NCBI GenBank assembly: GCA_918026815.1
Contig: CAKJVC010000068.1
Coordinates: 2,108,001 to 2,172,000 of the forward strand
Source of the DNA: Chalara sp. BL73
Taxonomy: Eukaryota; Ascomycota; Leotiomycetes; Helotiales
Direction: 5' to 3'
DNA length: 64,000 nt
Positions 1 through 64,000 of this stretch are shown here, in pieces. Every line of letters starts with the position of its first letter. Positions within the stretch are counted from its first letter, which is position 1. The notes below the pieces were generated by a model. The model did not search any database. It was not told the DNA's origin and saw only the letters and a program-made list of their open reading frames with translations. Both the position numbers and the translations under genes were made by a program.

Positions 1-845
1 TGAGGCAGGTAAACTCCCCACATCACCAAGAAGTATGATGCGGCGAAGAGGGTATATGGCATCTCCTTGAACGCGGGCCAATCTACAATCGAACCAACTG
101 TTCCCTGGCGTGGGGGAATCCGAGGTCGCAAAGCGTAGACAGCGATTACTTGGAAGATGAGCATCACGAGCCCGATAACGCGGACAGTCCACGCAAAGCC
201 GATGCTGGGAAGGAGTTTGTTGAAGATGACTGGAAAGATCATTCCCCCGGTTGCATTGCCGCAAGCTGCAATGCCAACGGCCCACGAACGGTTTTTGGTA
301 AAGTATGTAGAGAGAATTGCCATGGCGGGCGTGAACAGAAGTCCATTGCCGATCCCTTGACAGAGGCCTTGGGCAAGAAAGATTTGCCAATATCGCGTGC
401 TAATAGAGGTTGTAAATATTCCGATCAACGTCATCAAGCTTCCCAAGATCATAGTCGGTTTGAAATACCCGGCGTCGGTTGTCCCACCAGAGAAGGTGCC
501 GAGGGCGTATGTGAGGAAGCTGGATATTGAACCTATCCAAGCTACATCGGATGTGGAACGCGGAAGTGCTTCCACATAGTAGTCCTGAAAGGCCCCATAT
601 GAGTTAACAAAGCCCCACGTGTTCACGGTGATTAGATGAACAGCGATGACCTGAGTCCATGCCAAGACACCGCCGTCTGGAGCGGGACCTGGGTCTTCGA
701 CTGGGTTTGCTAACCACCTCCTGAAGGCGTTTGAAAGGCGATTTTCTGAATGGGGCTCAGAGCGAATCTCAGGACAATCATCAGCCCCTAGTTGCTTCTC
801 CTGAGCAGGTGTGTGATCAGATGTGGGACCTTGAACTTCCGCCAT
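1..845 (-). CDS. MFS transporter, monocarboxylate-permease-like (3' end beyond the window)
   Basis: The reading frame is open from an ATG at 845 to the window edge, giving 281 residues without a stop or an obvious intron. After a ~60-residue hydrophilic N-terminus comes APDGGVLAWTQVIAVHL, then NTWGFVNSYGAFQDYY. This PDGG..AW / WG..NS.G.FQ.YY pattern is the hallmark of fungal MCT-like (MCH) members of the major facilitator superfamily. About six membrane segments are visible, including a glycine-rich one with GLCQGIGNGLLFTPA. The C-terminal half lies outside the window. The family moves monocarboxylates or small metabolites across the plasma membrane, and related permeases also sit in secondary-metabolite clusters. 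It lies 1 kb from the UstYa-like gene on the same strand, so export of a cluster product is possible but unproven. Substrate is not predictable from sequence. Confidence 0.85.
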   Translation of the reverse strand, partial: MAEVQGPTSDHTPAQEKQLGADDCPEIRSEPHSENRLSNAFRRWLANPVEDPGPAPDGGVLAWTQVIAVHLITVNTWGFVNSYGAFQDYYVEALPRSTSDVAWIGSISSFLTYALGTFSGGTTDAGYFKPTMILGSLMTLIGIFTTSISTRYWQIFLAQGLCQGIGNGLLFTPAMAILSTYFTKNRSWAVGIAACGNATGGMIFPVIFNKLLPSIGFAWTVRVIGLVMLIFQVIAVYALRPRIPPRQGTVGSIVDWPAFKEMPYTLFAASYFLVMWGVYLP

Positions 846-1813
846 AATTTGAAGATATTGGATATGGTTTCTGTAAAGACACAGACTAGACAGGTGTTAT
901 ATCTGAAGCAGATGTGAGGCAATCGGAAGGTGACATCCCCTTAGCTGGAGGCCTGGGGAGTGGACTTTCGCTATCCTGTCTTGAGCGACAATGCATGTTG
1001 ATGGAAGCATTCTAAAGGAAAGTCATAAATAGGTTTTAGTAATGGAACAACACCAGATTGGTAACGAAAGACAAGATGAAGCGAGGCGGGCCAAGGAAAC
1101 CCCGACGTTGTAACGTGGTTCAATGTTGTGTGACCTCAACAATTCGATGACGCAATGCGGATTATCCCCACGTTCAGGAACAAAAGGTCCGACACCTTAC
1201 ACTATGGCAGCCTTACCGCCCGCCCACTATGCAAGGAACGGGGAACCTGCATGTTGCACCCTGCACGTGAATCTACACGGAGGCGACGTTGTACTCGTAA
1301 TTTTATCATTTTGCCACTACCTCTTCCGCTGCCACCGCGCCTAACCTAGCAAGGTTTCTATGTTGCGTGCATAAAAGTGATCACCGAGAGGTAAGTTCTT
1401 AGCCAAGCCTAGCTGTTCCTTTGGAACCATTATGCTTATTTCCCCATGCAGAGGCGACATGTTCTGGACCCCACGGCTCCGATGCATGCTTGCGGCTCTT
1501 TCGCCTCCTGTCATACAGAGGCATGTGAATGGATAGATACATGATGCTTAGCATTCTGTGTTTTATTCAAGATTTAGAGACTATACATTTCGCTGTGTAA
1601 GGCGATCACAATTTAGCACAGTTGATGTGGAAACTTTACATGTATAGCCTAAAGTTTATCAAAATTCAATTTACTTCAATTTCGGTCGAACTAACACCGC
1701 ATCAAATCATCGCGCACCTGCTAAACTAAAATGCACACTCCAACTAACTGCGCGATTGTGCGTTAAAGAAGCCAATAGTTCCATGAGCGTCGGTCTGCAT
1801 CAATCACAGTCGA
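846..1813. other. Intergenic region between MFS transporter and UstYa-like gene
   Basis: This holds the 5' flank of the MFS gene and the 3' flank of the UstYa-like gene. Short open frames on the plus strand (1123-1349) show no recognisable domain, codon pattern or splice support. No tRNA, repeat or convincing core promoter was seen. Confidence 0.6.
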
Positions 1814-2977
1814 CTATGCATTGGCCTTCGGGGGTCTGGATTTTCCATGCATCCATCCATTTCCTTCATGAGAAAAGTATACCGAGTGATCAAATGCTAG
1901 ATTACGAATGGTGTCCCAGTCCCTACAGAGGTATGTGCTCCCAAAGCCGGTGGTGCCAATGATAGACTCTCCTGGTTTCAGTGGCTGGTTTGGAAGTTGA
2001 AGCGTCATGTCTCCATGGCACATAATGGCCTGCGGTAATATATTAGCTTGAAATATGTAGCTTTGAGATATGAATGGGAAGTAGGGTGATAGAGTGCCAT
2101 GAATAGGAAAACATATAGCATTATAGGAGGGAAAAACGTACTTGGCGGAGGATTTCTATGCAGTGGTCGGTGTGGTGCGTATTTTCAGTGGAATTCGGAT
2201 TGCGGCGATAGTTATTTATGATATGTTTTAAAGTGCCCTGTGGACATTACGTTGGCTTGGGGTAGCATGAGAAGGGGAAAGGGAACATCACGTACCACGC
2301 AGTGAATCTGATGCATAAACCCAATTCCGAAAACCTCATCGGCGGGTGTCCATGGAATGGGGTCAACCTTTGATCCATATTCCATCATAGAGGTGCCACC
2401 ATAATAATCGATCTTTTGAGCATTTTGAACTGCGACCCAGCTGCCTGTTTTACAAATTAGTGCTATCAGCAGACATGAAGGCAATCTTTCCCTAACCTGA
2501 ATAGATATCATCCCATGGTCCCCAAATTCTCTCACCTGGCTTTCGCTCAGGATGGTAGTCCGGATCATCATTCCAGCGGCCATCAAACGGGTCTGAGTTC
2601 TTGAAAGCATCATCTGCCTCCAGGACCTTGTGAACCCAGGGAACTGTAAAAGGGATGTGTTAGAAAATTCTGATTATCGCTGCTGGGATGGGGTTGTGGT
2701 TCTTACTTTCTTGTCCCCAAAGAACATCAGTAGGTAGGCCTGCCTTCATCCCTCTTGCGCCAAACCTGCCTGTCCACCATAATACAGCGAAGGTTAAAAT
2801 GGCTAAGAAGTTACATAGCAAGCTGGCAATACTGAGGGATGATCTTTTAGCCCAAAACGATCGTGTTTTCGATAGGTACTGTGATGATGTATCTTGATCA
2901 CGGTCTTCTTCAAGAAGAGGCTCGTATTTCTCCATCTTGTCTACGGCCTTGGACATTTGAGTTGGAAACTTGAACAT
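1814..2977 (-). CDS. UstYa-like (DUF3328) oxidase, five exons
   Basis: Exons on the minus strand: 2977-2707, 2643-2497, 2444-2296, 2237-2142, 2029-1814, giving 292 residues with all phases consistent and GT..AG junctions. The protein has a ~45-residue cytosolic N-terminus, one membrane anchor (about residues 46-68, LSIASLLCNFLAILTFAVLW), then a lumenal domain. It carries both diagnostic motifs of the UstYa family: HQIHC at 184-188 and HTDHC at 211-215, the latter followed by IEILRQ. Family members are membrane-bound oxidases that install cyclising ether or C-C bonds on Tyr-containing core peptides of fungal RiPPs such as ustiloxin and phomopsin; the HxxHC pairs are needed for activity. It is transcribed away from the repeat precursor at 5103, which makes that gene its obvious candidate substrate (inference). 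Length is normal, with no broken exon. Confidence 0.92.
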
Positions 2978-3069
2978 GAAGAAGTTTGAATGTCGACGTG
3001 CTTGCTGAGGAGGAAGGGAGATAAGCTCAATATGTTATCCAGATTAGCAGCTTGATCATGGAACTACCG

Positions 3070-3075
3070 CTTATA
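3070..3075 (-). promoter_or_regulatory. TATA-like box of the UstYa-like gene
   Basis: The minus strand reads TATAAG here, about 95 bases upstream of the ATG at 2977. It is the only good TATA-like element in the proximal flank. Assignment rests on spacing only. Confidence 0.35.
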
Positions 3076-4942
3076 ATCTGACATTGAGGAGAACCTGGCC
3101 ATGACAATTCTTACAACTGGTTACATCACGTCTTCATGTATCGTTGTGATCCTATTTTTCAATATACTCTTCCTTTTGCTTTTTTGAGAATAGCCTCTGG
3201 TAAATCACTGTCACGGAGCAACATTTCCTATTTCAGAGTGTCTTGACAGCAGTTCACTTGAGAACTATCCAATGTCTCACATCACCGCGCATATTGGTTG
3301 CATGTCTTAGATCACAAGTTCCCAAACCAATACCATTATAGCTGACAAACTAACTTCCAAATCCTTCCTGTCAGGGGTAACAAACTGGAACGCCTCGTAC
3401 GTACCATATCCGGGAATTAGATACGAGAATAAGGGTATATTCTACAGCAGATTTCATATTTCCGAGGTGTGGAACCCTGCAGCAACCCAGGATCCTTCAG
3501 GTGTGGTTAAGCTTCAGCCACTGACGAATCTCTGAGAACGATAATGAATTCCACAATATATGCAGCAGTTCGCAAAGACCATTGCCTGTCCTCTATGCAT
3601 GCACGGATTACGAGAGAATGTGTCCGGAGGTTTGTCCGCCATGACGGGTTTTGTCACGGGAATTCATAGAATGCTACAAGGAAATTGTGCAGGAAGGACG
3701 ATGCCTAATCGCGTAATAGATGCAGCTACATCGGCAAGGTCGTATGACATGTTTTCGGATGTTCTCCGTGGATAAATTAATGGTGAGGGGATACAAGACA
3801 GGGATAAATGGTTACCCCATACAGGTTGGGTTAAGACACTAATAGTGCGTGTGGGGCCTGCTAAGCCATCTCGCTGATCATTCTAAGCTTATTTTGACGG
3901 CAAATGATTTACGTACTATCAAAAAGTGTAAAAGCAAACAATATGGGATGCTTGGTGTTTAGTTTAGTTTACATATAAATAATTTCTTTTTTTTTACAAA
4001 GTAAAGTACGCCATTATACAATACAAATATAACACAAAGCATATCCACTTATTAAACACTTGGAAGTATTAGGTAAGAATTGCATTTATTTACTTGTGCC
4101 TATAAGCATAACTGCTATTTATCAAATACACTTAAATTTTATTATACCTGTACAGTATTCTTTATCTCTATAGCCACGTGCTACACACGTATTCCTTAAT
4201 GTTTTAAGTCTCAATTTACTGTGTCAAACTTTCGACATTTATCCACTTGATACACTGTCACCTGTAATACAGGGTTTTCAACCGTTTTTAGCTCAGGGAT
4301 ACTGATATTTTGTTACAGAACTTCTCTCCTCTTTGACATCATTGTAGTTAAATATTTACTTTACCCGAACGCGTAATAAATGTACTCGCAAGGGCGATTG
4401 ACATGAATGGATGCATACTATGTTCTTTCCTAAACTTCTATTTCAACCTAAAGAATGGGTCTACTTACAAAAGCATACACTGCGCTGTAGCAAGGGAGTG
4501 GAAGCATTGAAGATCCTTTTCTCACAAGCGGGATGGGTAAGATTGGAACATGTCAAAGCTAAGTTCCCTTTCTTCAAACACACCTTCTGCATTCTGACGC
4601 AATCTGTGCAATTTGATAATGCGCGATATTACGAACAGAATATCTCTACTCGACCGGAGGACTGCTTCCTCGAATGTCAATGCAACTGATGAAGATCTTC
4701 CTGGGAATTACAACAAGCCCCTGGAATATAAGTGGTACTTGCAAAGAGGTCAGGTATACAAGATATTACTGCATGGCAGGATGTGATAGCTGTGACCATG
4801 TAGAGCAAGCATGAGGTTCTTCCGGGCGCCAAAGACGTAAGCTTATTTTTCAGTACATGAGCTCTCTTCTTGTTGAAAGCACAAATACGCAATATCCTTT
4901 ATTCCTTAGGAAAAGCCTGGTAATCTTGATACTGTCATTTTG

Positions 4943-4950
4943 TATAAAGA
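4943..4950 (+). promoter_or_regulatory. TATA box of the repeat precursor gene
   Basis: TATAAAGA occurs 153 bases upstream of the precursor ATG, followed by a pyrimidine/CAAC-rich leader without an upstream ATG in good context. The motif and spacing fit a strong fungal core promoter. Confidence 0.5.
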
Positions 4951-5102
4951 GGCTGTCGAAGGACGTTCTCTTTAATTCAAACCAGACTCACATCAGCCAT
5001 TCTCAACATCAACAGCTCAACATCTCTTCTAAGCTCTAAGTCTCGATCCAAACATTATCTCTCCATAAGATCTATTCAACTTACCTAACTCCATTAATCA
5101 AC

Positions 5103-6017
5103 ATGTACTTCCCACAAGCTGTTATCCTGGCTTACATTGCAACTTTTGCTGTTGCTGTACCAGTCAACGGACCCATTGCTAATGGACCACTTGCTGATTA
5201 TGCCGCTAATGGTCCAAAGGCCGACAGACGTGCAAATGGCCCTATCGCTAATGGCCCACTCGCCGACTATGCTGCTAACGGCCCAAAGGCAGACAAGCGC
5301 GCCAATGGGCCTATTGCTGAGAACGGCCCTATCGCTGACTACGCAACTAACGGCCCCAAGGCAGACAAGCGCGCAAATGGACCCATTGCTAATGGGCCAC
5401 TGGCCGATTATGCTGCAAATGGACCAAAGGCGGATAGGCGCGCAAATGGACCCATTGCTGAGAATGGACCTGTCGCTAACGGACCACTTGCTGATTATGC
5501 TGCCAACGGCCCAAAGGCAGACAAGCGTGCAAATGGTCCTATTGCCAACAGTCCACTCGCTGACTACGCTGCAACCAATGGCCCTAAAGCCGACAAGCGT
5601 GCCAATGGTCCTATAGCCAATGGACCAGTTGCGGATTACGCTACAAATGGCCCAAAGGCCGACAGACGTGCAAATGGTCCTATCGCCAACGGGCCGCTTG
5701 CGGATTACGCTGCAAATGGCCCAAAGGCCGACAGACGTGCGAATGGTCCTATCGCCAACGGACCACTTGCTGATTATGCCGCTAATGGACCAAAGGCCGA
5801 CAGACGTGCAAATGGTCCTATTGCCAACGGACCACTTGCTGATTACGCAGCGAATGGACCAAAGGCTGACAGACGTGCTAACGGTCCTATTGCCAACGGT
5901 CCGCTCGCTGATTACGCAGCGAATGGACCAAAGGCTGATAAGCGTGCGAATGGACCCATCGCTGAAAATGGACCAATTGCCGACTTCGCCACCAATGGAC
6001 CAAAGGCTGACTTCTAA
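5103..6017 (+). CDS. Secreted Kex2-processed repeat precursor (candidate RiPP / dikaritin-type precursor)
   Basis: An intronless frame of 304 residues. Residues 1-18 form a signal peptide (cleavage likely after AVA). The rest is 12 repeat units of 21-27 residues with no other domain. A unit begins (A/V)NGPIA, continues NGPLADYAANGP and ends KAD followed by RR (6 times) or KR (5 times). Six units (2, 4, 8-11) are identical in protein; others vary by an inserted E (units 3, 5, 12), an extra NGP (5), NSP or AATNGP (6), and I/V for L. The single Tyr is kept in units 1-11; unit 12 has Phe and ends KADF without a dibasic site. Signal peptide, tandem cores, Kex2 sites and one invariant Tyr match UstA-type fungal RiPP precursors and the wider Kex2-processed repeat protein class. 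With a UstYa-like gene next to it, a modified cyclic peptide is plausible. I do not recognise this core from any described product. Confidence 0.93.
   Translation: MYFPQAVILAYIATFAVAVPVNGPIANGPLADYAANGPKADRRANGPIANGPLADYAANGPKADKRANGPIAENGPIADYATNGPKADKRANGPIANGPLADYAANGPKADRRANGPIAENGPVANGPLADYAANGPKADKRANGPIANSPLADYAATNGPKADKRANGPIANGPVADYATNGPKADRRANGPIANGPLADYAANGPKADRRANGPIANGPLADYAANGPKADRRANGPIANGPLADYAANGPKADRRANGPIANGPLADYAANGPKADKRANGPIAENGPIADFATNGPKADF
5163..6014 (+). repeat. Tandem ~69-bp coding repeat, 12 units
   Basis: The precursor gene is built of 12 in-frame units of mostly 69 bp. Protein identity between units is higher than DNA identity: synonymous positions differ widely (GGA/GGC/GGT for Gly, AAC/AAT for Asn, GCC/GCT/GCA/GCG for Ala). 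The central units (about 5640-5935) are the most alike. The pattern suggests selection on the peptide sequence after older duplications, plus more recent duplication or conversion in the centre. Confidence 0.9.
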
Positions 6018-6787
6018 GTCGCTATGAGGCTTTGCAGCCTGGCGTCCTGATTATTGGGGGGAATGATGCAATGGGAAGAGATATTGGAAGGATGGGCACT
6101 CACTTGAGCTATATGGGAGATTGTGCTGATGGTAGTTGATTTGAGGGATGGTGATGAATTTCAGTTTGTGGTTTTTACGATTTCTTTCAGCTTTTGGGTT
6201 AGTGGTTCGTTGGTTGTGAGATCGCCTTGGAATGAAATCTTCTTAAACATAATCTTTCCTCTCAGGCAAATTTCCAAGAGCATGCCTCAGCTCTCTAAGA
6301 TGTGCAATTTTAGGGCATTCAATATGTCGATAGACATCGTAGCCCATCGAGCTTATTCTATGTGAATGGAAGGAAGGTGTGAGGTGTGAGGTTGGTTCAG
6401 TTTAACGAAATGAGGCTAGCTAGCGGCTCATGCCGGCCCGGTCCGTTAGAGCTTGGCAGCCGTCGCCATTTTAAACGGCGTTGATGCCTTATATGACATA
6501 TACTTAAATTTGGCGTTAGAAAGTATTCACCAAGAAAGTGCTATAGCCGCAAGTGAAAGAATACAAATGGTCAAGAAATTTGTTTCAGATACGGCCGTCG
6601 TCTTTCGTGGTTGCCCCACCACCTGATTTGCGCCAATCCCTGTGACGCAGATATTTATGACGACATGGTAGGTTAAGACTTATAGACATCCGTGCCGTCC
6701 ATCGAACTATATATTTGTCTTGCTTGTCGCCGTGGTGTCTCTTGTATAATCCTTCAAAACTCATTTCAATTTGTAACTCATTGCAGT
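6018..6787. other. Intergenic region between precursor and S28 peptidase
   Basis: This holds the precursor 3'UTR and the peptidase promoter. The frame at 6123-6365 has no recognisable content. No rho-like or structural terminator is expected in a fungus and none is claimed. Confidence 0.5.
6708..6714 (+). promoter_or_regulatory. TATA-like element of the S28 peptidase gene
   Basis: TATATAT lies 80 bases before the ATG at 6788. It supports that ATG over the in-frame ATG at 6692, which lies upstream of this element and would put a hydrophilic tail before the signal peptide. Confidence 0.35.
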
Positions 6788-8544
6788 ATGTTTGCATTGG
6801 TTACAGCTTTTTTCTCTAACTGCCTTGCCGTCCTAGCCTTGAGCATTCTTCCGTGGCTCACTAGCAAAGAAATTACTCCGGTTTACATCGCATATACCTT
6901 TGATCAGCGTGTTCGTGATCTCTTCCAATATTCCGCCCTCACGATGCCTGACATAGCATCGTAGGTTGATCATTTCCCGCATAGTCCTCGTTATGCCCCA
7001 CATAGCAATGCAACCTACAAACAAAGATATTGGTTTGATAAAACGTATTATAAACTGGGAGGACCGGTATATCTGTACATCGGAGGCGAGACGTCGGGAG
7101 AGAATCGAATCTCCAACCTTCAGGCCGGAGGCGAGGATGATGATGCTCCACAGTTTGGAGCCCTGGCTAATTTAATCTAACAGTTATCCAGATTCTGATG
7201 GAAGCCACTAATGGCCTGGGTGTGATTCTGGAAAACCGGTACTATGGGGAAAGTTATCCATTTCCCGATATGTCAACAGATCACCTCGCGTACCTAACCA
7301 CTGAGCAAAGTATGTCTTCCCATTGTAAATCTGATCCTCAGTCAGGATGTGTCTAACAAGCAGTTCCAGCCATTGCCGATAATGCTTACTTTGCTCAGCA
7401 AGTAGCTTTCAATGGCATAGAGGCGGACCTGACCGCGCCAAGCACGAATTGGATTTTATACGGTGGAAGTTTGGCAGGAGCCCAGACTGCCTTTTCCGTG
7501 AAAACTTACCCAGATATTCTATTTGGTGGAATTGGCAGCAGCGCAACGACCCGCGCAGTCTTAGGCTACCCTGAATGGTACGATCCCATACAGAAATTTG
7601 CTCCGCAAGATTGTGTGCAGAGCATCAATGGCATTATCGACAAATTTGATCATCTCCTGGCCACCAACAACCAGGAAGCAATCCAGAAATTCAAAAAATT
7701 GTTCAGCCTCGAATCCCTAACAGACAATCGAGATTTTGCCATGACTATTGCGTTCCCACTCGGTAGCCCAATGACGTACCCAACCAACACCTGGCAAGAG
7801 CTCAACTGGAACCCAGTCGTACCCGGATCGCAAGATTTCTTTCACTTCTGCAACAACGTCACTAACCTCAACGCTCCTAAGAGCATAACCGTCCTTGACA
7901 GCGTCCTATCGGAATACAGTAACGGTAATCCCTGGACGAACTTAGGCAACTACGCGAATTACGTTCAAAACGTCCTTGTCAACAGCTATTGTACCAGTAA
8001 GGGCGGTACCGTCGAAAGCTGCTACAGCACGCGCAACCAGAGCCTCTGGGCAGACATCGCCAACTCCGAGAAACGTGCATTCTTATATGGCGCCTGCACA
8101 GAAGCCGGCCTCTACCAAGCGGCGCCCGAATCCGGACCCTCGCTCATCTCGCGTGTCCTGCAGATCGATTACACCCAGGAATGGTGCACCTGGGCATTCC
8201 TAAAAGGGAAGTACAACTCCATCCCCGAAACTCCCGACCTGAACCACATCAACCGCTACGGCGGGCTGGACGTTGTGGCCGATCGCCTTGCCCATATTAA
8301 CGGCGACAACGATGTCTGGCTTGATAACTGCTACCATTCTAAGTTCGCACCTTCTCCGCGGGAATCGACGGATCTGCGGCCCGAGTATTTGATCTCGGGA
8401 GGGGGGCATCACTGGGACAGCTATGGCATTAGGGACATAGCTGCAGAGCCCCAGTTTATCGCACAGGCGCATTTGTGGGAGATTAGGGTTGTGAAAAAGT
8501 GGTTAAAAGTAGGGAGGAATGCTGAGTATAACCACAATTTATAG
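6788..8544 (+). CDS. Secreted serine peptidase, family S28 (prolyl-type)
   Basis: Exons 6788-6910, 6965-7130, 7184-7309 and 7370-8544 give 529 residues in frame. An N-terminal signal segment (MFALVTAFFSNCLAVLALSI) precedes the family start FDQRVDHFP, then YKQRYWFD, GGPVYLYIGGETSGENR and LENRYYGESYPFPD. The catalytic Ser is Ser172 in YGGSLAGAQ; the acid is likely Asp453 in GDNDVW and the base is in GGGHHWDS (His485/486). S28 enzymes cleave next to proline (lysosomal Pro-X carboxypeptidase, DPP7, fungal acid prolyl endoprotease). The neighbouring precursor carries three NGP tripeptides per unit, so a trimming role in that pathway is attractive but unproven; S28 enzymes are also common secreted nutritional peptidases. 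The second intron has a GC donor. Confidence 0.9.
7131..7183 (+). other. GC-AG intron in the S28 peptidase gene
   Basis: Reading through this stretch gives a stop, while removing 53 bases from GCGAGG to AACAG joins SNLQAG to VIQILMEA, as the family requires. No GT donor gives a consistent phase. The exon ends in GGAG, and GC after AG is the usual form of GC-AG introns. A possible branch site is GCTAAT. Confidence 0.7.
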
Positions 8545-9612
8545 AAACCAAAATTAAAAACTAGTTCAATTGCGACGTTCAGCATTCTTTTGTGTGTGTA
8601 CAAACACTAATTAATGTGTTTACAATTATAGAATTGCCTAAACCTTCAAATCAATTAGGCAAAGCATTTATACTTTTCGTTAGCTTATAGGCCCTTTAAG
8701 TTACTAGTTAAGGAAGGATTTTTGTTCTCTATTTCTGCTCAAAGGGCTTAGATTCAACAAACTATTTCCAGAATGCCAAGATAGTCACATTCTTGGTCTG
8801 GGTTATTGTCTTTGGCCAGCACCATGTTCTACCCATGACGGGCTTAGTGTGACTGATTTACATTATACTCATAATTGCAAATGTATATATAATAGGTTTG
8901 CGCTTATATTAGAACAAATATAGAACTGAGGTAGATGCTTCTTTTACATGCTGATTACAAATTTGAGCAACCGCAAATCTGAAAAACTGCCGCACAGAGG
9001 TCGACTAGTATACCAAAATGCAGCTGAATTGTTTCTCAAAAAAATATAAAAAATTCGATATCCCTCTCCAAAGTTCATAGACAAGAGCTGCAAAGAAGCC
9101 TTCAGTTTACAAGAAACCCATTCTCTCCCGATTGTACTTGTACATATATACAATGCTTTGACCACATTACCATAAATGGTAAATAGCTCAATATTTTTCT
9201 AAGAAAACACTCTCATGCGTAGACACGGACTCAAAAAAAATTATAATCAATTCAAAGGAACGCCTCAGTCCATGCCATTTTCTGCATAAAAATTCCCTTC
9301 TTACTACTAAATTGCCATCTATTGGCGAAATTCTGGGCTAAAAACAGTATCACAGTGAGCTTGGAATGTCATATAAGCATATAATTTGCCATCCGGTATA
9401 CATTAAGAACGTAGGCTATCCATGCCATGCATCATATGCAAGAGCGAACGCATTATTCAGACAAATCGCATTTCATTCATTTGTTAACACGCTCGATATT
9501 CCCAATCCCAAATCAAATCTCCTTAACGTAAAAAGGAAAGTCGCCTTCTACATTCGTGGAGTCATGGCATCATATCATCATTATGAAAGAAGATTCCATC
9601 TGCTCTCAAGGA
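8545..9612. other. AT-rich intergenic region
   Basis: This is 1.07 kb between the converging S28 and wall-glycoprotein genes. No frame with recognisable content on either strand. It marks the right end of the peptide locus as I draw it. Confidence 0.5.
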
Positions 9613-12411
9613 TTAACGGATGTGAGCGTTAAGACGGCAAGTGCCGGCAGCGCACGAGTTGTCATACCAACCAAAGAGCAGGTCATCGGCCCAGAACTTC
9701 GAAGGTTTACTCTCTACCGTGGCATTGATGCGGATATGCGTCATATTGCGGAAGGTGCTGTCGAGTGAGATAGAGACGAGTGTGCAATTGTCCTGTGGAG
9801 GACATGCCGGGACCATGTATGTCTGGGTGGTGACAACAGTTTCGCTGTTTGAAGCGATATTGTAACGGTAGCCAGAGAACGCAAAGTCACAATTAGGACC
9901 AGTGGAATCGCAGCCAAATGAGCCACCGTAGAAGTTGAAATTGAAGCAACCTTTGAGGGTATGGTCACCACTGGAGATTTGACCGCTCAAACCGCGCTTT
10001 GAGCCGCTCGGGGTAAACTCCAAAAGAAGTGGTGGGGAGCTGGGGTTGTATGCCTCCTTAGGTGGCGGACTTCTCGTAAACCCATCTGAGAAGTCAAATT
10101 GATGATATGGATTAAATACTGGTGCTGCCTGAACAGAATTTGGGTTGGTGGTGTTGCTGACTACCAGAGGAGGGATATCATCAAACTGCACACAAATGGC
10201 CATTAGCTTTTGATAGAAGTAAATGTTAGCCTTGAGCTGATACTTACGTTAAGTGTGAAGTCATTGTAGTTATCACCCTTCTTAGCACAACCCGAGGTGG
10301 TAGGTGTCGCCACAACGGTGGAGGAGACGATGTTACTTAACTTACTAAAAGTCGAGAAGGAATTAGATGATACAATAATGATCGACTAGCTAGATGTTGG
10401 TGAGTAGACTGAGGTGGATTCTGTCGAGCTACTATTGGAGGATCCGGCCACAGATGGTATTGGAATCACAAAAGAGCTTGGAGCACTCGAGATGTTTTGG
10501 GAGTCCACAGCGGCCGAATTCGAGGTTGTGTGGCTGGTAATTAAAGTCGAGACAATGAGAGTCAGCATCGAAAGGGTGTGACCAGAAGTTGCTGTTGTAG
10601 AGCTAGTTGTCGATGGTGAGACTGGCGCAGAACCTGCCAAGGGCTTATTATATCCTGCCGAGAAAATTGATGATGTTGAAAAAGGTGAAGAACTTGTGGC
10701 GGAAGATAAGAGAGCGGAGTCCAAATTGTGGCTTGGACGTACTGATATTGTGACACCAAGAGCAGAGTTCATCGATGTGCCATTAGAACTGAGTAGAGTA
10801 CCTGAGGCTTCTCTAACAGTAACACTAGAAGATGGTGCAGCAGCCGGCGAAGTTGAGTTAGCAAATGCTGGAATACTGGATGGCCCATGGTGAGGAGGCT
10901 CGCAACGGGAAGTAGTAGGACTAATCGTGGGAGAAGTACCAGTGATCCCCCAGAAAGTTGCCTGGCCATGCACGGTAGCTGATGTATTGGCTTTAGGAGT
11001 GTGAGGTATGATTAAGGAAAATGGAGCTGTGGATGTCAAATTCGCGCTTCCCGCTGGTCTCTTAGTGGTTTTGGTATAAAAGCCCGATTGAGCGGCGAGA
11101 CTCGACTTCGAGATTGTAGGATGCGGAGGACCATATATATCGAGCGTTGGGAAATCAGTTTCGAATGAAATCTGGGCCTGAGTTGTGCGTGTCGTCTGTA
11201 ATGTAGTCGGCAAAGGAGTTGCGACGCCAGCGAGAACAGTAGTCACTGAAGCATTCCAACCACTGGAGTTGATGCCCGTGAAGACTAAACCAGTCCCAAC
11301 AAGTGCATTGCCAGCCGCGCTAGGCAAAATTGATGATGAAGTGGAGTTGGAATATGGTAGAGTAGGTAAGGGATACGTCAAATGACCTAGGATGTTGGAG
11401 TTTGGTTGGCTTGATGATGACGGGCTCGACGATGAAAAAGCATTGGTGTGAGGGCTACTAAGAGTTTGAGAAATCTCATTTCCGATTTGCAGAGTAGAAG
11501 TCATTATCTCTTCAAGGTCTCGATTAGTAGTCAAAGGTAGAGTGACTGTAGTAATGCTATGGGTGGTTCTTGTACTTCGGATGGTTTGGAGGATGGTGCT
11601 TTGAATATGCACTGTGGACGTGCGTGTCTCGTCCAACTCAGCGACAACACTTGAACTAATCGAAGAAGCAATGCCAATACTGCTAAGAGTGTATTTGACG
11701 GTGCTTGAAACTTGAACCGTACTGGTACTTGTTGAATCTGGCTCGCTTGAAGGAGTTGGCCAAACCGTGATAGCCTTGGTGACCACGACAATATCGGTAT
11801 ATGTTGCAGGTGGTGTAGCCCCAACCCAGACAGTTGCTTCACTCTCGACGTAGAAGCTATAGATGCCATTTGAAGATGAGACGCTGCCGGGACGCTCAAC
11901 ACCTTTGGCAGTGACAGTAGTGCTTGAAGTGGGAATTAACTTGGTCAATCTATGATACATGTGCATTAGTAAAGCAGTTGAAGGTTTTGAAAGCAGCAAC
12001 AGCCACATATTGGTGGCTAGCTGCAGAAGTTAAGCAAAGCTCCTCTGCCGATTCGGATGAAGCGGTTGGAAATCTGGAGAAGCAAATACAAAGCGTAGAG
12101 TGAAAATATACATACGTGCTGTAGTGAGTGGCAACAGTGATCACAGTTGTAGTAGGCTTAACATGGCTGCTGGAGGCAGAATCAGGGACCGTAACATAGA
12201 CCGTGGTTGGAATTCCTGGTGTAGTGACGTAGACTGTAGTGGCAGCCGCGCAGCTGGTATGATTGACGCTTTGAGAGGTTAATATCGGTACTTTGAAGAG
12301 TTTGGGCTGAAATCACTTGGGTAAGACTTACTATGGGAACTGATGGGCTTTTACTGCAACGGTCAACATACCAAGAGCACCAAAAATGGCGTTCAACAAC
12401 TTGGCGCGCAT
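9613..12411 (-). CDS. Ser/Thr-rich secreted cell-wall glycoprotein with a C-terminal DUF7371-like domain
   Basis: Proposed exons (minus): 12411-12332, 12268-12116, 11949-10387, 10344-10248, 10185-9613, giving 821 residues. It starts with a signal peptide (MRAKLLNAIFGALGMLTVAVKA). Then comes a ~600-residue low-complexity Ser/Thr/Pro-rich region with repeated TTVYVT- and TSTVQV-like motifs, expected to be heavily O-mannosylated. The C-terminal ~200 residues are compact: FDDIPPL, PYHQFDFSDGF, GCFNFNFYGGSFGCDS, SGYRYNIAS and a Cys-rich end. This pattern matches a fungal C-terminal domain I know as DUF7371. It likely acts in the cell wall or extracellular matrix. A TAG at 10388-10386 interrupts the continuous frame; a 42-nt intron (10386-10345, branch CTAAT, acceptor TTTTAG) would remove it. 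If that intron is not spliced, the product stops after 598 residues and loses the domain. Intron 2 is long (166 nt) and its acceptor is less certain. Confidence 0.78.
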
Positions 12412-13504
12412 CTTGAGGAGGCTGGTATGTAAAAGTTGATGATTTAGTGATGAGGGAACTGAATTTATTCTTCCTTAAACCCTAGAAGGCGCTGTGAAGA
12501 GAATACAAAAGAATGTGTGGTGAAACAGAATTTGATGAAAGTGGAAGAAAACGAATGTGGTGTGTGAAGATGAAGATGAAGCCGAAAATGGAAGTCAACA
12601 GACTGCGGGGGCTTGGAGTATTTACCACGTGCTTGGCACCAAACATACCAGATACACTGTAAGGGTTGCCATTGCCTTAGCCTTGTCTAGAACGTTCATA
12701 GCTAAGGCGGTGAGATCTGTTGGAGAAATGATATCACGCTATTTTGGCTAAGGGCAGAATGTATTGTCAAAGTTATCATGACAAAGAATGCACACAAAAA
12801 TCCTCGATTTCATATTCTCAAACAAGTTAATAACCCAGCTACAAAATGTATCAAGCTACTTCACAATGTAACTATCAACATAGCAACACGAGTAAATAAT
12901 TGATTCAGACCATACAGATTTTAGGCGGCAGCTCGCATAGTCTTGGCTTATTGTGAGCTGCCGAAACGTCACTGCCTATTACAGCTGCAAATAGATCAAC
13001 AAGCAATTTTCTATTAGGTATGGAGTTGAGTAAACCTCCTGTAGCTTGTGTAGGCATCTGCTAACAACTGCTTAAGCATTGGTCGCCTGTCGGGTTGACT
13101 AATTAACCTTGAACGATTCCTTTAAATCACATCGTGAAATATGGCCATTTGTGGTAATGTAGACTAGTGAGCTTTCTGTATTTATAAGTTTTAGGAATGC
13201 GTAGTTCATTTATTTTTGGTACTCAATAACATACTCGACAAAGACTTAGAAAAACATCTTGGTGAACGAAGTGTTTCCCAATTGGTAGGTCCTACAAAAT
13301 CATACATAATGATGCCAACGGTTTATTGCTTGAAATAAATGGTGAATAAACTGAAGTTTCCGCACAAATTATGTTCTGTGATGCTGAGGTATATCTAAAA
13401 AGAACGTGTAAGGAACAAATGAAAATTGGGCACAATATGGTGGCTTGGAGAAAATATACTACCCTGTCTCTACGACTTTTCTTCAAGACAAGAGTAACGA
13501 CACC
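12412..13504. other. Intergenic region upstream of the wall glycoprotein
   Basis: It contains the glycoprotein promoter (first ~300 bases, GAA/GATGAAG-rich on the plus strand) and then AT-rich sequence. The small frames at 12557 and 13292 have no recognisable content. Confidence 0.45.
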
Positions 13505-14017
13505 TTAGGAGGATCTGCTGATGGCGCCTATAATGGCACATCCTAGATGCAATCTGTCAAACAAGCCACTTTTAAATACAGCTTGGAAAGGAAGACTTAC
13601 CGTGAAATTTCCGCTGCGATGTACAATATGCATAGTTCCTGTCCACTTCATACGCCATGTCTTCCCGTTGAGCCTCTGCCATTTCAGTAGAAGACCTATT
13701 GCCATAAGTGAGCAATATGACGAACGAGGGGCACCCAAGCAACTCACCCCAATGGCATCAATCCTGGATCCAGCACGTATTTTAATCTTTTTGATACCTC
13801 TACTGATGAAGTTACCTGCGATTGGTGCATCATTAAAGCCTTCAGTGCCGCCATTTGCCTTTGCCTTCAAACCTCCACCACACAAGTACACCCACGATAG
13901 CCTGATCTGAGAATGTCATTAAATTAGCCAAGAGATTCCAAAGAGATAGATGGTCATACCGCTGTTTGCAGGCTTAAAAACATAATCGTTTCCACCACTC
14001 CCTCCGGAGCCGCTCAT
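13505..14017 (-). pseudogene. Decayed jacalin-like lectin gene
   Basis: The minus strand starts with an ATG at 14017 encoding MSGSGGSGGNDYVFKP, followed by an intron-like gap. It continues with GTEGFNDAPIAG and GIKKIKIRAGSRIDAIGVFY. That layout (Gly-rich start, acidic loop, KI.IR.G..IDAI strand) is typical of jacalin-related beta-prism lectins. After the next intron-like gap the matching frame reads NGRGSTGRHGV between two TGA stops, and the final segment is out of phase. I infer a lectin gene disabled by two nonsense codons and at least one frameshift. A functional gene with unusual splicing is less likely. The length (~110 codons recoverable) suits a single-domain lectin. Confidence 0.45.
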
Positions 14018-15047
14018 TATGTATATAGTACCTGTTGCGATACTAAAATAAAATGCCTTCGATGCTTGAAGAGAAATATGATGAAGGAAAAGAATATCTT
14101 GATCGACCTACAACTGCGTGTCCTTTATATTATGGCCCACTTCAGTAGAGGAACTGAAATTTGGGAAGTGTGCAAATACACTCAAGGTTCATCGACGCAT
14201 ATGGCCAGCCATGATTGCCTCGCGGAAGCTGGGATATCTGGATTGGACTCAGTTACACTATATCCTACTGCTGAATTCTACAGATGCGACACAAAACTAC
14301 CGCACCGAAACAATCAGATATGGGAATTTTATAGGGACTCTTCGTATCCATGCTAAATATCAACACCGCTTTGTCCAGTCTTCATCAAGTGAAGGTAGAA
14401 TGGGATCAAGAGAGCGATGATCAGCAGCAGATTATCGACAATGGCAGGCTGAATAGCTGGATTCAGATTTATTCAAATACCATGGTAAGCCGCAATAGTA
14501 TTTATTGCATGATGATGTCCATATTGCCCTTGAGCTGCGACTCTATTGGGTCGTTTTTGCAGACAAGGCTGAGGAGGAAAGATATCCAGCCAGCCACCAC
14601 CATAGTCAAAAGTGTACTGACCGTGGAATATGCAAACCCCATAGGTCAGTTTTGGTGATGACTGTTCAAGTAATGATGAACACTTTACAGAGAATCCATA
14701 TTGTAGGACTAAAGCTGAAAATGGGAGCGAGATTTTAGGGACCTAAAACGTTACTTCCAATCTTTTGAACGCTCCACAAGAGCGAATCAGGTTCGCGCCC
14801 GTGTAAATTTACGTGTGGTAGTAAAACCTCTTGCCATATGGGCCAGTTCAGTTCCTTACACAAGATGGCTATTCAGCAGTGATGGTGGAAGTTAATCGCA
14901 TAATGCGAGTGTGTACTTAGCCTCACAAATTGTTTCTGCCTTATTTTGAAGGTGTCAACAACGCGTCATCGGTGCTACTCAGAATTCCCGTACAAACCAC
15001 AACTACTTTTGAGAAGTTAATAGAGTAGGAGCTCACCTACTCTCGCG
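14018..15047. other. Unassigned region between lectin relic and Rrt8-like gene
   Basis: Several overlapping plus-strand frames (14066-14356, 14118-14420, 14350-14658, 14505-14738) have protein-like composition but are mutually out of phase. They look like a degraded gene rather than a working one. I could not name the ancestor with confidence. The last ~200 bases are the promoter of the next gene. Confidence 0.35.
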
Positions 15048-15993
15048 ATGCCTGATGCTCGAAGAGAGACTGTGCTACAGCCTATCAAGTCTGTCGTTTC
15101 CGCCTCGTTCTTATATCCATTGAAAGGCATCTATTACTTCTTTGCTCACCCCGCCTTCTATCCTCTCTTTGGTCGGCGACTCATCCCTTTGGTGTTTACT
15201 TCTATCGTGGTTCTTGGTCTTCTATTTGCCTTCGCGTATCTGCCGCAGGTCGCATTTCTTGCGATCTTCCACGGGCACTTAGCATGGTTTAATGCCGTTT
15301 TTCTGGTCCTGGGAGAAGGCCAAATTGTGATAGCTCTGCTCTTCGAAGCACTTCTAGTTGATGAGACGCTCGTGAATGTTTTTGATGTAAGATCTTCTCT
15401 GCAGATAGAGATCTGATGGCTAATATTCAATAGGCAACACTAATTAACGAGGGTCTTATCGACCTGGTCTCTCCTTCCAGAATCCTGTTTCCTGACGCGC
15501 CGAACTCTGTGAAGATGCTTGGGAAACCAACCTCGAGTGCCGTTTATAGTCCTTTCTCCTTCCGCCAGATTGCGGAGTTTGTGGTCTTTCTACCACTTAA
15601 TTTAATACCACTCTTCGGAACGCCAGCCTTCTTGGTTATAACAGGTGCTAGGGGAGGTCCATTTCACCACTGGCGATATTTCAAGCTGAGTGGGTTGAGT
15701 AAGAAGGAACGGAAAGTGGAGATCCGGGCCAGAAGATGGAAATATACATGGTATGTTGTAGAAGCTCTTCTCGTGCGGGAACTGAGCTGATTAGTTACAG
15801 GTTTGGAACGGTGGCATTAATATTGCAGCTGGTGCCGGTATTGTCTATGTTCTTCCTCCTCACGACCGCTGCCGGCTCGGCATTATGGGTGATAAAGCTA
15901 GAGGAACAGAAGCGGCTCGTTGCTGAGGCGCAAAACAGGAGCAACGTGGCTGATGGAGAGGAACCGCCAGCTTACACAGATGACCTCATATAG
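15048..15993 (+). CDS. Multi-pass membrane protein of the Rrt8/Lds (EI24-like) family
   Basis: Exons 15048-15386, 15434-15750 and 15801-15993 give 282 residues with clean GT..AG junctions. Four or more hydrophobic stretches are visible: LIPLVFTSIVVLGLLFAFAY, a segment around FNAVFLVLGEGQIVIALLFE, FVVFLPLNLIPLFGTPAFLV, and VALILQLVPVLSMFFLLTTA. The paired segments around PLNLIPLFGTP.F are the signature of the EI24-like family that includes yeast outer-spore-wall/lipid-droplet proteins Rrt8 and Lds1/2. Fungal members are associated with lipid droplets or the endomembrane system; their biochemical role is poorly defined. The C-terminal tail is charged and ends PPAYTDDLI. Name is from family pattern only. 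Confidence 0.72.
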
Positions 15994-16871
15994 CAGTACA
16001 ATAAGGAATGAAAATTGAACTTCATGGTAGTGTCTATTTAGTTGTGATAAATAACAGCGGCGAGATTCCCTCGATATTAGCAATCGTAAATTTGAATACG
16101 GCGGAGTAGCGCCTTAATGACAATGCACTCGAGTTCGAGTCGTCAGCAGCTGGTAGTCGGTATTTGATAGCCATGGGCGCGGATCTAGTCTATAGAACCT
16201 CCCTATGTCTGCTCAGATGATATTGAGAATATGATATTAAACGCCAGCTCTATACACAGAAACAGAACAGGGAGAGGTATCCCCTAGGAAATGTGAATGA
16301 ACCTTTCTCGGTTCTCCTCCACGATAGCCTTGGAACAAATCAAAGTTCCAGCAAGCCTCTTCTTGACGTGTCTGACCCACAAATACCATTTCATCAGACC
16401 TAAGTGGTATATTCATATATGCCTCCCCCATATAAGGTGTCAAAATGCTGATCGATTCTAGCAGAACCCCATGAAACCATAGGATAATCGTCCTCCGCTA
16501 TCCATCTTGCCTCCGAATTATTGCAAGAGTCTCCCACAGTGTAGAAATGGTGGAGGCTATCCCACAGAGTGTTTGAGGAAGCTGTCGTGTAAAGAGATTC
16601 TAGGACTAAAGCCATGCGTAACATAGTTGCCCCACAAGTTAATGCGGGAGTAGCCGCGGCTAATCTGTATTTGTGTTTATAAGAGACCAAGCTTCTGCAC
16701 TACAGGCTACACCAACGTCATTGGTCGACTTGACAAGGCGTAAAATTACCTTCGGCAGCCGTCCAAAGGTGAAGTGTTTCTGCGCAGCCTTCAGAATATA
16801 TCCTTTTCTAGAGAACAGCACAACATGCGCAAATCATATATAGCTGAGTACCAGAGCGCGATACTTCGAAG
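15994..16871. other. Intergenic region with a possible broken minus-strand gene
   Basis: Two minus-strand frames, 16690-16400 and 16443-16237, overlap out of phase by ~44 bases. The first contains TVGDSCNNSEARWIAEDD and the second WNFDLFQGYRGGEPRK and a Cys near the end. Their composition is protein-like and together they could be one frameshifted small secreted protein, but I recognise no family. The last ~200 bases before 16872 are the promoter of the glycosyltransferase gene. Confidence 0.3.
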
Positions 16872-18215
16872 ATGATTCTCCACGCCAAAAGGCTGCGGCC
16901 TCTTCTAACACTCATCCTCCACTCCCCAGCCGGAAAGGTCATCCTCAGCTCCGTAGCCCTTTGGATATTGTCCTTCGCATACTGCTCGCACCGCTATTGG
17001 CGCGATCCACATTCCGCGTTTTTTTCTTCAACGCATGTCTATGATCTCCAATACTCCAAGTCACGAAATACCCAAGCAGATGCGTTCATCGAAGCTGCCA
17101 ACCACCCTGGGACAATCGAGCTTAAGAAAGCGTCTGGGAAGCCTGAGATATGCGCCGCCTTCGTGACAGTACAGAGACAAGGAAAAGCGTACATTGCGCA
17201 GGCAATTGGAAGCATGCTTGAGGGGTTAACGGATGAGGAGAGGGAGAAGCTCTATTCGTATGTTTTGTTCGCGGATACACGACCGGAGGTTCATGATATT
17301 TGGAACGCGACATGGTTGAGGAGGGCGGTCGACGAGGTCGGGGGCTATGATGTTAGCGCTGAGGCGTTGGCGCATCTGAAGGAATTGGAGGAAAAGCGCA
17401 ATTTTTACGAGAAAGGAGTGTTGTAAGTTTGACAACATGTTCGTCTAGCCGAAACTAATTAGGTGGACTATAGTGATTATCTTTACGCCTTAGACACCTG
17501 CTACAAGACGGAAGCGCCATACATAGCAATCTTTGAAGACGACATTATCCTCGCGGACGGCTGGCTCGCCAGAACGCTACACGCCCTCCACTACGAAATT
17601 GAGCCTCTTGCTAAACCAGGCGGCCCATTCAATAACTGGCTCTACTTCCGGCTCTTTTATACCGAAACATCTATCCAGTGGGGAGCCGAGGACTTCTGGT
17701 ACGCCAATCTTCCACTCACGTTCTTCTTCTCCTCTCTGGCCACCTCAATCGCTTTGATGAGCACGCGACTCCTCGTGCCACGTACGCGCAAGACACTAGA
17801 TAACTACTCCGTCGCTATACTCTCCCTCCTCACGATTCCAGCGTTCATGGCGCTTTTCTTCATGATTGGCAAAGCTTCCCTCATCCACCAGAATACCAAT
17901 GGAGTTTTCTTGCTGAATAAATATGGGTGCTGTACGCAAGCCATGATCTTCGCCAGGACACAACTCCCAGCTCTCACAGCCCATCTGCGAGAGCTCAAAA
18001 GTGGACAAACTGATACTATATTAGAGAATTACGCCGACGCGAATAATATGCAACGGTTAGCCTTGGCTCCACAGGTCGCGCAGCATGTGGGCTTAGTAAG
18101 TTCACGAGATAATACGGTGGATAATGCTAGGAGTACTTGGGCGTTTTGGTTTGAGGAGAACGATCCAGTATGGCTAAGGACGGAACATGAAATGTTGTTA
18201 AAAGAAGGCATATAG
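16872..18215 (+). CDS. PGAP4-like membrane glycosyltransferase
   Basis: Two exons, 16872-17422 and 17474-18215, give 430 residues. The acceptor TATAG at 17473 is chosen over TTAG at 17462 because only it preserves frame (KGVF-DYLYALDTC). An N-terminal signal-anchor (about residues 20-40) is followed by EICAAFVTVQRQGKAYIAQAIGSML and, after the splice, APYIAIFEDDIILADGWL with the EDD metal-binding motif. The glycosyltransferase domain is interrupted by two close membrane helices (about residues 255-275 and 290-312), the unusual layout described for animal PGAP4, which adds GalNAc to GPI anchors in the Golgi. Fungal members of the family are widespread with undefined acceptors. Conserved YGCCTQAM and the late NNMQRLALAPQVAQHVG segment support an intact enzyme. 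Confidence 0.8.
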
Positions 18216-18336
18216 ACAATATATATTGTGTTATAATATGTCAAATTCCATGAATATACATAGAGCAGGGCTCAACAGCGTTCGCTCATAACACAAAAAC
18301 AAGAGAATTCCAGACCGATAGAATTAATAACATGGT

Positions 18337-20656
18337 TTAGTATGACAGACCTGTTAATTGGATCTTCTTCATCCTTGCAGGATTGTTATGATTGTAGTCG
18401 CAGAACTCAAGAGTCACGTTCAACAACTCATCAATATGATGGGGCATCAATCGGGGATGTTTATCATCGCTAGCGGCAAGGTTCTCCGCCATCAAAACAA
18501 TATTTCGAATCTGTCGTCCATTGATCTCAGCTTCCGACCACCGGTCCACCTCGTTTATTAGTGTTGTTTTATAGGCCGGAAGCATATTCATGTTTTGGAT
18601 GAAAGAGGTCCAGATTTGATGCCGATCATCACGGCCAAGTTCGAAGAACCGTATGGGGTAGCTGATGCGAGACTCGAACGCTTCGTCTATACAGTCTATC
18701 AAGTTGGTAGTGAGAATCAATATTCCCTGGAAGTATTCAAGCTTGCGAAGAAACACTTAAAACTATTATTACGGGTCTTGATCATGGAGAAGTGTATTTT
18801 ACCTGAAACCCAGGAATTCTGGGTCATCCTCTCAAAGGTTCTCTTCTCAAGAACGATTTCTGCTTCATCTATTAGAAGGATGGCTTTCCAGTCTTCAGCA
18901 TTTGAGAAAATTCGCTCAAGGGACTGCTCCCATTTCTCGTGGCTTGCGATTCTTCCCAGATTCACCTTCAGCAATGGCCGCTTGGTATACTCAGAAAGAA
19001 CCTCAGCAGTTAGCTAAGACAAATGTCAGCACTGTGTGACTCAGCATCCACATTCGACTTACAGTCTTCCCCACACCAGGCGGGCCATGTAGTAAAAAAA
19101 CAATTCCTTTTCCTTTGCCCTCTATTACATCCCTTGATTTCTCGGCTTGTACACGACGAGAGTTGCTGCTTGCGAGCCGAATAAGAGTATCCTTTCTATC
19201 CTGATCTAGCACCAACCTATCCAAAGCTTCAAGTCGCCATTGCTTTTCCTTCAATTTGTCAACATTAACGCTGTACCAGTCATGATCGTCCAGATTGAAG
19301 ACTGTGATACTGGAGGGGCATATCATGAACCCTTCTTCTGTGAAATCAGAGATCTCGTGATTGTGGACGATGCTGCCATCGTGGAACGAGGGATGCGAGA
19401 TGCGTCGCTTGTCATCAATATTGGTTTGAATGATGACTTTAGTCGCCGCGTCTGGATCAACAATTACTGTAGATGTGAGCTACGGTAAGTTAATACTACA
19501 TCTTTTATTTTGGGGAATGACTTTTCTACTTGCTTCTAGAGAATTCGCCCCACTTTGTTCGTTGGATCTAACACCAGATATATAACGTGGAATGATATAT
19601 CCCAAATCTCTCTTCACCATTGGCAGTGCTTCCCCTTGATAGGTCATCACTCTGGAGTCACCATCACAATAATTTCTCCACGCCCTCCCTCTACGTATCG
19701 AAGCTTCTTTCAATTCCTCTTTAGATTCATGGTGAGATAAAGGGTAAAATCCTAGATCAGTAATACGCTTTGCATCCGCAAATACTGGGATTTCCCGTTG
19801 GGCAGATACTTCTCTGAACCGTCCGCCTTTTATCGTAATTTTCACAAGTGTGACATACCAAGTGCCTCTTTTGAGCGTAGGATTGCTTTTGTTGTGCTCA
19901 AGCTTCACAGAGGTTATCTTGGAGATATCAAGAAGCCCAAGAGGGTCCTTGCAGACTGCAAAATCTCCGGGCCTGAAAAGAGCCCAGAGGTCATCGTAGA
20001 CAATAAATCCCTCAGAAATCTTGCTTCTCACATCCTCGTGTAAACGAGCAGACCACCCAATCGTTGCAAAGTAATACAGGGCATCCATATGAGCACGATT
20101 TATGGATGTTGCCTCAGAGTCTCCTTCAACATTAGATTTCATCTCCTCGATATGGTGGTATAGCGGTCCGAAAGGACTTTCCAAGAGAATGTTTGTGGCC
20201 GAGAGAGCAACCCCGTGGTAGTGTTCGATATAAATCACTTTCCTGAGCTGTTGCTGCAAGTAAGTCGACTCTATGGATAACTGGATTTGATTGTCGGGTC
20301 GCTTTATCAGCTGTAGAGCCTTTACATTCCTTGGTCTATGGGGCTCGAATTCTTTCGGGTCACAAGGCTCAAGAGCTTTCCCTTCACCTAGTTGCTTTCT
20401 GTATGAGTAAAATGTTTTCCAATTTTCGGGTGTGCATGAATCTTCATCCTCAACCTCTATAGGAATACTTGAGAGGGGCACGGAGAGCGGTTCTCCTGGT
20501 GGATGTAGCGATGATGTTGGAGGCGTATCAAAGTCAGAATTTGTAGCTGTAACAGGACTAACAATATTGTTGTCCTGCACGTCTTGTCATTAGTCACCTA
20601 ACGTTCTTCATCCTCTCCTTCAAACCTACATATGCGGGATTTCCCAAATTCGCCAT
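18337..20656 (-). CDS. AAA+ ATPase with N-terminal DUF7025-type region
   Basis: Exons (minus): 20656-20630, 20574-19530, 19466-19063, 19013-18803, 18755-18337, giving 694 residues, all phases consistent. The 27-bp first exon (MANLGNPAY) depends on a good GTAGGT..GTGCAG intron with a GACTAAT branch; starting at the ATG at 20580 instead adds only MQ before DNNIVSP. The N-terminal ~350 residues resemble the DUF7025-type region of fungal AAA proteins (YIEHYHGVAL, FYPLSHHESKEELKEASIRRG). The AAA core has Walker A GPPGVGKT (about 485-492), Walker B ILLIDEAE (about 537-544), and the sensor segment GILILTTNLIDCIDEAFESRI with its arginine finger. Such proteins are numerous in filamentous fungi and mostly uncharacterised; they may remodel protein complexes. 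It is divergently oriented to the STAND-like gene at 21047. Confidence 0.88.
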
Positions 20657-21046
20657 GATAATGATAGCTAGCAGATGGTAACGTAACTTCCCAAAGTTTG
20701 TGTAAACAACAATGTTGAACTGGCGTTTAGGCTAAATAAATACCTGAAGATTTTTGGGCTCCTCCGTCATCAAAGATATAGTGTAGTAAAGGCATCTTTC
20801 TCTTTGATCCGCCACAGATATGGGTGAATGCGCCGGGACGGGGGGAGCCTCGTGGTGTGCCAGGCCGACCGATTGAGCCAGCTCAATATTTAGGCATCAA
20901 TAGTTGGCCCCCAACTCTTGGCCTCAAACCGTGAGATAGCTGGGTAGAAAAATAAAATAGAATACAAAAGGTTACAACCCAGCTACGGAAGTTCAAGTAA
21001 CACTTAACCCGAGCATGAGGATATCAGTACTGCGATCATCTCCGAT
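20657..21046. promoter_or_regulatory. Divergent promoter of AAA ATPase and STAND-like genes
   Basis: A 390-bp interval between two divergent genes must serve both. AGCTCAATATT and GATTGAGCCAGCTCAA form a short imperfect repeat near 20870-20890. No clear TATA box; spacing is the only support. Confidence 0.4.
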
Positions 21047-22934
21047 ATGGCCCAAGATACGTTATTGGTGGCCAAATCCGTGCTCAGAAGGGTCAAGGCT
21101 ACTTCTGGAGTCCAGAATCTTGACTTGTATTTCCACCCTATATCTGGATTCAGCCGCATGCTGACAGTTCTTCAGTGTCTCCCCGTCCGCCCTTGCCGCG
21201 TGTTCACGCGCTGCCCAGAATATTCAACATTTGAGCATCACGGGTGAAGAAAAGGAAGTCCTTGAACAGAGCAGGAGTATCGAGGAAGTGGAAGAATTCA
21301 TCAGGCAATATTTAGTAGAATATGGTAAGAAGCGGCATCATGACAAAACTTGGAAAAAGGTGTATGCTTTCTCGCAATTTGCAGGTCCCGTGCTGGATGT
21401 GTTCAGGCAAGCGAACTTTTCCCCAGAATGTTCTATTGCCTTAGGATTGTTGGGTTTACTCTTGATACAGGTAAGAGAGCTTTTAGAAGCCTGTTAGCTT
21501 TCAACTCTAATATAATTTGATAGCCTCTGAACAACAAATCAGAGATTGAGGACAGACTTGAAGCAGAGATAGGACAACTAAAAGACATTCTCAGCCAAGT
21601 TAAGTTCACCAAAAGCAATGTCCACTCTGTTGAAATGGACGTGGAGATCCAAGGTCTATGTGCAGCAATCATTGATTTCCTGGTGCACGCACTACAATAC
21701 CAGAAGAAATGGGGTATAGGTGAGCAAGGTCAATTTAAGAATGCCGTCCGGTAAGAGACTTATATCTTGTTCCAGTAAAGGTGCTTGGGAGCATTATTGC
21801 CGATTTTGCAAAGCGCTTCCAAAGTTTTGTAACAAAAATTCGAGGACATGCCAACAATATCGAGGTCTTGGCCCAGCGGAGGTACACTATGGCCGTGCTG
21901 GATTCGAAGGAGACACTCGACAAAGCAGCACAAAGTTTGTGAACACTAAGTTGATGCCAGATAATAACTGCTAACGATGACGTTTTAGCAATACACGATA
22001 TGCAAGCCCACGCCATAGCCCAAGCAGCGATCTTCGACACCCGGATAGCGAGACTGGAGGACAAAATTAACCAATGCAGACTGACTATTGAGAGTAAACT
22101 TCCTTTATCCGTTCCTGATAGTTCTTGTATCTACTGAAGCTAAATGGCTGACATCATGCGCTAGCAACATGCCGCTTCTCTGGAATCCTATACGTGCAAA
22201 ATCTATCAGCAATTCTCTTCCCCAATCCTCCATCGCTCGAGAGAGAGGTAGTCTTCATTCGACAGCAAGAAGCACTCCTCGCACCAAGAGAACGCTGGGA
22301 TTCCAACGTATCCGAGATCCAAGCACCAGGCTGGCCATTGCTGTCTCCCCGCCCTATTCTATGGTTTGGTGGACGGCAGAACAAGCGTGGCGTGAGCTGG
22401 GTCTCCAGTTTCTCGCTCGATCTTGTAGAGGCGCTCGAGATGGAGCGCGGAGTCAAGGTCATATATGCACTATGCAACAGTGGACAAGAAGGCGCGCCGA
22501 CAAAGCCGTTGCATGTTTTCAAGCTCGTAATCCTGCAACTGTTGAAAGCATATCCAGAGCTCGTGCTCGTACCTGGAAATATCGAGAAGTTATCATTACA
22601 ACGATTTGAAGCTGTCAAAGAGTCTCCAGAAGCAGCTTATAGTATTCTTGCCGATATTCTGAAGATGGTGAATATTGAATGTTTGCGAGACAGGAAAGAA
22701 TTGTTCTTACTCATCGATCGCGTCGATGTAGTGCTGGCGAGAGAGAATACTCAAGGAAGGCAAAGGTTCCTTAGAGCATTGGCGCAGCTGAATACGGAGT
22801 ATAAGATGTTGAGGACTGTTTTAACAAGCCAGTTCCCTGTAGCAGAGCTGGAACTTGTTACTGAGAGCAAAGAGGCTCTAATGGAAATTTGGATTGATAT
22901 TAATAGGCCGTTAACAATGCACTCTCGTTCATAG
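21047..22934 (+). CDS. DUF7708 / STAND-like protein with a degenerate P-loop
   Basis: Six exons, 21047-21126, 21176-21470, 21524-21719, 21776-21934, 21989-22093 and 22165-22934, give 534 residues in frame. The first ~200 residues carry a helical DUF7708-type domain typical of fungal NLR/STAND N-termini (WKKVYAFSQFAGPVLDVFRQ, then an Ala/Leu-rich helix, and ALQYQKKWGI). A coiled-coil-like linker (MQAHAIAQAAIFDTRIARLE) follows. The C-terminal half looks like a NACHT-type fold: ILWFGGRQNKRGVSW sits where the P-loop should be but lacks the GxGK(S/T) core, while the Walker B-like ELFLLIDRVDVV is present. Nucleotide binding is therefore doubtful. No repeat domain follows, so it is short for an NLR. 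A role in heterokaryon or innate-type recognition is possible by family only. Confidence 0.72.
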
Positions 22935-23719
22935 AAAGGAATCTATCCATTCCATAACAGGATATAAAGATAACATGGATGATACCTAAATGAGAAAGAA
23001 TGTGCATAAATCTCGAAGAAGCGATTGTAGATGTTATCTATTGTAGTAATGACGCTGTGCATAAGACGCGTACTAATTTATCCTCAATCCGTGCCTTAGC
23101 TTGGATTTTTTTTTTCATACAATTTGGGCTAAGCCCTACTATATCAATTGATACAAATTAGTTCTTTATCGGTGAGAATCCGAACCGCATAACTTATAAT
23201 ACTATCCCTTTCCGATATTCCACTTGATCGTAATGGACACGAGCATCGACTCTAGAAAAATGTGTATTGAACTGAGTCCACATGACATGTATCAGGTATT
23301 GTAAAAGCATATTGTCCTGCCAATCACATGATATTTAGGTGAAGTCTGGGAGCAGCGAATGCAACCATTTTGTTTAGTTGCCGCCTCAGTCTTTGATTAG
23401 CTGAGGCACTACATCCATTTTTACATATAGAAACATGCCCCATTCGCGAACTTCCAACATTTAAGCTACAACCTTTCTATAGCTTTCCTGTCCAAGCACG
23501 AAATAAACATACATTTCGCAATAACATTCTTCAAAGTATGAAAGTAATCCATAAAGATCTACCAACCCCACCATGACCAGCTACACGAATGCCAACACAA
23601 TCCAAATCTGTCTCACCGTATGATCAACATGTCATAGAACAGCGCGGCACCAAGCTTCCACAGCATGCCGGTGGAGGTTTTGATTCCAGTACTCCCACAT
23701 TTCTAGTCATTAATGGGAT
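22935..23719. other. Intergenic region after the STAND-like gene
   Basis: AT-rich, with a T-run near 23107. The frame at 23589-23798 may be the decayed start of the ankyrin relic. Nothing else supported. Confidence 0.4.
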
Positions 23720-24380
23720 CAGCCCGTCACGAAGTGCCTCAATTCTCGCCAGAACACATCAACATTCAAAAAATGAATGCTGCTTGTACGATTCGTAACT
23801 TCAGTCTTTTACAAACGCTTATCAGCGAATGGCGGGTTGATCTCGATCTTGCTCCCGGGCTATCTGGCTATGAAATCTATGCCCTGGAACCGGTCTTCTA
23901 TAACGCGATTCGAGAAAGCCAAGCACGGATCCTCATACCTTTTGGACAATGGCATACGGATGTGCAGCCTTGCTTTACTTGAACCTTTTGATTGTGGGCA
24001 TCTCCTGCTATCTTCCAGGCATTTGTAGGTCACGGTTGGGATATCAATGGTGACACTTTATATAGAGGGATTCCGGGTTATTATCCTCCCCTCTATGGTT
24101 GGTACATTTGCCCAAGATGAGAACAGTCAAAGGGTATTAACAAAAACAGCTTGGTTCTCCAAGGAGACGATAACGAAGAGCTTATTGAATGGTTTCTTGA
24201 CCATGGCGCTGATCCCAACGCTATAGTTGAGGGAGGAAGAAAAGTTGTGACTAACTTCATATGAGTACCACTTTATTGGCAGTTGAGTAGTGTCTATTTT
24301 GTAATTACATGTGTAACTGAGACTTAAAGGTGGGCGGCACGCTGCAGCTCTTTCCAGATTGTGCAACTGATGCATAAATT
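23720..24380 (+). pseudogene. Ankyrin-repeat gene relic
   Basis: Plus-strand fragments in different phases resemble successive ankyrin repeats. They are INIQKMNAACTIRNFSLLQT with PVFYNAIRESQAR, then YLLDNGIRMCSLALLEPF, HGWDINGDTLYRG, and ELIEWFLDHGADPNAIVEGG (24166-24230 region). The last has the family signature (W)LLDHGADPNA. Stops and at least two frameshifts separate the pieces, so no working protein is made. It could be an independent gene or the lost C-terminal repeat domain of the DUF7708/STAND-like gene 0.8 kb upstream on the same strand. Confidence 0.6.
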
Positions 24381-24529
24381 CGGTGCTCACCTAATTGGTC
24401 GCATACTGGCATACGCTGTGACACGGCAAAAGGAACGTTTGTAGGCTCTCCAATTTCTCCTCAATATCTGCGCATCTATCAGCACTACTGAATTTGAGCG
24501 TGATGCTTTTGCTATATCAGGTATCTTCC

Positions 24530-25690
24530 ATTTGGGTTCAGCAATCAATAATGCAAGCACTGAGGCGTGTGAAGATCACCATATTTGGACAATCCAGCGG
24601 CGGTAAGTTACTTGAGCCTTCTTTTCGATTTCTGTTTCTCTTACGAGAACTAGGTCTAGCGGTCGGCATGCAAATCATGGCCTATGGTGGTAACAAGCCT
24701 GTGTCTTTTCAGCAGGGCATATGCCAGAATCAAGCTCTCGAATCCGGAATTACTGGCAACTTGACCCAAGATGCCATGTAACTTCTTGTCGATTATGACG
24801 GCTTCAATAAGGCGAGCTTGGATTCAGAGGACTTTTCTTGTCTAAGACGATTTGACGTCGACACGCTTCTGTATGCCTCACTTGAAACTTACCAATCGCT
24901 CACAACATTGGGGACATCTGGCTTCCAGTTATCGATGGCGACTTTCTTCCTTCTGCCCCCTTAGAGCTTATTCAAAATGGCAGGTTCATTAACGTCACGA
25001 CAACGATCGGCTAGGCTTAGAATGATGTTGCACTTTTCACCGATTTCACTATCACAACCGCTGAGGATACCTACAAATTTATTCAGTCCTACATCCCAGC
25101 CATGACAAGCGAAGATACCAGCGAGCTCCTCACGCTCTACCTGGCCGCCGATTTCTCTGCAGAGGAGGCAGCGAATCTGTCAAGCGAGTTCTACCGTCCG
25201 CCAGGATATTCCGCGATATCCTCATAGTCTGTGAGCCTATATAGTATGCCGAGAACATTTCTCGGCGGGGCAATCATGTTTATTTCTATAACTGGAATCA
25301 GACGATTCTTGATCCAATTGTGGAGTATCTAGACTGCGGAATGGGTTGGGTTCCCAGTGGGTTGGCCGCAGTCTAGGAGTATCTCTACAATCAGACCGGT
25401 CTGGCACAATTCACACGTCAGAGTTTGCCTATATTTTCGGGAACCTCTCACATTACGATACTAACGGATATCCATTCAACCCTACACGTAAAGGCTACGT
25501 GTTGACGACCAGAGGCTCGAGGTCTTGGTCCACGTTTGCGAGCGTAGGTCAGCCAGGAGTAAGAGGTCACAGTACCTTCCTGGGTTTCACGTCCACTTTT
25601 CCTGATGATAAAGGGATATATATATTCATTATTGGTGGTCCTCATTCATTCCCTGAGGTGAGCTCACAGAAGTTGAGAGAGGTGTGGGTT
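24530..25690 (+). pseudogene. Type-B carboxylesterase pseudogene
   Basis: The fragment begins in WVQQSIMQAL...VKITIFGQSSGG, the nucleophile-elbow block of cholinesterase/lipase-type esterases. It is followed by an intact GT..AG intron (24605-24654) and LAVGMQIMAYGG. Further family blocks appear in shifting frames: IWLPVIDGDFLPSAP, VALFTDFTITTAEDTYKFIQ, and HVYFYNWNQTILDP. Several in-frame stops (for example TAA at 24779, TAG near 24962 and 25016) and frameshifts disable it, and the N-terminal ~200 residues and catalytic-His region are missing or scrambled. The retained intron shows it is a decayed genomic gene, not a retrocopy. Confidence 0.75.
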
Positions 25691-26270
25691 CATTAATTCC
25701 TCGGAGATTATTGAGCGGTTCCGGTATTAGTGGGAGCCATAACCTCTAGGTATATCGCACAGCAACGTAAATGAGACCTTGGTCTATATGATAGGAAATT
25801 ACATTAGTGATCGTCCTTGAATCCCTGTATCTTGCTAACCTGTGTGAGTACATGTACACTAAGAAATTTCGAGAAAGACTAGAAATTAACATAATTCGGA
25901 AAGTAGGACGATGAACCTAAAAGATAGAGAATCCAAAAAAATCACTCTTAACGGCACAATATGCCTTTTGAGTATGAGCTTCTACTTGACTTGCAAGGTC
26001 AAATGGGTCATAGTCTCTCAGGTAAGACATTCATGGAGTCAAGCCGTGAGTTGCAATTAAGTAATAACAAAAGCATAGAATTATATCAATGAATATGAAC
26101 ACACCTGCATGAGTAGAGTAACGGCATCATGAATGTTATCCAAATGCACATATGTCGAGGTCTTGTTCCCATCCCAACCACAACAACCAACGGAACAAAA
26201 TTCGCACGCATATCTAACCACCAATCAAACCCAGAATCCAACAATCCTTCAGATTCAATAGGAAATCAAG
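25691..26270. other. Intergenic region
   Basis: This holds the 3' flank of the esterase relic and the promoter of the small gene at 26271. No other content seen. Confidence 0.45.
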
Positions 26271-26705
26271 ATGTCTTCAAGCTACCCAAAGAGAAATTTT
26301 GCTTCCATCGCCGCAGGATGCACAACACCATCCTCCACTACACCAGCCCTATGGGAACGAACCTTCTCCACCACATCCGCCGCGATGGCCTTCACTCCCT
26401 ACCCAGCACGGTATCTACCAGGGTATATCGGTACCCCAGAAAATCTATTGCCACTTGATCCCTATTCGAAGTTCCCACAATTTCTATACCCCTCAACCTG
26501 GCAAGCCATGCAATCCGATCATTCTACGGCAACTTACTTTGAAGCACAACCGCTCAATCGTGCGACACCGAGCGATAAGTATTATGCGCAGGATAGGATG
26601 ACGGAAAAGTTCGGTGACAGCTATAGTAGAGGTGGGGTGGCAGGTGCAGCAAGGCAGGAGGTGGGACAGAGCTTGAAAGAAGAGAAAACGAAGAAGATTT
26701 CATGA
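26271..26705 (+). CDS. Small conserved-looking hypothetical protein
   Basis: A single 144-residue frame with no intron. The N-terminus is basic and rich in Ser/Thr/Ala (MSSSYPKRNFASIAAG, then LWERTFSTTSAAMAF), which resembles a mitochondrial targeting sequence with an FSTTS-type end. The middle is Tyr/Pro-rich (YPARYLPGYIGTPENLLPL) and the C-terminus is charged and polar, without membrane segments. I do not recognise the family. Composition, length and a leader without upstream ATG clutter favour a real gene. It ends 429 bases before the converging methyltransferase gene. Confidence 0.55.
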   Translation: MSSSYPKRNFASIAAGCTTPSSTTPALWERTFSTTSAAMAFTPYPARYLPGYIGTPENLLPLDPYSKFPQFLYPSTWQAMQSDHSTATYFEAQPLNRATPSDKYYAQDRMTEKFGDSYSRGGVAGAARQEVGQSLKEEKTKKIS

Positions 26706-27134
26706 ATTCCTGTGTTGGGTTCGAGGAGCGTAACTGCGATTGTGGTGGATAGAAACTGGTAGGAAGAGAACTTGGGAGATGGTGATGCTGCGCAGTGTTT
26801 TTAGGTTTATGATATATTGCTAGTTAAAACCAAGGTATCATATACTTTCATGCAAGAAAATGTTTTGTGGTTTAAAGTGAGGTGCCGAGAAGTCAAAACA
26901 GGAAACGGTAAGCACCTTCATATTTGTGACTCATAATAGAATAACTTGTGATGACGGGACGACAACCGCAATGCAGAGCATGATATTTGACAGTTGCATG
27001 ATAAAAAATGAATGATTCAGAAAGGCAGTGCCCTCATAGCACAGAGGTCTGCCCTGGCGCTCTCAACTCTGTTTTCTCAATTTAAGAACGTCAATCATAA
27101 GGCAAAGAGTAGGATGCCCATGTGCCACACTAAC
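26706..27134. other. Intergenic 3' region
   Basis: This is the space between two converging genes, expected to hold both 3'UTRs. Nothing else seen. Confidence 0.5.
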
Positions 27135-27948
27135 TCATTTTGGTGCATCTGTCAACGGCACATATCTCACTCCGTACTGCCTTTCCTTCTTCACATTACC
27201 ATCTTTATCCTTATCCACCACCCAGATATACTGATTTCCACTATATCCTCGTTCGTCCTCGACGGGGATGAACAATCTAGGCACCAGCTCTATCAGTAAT
27301 TCCAACAACCTTCACAACAATACCTCACTTACCTGCCAGGTCTCTTCAGCTGCTCAATAAGCACGGAATGGAGTTCTACAGCGGCAGCGCCGACATGTAT
27401 GGCATCCCATTCCTCACCCCCCTCATCCTTCCATCCTTTCCTCCCATCACCGACCACAAAGCTCACCGATCCGTCGCTCACCAGCTTTCTGCCCGCTTCA
27501 CTCTTCAGCATATTTGATTCCCCCAGGTCTCGTAACGGCTTGATATGCTCCAGTCCTACTACTTTGCCGCCCGGCTTCGAGCAGACTAGCTCTGCGAGCA
27601 CGGCAGTTAGGTAGCCGGAGCCAGAGCCAATATCGAGGACTTTCGCACCCGGGTAGAGGAATGGGAGAAGAGATTCGGCGGCTGAAGCGTGCATGTGCGG
27701 TGCGGAGATGGTGGCGGCGTGGCCAATTGACTGAGGGGAGTCTTCGTAGGCATAGGTAGTGTCCGGGCAGAAGTGTGCTCGGTCGACCTGTTGCATTGTA
27801 GTCTTTAGTCGTTGTAGCCTAAGTCGGCATGCGAGTAAGGAGATACCTTTGACATTGCAGCCTTGACAGCCGGGCTCTTTATCAGACTATTCTTGTACAG
27901 ATTATTGATGAGCTCTTCATTTGTCTTTCCTGAACTACGCCACGCCAT
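27135..27948 (-). CDS. PCMT1: Protein-L-isoaspartate O-methyltransferase
   Basis: Exons (minus): 27948-27847, 27787-27333, 27276-27135, giving 232 residues. The chosen start gives MAWRSSGKTNEELINNLYKN, the usual family N-terminus; an in-frame ATG at 28062 would add an atypical basic tail. Family landmarks in order: VDRAHFCP, SIGHAATISAPHMHA, the SAM-binding motif VLDIGSGSGYLTAV, GDGRKGW, DAIHVGAAA and the end QYIWVVDKDKDGNV followed by YGVRYVPLTD. The enzyme uses SAM to methylate isoaspartyl residues and starts repair of age-damaged proteins in cytosol and nucleus. The last intron acceptor is GCCTAG; nearer AG sites would bring a stop. Symbol given is the animal orthologue name. Confidence 0.95.
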
Positions 27949-29097
27949 GCTGTACTGTGACTTGAGACTCCGTTCCGTGGAACGGAAGAGGTTGCGAAGA
28001 GAATGCACTTTGGCTTGTGGAAGCAGTTGATAGCGTTTCTGATATCTCGAAACTCTTTTCAAGCCCTTTTAACTATCTTGCAGATTGTCCAACAATTTGC
28101 CTGGTCAACTGTTGAAGTCATTGTTCATAGAAGGCTGAGGTGACATCAGAAGGTGGGGTTCAGCCTCGCGATGTGACACAAGTCCAAACGGATGTGCACC
28201 AACAAGCATAATGACACTCTTTTCGTGACATTAGCATTGCTTGCCTTCACACCCTACACCATCTTCTAATTCGTAGGCCGCAATTATGGTTATTTCTGTC
28301 TGTCTTGAAGACTTTGTCAGGAGGTACTCTCTCAGCACCGTTCTATCTGCTACAACCCCTGCAGATATAACTGTAAGCACGCGTTGTACTGAACAGCAAT
28401 CATGGTTCTCTAACGCGATTAGACATCGCCTCCGTTGCTTGCATTAAGGCCTGAAGACAATACGGGTGGCTAATTCAGGTTCCAATGGCCTTCCTATTAA
28501 CTTGCCGTATCAAGTAATTGCGGAAATTTATCCCCCTAGAAAGCGCTGCCTACTTCCGAATCAAGTAATTTGCAACCACTTCAACCTAGCCGTCAGGAAT
28601 CCATGACTCAACCCCTTCCGCTGAATGTCTATAAAATCCTGTCTTCTCCCTCACACACCCGCCTTTCTTCTTCATCTTAGTGCATGGGTTTCACACTAGA
28701 CAGTGAGAGCTTCGCTCGAGTCAGTGTTTTTGCTAGTTGAAAACTACCATTACCAAACTTTCACTATTTATAGTGAGGAATTTTTGAACCATATCTTCCA
28801 TGAAGAACAATTGATTTTCATTACGACTGTTCCCGTGCGGAGTATCGTGAAGAAGGTCAACTTGGTCTCAAAAGACCTCAGGTTTGTTTTTTATAAGACA
28901 TTCCGCGACACTGAGAAATAGCTTCAAATAAAGACTTAACGCTCAATTTATTCGAAAAGGTCTATCTGCTATCAGAATTGCAGAGAAAAGCGCTTAACAA
29001 TTCCAAGGATACCGAAGCAGACTATCAGATCACGAAAGTTAGGGAAAGTTGCTTTTTCAAACATTCAGAATGATGATTTGTCTATATAGCCACTCTT
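27949..29097. other. Intergenic region
   Basis: This is the promoter side of the methyltransferase gene. A TATAAAA element near 28630 and a plus-strand frame at 28703-28921 with no recognisable domain could mark a small unassigned transcript. Short near-direct repeats (TCAAGTAATT) occur at 28510 and 28560. Confidence 0.35.
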
Positions 29098-29898
29098 TCA
29101 AGCAACCTTGATAACTACTTTTCCGAAATGTGAGCCATTATAGGTACTTGAACACCTCCTTGGTCTCCTTGAAGTCGAACACTCGATCGACAATCGGGCG
29201 GATTTCCTTTCCCATATACACAATTTTTAGTATCTCCTCCATCCGATCTTTTGGCCCGACGTTGATCCATTTCAACGCAGCATGTCGCAAGATTAATTTC
29301 ATGTCTAGCCCTAATTCCGATTTTTGTTTGCCATCCCTGTCGGTGATGCCACAGCGAGCCTACTACACTGATGTTACCACCAGGCGCAACGCACGAGAGG
29401 CTCTGGTCGAGTGTGGCCGGGCCGCCATTTCCTACGGTAATGTCGGCTCCATTACCATTAGTGAGGCGCAGTACTTCAACGCCCCAGTCAGGGGTCGTGT
29501 TGTAGCTGATGGTATAGTCCGCGCCAATCTTGCGTATGCGTTCAAGTTTCTCGTTCGAAGACTAGGTGATTATGGCTTTTCAAATCAGAATTCCAACCTC
29601 TTGCTATTTGAGCTTCGTAGCTAGAGCAAAAATATAGAGGGAAGATGGCTTACTGGTAAGATTCAGGGCCTTGGCCTGCTGTAAGGCTGCAATACTCACT
29701 CCGCCAGTGCCTTGCAACAAGACCACCACATCTCTCCCAACTATAGGATTTCCGATAGGCTGTTCCCAATTCAATGCCATCCAAACCGTCACCGTTGCAA
29801 TGGGCAATGTGCTTGCCTCTTCGAAGCTCAGTTGGTTCAGGCCCAGTGTCTAGGACCAGGTTGTCGATGCCATCCATTAAAGTGGTCCATTGCTTCAT
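29098..29898 (-). pseudogene. Zinc-type alcohol dehydrogenase / quinone oxidoreductase pseudogene
   Basis: The minus strand reads a family N-terminus ([20 protein letters not shown]). It then jumps directly to [19 protein letters not shown] and [18 protein letters not shown], the Rossmann-fold entry. About 110 residues of the GroES-like catalytic domain are missing. A presumed intron follows, then IGADYTISYNTTPDWGVEVL, ADITVGNGG, LSCVAPGGNISVVGSL and a frameshifted C-terminus ending near 29098. The internal deletion, a phase change at its joint and later stops make it non-functional. Confidence 0.75.
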
Positions 29899-31120
29899 GG
29901 CGTCAATACTTTCAACACAACTAGCTGTTTCCTTAATAATTTTGCATTAGAACGTGTAATAGCAATATCCGCCAACTTTTTGTAAACAGCCTGCCTTCAA
30001 CACGTGACATGATAAAGAAGCTTGATAATTCTTCTCGTAGCTGTCAACAAATTGGAATAGAAAGCTGTAAAAAGCTTAGAAATGGGACTACATGTGTCAC
30101 CTTCATGGGGAAGTTGATCCGCTTTATGTGTACTTCATAAGTGCAAGTCGTACGACTTTTTGTTCAAGAGCAAGATCATCATCAAGTCAAAGCCCTCTCT
30201 GGAGGAAGATCTACGAAACTCCAACAACACGCCAAGCAACAATCTCCCATTCAACTTTGATGGTAGCCGCAGTAATGGTTAATCTAGACTTTAGATATGT
30301 TTCATACAGCGTTGATATTCATAGCCGCTGAGATTTAGCTCTTGCGAAGTCAAACGCTTGTAATTAGATATCAAAACCGAGTGGCTTAAACCGTAATATG
30401 ATATCAACTGAAATTGGCCTTCTCTATTGGAAAAGGAGACATAGGTTTTCAATGAGACAACTAGGGTTCATAGTATACAGAAAGCAGATTTAACTTTAAT
30501 ATCAACGCAATGGACCGCATACTGACAGAACAACTGAATAAGATAACAGTGAAGATGGCCAAAATCAACATTCAGAGAAACAGCTAGCCATCTCACTGGT
30601 ATTGGAAAGAATTGGCCATGTTTAACATGATTGAATTGGGCTCTAGAAAAGTAAATAAAACACCCTACTCCCTCTCAATACCAAAATCTGGCTTCAAGAT
30701 TAGTTAGGAGAGAGTCGGCTTTTAATAGGTAGGTAATTCAAATTGTCAGATAAGCTCATGTAAAGTGGAATGTCCTTGCAAGAAAGATAGAACAAAGCAC
30801 AATATTAAAATGCAGAAAGAGTGATGCTCAAATTATCCAGCCTCATATTCGTAGCTCAAGAATATATTGAATGCTCTGCAGATGATTGTGAATGCGTTTG
30901 CACAGAAAATAGATATTCCATTGTGCTGCTTTGCACTTGAGTTGGAGAAACTCAAAAAGGGGCTTGTGCCAGGGGGCAAGTTTTAACGACTGTAAGGTTT
31001 ATTTCGGCTCCGTCAGCCCGATCGCAACCACATCGAGTGCCTCTTACATTTCCAACTCCAAATTTACAAAGTTTCGCGACAATCCTTAGTCTCGCTATCT
31101 CGAATCGACCGCCGCTCAAA
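29899..31120. other. Intergenic region with LCB1 promoter
   Basis: AT-rich for ~1 kb without recognisable genes. The last 150 bases are a C/T-rich leader directly before the LCB1 start codon. It separates the relic-rich left part from the housekeeping genes to the right. Confidence 0.45.
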
Positions 31121-32775
31121 ATGGAGTTCCACGAGGTTTCGAAGTTTGCGGAGGAATCCATTCACGAGATTGCACAGAGATTCCAGAAGCTGCCAGGCTC
31201 AGCAATTCTCATCCGGTACATCCAGTCAAGCTACCAAAATGACCCAGTCCGTTCCGCCATTGAATTGATACTGGTTATCTTCTTCGTGCGATACCTTCTG
31301 TCACCATCATATCCCACCCATAGCGGCAACTTCGTAAAACTGACGGAAGATGTGAGGATACCCGAACAATCCGAGAACTTTCTGCTGACAAAATGTAGGA
31401 GATTGACGAACTCGTGGATGAATGGAACCCAGAGCCTCTCGTCGCACCATCCAGTGCTTTCGAAGAGGCCGAAAGAGAAAAGCTTCCCGTTATTGTCGGA
31501 GCTACCGGCCCCAAATCAAGATTGTCAAATGGACGAACCGTTATGAATTTGGCATCATACAATTTCTATAATTTCGTCGGGGATGAACAGGTGAAGGAGA
31601 AGGCAATTCAGACTCTGCGGACATACGGTGTTGGACCTTGTGGACCACCGCAGTTTTATGGAACTCAGGATGTTCACATGAAGGCGGAGGCTGCTATTGC
31701 GTCTTGCTTGGGAACTGAGAGTGCAATTGTCTATGCCCACGCCTTTTCTACAATTTCCAGTGTAATCCCAGCATTCTGCAAGAGAGGAGATATCATAGTT
31801 GTCGACCGCGCCGCCAATTACTCCATTCGCAAGGGAATTCAAGCTGCGCGCAGCACGATCAGATATTTTGAGCATAACAATATGGAAGATTTGGAGCGAG
31901 TTCTGCAAAAGGTTATCAAGGATCAAGCCAAAAAGCCATTGACCAGAAGATTTATTGTCACCGAAGCATTGTCCGAGACAATTGGAGACTGTGTTGATCT
32001 GCCCAAACTCGTGGAGCTCAAGCAACGTTACAAGTTCCGCCTCATGCTCGATGAGTCATGGTCCTTTGGAGTTCTTGGTAGGACTGGCCGCGGCCTTACA
32101 GAAGCCCAAAACGTGGATCCTTTACAAGTTGATATGCTTGTGGGCTCACTCGCTGGACCTCTATGCTCTGGAGGCGGTTTCTGTGCAGGCACGAAAGACG
32201 TGGTTGAGCATCAACGCATCACTTCCGCTTCATATACATTCTCTGCCGCGCTTCCTGCTATGCTCGCCACGACGGTGTGCGAGACTCTCAACCTACTGCA
32301 GTCAACTCCAGACATCTTGGTACAGTGCCGTGAAAATATTAAGGCCATGCGTGCTCAGCTAGATCCTCGAAGTGACTGGGTACATTGCACGAGCGCGGTC
32401 GACAACCCTATCATGCTCCTTGCTCTCAAGCCAGACATTGTCAACTCCCGAAGACTAAGCATAGAGGAACAAGAGCGGGTGCTTCAGGAATGTGTTGATG
32501 AGGTATGACACAAAATTTTCTAGTTGATCAACTTTCTAACTTTCCAGACTCTTGCAAATGGGGTTCTCATCACGCGCCTCAAAAGTATGCCATTATCACC
32601 ATCCAGCAACGGAAAGGAAAACGATTGGAAATTACAACCTGCACTCAAAATCTGTGTCACCACCGGCCTTACCAAGAAAGAGATTGAAAAAGCAGGCGTG
32701 ACGATACGGCACGCCATCACAAAAGTGTTGACAAAGAAAACCAGCAGCAAGCTGGCCTTGCCGAATGTTATATAA
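31121..32775 (+). CDS. LCB1: Serine palmitoyltransferase subunit 1
   Basis: Three exons, 31121-31351, 31399-32502 and 32548-32775, give 520 residues. The N-terminal membrane segment (about 48-64, SAIELILVIFFVRYLL) is followed by an alpha-oxoamine synthase fold: MNLASYNFYNFVG, YGVGPCGPPQFYGT, IVVDRAANYSI, LMLDESWSFGVLGRTGRG and VGSLAGPLCSGGGFCAGT. As in all Lcb1 subunits, the PLP-binding lysine found in Lcb2 is absent from the last motif. The Cys in GVGPCGP matches the residue mutated in human hereditary neuropathy (SPTLC1 C133). With Lcb2 in the ER membrane it condenses serine and palmitoyl-CoA, the first step of sphingolipid synthesis. Complete and ordinary in length. Confidence 0.96.
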
Positions 32776-33391
32776 GCTCTAGGATCAAGGGAAAAGAAAA
32801 ATGTAGAATACAGGGCATTGGAGGCGTCCAGGTGGAAACATGCGGCTGGCCGGCCGCGTTTAATGTGTAATTAGGATGCCACATGGCAGCAATTATAGAC
32901 AATGTAAATCAATTCTATCCAGAAGCAATCTGTCATCTAAAGTCCAGCCTTTATTCTCTATGTACATTTTATATTGATCATTGCCCTTGCTGGAGCCACA
33001 AATCTGCTGTTTTCCCGAAGTATCACAAAGGCTCAACCTCCCCAGCATCCACCCAAAAAAGTCCTCGGAGTTCTTCCCTTAAACAGGGTATGAATGGATG
33101 GTACAGTGCTGGCCTGGTTGCCCGGAATGGAAAAAGCCAGGAGCAGAAGGTGAGGAGCCAAGGAACAAGAGTCTGAGTATATGCTATGATAAGCCATCTA
33201 ACGGGTTGATGTTCTACCTTTATGTTTAAGATTCCTATTTGTTGACATGAAATAGAAATACCAACACCCAGCGCCTGGCCCAGCCAGCCTTACTCCAGAG
33301 CCAAACCAAGTTTTCCGTCCTCGTCATTACCATCCGTCCAAAATACCGATCCGATCATAAACCATCCGAACCACGACTCCAGCCTCAAGGA
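32776..33391. other. Intergenic 3' region between LCB1 and the MFS gene
   Basis: Converging genes; expected to hold both 3'UTRs. The plus frame at 32883-33176 lacks recognisable features. Confidence 0.5.
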
Positions 33392-35265
33392 TCAAGCCTC
33401 AGAAAAACTCCCTTTTCCACCCCAAGCTCTGATCTCTATTCCCTCATCTGTCTGCGCTCTAGCACCCAGTACTCTTCGATCAAGCCTCTCCAGGTCCATC
33501 CCCTTACTATAGAGCAACCCGGCCGCCAATCCACCGACAACCAACTGTATAATCCCGATACCTACACAGGTATCCCTGAGCCCCATCATCATGATCTCGG
33601 TGCCCGCCGGCATTTCGCCCATCTGGATCCAGGACGGCATGGCGATAATGAACATCCCTGTTAGCAGATCCTGTTTTACCCTGAGCGCTGTTTCGATCGG
33701 GCTTATGTTGCCTGGCGAAGTTGTGGTTGCGGATGGTTGGCTGGCGATGTTGGTAGCGGAGGAAAATAGGAGGAGGCTGCCACCGGCCACCGTCATGCCC
33801 AGTAGCATGCTCACGACTTTTAGGCTGATCGTCTCGGCGCTGTAGTCGAGGTCGAACGATCCGCCCGCTATATCAATCATCCGAGGTGTAAGCTCGCCAG
33901 AAATGTAGACGCCGAATGAAAGCAGACCTGCGGAGCCGAATATGATGCCAAAGATGGATGGTATTCTTGTGCTGAGCGAGAGTTTGGCGGACCGGACGGT
34001 AATTAGGGTAAGTGAGAGGGTGAAGAGGAAGGAGAGCAGGAGTGGTGCTGTCATTAGCAGGCCGAGGCGAGCGGGGAAGAGAAATGTCGGCCTTGTTGCG
34101 AACAGGAGAGACAGGGATTGTGCGATGGCGAATGAAGCTGCGAGGAGGGGAATTGTGGTAACGAAGCTTAGTATGGTGGTTGGCGCGGCGAGAGCGCGCA
34201 GGGGAAGTAATGCCTTCGACTTTGATAAGGAACCACGGTAGGTGACCGGTTTGAGAGAGGAGAGGAAGCCTAGTGGAGCGGAAGTTGGAGGAGAACCTGC
34301 GGTGATTACAACCGTGCTTCCTATTGAGGTACGTGGGGACGTCGAGGGTGTAGGCTGTGGTCGAGCAAACGTCGTTTCTGGCACGAGGAGAATGAGCAGA
34401 AGGATAGAGGCACCCTGGACGATTGTTACTATCATCAGAACTTCTTTGAAGCCTTCTTGACTTTGTGATAAAGAGCCACCGAGGATTGGAAAGCCCCATG
34501 TTGAGAGAATGCTGGTAATATTCATGATTCCTGTTCGAATGCCTCGTTCGTGGACCTGGGCTTGGCGTCAATGTTTGTTTTAGTCAACTTAGGATGTAGA
34601 GTGACTTACGAAGTACATATCACGAATACTTGCGTGCATCAAAGAGTCTACCATTCCCCAGCCAAGTCCTTGGACACATCTGCTAACCATGAACCAAGCA
34701 TAGCTTTTCGAAAGATGCATGTTCCACATAGCTCCTGCCAGCATCAGGAACCCTGACAGGATGAGAAGCATCCTCTTTCCAATAACCTCGCTCAAGGCCG
34801 TGCTACCAAGGCCAGTAAAGGCTGCAACGGCAAATGGCACTCCAGTCAGGGCCGTAGCAGCAGTATACGAGACGTTGAATTGCACAGAAACGATACTATT
34901 CGAGGGCACGAAAATCGTTTTCAGCACACAGGCTAAAGCGAAAGAATGGAGGATCGAGAAGAAAGCGAGCTCTTTCTTCCAAGTCGGCCAGTTCTATCTC
35001 ACCAATAAGCCAATTTCAGGAAAGAGAGCAACAAATCTGTACTAACCAGTGGATCTCGTGCATCGTCGCTCGGCTTTGGGGCCAGTTCAACGACCGCTCT
35101 CGACTTATTAGTGTTTATCAATAGACGATTTAGCTTAGTTCTCCTCCCAATCTCAAATGCTCCCATCTCCGCATCTTCCTGCACTTTGACTATGGTCCGG
35201 ACAGATATCGAAGAAGTGCTCTTCTTGTGTGCAGCCTCTGGTTTTCGAACTTGCTCGAACGCCAT
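33392..35265 (-). CDS. MFS transporter, DHA1-like, 12 membrane segments
   Basis: Exons (minus): 35265-35047, 34993-34610, 34555-33392, giving 588 residues in frame. The hydrophilic N-terminus ends in DDARDPLNWPTWKKELAFF, the DPxNW..WKK entry typical of fungal DHA1 drug:H+ antiporters. About six segments follow before a Ser/Thr/Pro-rich central loop (around residues 260-310) and six after it. The segment-2/3 loop reads SEVIGKRMLLILSG, where the classical GxxxDRxGRR motif is only weakly kept. VPETTF closes segment 6. DHA1 members export drugs, polyamines or small organic molecules; the substrate here is unknown. It ends with a cytosolic tail (LDRRVLGARAQTDEGIEIRA). Confidence 0.86.
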
Positions 35266-36152
35266 CTCGTGCCTCTAGTCCAGCTCTACAGTTCCCCCAG
35301 GGAGTGAAAAGAAGAAAGGCCTGCTTCCAAGAGACAGTAATTAAATTAATTAAATATGGTATCTAACCATGTTGTGAGAGACCAAGAGAGATAAATGTGA
35401 ACAAGATAAACGAAAGGGCAAGACTTCTTCACCCTAGGGAAAACAAATACCGTGAAAGCATACATCAAGAGCATGACAAGCCAGCGATCATCCGCCTCTA
35501 CCAAACAGCAGAAATCATGCGCCCCTCTTAATTTATCATTATGAGATGCCAACATTAGGTACCTCATCCAAGAGATCAGAAAGCTTCTCCCGCCGATCGT
35601 TCAGATCCGGGGTGTGAAGGAAAATTCGTACCAATGATGAGGCGAGTATCGGCAAGCAGAACTTAAGCATGATTATATACATGTGGCAGCGGGGATCGAA
35701 GCCGGGGGTATGAAACGTGGGCCGTTGAGAGCCGTGTCTTTGATGTGTTTCAGAAGCAGTGCTTAGACATGTGAGAACTTCTTTCCCGCTCATTAGGATG
35801 GTAAGAGGTGAAAAGTTATTCTTGGACTGTGTTTGACTCTGATAGGAGTATTTGATTGGATCTTGGGACGTGATTGAATGCGATTGTGTATTTAGTAGGT
35901 GAGTGAAGGTAAGCTGCTCTGCAGTACATCAAGTCACGTGACACACATACCCACATTTTGCCCACCAAAATGAGTTAGGAAAACATATTGTTTCATATGC
36001 CAAAAAACGGCGTGTTGAGACTGGCATGAGCTAATACATACCGGACTTAAACAGAGCAACACTACACCTTGCATCATATTCCCTTCAAAAACCAATGACT
36101 AAAATAAGACATCGGGGATTTCTAGCATACCCAGTCTTCTGACTTGGCCTGT
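35266..36152. other. Intergenic region
   Basis: This is the promoter side of the MFS gene and the 3' side of the hydrolase gene. The minus frames at 35346 and 35539 have no recognisable domains or exon partners. Confidence 0.45.
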
Positions 36153-37796
36153 TCAGAGCACATATTGCCAATCTTGTCCCAGGGAGCCCTCCCCTCGTAA
36201 AACAGCCACCGTGAGTAGTGTTTTAACTTGTTGCGCCACAAACTGCGGGTTGTCATTTTGAATGAAGTGGCCACTGTGCTTGGCAATCTGAACTCCGTTG
36301 CTGATGAGATTCTAGATGAACCATAAAGTTAGTGACTAGATGTGAGGAGATATGAGTGGCTTCCTACATCCTCGTCTGTAATCTGGGTGAGATTCTGGCT
36401 GAGGCAATAATTAGACGGGCTCTGAAACTATGAGGTTTAGAACAAGATCGTGTTTCTAAACTCACTTGTACTTTTCCCAGTACCTATCGAGGGAATAAGT
36501 CAGTCGGCAAGCTCTTCTTAGGCGAGTGTATATGACTTACGCATTAGTGAACTTCATGGTCATGCTTATTGGCGTACCCATGCTGTCGAAGCTAGACTCA
36601 GCGAAAGTAACAGGATCATGTCCAACCACACTTAACAATAAGCCCGTACCGTTCAGGCCAACCAACTTCGGTCCATCAGAATTAGGTAAGAGCGACGGAC
36701 CCACACTACGGTCAAGATTCTCCGCGTTAGGCACATTCAGATCGAAGTGAGCAGCTAGCGCCTTTCTAGCCTCACGATATTGTTCCAAGGTACAATCTGG
36801 AGCAATCACAATGCTTGGATCAAAACCTGGTGCATCCGGATCCGGAAGAAAGTCCGAGTAGTTCACATTGCAAATGTTAGAATCTAGGATTACCGCTCCT
36901 GCGACGATTCCGGGGTGGTGCTGAGTATAGAGTCGAACAATGGGACCTCCAATTGAATGGCCAATCAATAGAAGAGGGAGCTTGCCGTTGTTGATATCCA
37001 ATTCACCGATGTGCAGTGATTTCTTTGCGACAGTGATGATGATTTCATGGAGATCTTTCACGACATCGAGGAAGTCGTGGCCATTTTCGTTACCGGGGGT
37101 ACCATCAAGAGGACTAAATAGACCTTTGAGTTAGATGTCTGAGATTAATAATAGATTTAATATCTTCTTCGATCGGACTACTCAAGAAGCATCACATAGC
37201 TAGTAGAAAGTACATACTCACGAGCAGTGGTAAGCCCCTGACCGAAACGATCATATGTCAAAATCGGAGGGCAGCACTCTTCTATCGAGTGAAGTCTACA
37301 GATTCAAGAGTCAGTATTCGTTAGTAGCCATATGTGGTAGAATGGCCAAGCAGTTTTAGAATGTACTTAGTGATCATGATTGAAGTGTGCTAGCGTTGGA
37401 GAACAGGATCGAGCCTTAACAGCAAAGTGTCCCATATCTCCAACTCGACTCTATCCTTGACTTGGCCAAAACTTATTGGCTTACTATATTTTGAAGATGA
37501 CCACTCACATTTTTATGCTTTGTATCCATGAAGAAGCAGGTAATCCCAGTCCGTTGACAAAGACGATTAGAAATTTGGAAGTAGGTTCAGTTTCTGGGAA
37601 GAAGGAGTACGAGATCGGTGCTGTAGGTTTGCCTATATAAATCTTTGTCAGAATGCTATACATCATGGAAGCTTCTCACGAGAATTCACGGCCTGTTGAA
37701 TAATATATACTGTAATGACGACCTACTAGGAATTGTGAGGAAAGTTGGCGTGGGTGGTAGCATGTCGATACTTGTGGAGAATTCAGAGTCTGCCAT
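36153..37796 (-). CDS. Alpha/beta hydrolase, seven exons
   Basis: Exons (minus): 37796-37727, 37632-37509, 37295-37218, 37113-36541, 36483-36466, 36398-36368, 36311-36153, giving 350 residues with every phase consistent. The fold is clear: FLIVFVNGLGLPASSW (oxyanion-loop strand), PPILTYDRFGQGLT, LLLIGHSIGGPIVRLY (nucleophile elbow, Ser in GHSIGG), GAVILDSN, and a C-terminal GVQIAKHSGHFIQNDNP that carries the catalytic His. The acid is likely in the VGHDPV region or in the short exons. Exon 5 is only 18 bp. Substrate cannot be predicted; related fungal proteins are annotated as generic hydrolases. A 213-nt intron 2 could hide an alternative exon. Confidence 0.85.
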
Positions 37797-39133
37797 TGTA
37801 GTAAGTTTGGAGTAGAGGCAGATTACTGTTATATATGTGAGCAATTGCCGCATGATTTAAGGTTCATGTGCACTGATATACTTGTGTATCGTTCCCGCCT
37901 TCCGTGGTGATTCAAAGATCACAAGGTAGCAGGGGTAGTATCTGGTATGACAGCATCAAAGTTTGCTGAACAAGGAACTTTGCGAATCAACCTCGTCAAT
38001 CAGACGGTTCACCATCCCAGCATCACATTACTCTAACGCTTTGCGAATATCCTCCTGTATCCGTTGTCGTGAATGAAAATGCTACCCCACGGACTGGACA
38101 TCTAGAATGATCACGTGTCGATACCCGAATGCTGACTAATTCCAGTTTTAAACGACAATACACAGAAGCCAGAAGGCATGAGGGCAGTCCACTCGGTTTT
38201 ACTTCCAATGACATGACTGATAACAGAATATGCATGTCGGCTCTCAATGAAGAAAGTGTCGTGGTACTTACTTCAAGAATAATATCTTTATTCGCCATTC
38301 AAGCCAGTAGTGGGTATTCCGGCTCGAGATGACGATGACAGAAGCGGGTGACCATCATGCCCCTGATCAACGTCTTATCTCTTAGGTCGGCTTTATTCGA
38401 TATGAGAATGATGTATAACTGTAGAATATCTAAATCCAAGTTCTATACGCCGCAAACAAGGAGTGGGTTAGGGTAGATAGCGTGGGTTAGGTGAGTTCAA
38501 TCGAAGAGTGGGTGACAGCGCCGTATTGATTACAAACCTCCAGATATTTTAAAGCCTAATGAGGGAACTCATCGGCTCCAAATCAAAAAGAAACTATACT
38601 CAGGTTATGTTAGGTTAGTAAAAGCCTGAAGAAGCTACCATGGGTAGTCAATCTGTGCCTGAGAAGCTTTCCGCTTGCTCTCTCTTCCTGTTAACTTCCA
38701 GCCCCAACTAAGCTCCTATTACTAATATCTGGGCGATGACAAGAATGCTGTCAGTAAGCTTACCTCGCGTTTCTCAGGTGCTCGGCCTTACTTGCACATG
38801 GTAAAAGTGGTCAGCTCCAAAATTCGGGAAACCCACCTCATCGCCGATGGCACAGTTTTTGTATCTTCCACCCTGGTCTAGTCTCAATGCAGTGCTCAGC
38901 CATATCAACAATTCTACCCTGCGCTTACAGGAGAGATTCAATAGCTCCAAATAGTAACTGGAAATGTACCTTTTCTGTGCCTCTCACTGGTGGTGATTAA
39001 CGAAGCTTAGACCATGGAACACATACCACGAGATGGCGGGAGAGCATATATTACCACAAGCCTCTATCATCTACAAATTTCTCATTATTCTCTAATATCC
39101 GGCAAAGCCTCGCTGTGCGTAGTACTTTAAGCT
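37797..39133. other. Divergent intergenic region between hydrolase and amidase genes
   Basis: It holds both promoters. GGGTTAGG occurs twice near 38465-38490 but is too short to be telomeric. The overlapping frames at 38023-38332 have no recognisable content. Confidence 0.45.
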
Positions 39134-41471
39134 ATGAGATCTTTTAGTGTACTTTTAGCCGTAGTTAGCTCAGTCAAAGCAGTTTATCGAGCAGGGCAAA
39201 ACATCAATGTCAAGGGTATCGAGTACTATGTTGCTCCAAACTCGGTTTCCATTATCGACTTGACAGCAGATCAGAAGAGTGCAGCTTCGAGAGGTCAAGA
39301 TTTTGATCTTGTGCCTCTTACAGTTCTTGCAGATCCCACAAATCTGTTCACGACATCAGTGTTTGGCTCGCTTGTCGCCAACTATACAACCTTGGATGAT
39401 GTATTCAACCCTGGTTTTCTGCAAGGTATGTTTATTGCTTCATATCCGCTATTTCTGTAGACTTCGTACCATATTATAGTTTCTTCCTTTTTGATATAGC
39501 TTTCGTCCTTATTATTGAAAGTCAAAAGATCTTTCCCTTATCACATTGATGGCAATAATTCGTCACGTGAAACAATACAGATTTCAGTCAAATAGCTTAT
39601 CAAACTTAGTTGTCTATCTCACTCATAGTGGCTCCGGCTCTGCCAATGTTCAATATCCTCTGGGCGCAGCTCTCACCGAATATGGCACGCAACTGTTTAT
39701 GAACGCTCGAGAGTACACTACATCAGCCACAAAACAAGGTCAAGCCATCACTAGTTGGCGAACAGCAATTCCGTCTGGGCCATACTTCATGTCCGCATCC
39801 ACTGGCGATGTTTACCAAGCTCTCCGACTTTATTCGGATGTGCAAAGTGCCTTCACAGAGGGAACTATCGCCAATACAGACGGCACATATTCGCCACTCA
39901 CTGCAGCGGTCTCAGGCTATAGTTATGCCACAATTGGCGTCCCATCCCGACTTTATTACAAGAAGACATCAGAGAAGCCACTATCTGGTGTAAGAATCGG
40001 TATCAAGGATATCTATGACATTGCTGGTTTGAAGACAGGATGCGGCAATCGTGCATAGTATGTCTTTTTGTCGTTCGATCTAATTGTACGCGCCTGACTT
40101 CAATATTAGTTTCGATCTATATCCAGAACGCAGTACTACAGCTCCAGCTGTTCAGAAACTAATTAGTGCTGGAGCTGTTGTTGTTGGCAAGATGAAGACT
40201 TCTCAATTTGCTAATGGTGAAACTGCGACAGCAGATTGGGTAGATCAATTGTCGCCCTTTAATGCACGGTGCAGACATTGAATTTGCCATAGAATCGAGC
40301 ACTTGCTAATTACTTGGTGTTTTAGTGGAGATGGCTACCAAGATCCATCGGCATCCAGTAGTGGCCCTGGAGCAGGAATTGGGGCTTATAGCTGGTTAGA
40401 TATTGCTCTAGGAAGCGACACTGGTGGATCTATTCGTGGCCCTTCTCAGTCAAACGGCTGTTTTGGCAACAGACCATCTTGGGGACTGGTTACTCTGGAT
40501 AATGCAATGCCTCTTTCACCTGTGATGGATACTGCTGGCTTTCTGTGTCGAGATCCCATTCTTCACCACGCAGCTAGCAAAGTTCTCTATGGCGACAACA
40601 TCTCTAGCACGAACTTTCGCAGCTTTCCCACCAAACTAGTCACCTCTGATTTTCCCACCAGTGAAGATTCTTCGGCTACGGCCGTTCTTTTCGATTTTGT
40701 AGCAAAGTTGCAGGCATTTCTTGGTGCGAAGAATGCCACCGCGCTTGATCTGAACGGTCTTTGGTTTGATACCAAGCCCGCTGCAGCTAACGACTCGGTA
40801 TTGAGCTCTTATATGAGCGCTGTGTACCCAATCCTGATCGCACAACAGCAATACACGCAATTCACATTACCTTTCTATGCCGACTATGCTGCAGCCCATG
40901 GGGGGCGTAAACCATTCATCAACCCAGTGCCACTGATTCGCTGGGCCTATGGACAGAGCTTCCCTCCAACTGCCATGGAGGAAGCAGACACGAAGCGGAA
41001 AATCTTTAGGGACTGGTGGGCAGAGAATGTGATCCCGAGAAATGACGAGACATGTAGCGACAATTTGATTCTCTATCCCGGAATTCTTGGACGGCCTAAC
41101 TACCGCAATCGTTATTTGAGGTAAGTCTCCTGCCTTTCTCCCTCTTAATGGAAATTCACGCTCACGATCTCAGCGCACCTAGTATCCCTACTGGCTTTAG
41201 TGTTAATCGAGCCTCAAACTTCGCGGAGCTGCCGGATCATACGTTCTTGAGTAAGTCATCAATCTTGAAAGACCTTGGAACGAAAATTGATATGAATAAA
41301 GTCGGCCAAGCGCCATATACCTCAATTATCACTCAGCAACAGGAGTATTTGCCAGTCGCAGTGCAGATCGTAGCTGCGAAAGGATGTGATGGAATGCTCT
41401 TCGAGCTCACAGAAAAGCTGCTTCAAGAAGGCATTCTAAAAGTGCCCAAAACGGGAAGTATGACTTACTAA
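39134..41471 (+). CDS. Secreted amidase (amidase-signature family) with an N-terminal extension
   Basis: Best exon model: 39134-39425, 39522-39566 (tentative), 39610-40057, 40110-40268, 40326-41120, 41174-41471, giving 678 residues in frame. A signal peptide ([16 protein letters not shown]) and a ~200-residue N-terminal region precede the amidase core; this arrangement occurs in fungal amidases labelled scytalone dehydratase-like Arp1. The catalytic triad blocks are visible: Lys in [14 protein letters not shown], the cis-Ser in [12 protein letters not shown], and the nucleophile Ser in [31 protein letters not shown] supports the same subfamily. It hydrolyses an unknown amide outside the cell or in the secretory path. 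The second exon and its two junctions are the weak point; the rest is firm. Confidence 0.82.
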
Positions 41472-41652
41472 CGTCCATCTTAACCAAATAATCCACTCCA
41501 AAAATACATGACAATTCGAGATGGGATCCCACATGAAAATAAACCTGGCTGTGAACATTCTCCATAACAAAATTTTCATTCCTATTGCAACCCATTTCTA
41601 CATGCAAGGCTCTTTATATACACCCCCACCGCCTCTTTCTGTACGTGCCTCT

Positions 41653-42317
41653 TTAAGCAAGAGTAGTGCTCAATTCCGTAACCTGGTTCAGCAAATCTGC
41701 GCTCTCACCTGCCGCATTCTTCGTCACCTTGCCCAAAAGATGCTCAACCGTCTGCCCCGCATCCGTAATTTCAATGCCTTGCGCGGTCTTTATTCTGGCG
41801 ATCTGGAAGGATAGAAAGAACTTGGGGACCTTGATAGCTAAAGACCCAGAAACCGAACGAAGCGATGCTTCTATACATATCATCAGAGCTGTGCATCTTC
41901 TGGGAAAGGAATGGGGAAATACCGGTAGCAAGGTAGGTGTTCAAGCGGTTTTGGAAGAGGGTAAGATCTGTATCAGCAAGCGGGTCCGCGGTTGCGAATT
42001 CAGAAAGCGCGAATCCGAGGGGTGAGAGATTTGAGTCCTCGAAGTTTATGTCACTAAATGTGACGTCGCCTGACGTTACGTCTGGTGAGTTGCCGACTGT
42101 GGTTCCGGTGCCGCAGGTTACAACATCTATAGTCCTTTTAGCTTTGTCGAGGAGGATAGCAGAGGGGAATACCTTTGATAGAGTCAACAGTGTCAATCAC
42201 CTCCTGTGGCAAAACGCTATTTCCGATGATGAAACATGCGTCTGCTTGTCTCGGGAGAGCAATCGCGTTTGCGCCTGCAGCCAAGAAGACGGCGGAAAGG
42301 ATGGTGGAGGTATACAT
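41653..42317 (-). CDS. Small secreted protein (DUF7143-like)
   Basis: Exons (minus): 42317-42173, 42126-41923, 41870-41653, giving 188 residues. A signal peptide (MYTSTILSAVFLAAGANA) is followed by ALPRQADACFIIGNSVLP, VTCGTGTTVGNSPDVTSG and VTFSDINFEDSNLSPLGFAL. The mature protein has two cysteines, both near the N-terminus, likely one disulfide. The C-terminal half is predicted helical (VEHLLGKVTKNAAGESADLL). The pattern fits a fungal family of secreted proteins that I believe is DUF7143; function unknown. It lies 180 bp from the converging amidase gene. It is not obviously an effector: low Cys and long for that class. Confidence 0.75.
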
Positions 42318-43107
42318 TTCGAAATTTGTATGTAGCAATTACAGACAAGACTGGTTTAGAAAGTGAGAGAGTGAAATGGATTCGAAGGGGAAAAAATGCA
42401 AGACCAGCTGTGCGAAACGAACGAAGAGGTAAGAGCACGATCTCAAAAAAAAGAATGGATGGACCAAAGCCCTCCCTTTCCGGGTGACAAAAGCACTTTA
42501 TACTCGCGTAGAGATAAGGTTAGATGAACCGCTGGGATGAGGTCGCATCGTGGGCCCTCAAAAGGAGGCTCTTCTGGTATCATACCCGGGGTCGCTAGAT
42601 CGTTTGCTGGGATGAAGCTGTTTCCACCATTGACTGATTTGGATGCCAAGCATCGTGAGATCTAGTTTCCACGAATTGGGAACGCTGCGAAGGGGGTAAA
42701 TTTGACAAGGGAAGACGTTTTGGGGAAAGTTGGAACATCGGACGGAAGAGTTTCGTGGTGAGACGAAGGGGCTGTTTGGGAACGGAGTGTTTCGGTTCAG
42801 GGGTTAAGCGAGGAGATGTGGCCCATTAGCGGAGCTTGGCATCGTGAGTACGAGGTGCCGTTGCTGCCGAGGTTGGCGTTGGAACAAGTGGTGATGTCAG
42901 GGTATGCGACAGTTTTTGGTGGGAGAGGAACTTGCTATTGCAGGCCTAATCGGCTTTGTGATGCTTTAACTTGATTGTGATGTTGAATAAGCACCTTGTA
43001 CTTTGCTCAACTTTTGTGTTTGGCGTTCAGGCATAAACCACGAATAAGCTCAACTTTGAATTTCGAACATTCTGCTTCATATCTGAGCCCATCAACGCAT
43101 AGTCACT

Positions 43108-43239
43108 TCTATCCCTTTAACCGTCAGAGCGTTCAGGTACATAAAAACTCGCTTAATTATTACATTTCAGCCAATGATATTTTGCTAAAACTGAGGCATT
43201 TTTACAAGGTCCGAACGCTCTGACGGTTAAAGGGATAGA
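43108..43239. mobile_element. MITE-like inverted-repeat element
   Basis: A perfect 27-bp inverted repeat ends this 132-bp unit: left arm 43108-43134 containing CCCTTTAACCGTCAGAGCGT, right arm 43213-43239 as its reverse complement. The ~78-bp interior is AT-rich and non-coding. Size, perfect arms and lack of a transposase fit a miniature inverted-repeat element of Tc1/mariner-like origin. A clear target duplication was not identified. Confidence 0.55.
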
Positions 43240-44390
43240 GTTAAGGTAGTTCCTATGCCTCCGGCCTTAAAGTCTATAAAGCAGTCGACATTTCCTCCAC
43301 CTCTTAGCGAAAGGAAGAAGTCAAGCAATGATACTGCTCATTTCTCCTGGGCACACATTTCAAGCTAGAGACAGCCAATCGAAAATAACAAAACATCTGG
43401 ACCAAAACCATCGCAGAAAACTCCTACTCAAGAGGCAATACAGGAAAGAGCCTTCCCAAACAAGAATCGGAGGAAATAAGCCTAGGACCAACAACAATCG
43501 AGATATTATCAACAGTTATGAAGTTCTCAAGAACAAGTATTGTGTGGCTATGAATGAATGAATGAATAACAGCGCTTATAAATGCTTGTAAATTGTTAAT
43601 GAAAGTCTCATACATCATTCCTACACCCTTATTCACTATGCAGGGTCTAGAAATTGCCCAAAATTAGCCAGGCCCAGGCATATGACTTCAATACCTTTAG
43701 ACTCACATTTAATACCATGTACTAATCCAAGACTAGAAGGACAAGCATAACCTGTGTTTGCAAACTTATACATGCGTTGGCTTCCCCATTTACAATTGCT
43801 AGTTTTACCGCTCCAGGGAAGATAAGTAAGTATCAGAAAATGGAGTGAATCATCTACCTCATTCTCTTGGTTTAAGGTAAAAAATACTAAGTATAATTAA
43901 CTCTCTCATTTCACTAAATCAAGCTCTGAAAATAGTCTGATGACCAAATCGAAGAGGAGATATTGCATTGGACAGGCCGTTACAAATATCTAAGCCGAAA
44001 GCAAATAACTTGACACAAGTAAAGGAAACCTTAGAGTATTAGCTGGAGTTTCAACTAGAGTGCCTGAAGAAGGAGGTCGCAACAAGAGAAAACTCAACAG
44101 CACCGTGAAGTACCAAAGCATGATCTTGTTATCCTTCATATTAAACTTGCTTAAAACCCAGAAAGCATACTATAAAACGATTCTTGCAATGCCTTAATAA
44201 GCCGACAAGCTTCTCTTTTTCAATTTTATCATTTAGCTGCAAAGTAGAAACCACTGTAACTCTAACGGTCCATGGTCTTATCGTCTATATAGACAGACAC
44301 ATAACTCATTACTCTCTTATGTAGCTCTTATTTCTATATTATTTAACCCTCTTACGAGCTACTAAGTTACACCCTTAATCTAAACTTCAA

Positions 44391-44403
44391 CCCCCCCCCC
44401 CCC
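44391..44403 (+). repeat. Poly-C tract
   Basis: Thirteen consecutive C in AT-rich non-coding DNA. Confidence 0.95.
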
Positions 44404-46615
44404 ATTCTTCTTTATAGGTCAAATAAGTAAAGGCTTCAATCCTTCCCCACCCCTCTCTCTAAACACTGAAGACAATCAAGATCTGTCGTCAGGAGTCATT
44501 AACAAGAGGGCAATTTGAAACTTCTGTTCCTATTTTATTTTGCCAGTCCTATAGCATATATCAGGAATGAAAATTAACAATAAAGAGTTCTCTTCCATAG
44601 TGTTAGAAAACAAACAAAAAGCTAGAAAAACTGAAAGAAAGAAGAATGACAACAAAAATATACATAACAGTAATTTTTTCGACAGCATGTAGCATGCTCT
44701 TCCCCACCACTCTAACATACTTTAAGTATACTTCTAACATTCGACACCCCCAGAGCACCCTGACACGCAGTCTATTTGCATTACAGTATCGAAACAAGGA
44801 ATCTCACGCTGTAATATTTTCATGATATTTTCCATTTCCGTCTTTGAACCTAAGCCACTACTTCTTTAGCCCGAACTATGAGTGAGCATTCCTGGCATAG
44901 CCTAGTCCAAAAGCATCAATATTTCCATGGTATAAAATTTAATTTAGGATTCCGATTATAGACGCGATAAAGCTGTCGTGATACAGCCGGAGAGTTTATT
45001 ATCTTGTTTGCAGATCCCTCTGAGCTCCCAAGTGCTTATACCTTTTAAGAAGATAGCTTTTCATTGAGGCCCTCACAACAATACTTAAGTACAGACCATA
45101 CTCTTACCTCTACCTGCTGAAATATGAACTCAGCTATAAAAGCAACAATGATTTCCTACGACTACTGTTTCTCACTGGCTAATGCAAAGAAAGAAAGAGA
45201 GTGCATGTCCACGATCAGTCGTAGGTTTTCCCGTGCTACGAGCGAGTTTTGTATGGGTGCTGAGGACTTACAGAACGCGCGAAAGAAAGAAGATTGCAAG
45301 ATTTTGATTTGGAAAACGTCGTTCGTGGGGGATTGGCGAAATAGAGTGGATTGGAAGGAGCATGGCCATTTACGGCGGAGATAGATGAGCAATAGCAACG
45401 GTGCCGCAAGTGGTATCAATGCATGCAACAGCAGAAGCCTTGGACCTAAGCAAAACCTCTCATACTTCATAAGTTCCTAAATACAAGGATGTAAATAACT
45501 GTGTATAGGCATGGATAGATATTACTCTATGTTTTAACTGTTAGGAATAAACACGGCTAGCCATGCCGGCTATCACCTTGGAACGCTTGATGGTGATAAC
45601 TGAAGATGGATTACAGCGGTGAATTTGCAATTTATAAACTGAATTGTGAAGATATGCTCTCTCATCTAGATGGTGCAGATGTGCGAGCAGTGAGAGTCTC
45701 CCGATTCAGAATAATCGAGTAAATGCTTCCGCATACCTAGTTCCAGCGTACCAACACCCGAGGTTCAAAATATAAAAGCCTTAATCACGCTAGACAAAAA
45801 ATTTTAGGGGATAGGACATGATTATGATATATTTTAACTTGTAGGGACAAAACTTGTGCAAATTCTTTTCAACTAATGGAACCCATATAAGCTCGACTTC
45901 ATACCCAACAAAGAACCGCTATCAACAAAACTACAACCGCCAGTTCTTGGAAATAGAATCTAAAAAAGGAGGACTCCCCTTCCTCTTAGTAGATATCTAA
46001 ATAACCCAATTAACAACAAGAGTAGTCCAAACAACAAGGCTAATCAAAAGTAGTAAATTACCCTACTCATCTTAGCTAGGTAACATCCACCAAACCTTGA
46101 GAAATGAAAATGCAAACCTTCACAATAATACATGATACACCTCTCGTAATTGCATGTGGCTTTTGGAAGTGAGCATACATATACACGAGCTCTAAGATTC
46201 GCCGCACATCCTCCGAGACTCATAATGAAGAAAAGCTGTGCAGTTCATATACACGCACACTCTAGATATTACAATCCGGCTTGCTTACCATATTATTCCA
46301 AGATACGCATCAACCTACCAACACCGAAAAAAGCCTAACCGCGTAACCTATCTCATACGCATCCAAATCGAAACAGACAAGAAAATTAAAGCCATAAACA
46401 CCCACACCTCTCCCATCGGTCTTCTGGAAAAGAAAACCCAAAAACTCCACCACGAAGCCGCTCGGCCGACCCTCCTAGCAACACCTCATCCCCAACCCCC
46501 GACCTCAGGAAAGAAATATACCCTTCGGCAGAAACACGCCCAAAGAAGCCCGCGCTGCCCGAACGGCCCGAAAGCCGAACGCAGAACCAAGCACGACAAA
46601 GGCTCGAAATTCTCC

Positions 46616-46639
46616 AAAAAAAAAAAAAAAAAAAAAAAA
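46616..46639 (+). repeat. Poly-A tract
   Basis: Twenty-four consecutive A inside a GC-rich, non-coding stretch. It could be a simple slippage repeat; no target-site duplication or upstream gene copy suggests a retroposed transcript. Confidence 0.9.
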
Positions 46640-47274
46640 GGCAACCGCAGCAACCGCCTTCTCGCCCCCGCAGCCCTCAAATCAGAGACGGCCCCGCGCT
46701 GCCGTTCGACCAGGGAACCGTGAACGGTAAGTTCGAGCCCAAAAATAACGAGGTGCTCTGCGGCCCAGGCGCCTCATGCGTGCACGCGAGGACGTGGGAC
46801 TTACGGGTGGTGAATATTGTGGAGAGTTAGAATTCCTTTGGCGGCCGCGGAATGGGCGGTGTTCTGTTTTAGAGGAGGTATAGGCGGGTATATAGGAAGC
46901 TGGCGCTTGCTTACGTATCGGATGGGAGACGTGATTGGCTTACGCTGGAGATTTAGGGAATATTAGAGCTGCGATGGAGATACAAGAGGGTTTGATAAAG
47001 TGACAGCCGTATAAAATAGGTTAGAGAGTGAAATGCCCACTTGGTATGAGAATCTGTCACACGCATGTTTCTATAGGTATTATATTTAGATGAACACCAA
47101 CATTTATAGGAGATATCCATGATATGATTCGAGCCTGACCGGCCATCTAGAAATGACATACAATGTCCCATACAACACAACCCATTTAGAAAACGCCTTG
47201 CCTGCTGTCCAATCCATGTTCTGCGTGGCCAATCCAACCCATATAAACTCCTGCTCCAGCACATATGTTCTATC

Positions 47275-48478
47275 TCACACCACTGTCTCTGACCTTTCCC
47301 CTTCCGCAATAACTGGTTGAGGTAGGCCACGGTCAGGGCTTTGTAAGACGAGTTGTTCGTGCCTCCGTGCTCGTAGGAAATCGCTGACTGCGCGGATGAG
47401 AATGAACCAGCCGATGATCATTAAAATGTATGCTATCCAATCACCACTTGCAACATCTCCCCATCCTCCACTGCTAGAGTTATCTATGCCTGCCGGCTGA
47501 TTGACCTTATCTGGATCGAAGTCGTGGCTATTTGGGTCTGGAGGCTGCGTGTATGAAGGGTCTGTTCCTGGTGGTGGTCCCGAAACTGGTCCAGAGCCTT
47601 TCATGTAGAAACCATATTGAATTAGAGTAATTCCGAGACCAGCACGGGAGCCGTTCTTGGCTGCGTGCGTGGTGTGAAGTAGGTAGGTGAGAAGGAAACC
47701 AACGAGCTGAAAGGACATGGAGATCATGCCGTTCCAGACGAAGGAGAAGACGGAACCAACAGGAAGTCCATCAATATACACATCGTCAGGTCCGCCGAGA
47801 CCGGGCGCAAGAATTGTAGTTTCCCAATATGGGGGTGCCGCATCTGCAGCTGCTTGTTCGTAGGTCTAGGTTTGATCAGTATTAGAGTTTGTGGAAGAGT
47901 TTGAAGGGTTGACATACAGGTGGATGTTCTTCCAGCTTCTCACCGGCTTCTGGCTTTGCGCTTAGATTCGCAAACACACCATCGGAGCCCGATCCTCCTC
48001 CATATACACGAGTCGAAGTTGGTGTTGGTGTTGGTGCCGTAAACACTGGCAGATATGTTGGCCTTCTCTCCACTGGCGGAGGCGCCGGACGATTAGGCGT
48101 CGTTGTCGTCGTTTGAGATGTAGCTATCTGTTCCGCGGACGAAGAAGAAGGCGTTCCTCGCATTAATCTTTGCCTATCATCGCCATCATTGTCCTCATCA
48201 CTATCCGATCCATCCGCATCGAACGCATCCCTCAGATTCTGATCCACTGGTGAGTCGTTATGTAGTAACCGCCGCGAACTGGGAGAGGAGCCGCGAGAAC
48301 GAGAAGAAGCGCGAGATCGGAATGACGGAGGAGGTGAGGAGGGTATAGGAGTAAGAGGAGTATTGGGCTCGTTGTTCGATACCTGAGTCGTTGTTAGTAT
48401 TCCATCTCTTTCTGAGGGATTGCGTGGCGAGGCTTGGCCGGATTTGGGACGTACTCGCTCGTATCGTTGGGAACTCAT
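47275..48478 (-). CDS. BSD2: BSD2/NDFIP-like ubiquitin-ligase adaptor
   Basis: Two exons, 48478-47918 and 47865-47275, give 383 residues. The N-terminal half is disordered and Ser/Pro-rich with acidic DGSDSDEDNDGDD. At the splice junction come two PY motifs, PPTY and PPYW (in EHPPTYEQAAADAAPPYWE), which bind WW domains of Rsp5/Nedd4. Three membrane segments follow: SVFSFVWNGMISMSFQLVGF, LGITLIQYGFYM and WIAYILMIIGWFILIRAVSD. This is the layout of yeast Bsd2/Tre1 and animal NDFIP, Golgi-endosome adaptors that route metal transporters and other membrane proteins to Rsp5 for degradation. Complete and typical. Confidence 0.93.
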
Positions 48479-48785
48479 GATGAGTTGTGAAAAAGGAAAG
48501 AAAGGAGCAGTGTAGAACTCGAACAGAGCGATGAGAACAGAAAGAAAGTAAAGAAGATAATAGAAAGAGGAGGATGTTGTAGGGAGGTGAGGTTAGTCGC
48601 CGGAGGTGGTGTGGTTGCGGTTGCGTTTGATCTAAGCCTAGCGCCAAGACAAATGGAGCTCGAAAAGTGGGGTCGCGGGTAATGTCTGACAAGACTCTGG
48701 AAATAAAGTGTAGCCTCATCAACTATCTATTCTTTCTTTCATGAATACGTTCCAACTTTTCCTTGCACAGCTATATTGATTCATA
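48479..48785. promoter_or_regulatory. Divergent promoter of BSD2 and CBP6
   Basis: A 307-bp interval between two divergent genes, purine/pyrimidine-skewed (CT-rich on the minus strand toward BSD2). No TATA box seen. Confidence 0.45.
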
Positions 48786-49237
48786 ATGTCTAAATCGGTA
48801 GGTCCTGTTTGTCATCTTTCCATTTGCTACCCAAACCTCTAATATTCATAAAATAGATCGCCTACAAGCACTATATCCGCGCACTCTCGAAATGGCCAAA
48901 AGATGCATTACGTCCAGAATGTCAATTCCAAGATGTGATGCGCAGGAGGATAGAAAGCAGCTTTGCATCGGGCACTGTGAATGAGAAGGCAGAATTGGAG
49001 AATGCGAATATACTATACTCGCTGCTGGAGAACCGGTACATCAAGAAAGTAAGGAAGATGAACGTTGGAGAGGAGTATGCTAACCTGAGGTAGTATCCGA
49101 TCAGAGGGACATTGCTGGAACCGGCGAGTAAACCTACACATTTTACGGATTTGATGAAGGAATTGGAGGCTGCGCCAACAAGAACGCGGTGGCAGCAAAC
49201 ATTGAATAGCTGGAAAGGCATGTTACGATTCAAGTGA
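48786..49237 (+). CDS. CBP6: Mitochondrial complex III assembly factor CBP6/UQCC2-like
   Basis: Exons 48786-48797 (12 bp), 48857-49048 and 49094-49237 give 115 residues. The product reads MSKSIAYKHYIRALSKWPKD, a helical middle (KAELENANILYSLLENRYIKK), then YPIRGTLLEPASKPTHFTDL and ends WKGMLRFK. This matches fungal Cbp6/UQCC2, which with Cbp3 binds the mitoribosome and stabilises new cytochrome b. The TAG at 49091-49093 that seems to break the frame is the acceptor of a 45-nt intron with donor GTAAGG and branch CTAAC. The tiny first exon makes this gene easy to miss. Confidence 0.85.
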
Positions 49238-49402
49238 GACAAAACCTACAAAGGGGATATACTGGTGTATCATTATGGCGTTCAGGTATATATAGGAAGT
49301 GTATCATCACGACTTATTTTTGAATTGCTTCTATAATAGAAGTGCTACTCCAGAAACGCCTTGCTCCATGCAGCTCATATTCTATACAGTGCCCCACCCC
49401 GC

Positions 49403-50582
49403 TTAAATGTACTTCTTTTCAGGATCCAGTTTATCCATAAGATCTATGCTCTTTTCGTACATGGTAAACACGATTCCGCCGCTCAATATCAACCTTCCAA
49501 GTCTAGGTAGCGCTCCACTCCAGAACGTCAAGAATCCCTCATGCTTCCAGATCTGAGCTGCACATGCGAACGAGTTCTTGTACAGCTTTTTTGCTTCGAT
49601 GCTCTGCATGCGCGTCTTCACAGTATCAATCGGTTGCGTAGTATATACTGTGATAAGTCCTGCGATACCACCGAGACCGAACGTGGAGACGGCGCCCAGC
49701 TTTTCTCCAGGTGCGGTGTAGGATTGTGCGAGTTGCTTCAGGAAAGTATAGGAACTGAAGCGGACTGCACTATTGGATGCCTGTCGTGCTGTCGTTGGCA
49801 CGAAGCCTTGGAAGAAGCCGCGAAGGCCACGCTCGCGTGCGATTATGGGGACGGCGTGTAGGAAACCGCGCATCCGTGGGTTGGCGCTTTTACGGTCGTC
49901 GATTCTGGGAACGTTAGTTCTTGCTGGAAAAATATGGTGAGGGGAATGCGAACAAAGTTGTCTTAATACTCTCAAAGGGCGTCACGGCTAGCAAAGATTC
50001 CGTAACTCCTGCTCCAAAACCCGCAATAACAGTCCTTGGCCCTGAAATATTCCCGTCTACGTCTTGTAGCATAGATTTATATTGATCAAATGCCACGAAT
50101 CCTACAGCAGATATTAGTATTTATCACTTACGTAGACCTGGCAAGGATCGTACTTATGCCCGCCTTGAGCGAGTTCCCAATGATCAATGTCGTACATCCT
50201 GCATACCATGCCTTACCAAAAGGCGGCCACGGTAATTTTCCAGCATCTGGTAATCTGCGATTTAATTGAGACCTTGTTTTCGCGACTATGGCATTGTCAC
50301 GTTAGTTAACCCTTCAGCTCCGATCACGGCCTCATTCAACAGCAATTGTTCCTTGTCGCAAATGTTACTGCATAACATACAGAGTAAAGCACTCATACAT
50401 ACATTCAGCAGGATACGTAATAGCTAGGGAAGCTGTCAGAAGAGCTCAGAAGAAGTCTGGTGTAGCAAGGAGCGCATACCAATTTCCACTGCACCAGCCG
50501 TCGAGCCTGCGATGATTGAGCGCAAGGCGCTGGGCTTTTCCTTCCTCTTTTCTGGAGCGTTGGTCACTTGAACCGTAGCCAT
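49403..50582 (-). CDS. CTP1: Mitochondrial citrate (tricarboxylate) carrier
   Basis: Exons (minus): 50582-50480, 50423-50403, 50285-50154, 50101-49954, 49904-49403, giving 301 residues, all in phase. Three mitochondrial-carrier repeats are present with their signatures: ITYPAEFAKTRSQ (PxE..K), VTPFESIKTTL and TQPIDTVKTRMQ. GFFQGFVPTTARQASNSAVRF is the hallmark of the citrate carrier subfamily. It exchanges citrate for malate or other carboxylates across the inner membrane and supplies cytosolic acetyl-CoA. Exon 2 has only 21 bp. Complete, ordinary length. Confidence 0.95.
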
Positions 50583-50964
50583 TGTGCAAAGTAGTAGTTG
50601 TGCAAGAGAAACTGGAAGTATTGTTGCCGTAAAAACGAATATGATGATGCAGTAGGTAAACTTTTAGACGAATATGGGGTGGGGTTATAAACAGAACGTT
50701 TGAAATTCTCTACAATCAGAGAATATCTAGGCACAGATACAATTTGCGCAGATTCCTTAATCGATAGATTTTATGTAATTATACTATGGCTCAGTTCAAG
50801 TCCTTGTAATTCAAGATGTAGGATACAGTATGATAATATGTATTATATATAAAACGTTCTTTGATACAAAATTAGGATGGGAGTGCGTGGGTTGGCGTCG
50901 AAATCTGTTTGACCTTATCGTGTTCCATTTTCCTATTTGATACACGTTTGTTATAGAATTTTCA
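50583..50964. other. Intergenic region upstream of CTP1
   Basis: This is the CTP1 promoter plus the 3'UTR of the RPAP1-like gene (same strand). AT-rich with TATATATAA near 50845; nothing else. Confidence 0.45.
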
Positions 50965-52314
50965 TTAAGCAGCCTGCCATACCCGTTGCCCGCCACCTTT
51001 TTGCCAAAGCCATACTGCTTCCACAGCATAAGTTTTACTTCCTTGATGACCGCCTTCCATATTGGCTGCAGCCTCTAGAGTTTCCACAACTTTGCCTGTC
51101 TCGACACATTTCCATAGATCTTTCACCATAACACTATCTGGAGAACCAAAATCTCCTCTTCCTAATCTGTAAAGAAACCGGCCTAATGTCTGGAAGGCTA
51201 TACATCTCTGAGCGGGAAAGCTCGACCGCGCCAATCGTGAGAGCTCAGCAATGGTATAACCAGCTGCCTCTGGGGCATCTCCATGATGGTGCAAGCCTTT
51301 CGTGACCGGCATGGCTCTTGCGATTCGGGGTGGCAGTAAACTACCGCGAAAATCAAAGCGGAGCGCAGATGCGGACAGGGCAGATTGACCGGGGTAGTAA
51401 GAAGACTCCTGATCTGCTACAGAGCCGTGTGTTGGTATTGGTGCCATCCAGGCAAGTTTTGAAGGGTCTGCGGGTAAAGAGGGGAAGTATTTTGTGTGAA
51501 GATTCTCGAGAAACGAGGGATCAGACGGATCTAGTTCTGGTGCTGAGGGTGCTGCTGGAAAGTGCATCCCCGCTGGCAAGTCTTCGGGAGAGAAACCGTT
51601 GAATGGCTGAGAGGCGGGTTGTAAATCTATGGGTTCTGTAGGTGCCTCGTCTTCCTCAAATCTTACACTCTTAGGTGCCTGTACCAATTGTCCACTTGGT
51701 ATTGGCACGGATACAGGCTCATCTTCCTTCTTCAAGTTCTCAGCTGCAATATTTTTTCCCACTCGGTCATGTTTTATTAAAGCTGGTTCGAATTCGATAT
51801 CACCCCGACCATCATCCAAGTTTGCTCGCTTCAGAAGTCGCTCAATTAGGGAAGGATCTAGTTGCGCTAGAAGTTCTCGACGCTCCTCTTCTATTTCCTC
51901 TGCCGACATGGCAGCCAATCTATTTCTGTTGTCCTTATCTATTTGTTTGCGCTCCTCATCGCTGAAGCTGGTATTGCTTTGAGTCAGTCTGCTAGGATTA
52001 GTTGATTGTGGCGCTTGATTGCCCGGTTTGCTAGCAGTATTGCGAGACTCTGTAAAGACAGACTTTACAGAAGCACCTCTTTGTTGCTTGAAGGCAGATA
52101 CTCTAGAGCGCTTCTTATGCTCAGGAAACCCCGTAGCCGTGCTCTTGAATGTAGGCACGGAAGGCGGAGAGACTTCAGCGCGTTCTTTGATATCGCCAAC
52201 GAAGGCTGACATCAGTGGTGGGGGCTCTGATATTGAGGTCTTGGATGCATGACTCCGGTCATCCTCTTCCGAATCCGATAGATTGACGATAAAACGCTGT
52301 CCTTTGAAATCCAT
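50965..52314 (-). CDS. RBA50: RPAP1/RBA50-like RNA polymerase II assembly factor
   Basis: A single 449-residue frame. The ATG at 52314 (MDFKGQRFIVNLSDSEEDD) is the first in frame. The N-terminal domain includes DNRNRLAAMSAEEIEEERRELLAQLDPSLIERLLKRA, spread over about residues 130-170, the RPAP1 N-domain. The C-terminal domain contains RFDFRGSLLPPRIARAMPVTKGLHHHGD and AGYTIAELSRLARSSFPAQR, the RPAP1 C-domain. RBA50 binds Pol II subunits and helps assemble or import the polymerase. The linker is acidic and disordered. Complete; no introns. Confidence 0.93.
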   Translation of the reverse strand: MDFKGQRFIVNLSDSEEDDRSHASKTSISEPPPLMSAFVGDIKERAEVSPPSVPTFKSTATGFPEHKKRSRVSAFKQQRGASVKSVFTESRNTASKPGNQAPQSTNPSRLTQSNTSFSDEERKQIDKDNRNRLAAMSAEEIEEERRELLAQLDPSLIERLLKRANLDDGRGDIEFEPALIKHDRVGKNIAAENLKKEDEPVSVPIPSGQLVQAPKSVRFEEDEAPTEPIDLQPASQPFNGFSPEDLPAGMHFPAAPSAPELDPSDPSFLENLHTKYFPSLPADPSKLAWMAPIPTHGSVADQESSYYPGQSALSASALRFDFRGSLLPPRIARAMPVTKGLHHHGDAPEAAGYTIAELSRLARSSFPAQRCIAFQTLGRFLYRLGRGDFGSPDSVMVKDLWKCVETGKVVETLEAAANMEGGHQGSKTYAVEAVWLWQKGGGQRVWQAA

Positions 52315-54047
52315 AGTCGATGTTGATAGATGCAACGAGGAATGGGGCGTTTCCCGTCGCCAGATAAACGAGATGCAAGGCTGCAGAAACAGTCAAACCT
52401 TAATTTTTCCTGGATCCGGCTAGTGGTTAGCGCGAGGCTGGAAATCTTGGCCCCGGTTATCGAAATGCCTGTGAAACGACATCCCTCCCCAAGATTGAAC
52501 GTCAAGTGCTGAAAGGGAGTGTATTTATATGGGAAATTTTAGATTTGTGGTGGCAGAAAATACTTGTAAAAAGCCGCATCCCTATGAGTAAGCTTGGGGA
52601 AGGTGTAAGTGTCGTATTGTGGATTTAACCGCGGAATACATGAATGATGTGTCGTTTGACCTAAACCATATCAATGTGTCAAATTGCTTGGCGCTAGCAA
52701 CAGAGATAATCAAGGATTCAGCTAAAGTTTGCGAAATAAATGACAATTCGGTGTAACTTGGGACGATTTCAGCTATTGAGATATTGCTCATCCGAAGTAC
52801 AATTTTTTGTTTAAAAAAAGTGAATATATATGTGGACGTGGATGAGATGTTGATATATGAGCTTGAAGATGGGTCGTGATACGCAATTAACCCTGGGCTG
52901 AGCAGGGGTGGCTGAAAATCTAGTTTCCCGTTCGAACAAGGCTACAGCCTCCCGCGCCTAGGTTTAATTGCTATGCGACGCTACATTTGTTGATCTGGAG
53001 GCTGCATGCCATTCATTCATTACTTATGCTCCCGGCTGTTCGCCTATCCATCCCGATGATTGGCTCACAACTGCCTTCATTCACTATACGGTCCCCTGAT
53101 GGGAGATGGCCAGACAGACCTTTTTCCAGCTCACTCGCTTTCCTCCGTCCCTAGTCAGGCCAGGTCACACATCATGATCCTCATCCTGATGATGATATCC
53201 ACCACATTTGCCTACCCTGCCCTTGACACACAGCACGAGAGAGGCACTGCCCCCAAGACCCAGAACCCAGGCACTCTCTGACCCGACTGACTCTCTCTAC
53301 TACTTTTGCCGCAACAAACAATCTTTTCTTGGATGGGAGCGGCGGGAGGGTTCGTTGGATGCCCACTGTTTTATTTTTTGTCTTCCCTTCCCTCCCCCCT
53401 CTCCCCCCTGGTTCCTTTTCTTTTCCTTTCCCAAACTGCCCGACCGTCTAACCACCACCCACCGTAGTAGCAGTAGTAGTAGCAGCAGTAGCAACCAGCG
53501 TACCTTACCTTACCTTACCTTTACCGTTTACCGTTTCCTTATGATTCCCCCGTCTCGATTATTAGTGTTCGCTTCTCATTTGCAACGCTTTATTTAGCTT
53601 AAAAATAATACTTTATTCTCAACCATCCCCTCCCTCCCTTTCCCCCCCCGAAACTGCAAAACCAACTCTTTTTCCTAACCATTTCTCAACCACCCAAATA
53701 CTGTAAATTCACATTTCGCCATCAAGCGCACATCGTGATTTATCGACAACGCCCTGGAAATATTCCCAATCAATTGCCACAATACTCGGCTCCATTTTGA
53801 GACGGCCGTATAGTTCATACGGCATTCGATACACCCAATAAACGTCATTAATTCATAACGCGTCGTTGGGGTTCAATGAGCCACGAATCTTGAAGCTATT
53901 CCCAACCACGTTTGTCACGTTACTTGGGACAATACTTCAGAAGAAAAATTATATATAACAAAACGCCAACCACGATATTTCTCTTTTTCCCCCACACATA
54001 CATGAAGTCATTTTGTCTTCTTTCCAACCACGCCCAAGTTTAGAAGA
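52315..54047. other. Divergent intergenic region and long HPC2 leader
   Basis: It serves both the RPAP1-like gene (left) and HPC2 (right). The right half is strongly pyrimidine-rich, with an AGT/AGC trinucleotide tract (53465-53493), a tandem ACCTT tract (53501-53520) and C-runs, typical of a long fungal promoter or 5'UTR. Small frames inside (53060-53281, 53208-53597) have simple-sequence products. Confidence 0.55.
53948..53957 (+). promoter_or_regulatory. TATA-like element of HPC2
   Basis: TTATATATAA lies about 90 bases before the HPC2 ATG and is the best core-promoter candidate there; spacing only. Confidence 0.35.
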
Positions 54048-56787
54048 ATGTCTGCTTCGGAACTGCCCCAAAGTCGCTCATCGAGTGCAAGTCTCTCATC
54101 GCCACCCAGGTCGCCATCTCCATCGGCTCAATTAAATGATTCCACCCACAGCATCACGGTCAACCCCGCAGCCCCTCTCATGGGCCCAAATGGAGCGATC
54201 CTCAAGAAAGATGGTACCGTGCGAAAAAAGCCAGGTAGGTGATATTGGTTTTCATGCCCGCTTAATGCACGCCTTGTACTACCATTGCAGGGGAAAGACG
54301 CCATGTTCGGGTAGAACACGACTAACATCACAAAGGTCGCAAACCAGCTCCGGTAGATCCAAATGCTCCTCCTAAGCGGAAGCGCAAGCCTAGGGATCCG
54401 AACGCTCCGCCAACCCAGAGAAGAAAGCCAAGGGAGTCTTTGGGGAGCAACGCTGCCGCCCCCACCGCCGCTGCTTCTTCGTCGTCAGTTGCTGCAAACG
54501 TTATGGCTGCTGCAGGACCAGTTCCTGCCGCTGCCGGTCACGCTTTCACCCATGACGCTCAAAACCCACCTCCTTCTTCCTTTTTCTCTGCACCTCCTCC
54601 TCCTCCTCCTCCTCCAACACAACATCAACCACCAGGTACGTTTCTCTTCTTCTCTGTATCGTGTCAAATGCACTTTTGATTACGACATGGCATTCTTATC
54701 ATGCGCGATAACTTCAATCTTCATTCTCGTCAAGGAAGACAGACGCCCGATATCGAAGCTTTAGGCATGGGTGTTCTCCCCAGCTTATCTATAAGCTATC
54801 CCTTTGCTTTGCTCAGGACATGATTCAAGTCTGCATTATGTGACAGTAATGCAAGAAAACTGGTACTGCCGTACCTCCGAGGCCACCGTTATCCTTGATG
54901 AACCTGCATAAAGCAGGAGCACCTCGCTGGTTAACCTTCTCCCCTCCTTTCCTGCGAGATTGTTGTCCTCTTAACTTGTTCTATGCCGTCCGCCCTTTTC
55001 CATTAAAGCTTTCTTAGGTCAAAGATGCATCAACAATCCTGATACTGTTTATCTCTGTCTCTCAACTGACTGTTAATTGAATAGCTCCCACCCCTAATCC
55101 AAATCCACCGCCATTTCGAAGTGCCAGCAGCGGTCAAAATTACGATCCTATCCGATCAAATTATGATCCAGTAAGCTTTCCTATCTCACAGAACATTCGC
55201 TTCTATCCTAGTATGCTGCTTACATATTACACAGGTACGAGAAACAGTTGTTACGCATAACCACTATTCCACCTCCCAAGGCTCACCAAGTCAACCTCCT
55301 CCACCATCGACAAATCGCGCCAGTGCATCGCCTTCAATCTCAAGCTTAGTTGACCCTCCTAATCACCCCTCCCAATCTCCGTCTCTCGCTGCTCAATCTT
55401 TCCTCGCTCAACAGCAATTGAGGAGAGCTCAGCCCGAGAATCAGAACTCGGCCCCACCATCCCCATCATCAAACCGGCCAGCGCCAAGCATACCAGAGAC
55501 TACTTCATTCTTCACAAACCAACCCCCTCCAAACACCGCCAGACCTGGTCCCGTAAGTTGAATTGTTAGGCTTTTGAAAACAGATACTCATTCAGGAAAT
55601 ATAGCTCTCCGAAGGATTAAACAATGCCCCATCACCGACACCTGCAAGTAGTGAGCCCAAGAAGAAAGACGTCGAACGCAAAAATTCTGGATCGGGTATC
55701 ATCTCCAAGAAGTCAGTAGCTAATGGAAGCACTGCGACATCCTCCGCCGCTCCATCACCAAAACCTGCTAAGGTCAAGGAACCCAAGGAACCCAAGGATG
55801 CGTTTCCGGCCCCACCACCTCTCCCCGGCCAAGGTCTCATGGGCAATGGGCCAAATGACGGTATTGTTGCCCCTATTTCATAGTCATATTATGAGTTCTC
55901 AGAGTGATCATGTGCTAAGTCCATCTAACAGGGACCGAGTTCCGTGCTCCAACTGTTGTTCTCAATATCCCAATGAATGGCGAAACAAACAAGTACATCA
56001 ACTTCACCCGTCTGGCTGAGGCCCAGTATGGCTGGGATGCTCTACATCCGCGTCTTGCTGCTCAACGTGATCGGCTTGCACGAGTTGCAGCAGCCGGTGC
56101 AGCCTTGGAACGCAACGGCTCCGGAAAAGAAAGCGGCGATGATATGTCTCTTGATTCTGAAGGCGAAGGCGAAGGCAGCAATGTCGAAATGGGTGGTATG
56201 AGCGATGGACGAAATGGTACAGGTACCGATGGAGGCAAGAAGAAACCGGCCAAGCGAAAGATGAAGGAGGATGAATACGATAAGTTGGATGGTTTTGTTG
56301 ACGACACAGAACTGCTATGGGATGAGCAGGCTGCGGCCGCTACGGATGGCTTTTTCGTCTACTCTGGGCCTCTGGTCCCCGAGGGAGAAAAGCCAGTCTT
56401 GGAATCAACGTAAGCGTCCCGCTCTCTCATGCATTCAATCACCTTACTAACCTTACATCTAGCCGCGATGGGGCACCAAAGCGAGCTCGTGGACGTGGCC
56501 GTGGTGGAACCACACGTGGTGGTGCTGCTGCACGATCCAGAGGCGATGCAACAGGCACCAGCCCGCGGACTGGTCTCCCACTCTCAGGCCCTGGATCACG
56601 AGGCGGCAACACCAACCGCAAGCCACGCATCACCAAAGCCGACCGTGCCAAAATGGAAGCAGAGAAGAAAGAACGTGAGAACATGGCTATGGGAACAATG
56701 CCAAATATGCCTACAAGCTACGGACCCTCGATGACCCTTGCCAGTGCGGCAAGTATGGGAAACACTCCCATAGTCTTCAATCAATAA
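54048..56787 (+). CDS. HPC2: HIR complex subunit HPC2 (ubinuclein-type)
   Basis: Seven exons, 54048-54234, 54336-54635, 55085-55170, 55235-55552, 55605-55860, 55932-56409 and 56463-56787, give 649 residues, all in phase. Most of the protein is disordered and Ser/Pro/Ala-rich, with basic RKPAPVDPNAPPKRKRKPRD after the first splice and a Pro8 run. The defining Hpc2-related domain sits around residues 480-530: YDKLDGFVDDTELLWDEQAA followed by TDGFFVYSGPLVPE. HPC2/ubinuclein binds H3.3-H4 within the HIR histone chaperone complex for replication-independent nucleosome assembly and histone gene repression. The C-terminus is RG-rich (GRGRGGTTRGG). Intron 2 is unusually long (449 nt). Confidence 0.93.
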
Positions 56788-59700
56788 TGGACATCTAAGC
56801 AAGTCTTTTCTGAAGGTTGAAATCCATACGTTGATCGCAGCCTCGAACTAGCTGCGAGCTTTGTTACAACAATTGAATCCTACTACCTTGTCTTTTGGCA
56901 TTTTTAATCATGTGCTCAGCGCGCTGGGCCATGCAACTAGTTTAATACACTATTTTCTGGGATTCCTCATTTTAGAGAGAAGAAACTCCGCAAACAATAA
57001 GGCGTTTTGTTTAGAGGTTGATGCAGGGAGGCTATGGACAATTGCACAGATCGCTGTTGGGAATATGCTACTATGGCCGGTTCTGCTACCCTGCGTTTAT
57101 TTAGCATTGCATTGAGCGCCTCTCCAAAAAATTACACTGATACTCCTTGCTATTTTGGTTGCTGGATGTATATTAGCTATGTATGTAGGAATGAATAGGA
57201 CAAGATGATTTAGAATTCGTTCATATGTCATGTTCTTCAAGTGACTATTGATTCACGGGCAAGCTGCTGGTGAGGCCAATCGTATGTCTCAAATTCGTTC
57301 TGTCTTCGTACCGCAAGGTGAGTGAGTTTCCTACCTCGCGTAGTCATGACTTGTTTTCGCTTTTCCCAATTCTGCTCTAGCCAACGCAGCATCGGAGTAC
57401 GAGAAAGTATACGAGCGTGCAATCTCACGCCTGGATCTTCATTGGGTGGGTGGTTAGCCACGCCTTCGTTACCAGCGGTCTAGTTACCGGTGTTTGGCAT
57501 CTCGATTCCCGTCCGGGAGCGAGTCCGTCCTCGCAATATCGAGAATTTGATCGTCTGTGTTTATGTGTACTTGCCCCCCCCCCCCCCCTCTCTTCCTTCT
57601 TTCTCCCTCTCTCTGACACGCACACAAGTCTCGCTCTTTGGCCCTCTCGGGCTAGTGTTCGAGGTTCGAGGTGAGGCGTGGCTGAATTGCCACATTCCTT
57701 TTCGGGATGCGGCGGTTTCAGGTCTTGCTTTTATGTGCTGTTTAGTACATTGTGCTCACTACTTAGGGGGTTTTACCATATCAATAGCTGCGATAGGTTA
57801 GCGACGACAGTGGGCGCGTGGACAACGGTGAAGATCGCGGGGGGAGGATTGGGGAGGAACCTGGGGAGGAACCTTCCTTGGTGGGTTTTGGGGTATGATC
57901 TTGGGGATGGGGATGGTGAGGTGAGGTGTGAAGATGGATTGTTGGTGGATGTGCGTGTGTGCGCCCTTGCGTAAATTGCCTCTTCTTCTGTTTTTGTATC
58001 ATATGTTTGTGGAGCCGAGGAGTCTGTGGTGCTTTTTAATGGTGGGCTTTCTTTTCACAGTGGCTGCGCGGTCTATGTGCTTACATGGTTATTTTTTGAA
58101 TTCAGACATTGCGGAAAGATGTTTTTGCTGGTGCTGACTGGGATTTACTATGTGTTTGGGATTCAGAGTTGGTATATATTTGATGAGAACATTGTAGGTC
58201 TAGGATTATGAAGGTTGCCATTATGCAGGCAGGGTTGGAGGGGATGGAGGGTTCTGTGATTGTGACTGGTGAACGGAGGTTGAGGCTATTAGGGGGTGGG
58301 ACTCGAAGGATACTGGTATGAGCAGCTGTCCGGGGGAGCTGGAATGATTCTCATGTTGAGGAATTGCTGAGTTGAAAAGTTGACAACGAAGATATATGTG
58401 TCAACGACATTGGTTTGATCATTTTGCAGTTAGAGGATTGAAGATGTGAATATTGGAACGGTAACTTGTTACAGCTAACTTTGGGATGGATGATGCAAGC
58501 GAAGATAGAAATTCTATGCTCAGTAAATTTGGAACCTAGCTGGTCATAATCCGTTGGACTTTTGATGCTAAGTTGAGGTGTATGTTGCAGAGAGCACTCC
58601 TTTATGTAGAATTAGTAAGTAGAAAAAGGACAGTTTTAGATGCTGAAATTCTAGTACGAGAAGCTCGGAAAGCCTTGTATATGTATTCTGATGTCTAGGA
58701 GAAATTGTCATGGTTGGATGTGAAGTGGAGAGCTATATATTTGGGAAATGCATAGGCATGTTGACCTCAAATTCACGATATCAACAGAAGATTAGAACTA
58801 GCAACTGCAAGATGGAGAATATTAGGACCAGAACATGTAGCACTAGGCCATTACGTAGCTACTTTTAAGCCTCTTTGGTGGTTGACGAAGTGTAGGTGGC
58901 GTGGATTTGGCGTGGAATTGCAATTTCTAAGTTTCGTTAAAAGTAATGTTGCTATTGAGGGGTAGTCGCTGTCATTGAGATTTCTGTAAATCTGAGATAA
59001 ACCCATATTCTTATCAAAGAGTATGACTGCAAAGACCTTTTGTTTTGCATGAGTTCTTGGCTTGAATTGACTTGACTTGAATGAAGGTACCAGATTTCTC
59101 AGCTGAGTGCTCAGTGAACTCGAGAGTCCAATCCTATTTGTTGATAGTGGTTTACACTTTGGTTATGGTCATGAATTCGCTCTGCTTATGGGATATATAT
59201 AGCCATATAAGCTTTGAAAGCCTCTTGGGGAACCATTTGGTGTGATTTGTGTAGGTCATGTGTGCTTGCATGAGAAACGTGGAGCCGAGGTGGTGGATAT
59301 TACCAATGTTAAGCTAGAGTAAAGCGCAACTTCGAAAAAAAGATTAGTATGGCAAGTAATGATGGAAACTAAATCAGTATAAAACTATATACAAGCTACC
59401 TCAAATCCTCGGAATTCCTCCATTTTTCTGCAAGATATCCAGACTCCCGAACGTCCTGCAGGCATGCCTCTAGTGGGTGCTTCATTCGTGTGTATGATGT
59501 ACATTCTATCTCCCTTTTTAACTTATAAAATGATTGGAGACCTGCATGTAAATTCATCGATTGAGTGTTATCATTGTTGATACCCTTGTTATTGTCATTC
59601 TATCCATGGAGAATGGTTGAAGTGTGGAGTTGCCGTTGTCTTTGTGGTTTTCTTTACTATGAAGACGTGGTGTTAACAGAACCTTTAGTACAAGAATTGG

Positions 59701-60338
59701 ACTCTTCCATTGATGCATCGTTATACTTAGAGATCTCTTAGGCAGATAGTCAAAGATCTGCCGCTGGTCTTCCTGAAATGCTGGCGATGCAGATAAACTT
59801 GCCTGAATCTACAACTGGGATACCAAATCAAAATATACAGTTGAAGGAGTGTTATCCTAAAAAATCTATGTAAGCATGAACTAAATCGTGAAACTACTAC
59901 TAGTATAGGCTAGGATGCCTAATTCCCATGCGATCCCGCATCAACGTGTATGCTTCTTTTGTTATATAAGACGAAGATTTGAACTGCTTCATAAATTAAA
60001 CCTTTGCGCACAGAAACACGTTGAATACGTTCCGCGTACTGAATTCCGAGTATATGGAATAAATACGAGCCCCACGCGCAGAAGAGGTGCATGACCATGA
60101 GCGACCTCTTGTTTCCTAATGCTGTTCAGACATACCGTAAGAGGCACTCTGCTTGCTTAACTTAAGACACAAAACGTCATTGCTTATAGCTCTGCTTTAC
60201 TTTCGCTAGTAAGTATAGAGGAGATGAATAAGACAGGCCGAGGCAATAAAAGATTTGTAGAGGTTACGCCAATTCCTTTGATTCTTATATACATCTAATT
60301 GTTCATTATACAAATTGGTCTCCTAAACGCAAGGAAAC
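56788..60338. other. Gene-poor 3.5-kb region
   Basis: Between two converging genes, so no promoter is needed here. A C15 run (57574-57588), a G/GGT-rich stretch (57830-57960) and AT-rich DNA to the right are visible. The frames at 56861, 57237, 57417 and 57678 overlap on both strands and show no domains or splice logic. I see no gene, RNA gene or transposon. Confidence 0.5.
57574..57588 (+). repeat. Poly-C tract
   Basis: Fifteen consecutive C followed by a CT-rich simple sequence. Confidence 0.95.
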
Positions 60339-61248
60339 CTATCTGTATGGTGCATCTGCTCTGGCAGCAGCAGCTAATTCTGGCTCCCACTTATCACCCT
60401 GCATTGGCAATTAGTATTAGATACAAGTAATCTGAGAGTCTCGACCTACATTGGCTAGTAACTTTTCCTTGTTGTATAGTAGCTCCTCTCTCGTCTCAGT
60501 GGCGTACTCGGCATTTGGTGACTCGACAATAGCATCAACAGGGCAACTCTCCTGGCAGAAACCGCAGTAAATACACTTTGTCATGTCGATATCATAGCGT
60601 GTCGTTCTTCGGCTTCCGTCTTCTCGCTCTTCGGCTTCGATGGTGATGGCTTGCGCGGGGCAAATCTATTCTCTAATTAGTGTTTGCTATATATGTGAAA
60701 GCCAAAGATTACATACCGCTTCACATAGCTTGCAAGCAATGCATCGTTCTTCTCCAGAAGGATATCTTCTCAAGGCATGCTCGCCGCGGAATCTAGGGGA
60801 AATAGGACCCTGTATGAATCAGCTCTATCATTCTTCCTCCGTCTCTAGAAATGAGCGTACCTTCTCGAAAGGGTAGTAAATAGTATATCTACCACATATT
60901 AGATCCTGCCATTGCGGTTCGGGACTTCAATGGCGCAACTCACGGAGGTCGAAAGTACTGCTCGAGCACAACATACATGCCCCTCAGCATCTCCAGTCCC
61001 AAGAAGTATTTACCCGCCTTATCTAGTGTTGATTCCTTGCTCTCATCCCAGCGCTCTGGTTTTGGGAGACGAAAACCTGGGGTTGGTGGTCCGGAAGGAG
61101 TGGCGTATGCGCGTAGACCGATGGGAAGAGCTGTGAAAGGGCTGCTTGTATTGGTGATTGAAGAAGGGAATGGGCGTATCGAGCTCGCAAGTCGAGCTGA
61201 AGGACGGCTGCGAGCCACGAGCGTGGTTATGGGCTTTGTGGAGGCCAT
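60339..61248 (-). CDS. NDUFS8: NADH:ubiquinone oxidoreductase 23-kDa iron-sulfur subunit
   Basis: Exons (minus): 61248-60944, 60888-60861, 60809-60717, 60665-60450, 60398-60339, giving 233 residues. An Arg/Ser-rich mitochondrial presequence ([18 protein letters not shown]) leads into [20 protein letters not shown] and [20 protein letters not shown]. Two ferredoxin-type 4Fe-4S motifs follow, [12 protein letters not shown] and [18 protein letters not shown], holding clusters N6a and N6b of complex I. The end is [18 protein letters not shown]. Exon 2 has 28 bp. Divergent from the acyl carrier protein gene, another complex I subunit. Confidence 0.96.
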
Positions 61249-61633
61249 TGTGGTGTTGCTCGTGGCGAATGGTTGTTTGGAGGAGGTTGTGATACTTTCT
61301 ATCGTTGATGTCGATGGATAGAAATGGGCACGCTGTGATTGGCTAGCTTTTCGAAAAGCACCAGCATCAATCAAATGGTGGAATAAGAGGAGCTAAGACT
61401 GTAATTTAGAAACTAGATCTCCCCAATACCCTAAAATATAGAGTATTATAAAAAAAATAAACAAGAGTTGGGCATCATATTCCAGTTTACAACAATCTCA
61501 TCGGCATTGAGTTCATGTCACGTGAACACGAAGCTAAAGTTTTGGGAGCCGAGAAGGGCGAGAGCTTGAACTTCGTTCACATCTACATATCATTGCCTCT
61601 GCACCATCCAAATTCTCTGAGTTACCCTTCAAT
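61249..61633. promoter_or_regulatory. Shared divergent promoter of two complex I genes
   Basis: A 385-bp interval between NDUFS8 (minus) and mitochondrial ACP (plus). TCACGTGA (61517-61524) is a perfect palindrome with a CACGTG core about 115 bases before the ACP ATG, a candidate bHLH or Cbf1-type site. No other shared element is certain. Confidence 0.5.
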
Positions 61634-62303
61634 ATGTTCCGCTCAGCTCTTCTCAGATCAGCACGCAGTGCTACAAGCCAGGTTACCCGAAGATCAGGCG
61701 CAATTGCGCGACCTGCTTCTCAAACTTCTTTCGTCACCAAGTCCCAATGGGTCCCATCCGCCTTCCAGGCTGTACGATGCTACTCTGCTGCCGCCGGTCT
61801 GGAGAGACCTGAGGTTGAGGGCCGGATAGTTGATCTGCTGAAGAATTTCGATAAGGTATGTCCACTTCATTTCTGGGAAGAGCTTTCCTAACTTTGTGTT
61901 CACAGGTTACCGATCCTACAAAGGTAATTTATTATTGAAGCACATGCAATGGTAGAGCCATCTAACGATACATAGCTTACTCCTACCTCACACTTCGGAA
62001 ATGATCTTGGTTTGGATAGTTTGGACACTGTCGAAGTGGTAATGGCAATCGAGGAGGTAGGTCTGAATGGTTCGAGTGGGTGGACAGTTTTTGATTGGAG
62101 TATAGGAGTTCAGCATTGAGATCCCAGATAAGGATGCGGACGCTATTCACAGTGGTATGTGCAAATTTGGCAGGACCTGGAGGCAGAGACTAATGCACTC
62201 ATAGTTGACAAGGCCGTTGAGTACATTCTCGGTCAGCCAGATGGTAAGACTCTTGATTCACATGCGTTCTCAAAGATACTAATTATTTCCACTAGCTCAT
62301 TGA
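61634..62303 (+). CDS. NDUFAB1: Mitochondrial acyl carrier protein (complex I NDUFAB1 subunit)
   Basis: Six exons, 61634-61855, 61906-61923, 61976-62056, 62106-62154, 62205-62243 and 62296-62303, give 138 residues. A long Arg/Ser-rich presequence (MFRSALLRSARSATSQVTRR) precedes VEGRIVDLLKNFDKV. The phosphopantetheine site is LGLDSLDTVE, followed by VVMAIEEEFSIEIPDKDADA and VEYILGQPDAH. It carries acyl chains in mitochondrial type II fatty acid and lipoate synthesis, and serves complex I and LYR-protein assembly. Exon 2 has 18 bp and the last coding exon only 8 nt; retention of the last intron would only alter the final residues. Confidence 0.95.
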
Positions 62304-62868
62304 GGAGGTTACAACTGTATATTAGGAGAACGCAGATAGAGGTTGAATGAAAGGGTTAAATGGAAACAACTGGCCATCAAACCTGGATTGACGGGGAAAC
62401 TCTTTGTACAGAGCCAATGTGCCTAATGATGAAGCACACTGAATCTTTGTGCCTGTAAAAATGTTTAGACCATCTTACTCTTCTTTTACGTCTGATATCT
62501 ATATTTTTTTCTCCAAATGTTTTCGTCTGGTCTTTTGGAATTTGGCAGCCTAAGCCTTGTCGCTAAAAGCCAACAAGTCGCAAGCCTTTCACTAAAGTAA
62601 CCCTAACCTCACCCCTGTCCGAAATCTACCCTCAAATAATTCAACCTAAGCACTGCCCCTCGAGACAACTTTCTCAAGTAGCACGTATACGAGACTATAT
62701 TTTAAGTCCCAATCTGCGACACTAAACAATCGATTTTTAGAGAAATTCTGCACATTGAGTTTATCTAGCGTCTGTGTATGGTCCTAAAAAGCAACTTTTA
62801 AATCGAATGCGCCTAGGCCAGCTCCCCCTTTCATACTAGCGAATAAACACATTCTACAAGGAAACATT
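62304..62868. other. Intergenic region with VPS74 promoter
   Basis: ACP 3'UTR on the left, VPS74 promoter on the right. No clear TATA box and no other gene. Confidence 0.45.
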
Positions 62869-64000
62869 ATGTCTTCAGGATTGACAAGGAGAAGAGGAGG
62901 CGGCGGAGGCGGTGGAGGTGGAGGAGACAATGAAGATGAGCCCAGTCGTGTAGCTTCACCAGCGCCTAAGGCTGGAGGTTCTCGTGATACTGGAGCACCA
63001 GAAACATCTTACGAAGCTGGAGAGAACGGGCACAAGATCGCGTTTGACCCCCGGGACATCAGCGAGAATGCAGAGAGGAGCAAACAACCGAAGTTGACGC
63101 TGATGGAGGAGGTGCTACTTTTGGGGCTGAAGGATAAGCAGGTAAGATTTTTGGAGACTGAGTATGTGAATTTCTGAGAATCACCCTAGCTAATATTTGA
63201 GGTTATAGGGGTATCTATCATTCTGGAACGACAACATTTCATATGCGCTGCGAGGATGCATTGTCATTGAGTTGGCTTTCCGGGGTCGTGTGAGCATGCA
63301 GAAGGACTCTTCGAGGCGGCGATTTCCACTCGCAGATCGAGTTATCGAAGTTATTGATGATACCCTGACTGGAGAAGTCCTGTTGGATGAGGCCCTCAAG
63401 ATGATGAAGCAGAGTGAGAAGATGAGTGTCAGCTCGTGGATCGACTTAATGAGCGGTATGCACCCTTATCATCCGTAGAAGCCACGAACAACAAAGCTAA
63501 AATATTCTAGGCGAGACTTGGAACCTTATGAAGATCGGATATCAATTGAAGCAGGTTCGGGAACGTCTCGCAAAAGGCCTAGTTGACAAAGGAATCCTCC
63601 GCACCGAAAAACGCAACTTCCTACTCTTCGACATGGCCACCCATCCCGTAACAGACAACGGCCCCAAAGAAGAAATTCGTAGGCGAGTCCGCAATGTCCT
63701 CACACAACGCACTGTGGTCCTCCCAGGAAGCCAATGGTTGCCCGAGGACCTAGAGTTCCGATATATCCGCACGATTGCCATGGTGTGCGCCGCTTATGCA
63801 GCGAACGTGCTGGAGAATGCTTTGGCGAGCTTGGGCCACGAGGCGCGCGAAAGGGCGTTCAGCCAGGTGGATGAGTTGCTGGCGCAGTATAGTGTTTTCC
63901 CGTTTGGGAAAGGTACTGGTACGGGTGGTGTAGGTGCGAATTTGAACCAAGTTATTGGGGAGGAGATTAGCAATGGGAAGGACAAGGAGTTGCAGCTGGA
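62869..64000 (+). CDS. VPS74: GOLPH3/Vps74-type PI4P-binding Golgi protein (3' end beyond the window)
   Basis: Exons 62869-63141, 63209-63455 and 63511 to the edge give 336 residues before the cut. A flexible N-terminus with a Gly10 run (GGCGGAGGC-type codons) and acidic patch precedes the GPP34 domain: [87 protein letters not shown] and the [16 protein letters not shown] helix. Vps74/GOLPH3 binds PI4P and cytosolic tails of Golgi glycosyltransferases to retain them. The C-terminal [20 protein letters not shown] stretch is an insertion relative to the yeast protein and probably close to the end. Only a short tail is missing. Confidence 0.95.

Follow-up and report, generated by a model that had tools for sequence, protein, structure and literature searches.

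We propose that an open reading frame in the genome of Chalara sp. BL73 quite likely encodes the Kex2-processed repeat precursor of a UstYa-modified RiPP. The frame lies in a stretch of 64,000 nucleotides, here called the window, between a divergent UstYa/DUF3328-type gene and a peptidase S28 gene, and the locus is probably a compact, minimal UstYa-type RiPP locus with the core [LIV]AD[YF]A[AT](T)NGP (Table 1). On its sequence features, we file it with the known class of KEPs that have a UstYa partner; a dikaritin product is not claimed.

Table 1. Features of the precursor locus and its surroundings (window positions unless marked L044, an upstream region)
Feature	Position	Strand	Remarks
Precursor ORF	5103-6017	+	304 aa + stop: hydrophobic N-terminal region, 12 repeat units, stop
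Likely signal peptide, residues 1-18	5103-5156	+	hydropathy only; ends AVA ahead of VPVNGP; cleavage point read from sequence by eye
12-unit array with 11 KR/RR sites	5157-6014	+	first site 5226-5231, last 5940-5945
Peptidase S28 gene, 531 aa	6788-8544	+	exons 6788-6910, 6965-7130, 7184-7309, 7364-8544; like A. niger prolyl endoprotease
UstYa/DUF3328-type gene, 292 aa	1814-2977	-	exons 2977-2707, 2643-2497, 2444-2296, 2237-2142, 2029-1814; PF11807 E 3.4e-23, 83.1 bits
First HxxHC motif (HQIHC), UstYa protein	2299-2313	-	motif search
Second HxxHC motif (HTDHC), UstYa protein	2160-2174	-	motif search
Region between divergent UstYa and precursor coding sequences	2978-5102		2.1 kb; TATA-like box at 4943 before precursor
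DUF7371 frame	9613-10248		Pfam
Glycosyltransferase matches, sub-threshold	16848-18212		Pfam
AAA lid + DUF7025	18337-20586		Pfam
PCMT	27329-27886		Pfam
Zinc-binding dehydrogenase frame	29115-29561		Pfam; 21 kb downstream of UstYa-distal end
Aminotransferase	31399-32508		Pfam
Amidase	40282-41124		Pfam
RPAP1	50965-52392		Pfam
PIP5K, upstream	L044:66-1133		Pfam
MFS frame, upstream	L044:7321-8100		Pfam; end ~3.7 kb beyond UstYa gene

The precursor frame has no intron and reads open throughout. Its protein starts with MYFPQAVILAYIATFAVA, followed by 12 units split by 11 KR/RR sites. By hydropathy, the only measure applied to the putative signal peptide, the 10-residue maximum is 2.32 at the N terminus and at most 0.38 past residue 25. 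Every unit contains N[GS]P-[LIV]-A-D-[YF]-A-[AT]-(T)-N-G-P, and units 2-12 begin A-N-G-P; the protein contains neither Cys nor Trp. RR stands at residues 42, 112, 188, 211, 234, and 257, and KR at 65, 89, 141, 165, and 280. Splitting after [KR]R yielded 12 units and 11 sites with zero other dibasics, exactly as the original prediction had it. Its statement of one Tyr per unit, with Phe in the last, was also borne out, as units 1-11 have one Tyr each and unit 12 has Phe; two additional Tyr lie in the N-terminal region, outside the repeat. The three NGP tripeptides claimed for each unit are present in 10 of the 12, whereas unit 5 has four and unit 6 has two plus one NSP, and the spacing given as NGP-x4-Y is in fact NGP-x3-Y, with three residues between. 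The prediction of up to 11-12 copies of one main peptide plus variants needs correcting: the exact unit ANGPIANGPLADYAANGPKAD, followed by KR or RR, occurs only six times (units 2, 4, 8, 9, 10, and 11), whereas the core LADYAANGP is present in 8 of 12 units.

A tandem array with a 69-bp period and 10.9 copies was reported by TRF (score 593). The number of dibasics exceeds chance; when the residues past position 18 were shuffled 20,000 times, the mean was 3.5 dibasics and the highest count 10, against the 11 observed. KEPs are defined as having at least three tandem repeats of at least 8 aa, none over 100 aa, between KR/KK/RK/RR sites (PMC7329392). Here, KR/RR sites enclose 10 units of 21-27 aa on both sides, in addition to the first and last unit. 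This agreement with the repeat definition, with dibasics at the 11 junctions of the 12 units and nowhere else, argues for the UstYa-RiPP reading. A signal peptide, which KEPs are also expected to have, is likely here by hydropathy alone. Opposite the precursor, a 318-aa open frame runs on the minus strand (window 5094-6050), probably as a by-product of the repeat codon pattern.

The units are more constant as protein than as DNA. Among the seven equal-length inner units, pS was 0.67 and pN 0.020 (raw proportions), in a comparison that leaves out unit 12, whose register is shifted (pN 0.157 with it included). NGPIA and NGPKAD are unchanged in 12 of 12 units, with pS values of 0.65 and 0.64, and the core segment varies at few positions (pS, 0.77; pN, 0.063). 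Since freshly copied DNA would match at silent sites too, the repeat protein sequence has probably been kept by selection, and that silent sites differ far more than the protein is again an argument for a UstYa-type RiPP precursor. The units are of unequal age: units 7-11, which share 52-63 of 69 bases mutually, seem to have a more recent common origin than units 2 and 4, which share 51-57 with the others. Derivation of NGPLADYAA and NGPKADKRA from one another found no support, with 15.0 of 27 DNA bases identical versus 15.2 under the synonymous null.

A DUF3328 gene beside the precursor had been named beforehand as a check on the assignment to UstA-type RiPP precursors. Such a gene is present, divergent, with 2125 bp between it and the precursor start, and it supports that assignment. 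The gene model comprises five exons and four GT-AG introns; a PF11807 score above the cut-off (25 bits) together with two HxxHC motifs places the protein in the UstYa family, and a hydrophobic stretch can be read at about residues 47-68. Among 207 word-sharing candidates, a search of low sensitivity, one relative was found, a PF11807 protein of Claviceps citrina (33% identity over 90% of the query; 36% in a separate alignment); no solved structure matching the UstYa protein was found. A bacterial-type promoter/terminator scan gave nothing useful, nor did a repeat search in the region between the two genes. A six-frame search of 94 kb (the window and 30 kb before it), which would miss a motif split by an intron, returned 11 HxxHC matches. 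Only the two of the UstYa gene occur as a pair within a UstYa-like frame; the remaining nine stand alone, none in a UstYa-like frame as judged by eye.

Across the genome, 89 PF11807 matches fell into 58 clusters at a 1-kb gap, a lower bound, as the search missed the window's own UstYa gene, split into short exons. Within 2.1 kb of a fixed gene, 0.0064 UstYa loci would be expected if there are 59 loci and 0.0126 if there are twice as many, so that finding one at this distance favors the UstYa-RiPP reading. Some UstYa matches occur in pairs of identical score across contigs (C62:2040005 and C181:3489; C41:14482 and C107:1809) and look like duplicated segments or haplotigs. A 26-position fragment, also of identical score, occurs at C11:5072, C156:2857, and C10:578230 and is possibly carried by a repeat.

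In a survey of 7878 KEPs, 22% had DUF3328 genes nearby, the counts being highest for the immediately adjacent gene; Tyr occurred in 65.6% of the repeats when a DUF3328 neighbor was present and in 38.2% when it was absent (PMC7329392). Both the peak next to such precursors and the enrichment of Tyr in their repeats speak for a UstYa-modified product here; the Tyr in the core expected of dikaritin/ust-RiPS loci is found in 11 of 12 units, with Phe in the last. The genome also holds one match to a Kex2-type P-domain, consistent with the processing that we propose.

Further support comes from another UstYa locus. Nine other UstYa regions (L046-L054; about 10 kb each) yielded one clear Kex2-repeat frame (L048), one weak frame (L047), and none in the remaining seven, a sample too small for a rate. 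The clear frame (L048 6645-7103 on the plus strand, from C86:35645) has Tyr-containing units of the GEAVYDNPKTATLPY type, of which the scan counted three and visual inspection added a fourth; the UstYa match C86:33642-34163 is about 1.5 kb away in divergent orientation. Such a second Tyr-repeat frame diverging from a UstYa match argues for the same reading of our locus. The L048 frame shows no visible signal peptide; an upstream exon would be needed. In L047, the frame from 86 (plus strand) has AAKADAEAVPQ units near a UstYa match and passes the looser threshold only. No Kex2-repeat frame was found in 30 UstYa loci with 1.5-kb flanks (L012-L041), in four regions without a UstYa match (L042-L045; 38 kb), or in eight loci that matched a variant of the DNA pattern given below, off by one codon in spacing.

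The search for relatives of the precursor was largely negative. The same genome contains no homologue other than the frame itself, and two antisense matches to it were its own reverse strand. The DNA pattern AAY-GGN-CCN-x3-TAY-GC revealed no second array; its 21 genome matches (10 inside the ORF and 11 scattered) compare with 14 for the reversed pattern. Against the protein database, the precursor gave zero matches at E <= 0.001 among the best 7998 candidates by shared words that were scored. A query with residues 18-142 returned 12 weak matches (best E, 1.8e-3), of which two carry the name DUF4097/YvlB. The one inspected (P0002) has NGPI repeats without regular dibasics, and we take the weak matches to reflect convergence. 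Pfam matches of the precursor to SNN_cytoplasm and DUF2563 scored above the cut-off, but no stretch passes alone, and we treat them as composition artifacts. The unit had been described as unrecognized, and three 8-letter pieces of it were indeed not found in the literature searched. ADYA and DYA are absent from the main text of PMC7329392 and PMC6339444, whose supplementary tables might list the unit; two "ngp" matches in the main text of the survey fall within a list of genus names. Homologues in many fungi without a UstYa neighbor, named beforehand as a pattern that would speak against the prediction, were not seen, but zero precursor homologues were found at all.

Among known systems, the KEPs described by Umemura in 2020 (PMC7329392) and Le Marquer in 2019 (PMC6339444) share the repeat definition with our precursor but do not include its unit in either main text. 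Closer in layout is the asperipin-2a locus (aprA/aprY) of Aspergillus flavus, where a repeat precursor also lies beside a single UstY-type gene in a cluster without tyrosinase, indicating that one UstY gene can suffice (PMC6514808, PMC12048977). The asperipin-2a core, FYYTGY, has several Tyr, whereas LADYAANGP has one, and its cluster includes a reductase and a transporter, whereas here an S28 peptidase adjoins the precursor. The dikaritin precursors of ustiloxin and phomopsin share the leader, KR-split repeats, a UstYa-type neighbor, and Tyr in the core (PMC7329392, PMC6514808). Their clusters, however, have a tyrosinase and two and five DUF3328 genes (PMC7329392), compared to one UstYa gene here and a contig without a tyrosinase match. 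S41 peptidases are common in ustiloxin/phomopsin-type clusters (PMC6514808), but no S41 match was found among our Pfam-scanned frames.

The S28 peptidase gene starts 770 bp past the precursor stop. Its spliced model scores 157.3 bits against PF05577 and the unspliced last exon alone 79.1 bits, above the cut-off. Among solved structures, that of A. niger prolyl endoprotease (AN-PEP) is the closest (8b57; E 1.9e-36), with an alignment over residues 38-519 that includes the GGS, D, and H regions. The intron at 7131-7183 needs a GC-AG boundary, chosen among eight in-frame GC-AG options for length and reading; no in-frame GT-AG intron near 7150 fits. Its donor is not a typical one, and the gene may be broken rather than intact. 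The genome has nine S28 matches, counted as six loci; the chance figure for S28 adjacency, calculated post hoc, is 0.0004. In a separate region (L045, C127:42001-50000), about 1.6 kb separates an S28 match at C127:46910 from a match to tyrosinase (C127:44894-45310).

One can envision the following sequence of events. The precursor would enter the secretory pathway, Kex2 would cut after the 11 KR/RR sites, and a Kex1-type carboxypeptidase would trim the basic residues. The product of the divergent gene, probably membrane anchored, would oxidize the core, through cross-linking or dehydrogenation that most likely affects the Tyr segment DYA[AT]NG. A role of the neighboring S28 peptidase is also possible, in trimming at the prolines on either side of each core. 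AN-PEP (MEROPS S28.004), to which the downstream gene model aligns, is assigned to family S28 and can digest large substrates (PMC9147577); that source does not present it as a RiPP enzyme. Such an activity would suit a precursor in which prolines enclose each core, and this arrangement suggests, as a working hypothesis, post-proline trimming to a 9-10-mer. In its fullest form, this would be a pathway with two proteases, in which Kex2 splits the array and S28 then cuts after the bracketing prolines (12 of 12); the 23-aa unit would be a carrier, the NGP tripeptides excision signals, and the product an oxidized 9-10-mer, [LIV]AD[YF]A[AT](T)NGP. We offer this version tentatively and consider it doubtful. 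In a limited literature search, confined to listings, we found no precedent for a prolyl endoprotease as the clustered excision enzyme of a UstYa-type RiPP and nothing joining DUF3328 with S28 or the phomopsin precursor with an S28 peptidase.

The same features might be explained without modification by UstYa. The array could release linear secreted peptides, for signaling or defense, that are cut by Kex2 and otherwise left alone, with the UstYa gene a chance neighbor or acting elsewhere. Such peptides have precedents, since 78% of surveyed KEPs have no DUF3328 neighbor (PMC7329392) and linear, minimally modified KEP peptides have been detected in agaricomycetes (PMC9769878); the genome also holds at least 58 clusters of UstYa matches. 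We nevertheless regard this as unlikely, given that just 0.006-0.013 UstYa loci are expected within 2.1 kb, that each unit has a single Tyr or Phe, and that a UstYa match and a repeat frame diverge from each other at L048 as well. A precursor of an alpha-type mating pheromone would have the same architecture of Kex2-separated repeats (PMC6339444), but units 2-12, with their A-N-G-P start, lack the run of XA/XP dipeptides right after the Kex2 site, and pheromones of Leotiomycetes and Sordariomycetes have two conserved Cys (PMC6339444), whereas our protein has no Cys and no Trp. We give this explanation hardly any credence.

A structural or surface protein is improbable as well, less so than a pheromone. 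It could be a folded repeat, for instance a beta-solenoid, in which the basic pairs do not serve for processing. It could also resemble the repellent Rep1 and release peptides that assemble on the surface; in Ustilago maydis, Rep1 belongs to the KEPs, and its peptides form amyloid-like fibrils (PMC9769878). The predicted AlphaFold single-sequence model, with its regular pattern of short strands (mean pLDDT, 63.7), would be compatible with a folded repeat protein, and the weak database matches, with two DUF4097/YvlB names and NGPI repeats in the one inspected, point the same way. However, the mean pLDDT of the five models ranges from 31 to 64, and a Foldseek search of the PDB returned zero matches at E <= 0.001; we regard the model as uninformative. 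The lack of regular dibasics in the inspected match, the retention of basic pairs at 11 of 11 junctions while K and R alternate, and the UstYa neighbor, which a structural role leaves unexplained, all weigh on the other side.

Some observations count against the UstYa-RiPP reading itself. In the survey, a DUF3328 neighbor is present for just 22% of KEPs, so most have none (PMC7329392). Repeat frames are scarce at the other UstYa regions (one clear and one weak of 9; 0 of 30), no second UstYa-like motif pair was found within 94 kb, and of 39 PF00264 (tyrosinase) matches in the genome, none is on the window's contig, C62. With no homologous precursor found, the precursor-UstYa pair cannot be shown to be conserved.

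The wider neighborhood was scanned with Pfam in 67 distinct frames, namely 44 of the 102 frames in the window that reach 100 aa and 23 of the 25 in L044 that reach 90 aa, with shorter exons and L042-L043 outside the scan. For the zinc-binding dehydrogenase frame and the MFS frame, we found no sign that either belongs to the locus. The MFS frame, which looks to be of the sugar-transporter type, is not counted as part of it, although it might still serve as a transporter. It is the first of two membrane-protein-like frames on the minus strand at L044 6372-8100. On the other side, the DUF7371 frame adjoins a Ser/Thr-rich frame of 547 aa on the same strand (window 9613-12029, minus), and the two are possibly one cell-wall protein gene.

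Our findings describe a core sequence not found in the literature searched, together with a small enzyme set that includes one UstYa. The locus lends itself to studying how a single UstYa protein acts on a one-Tyr core in which the Tyr is followed, in the main form, by Ala-Ala-Asn-Gly. Participation of the S28 peptidase, if real, would account for the recurring NGP motif and provide a rule by which product boundaries could be predicted in other precursors of this type.
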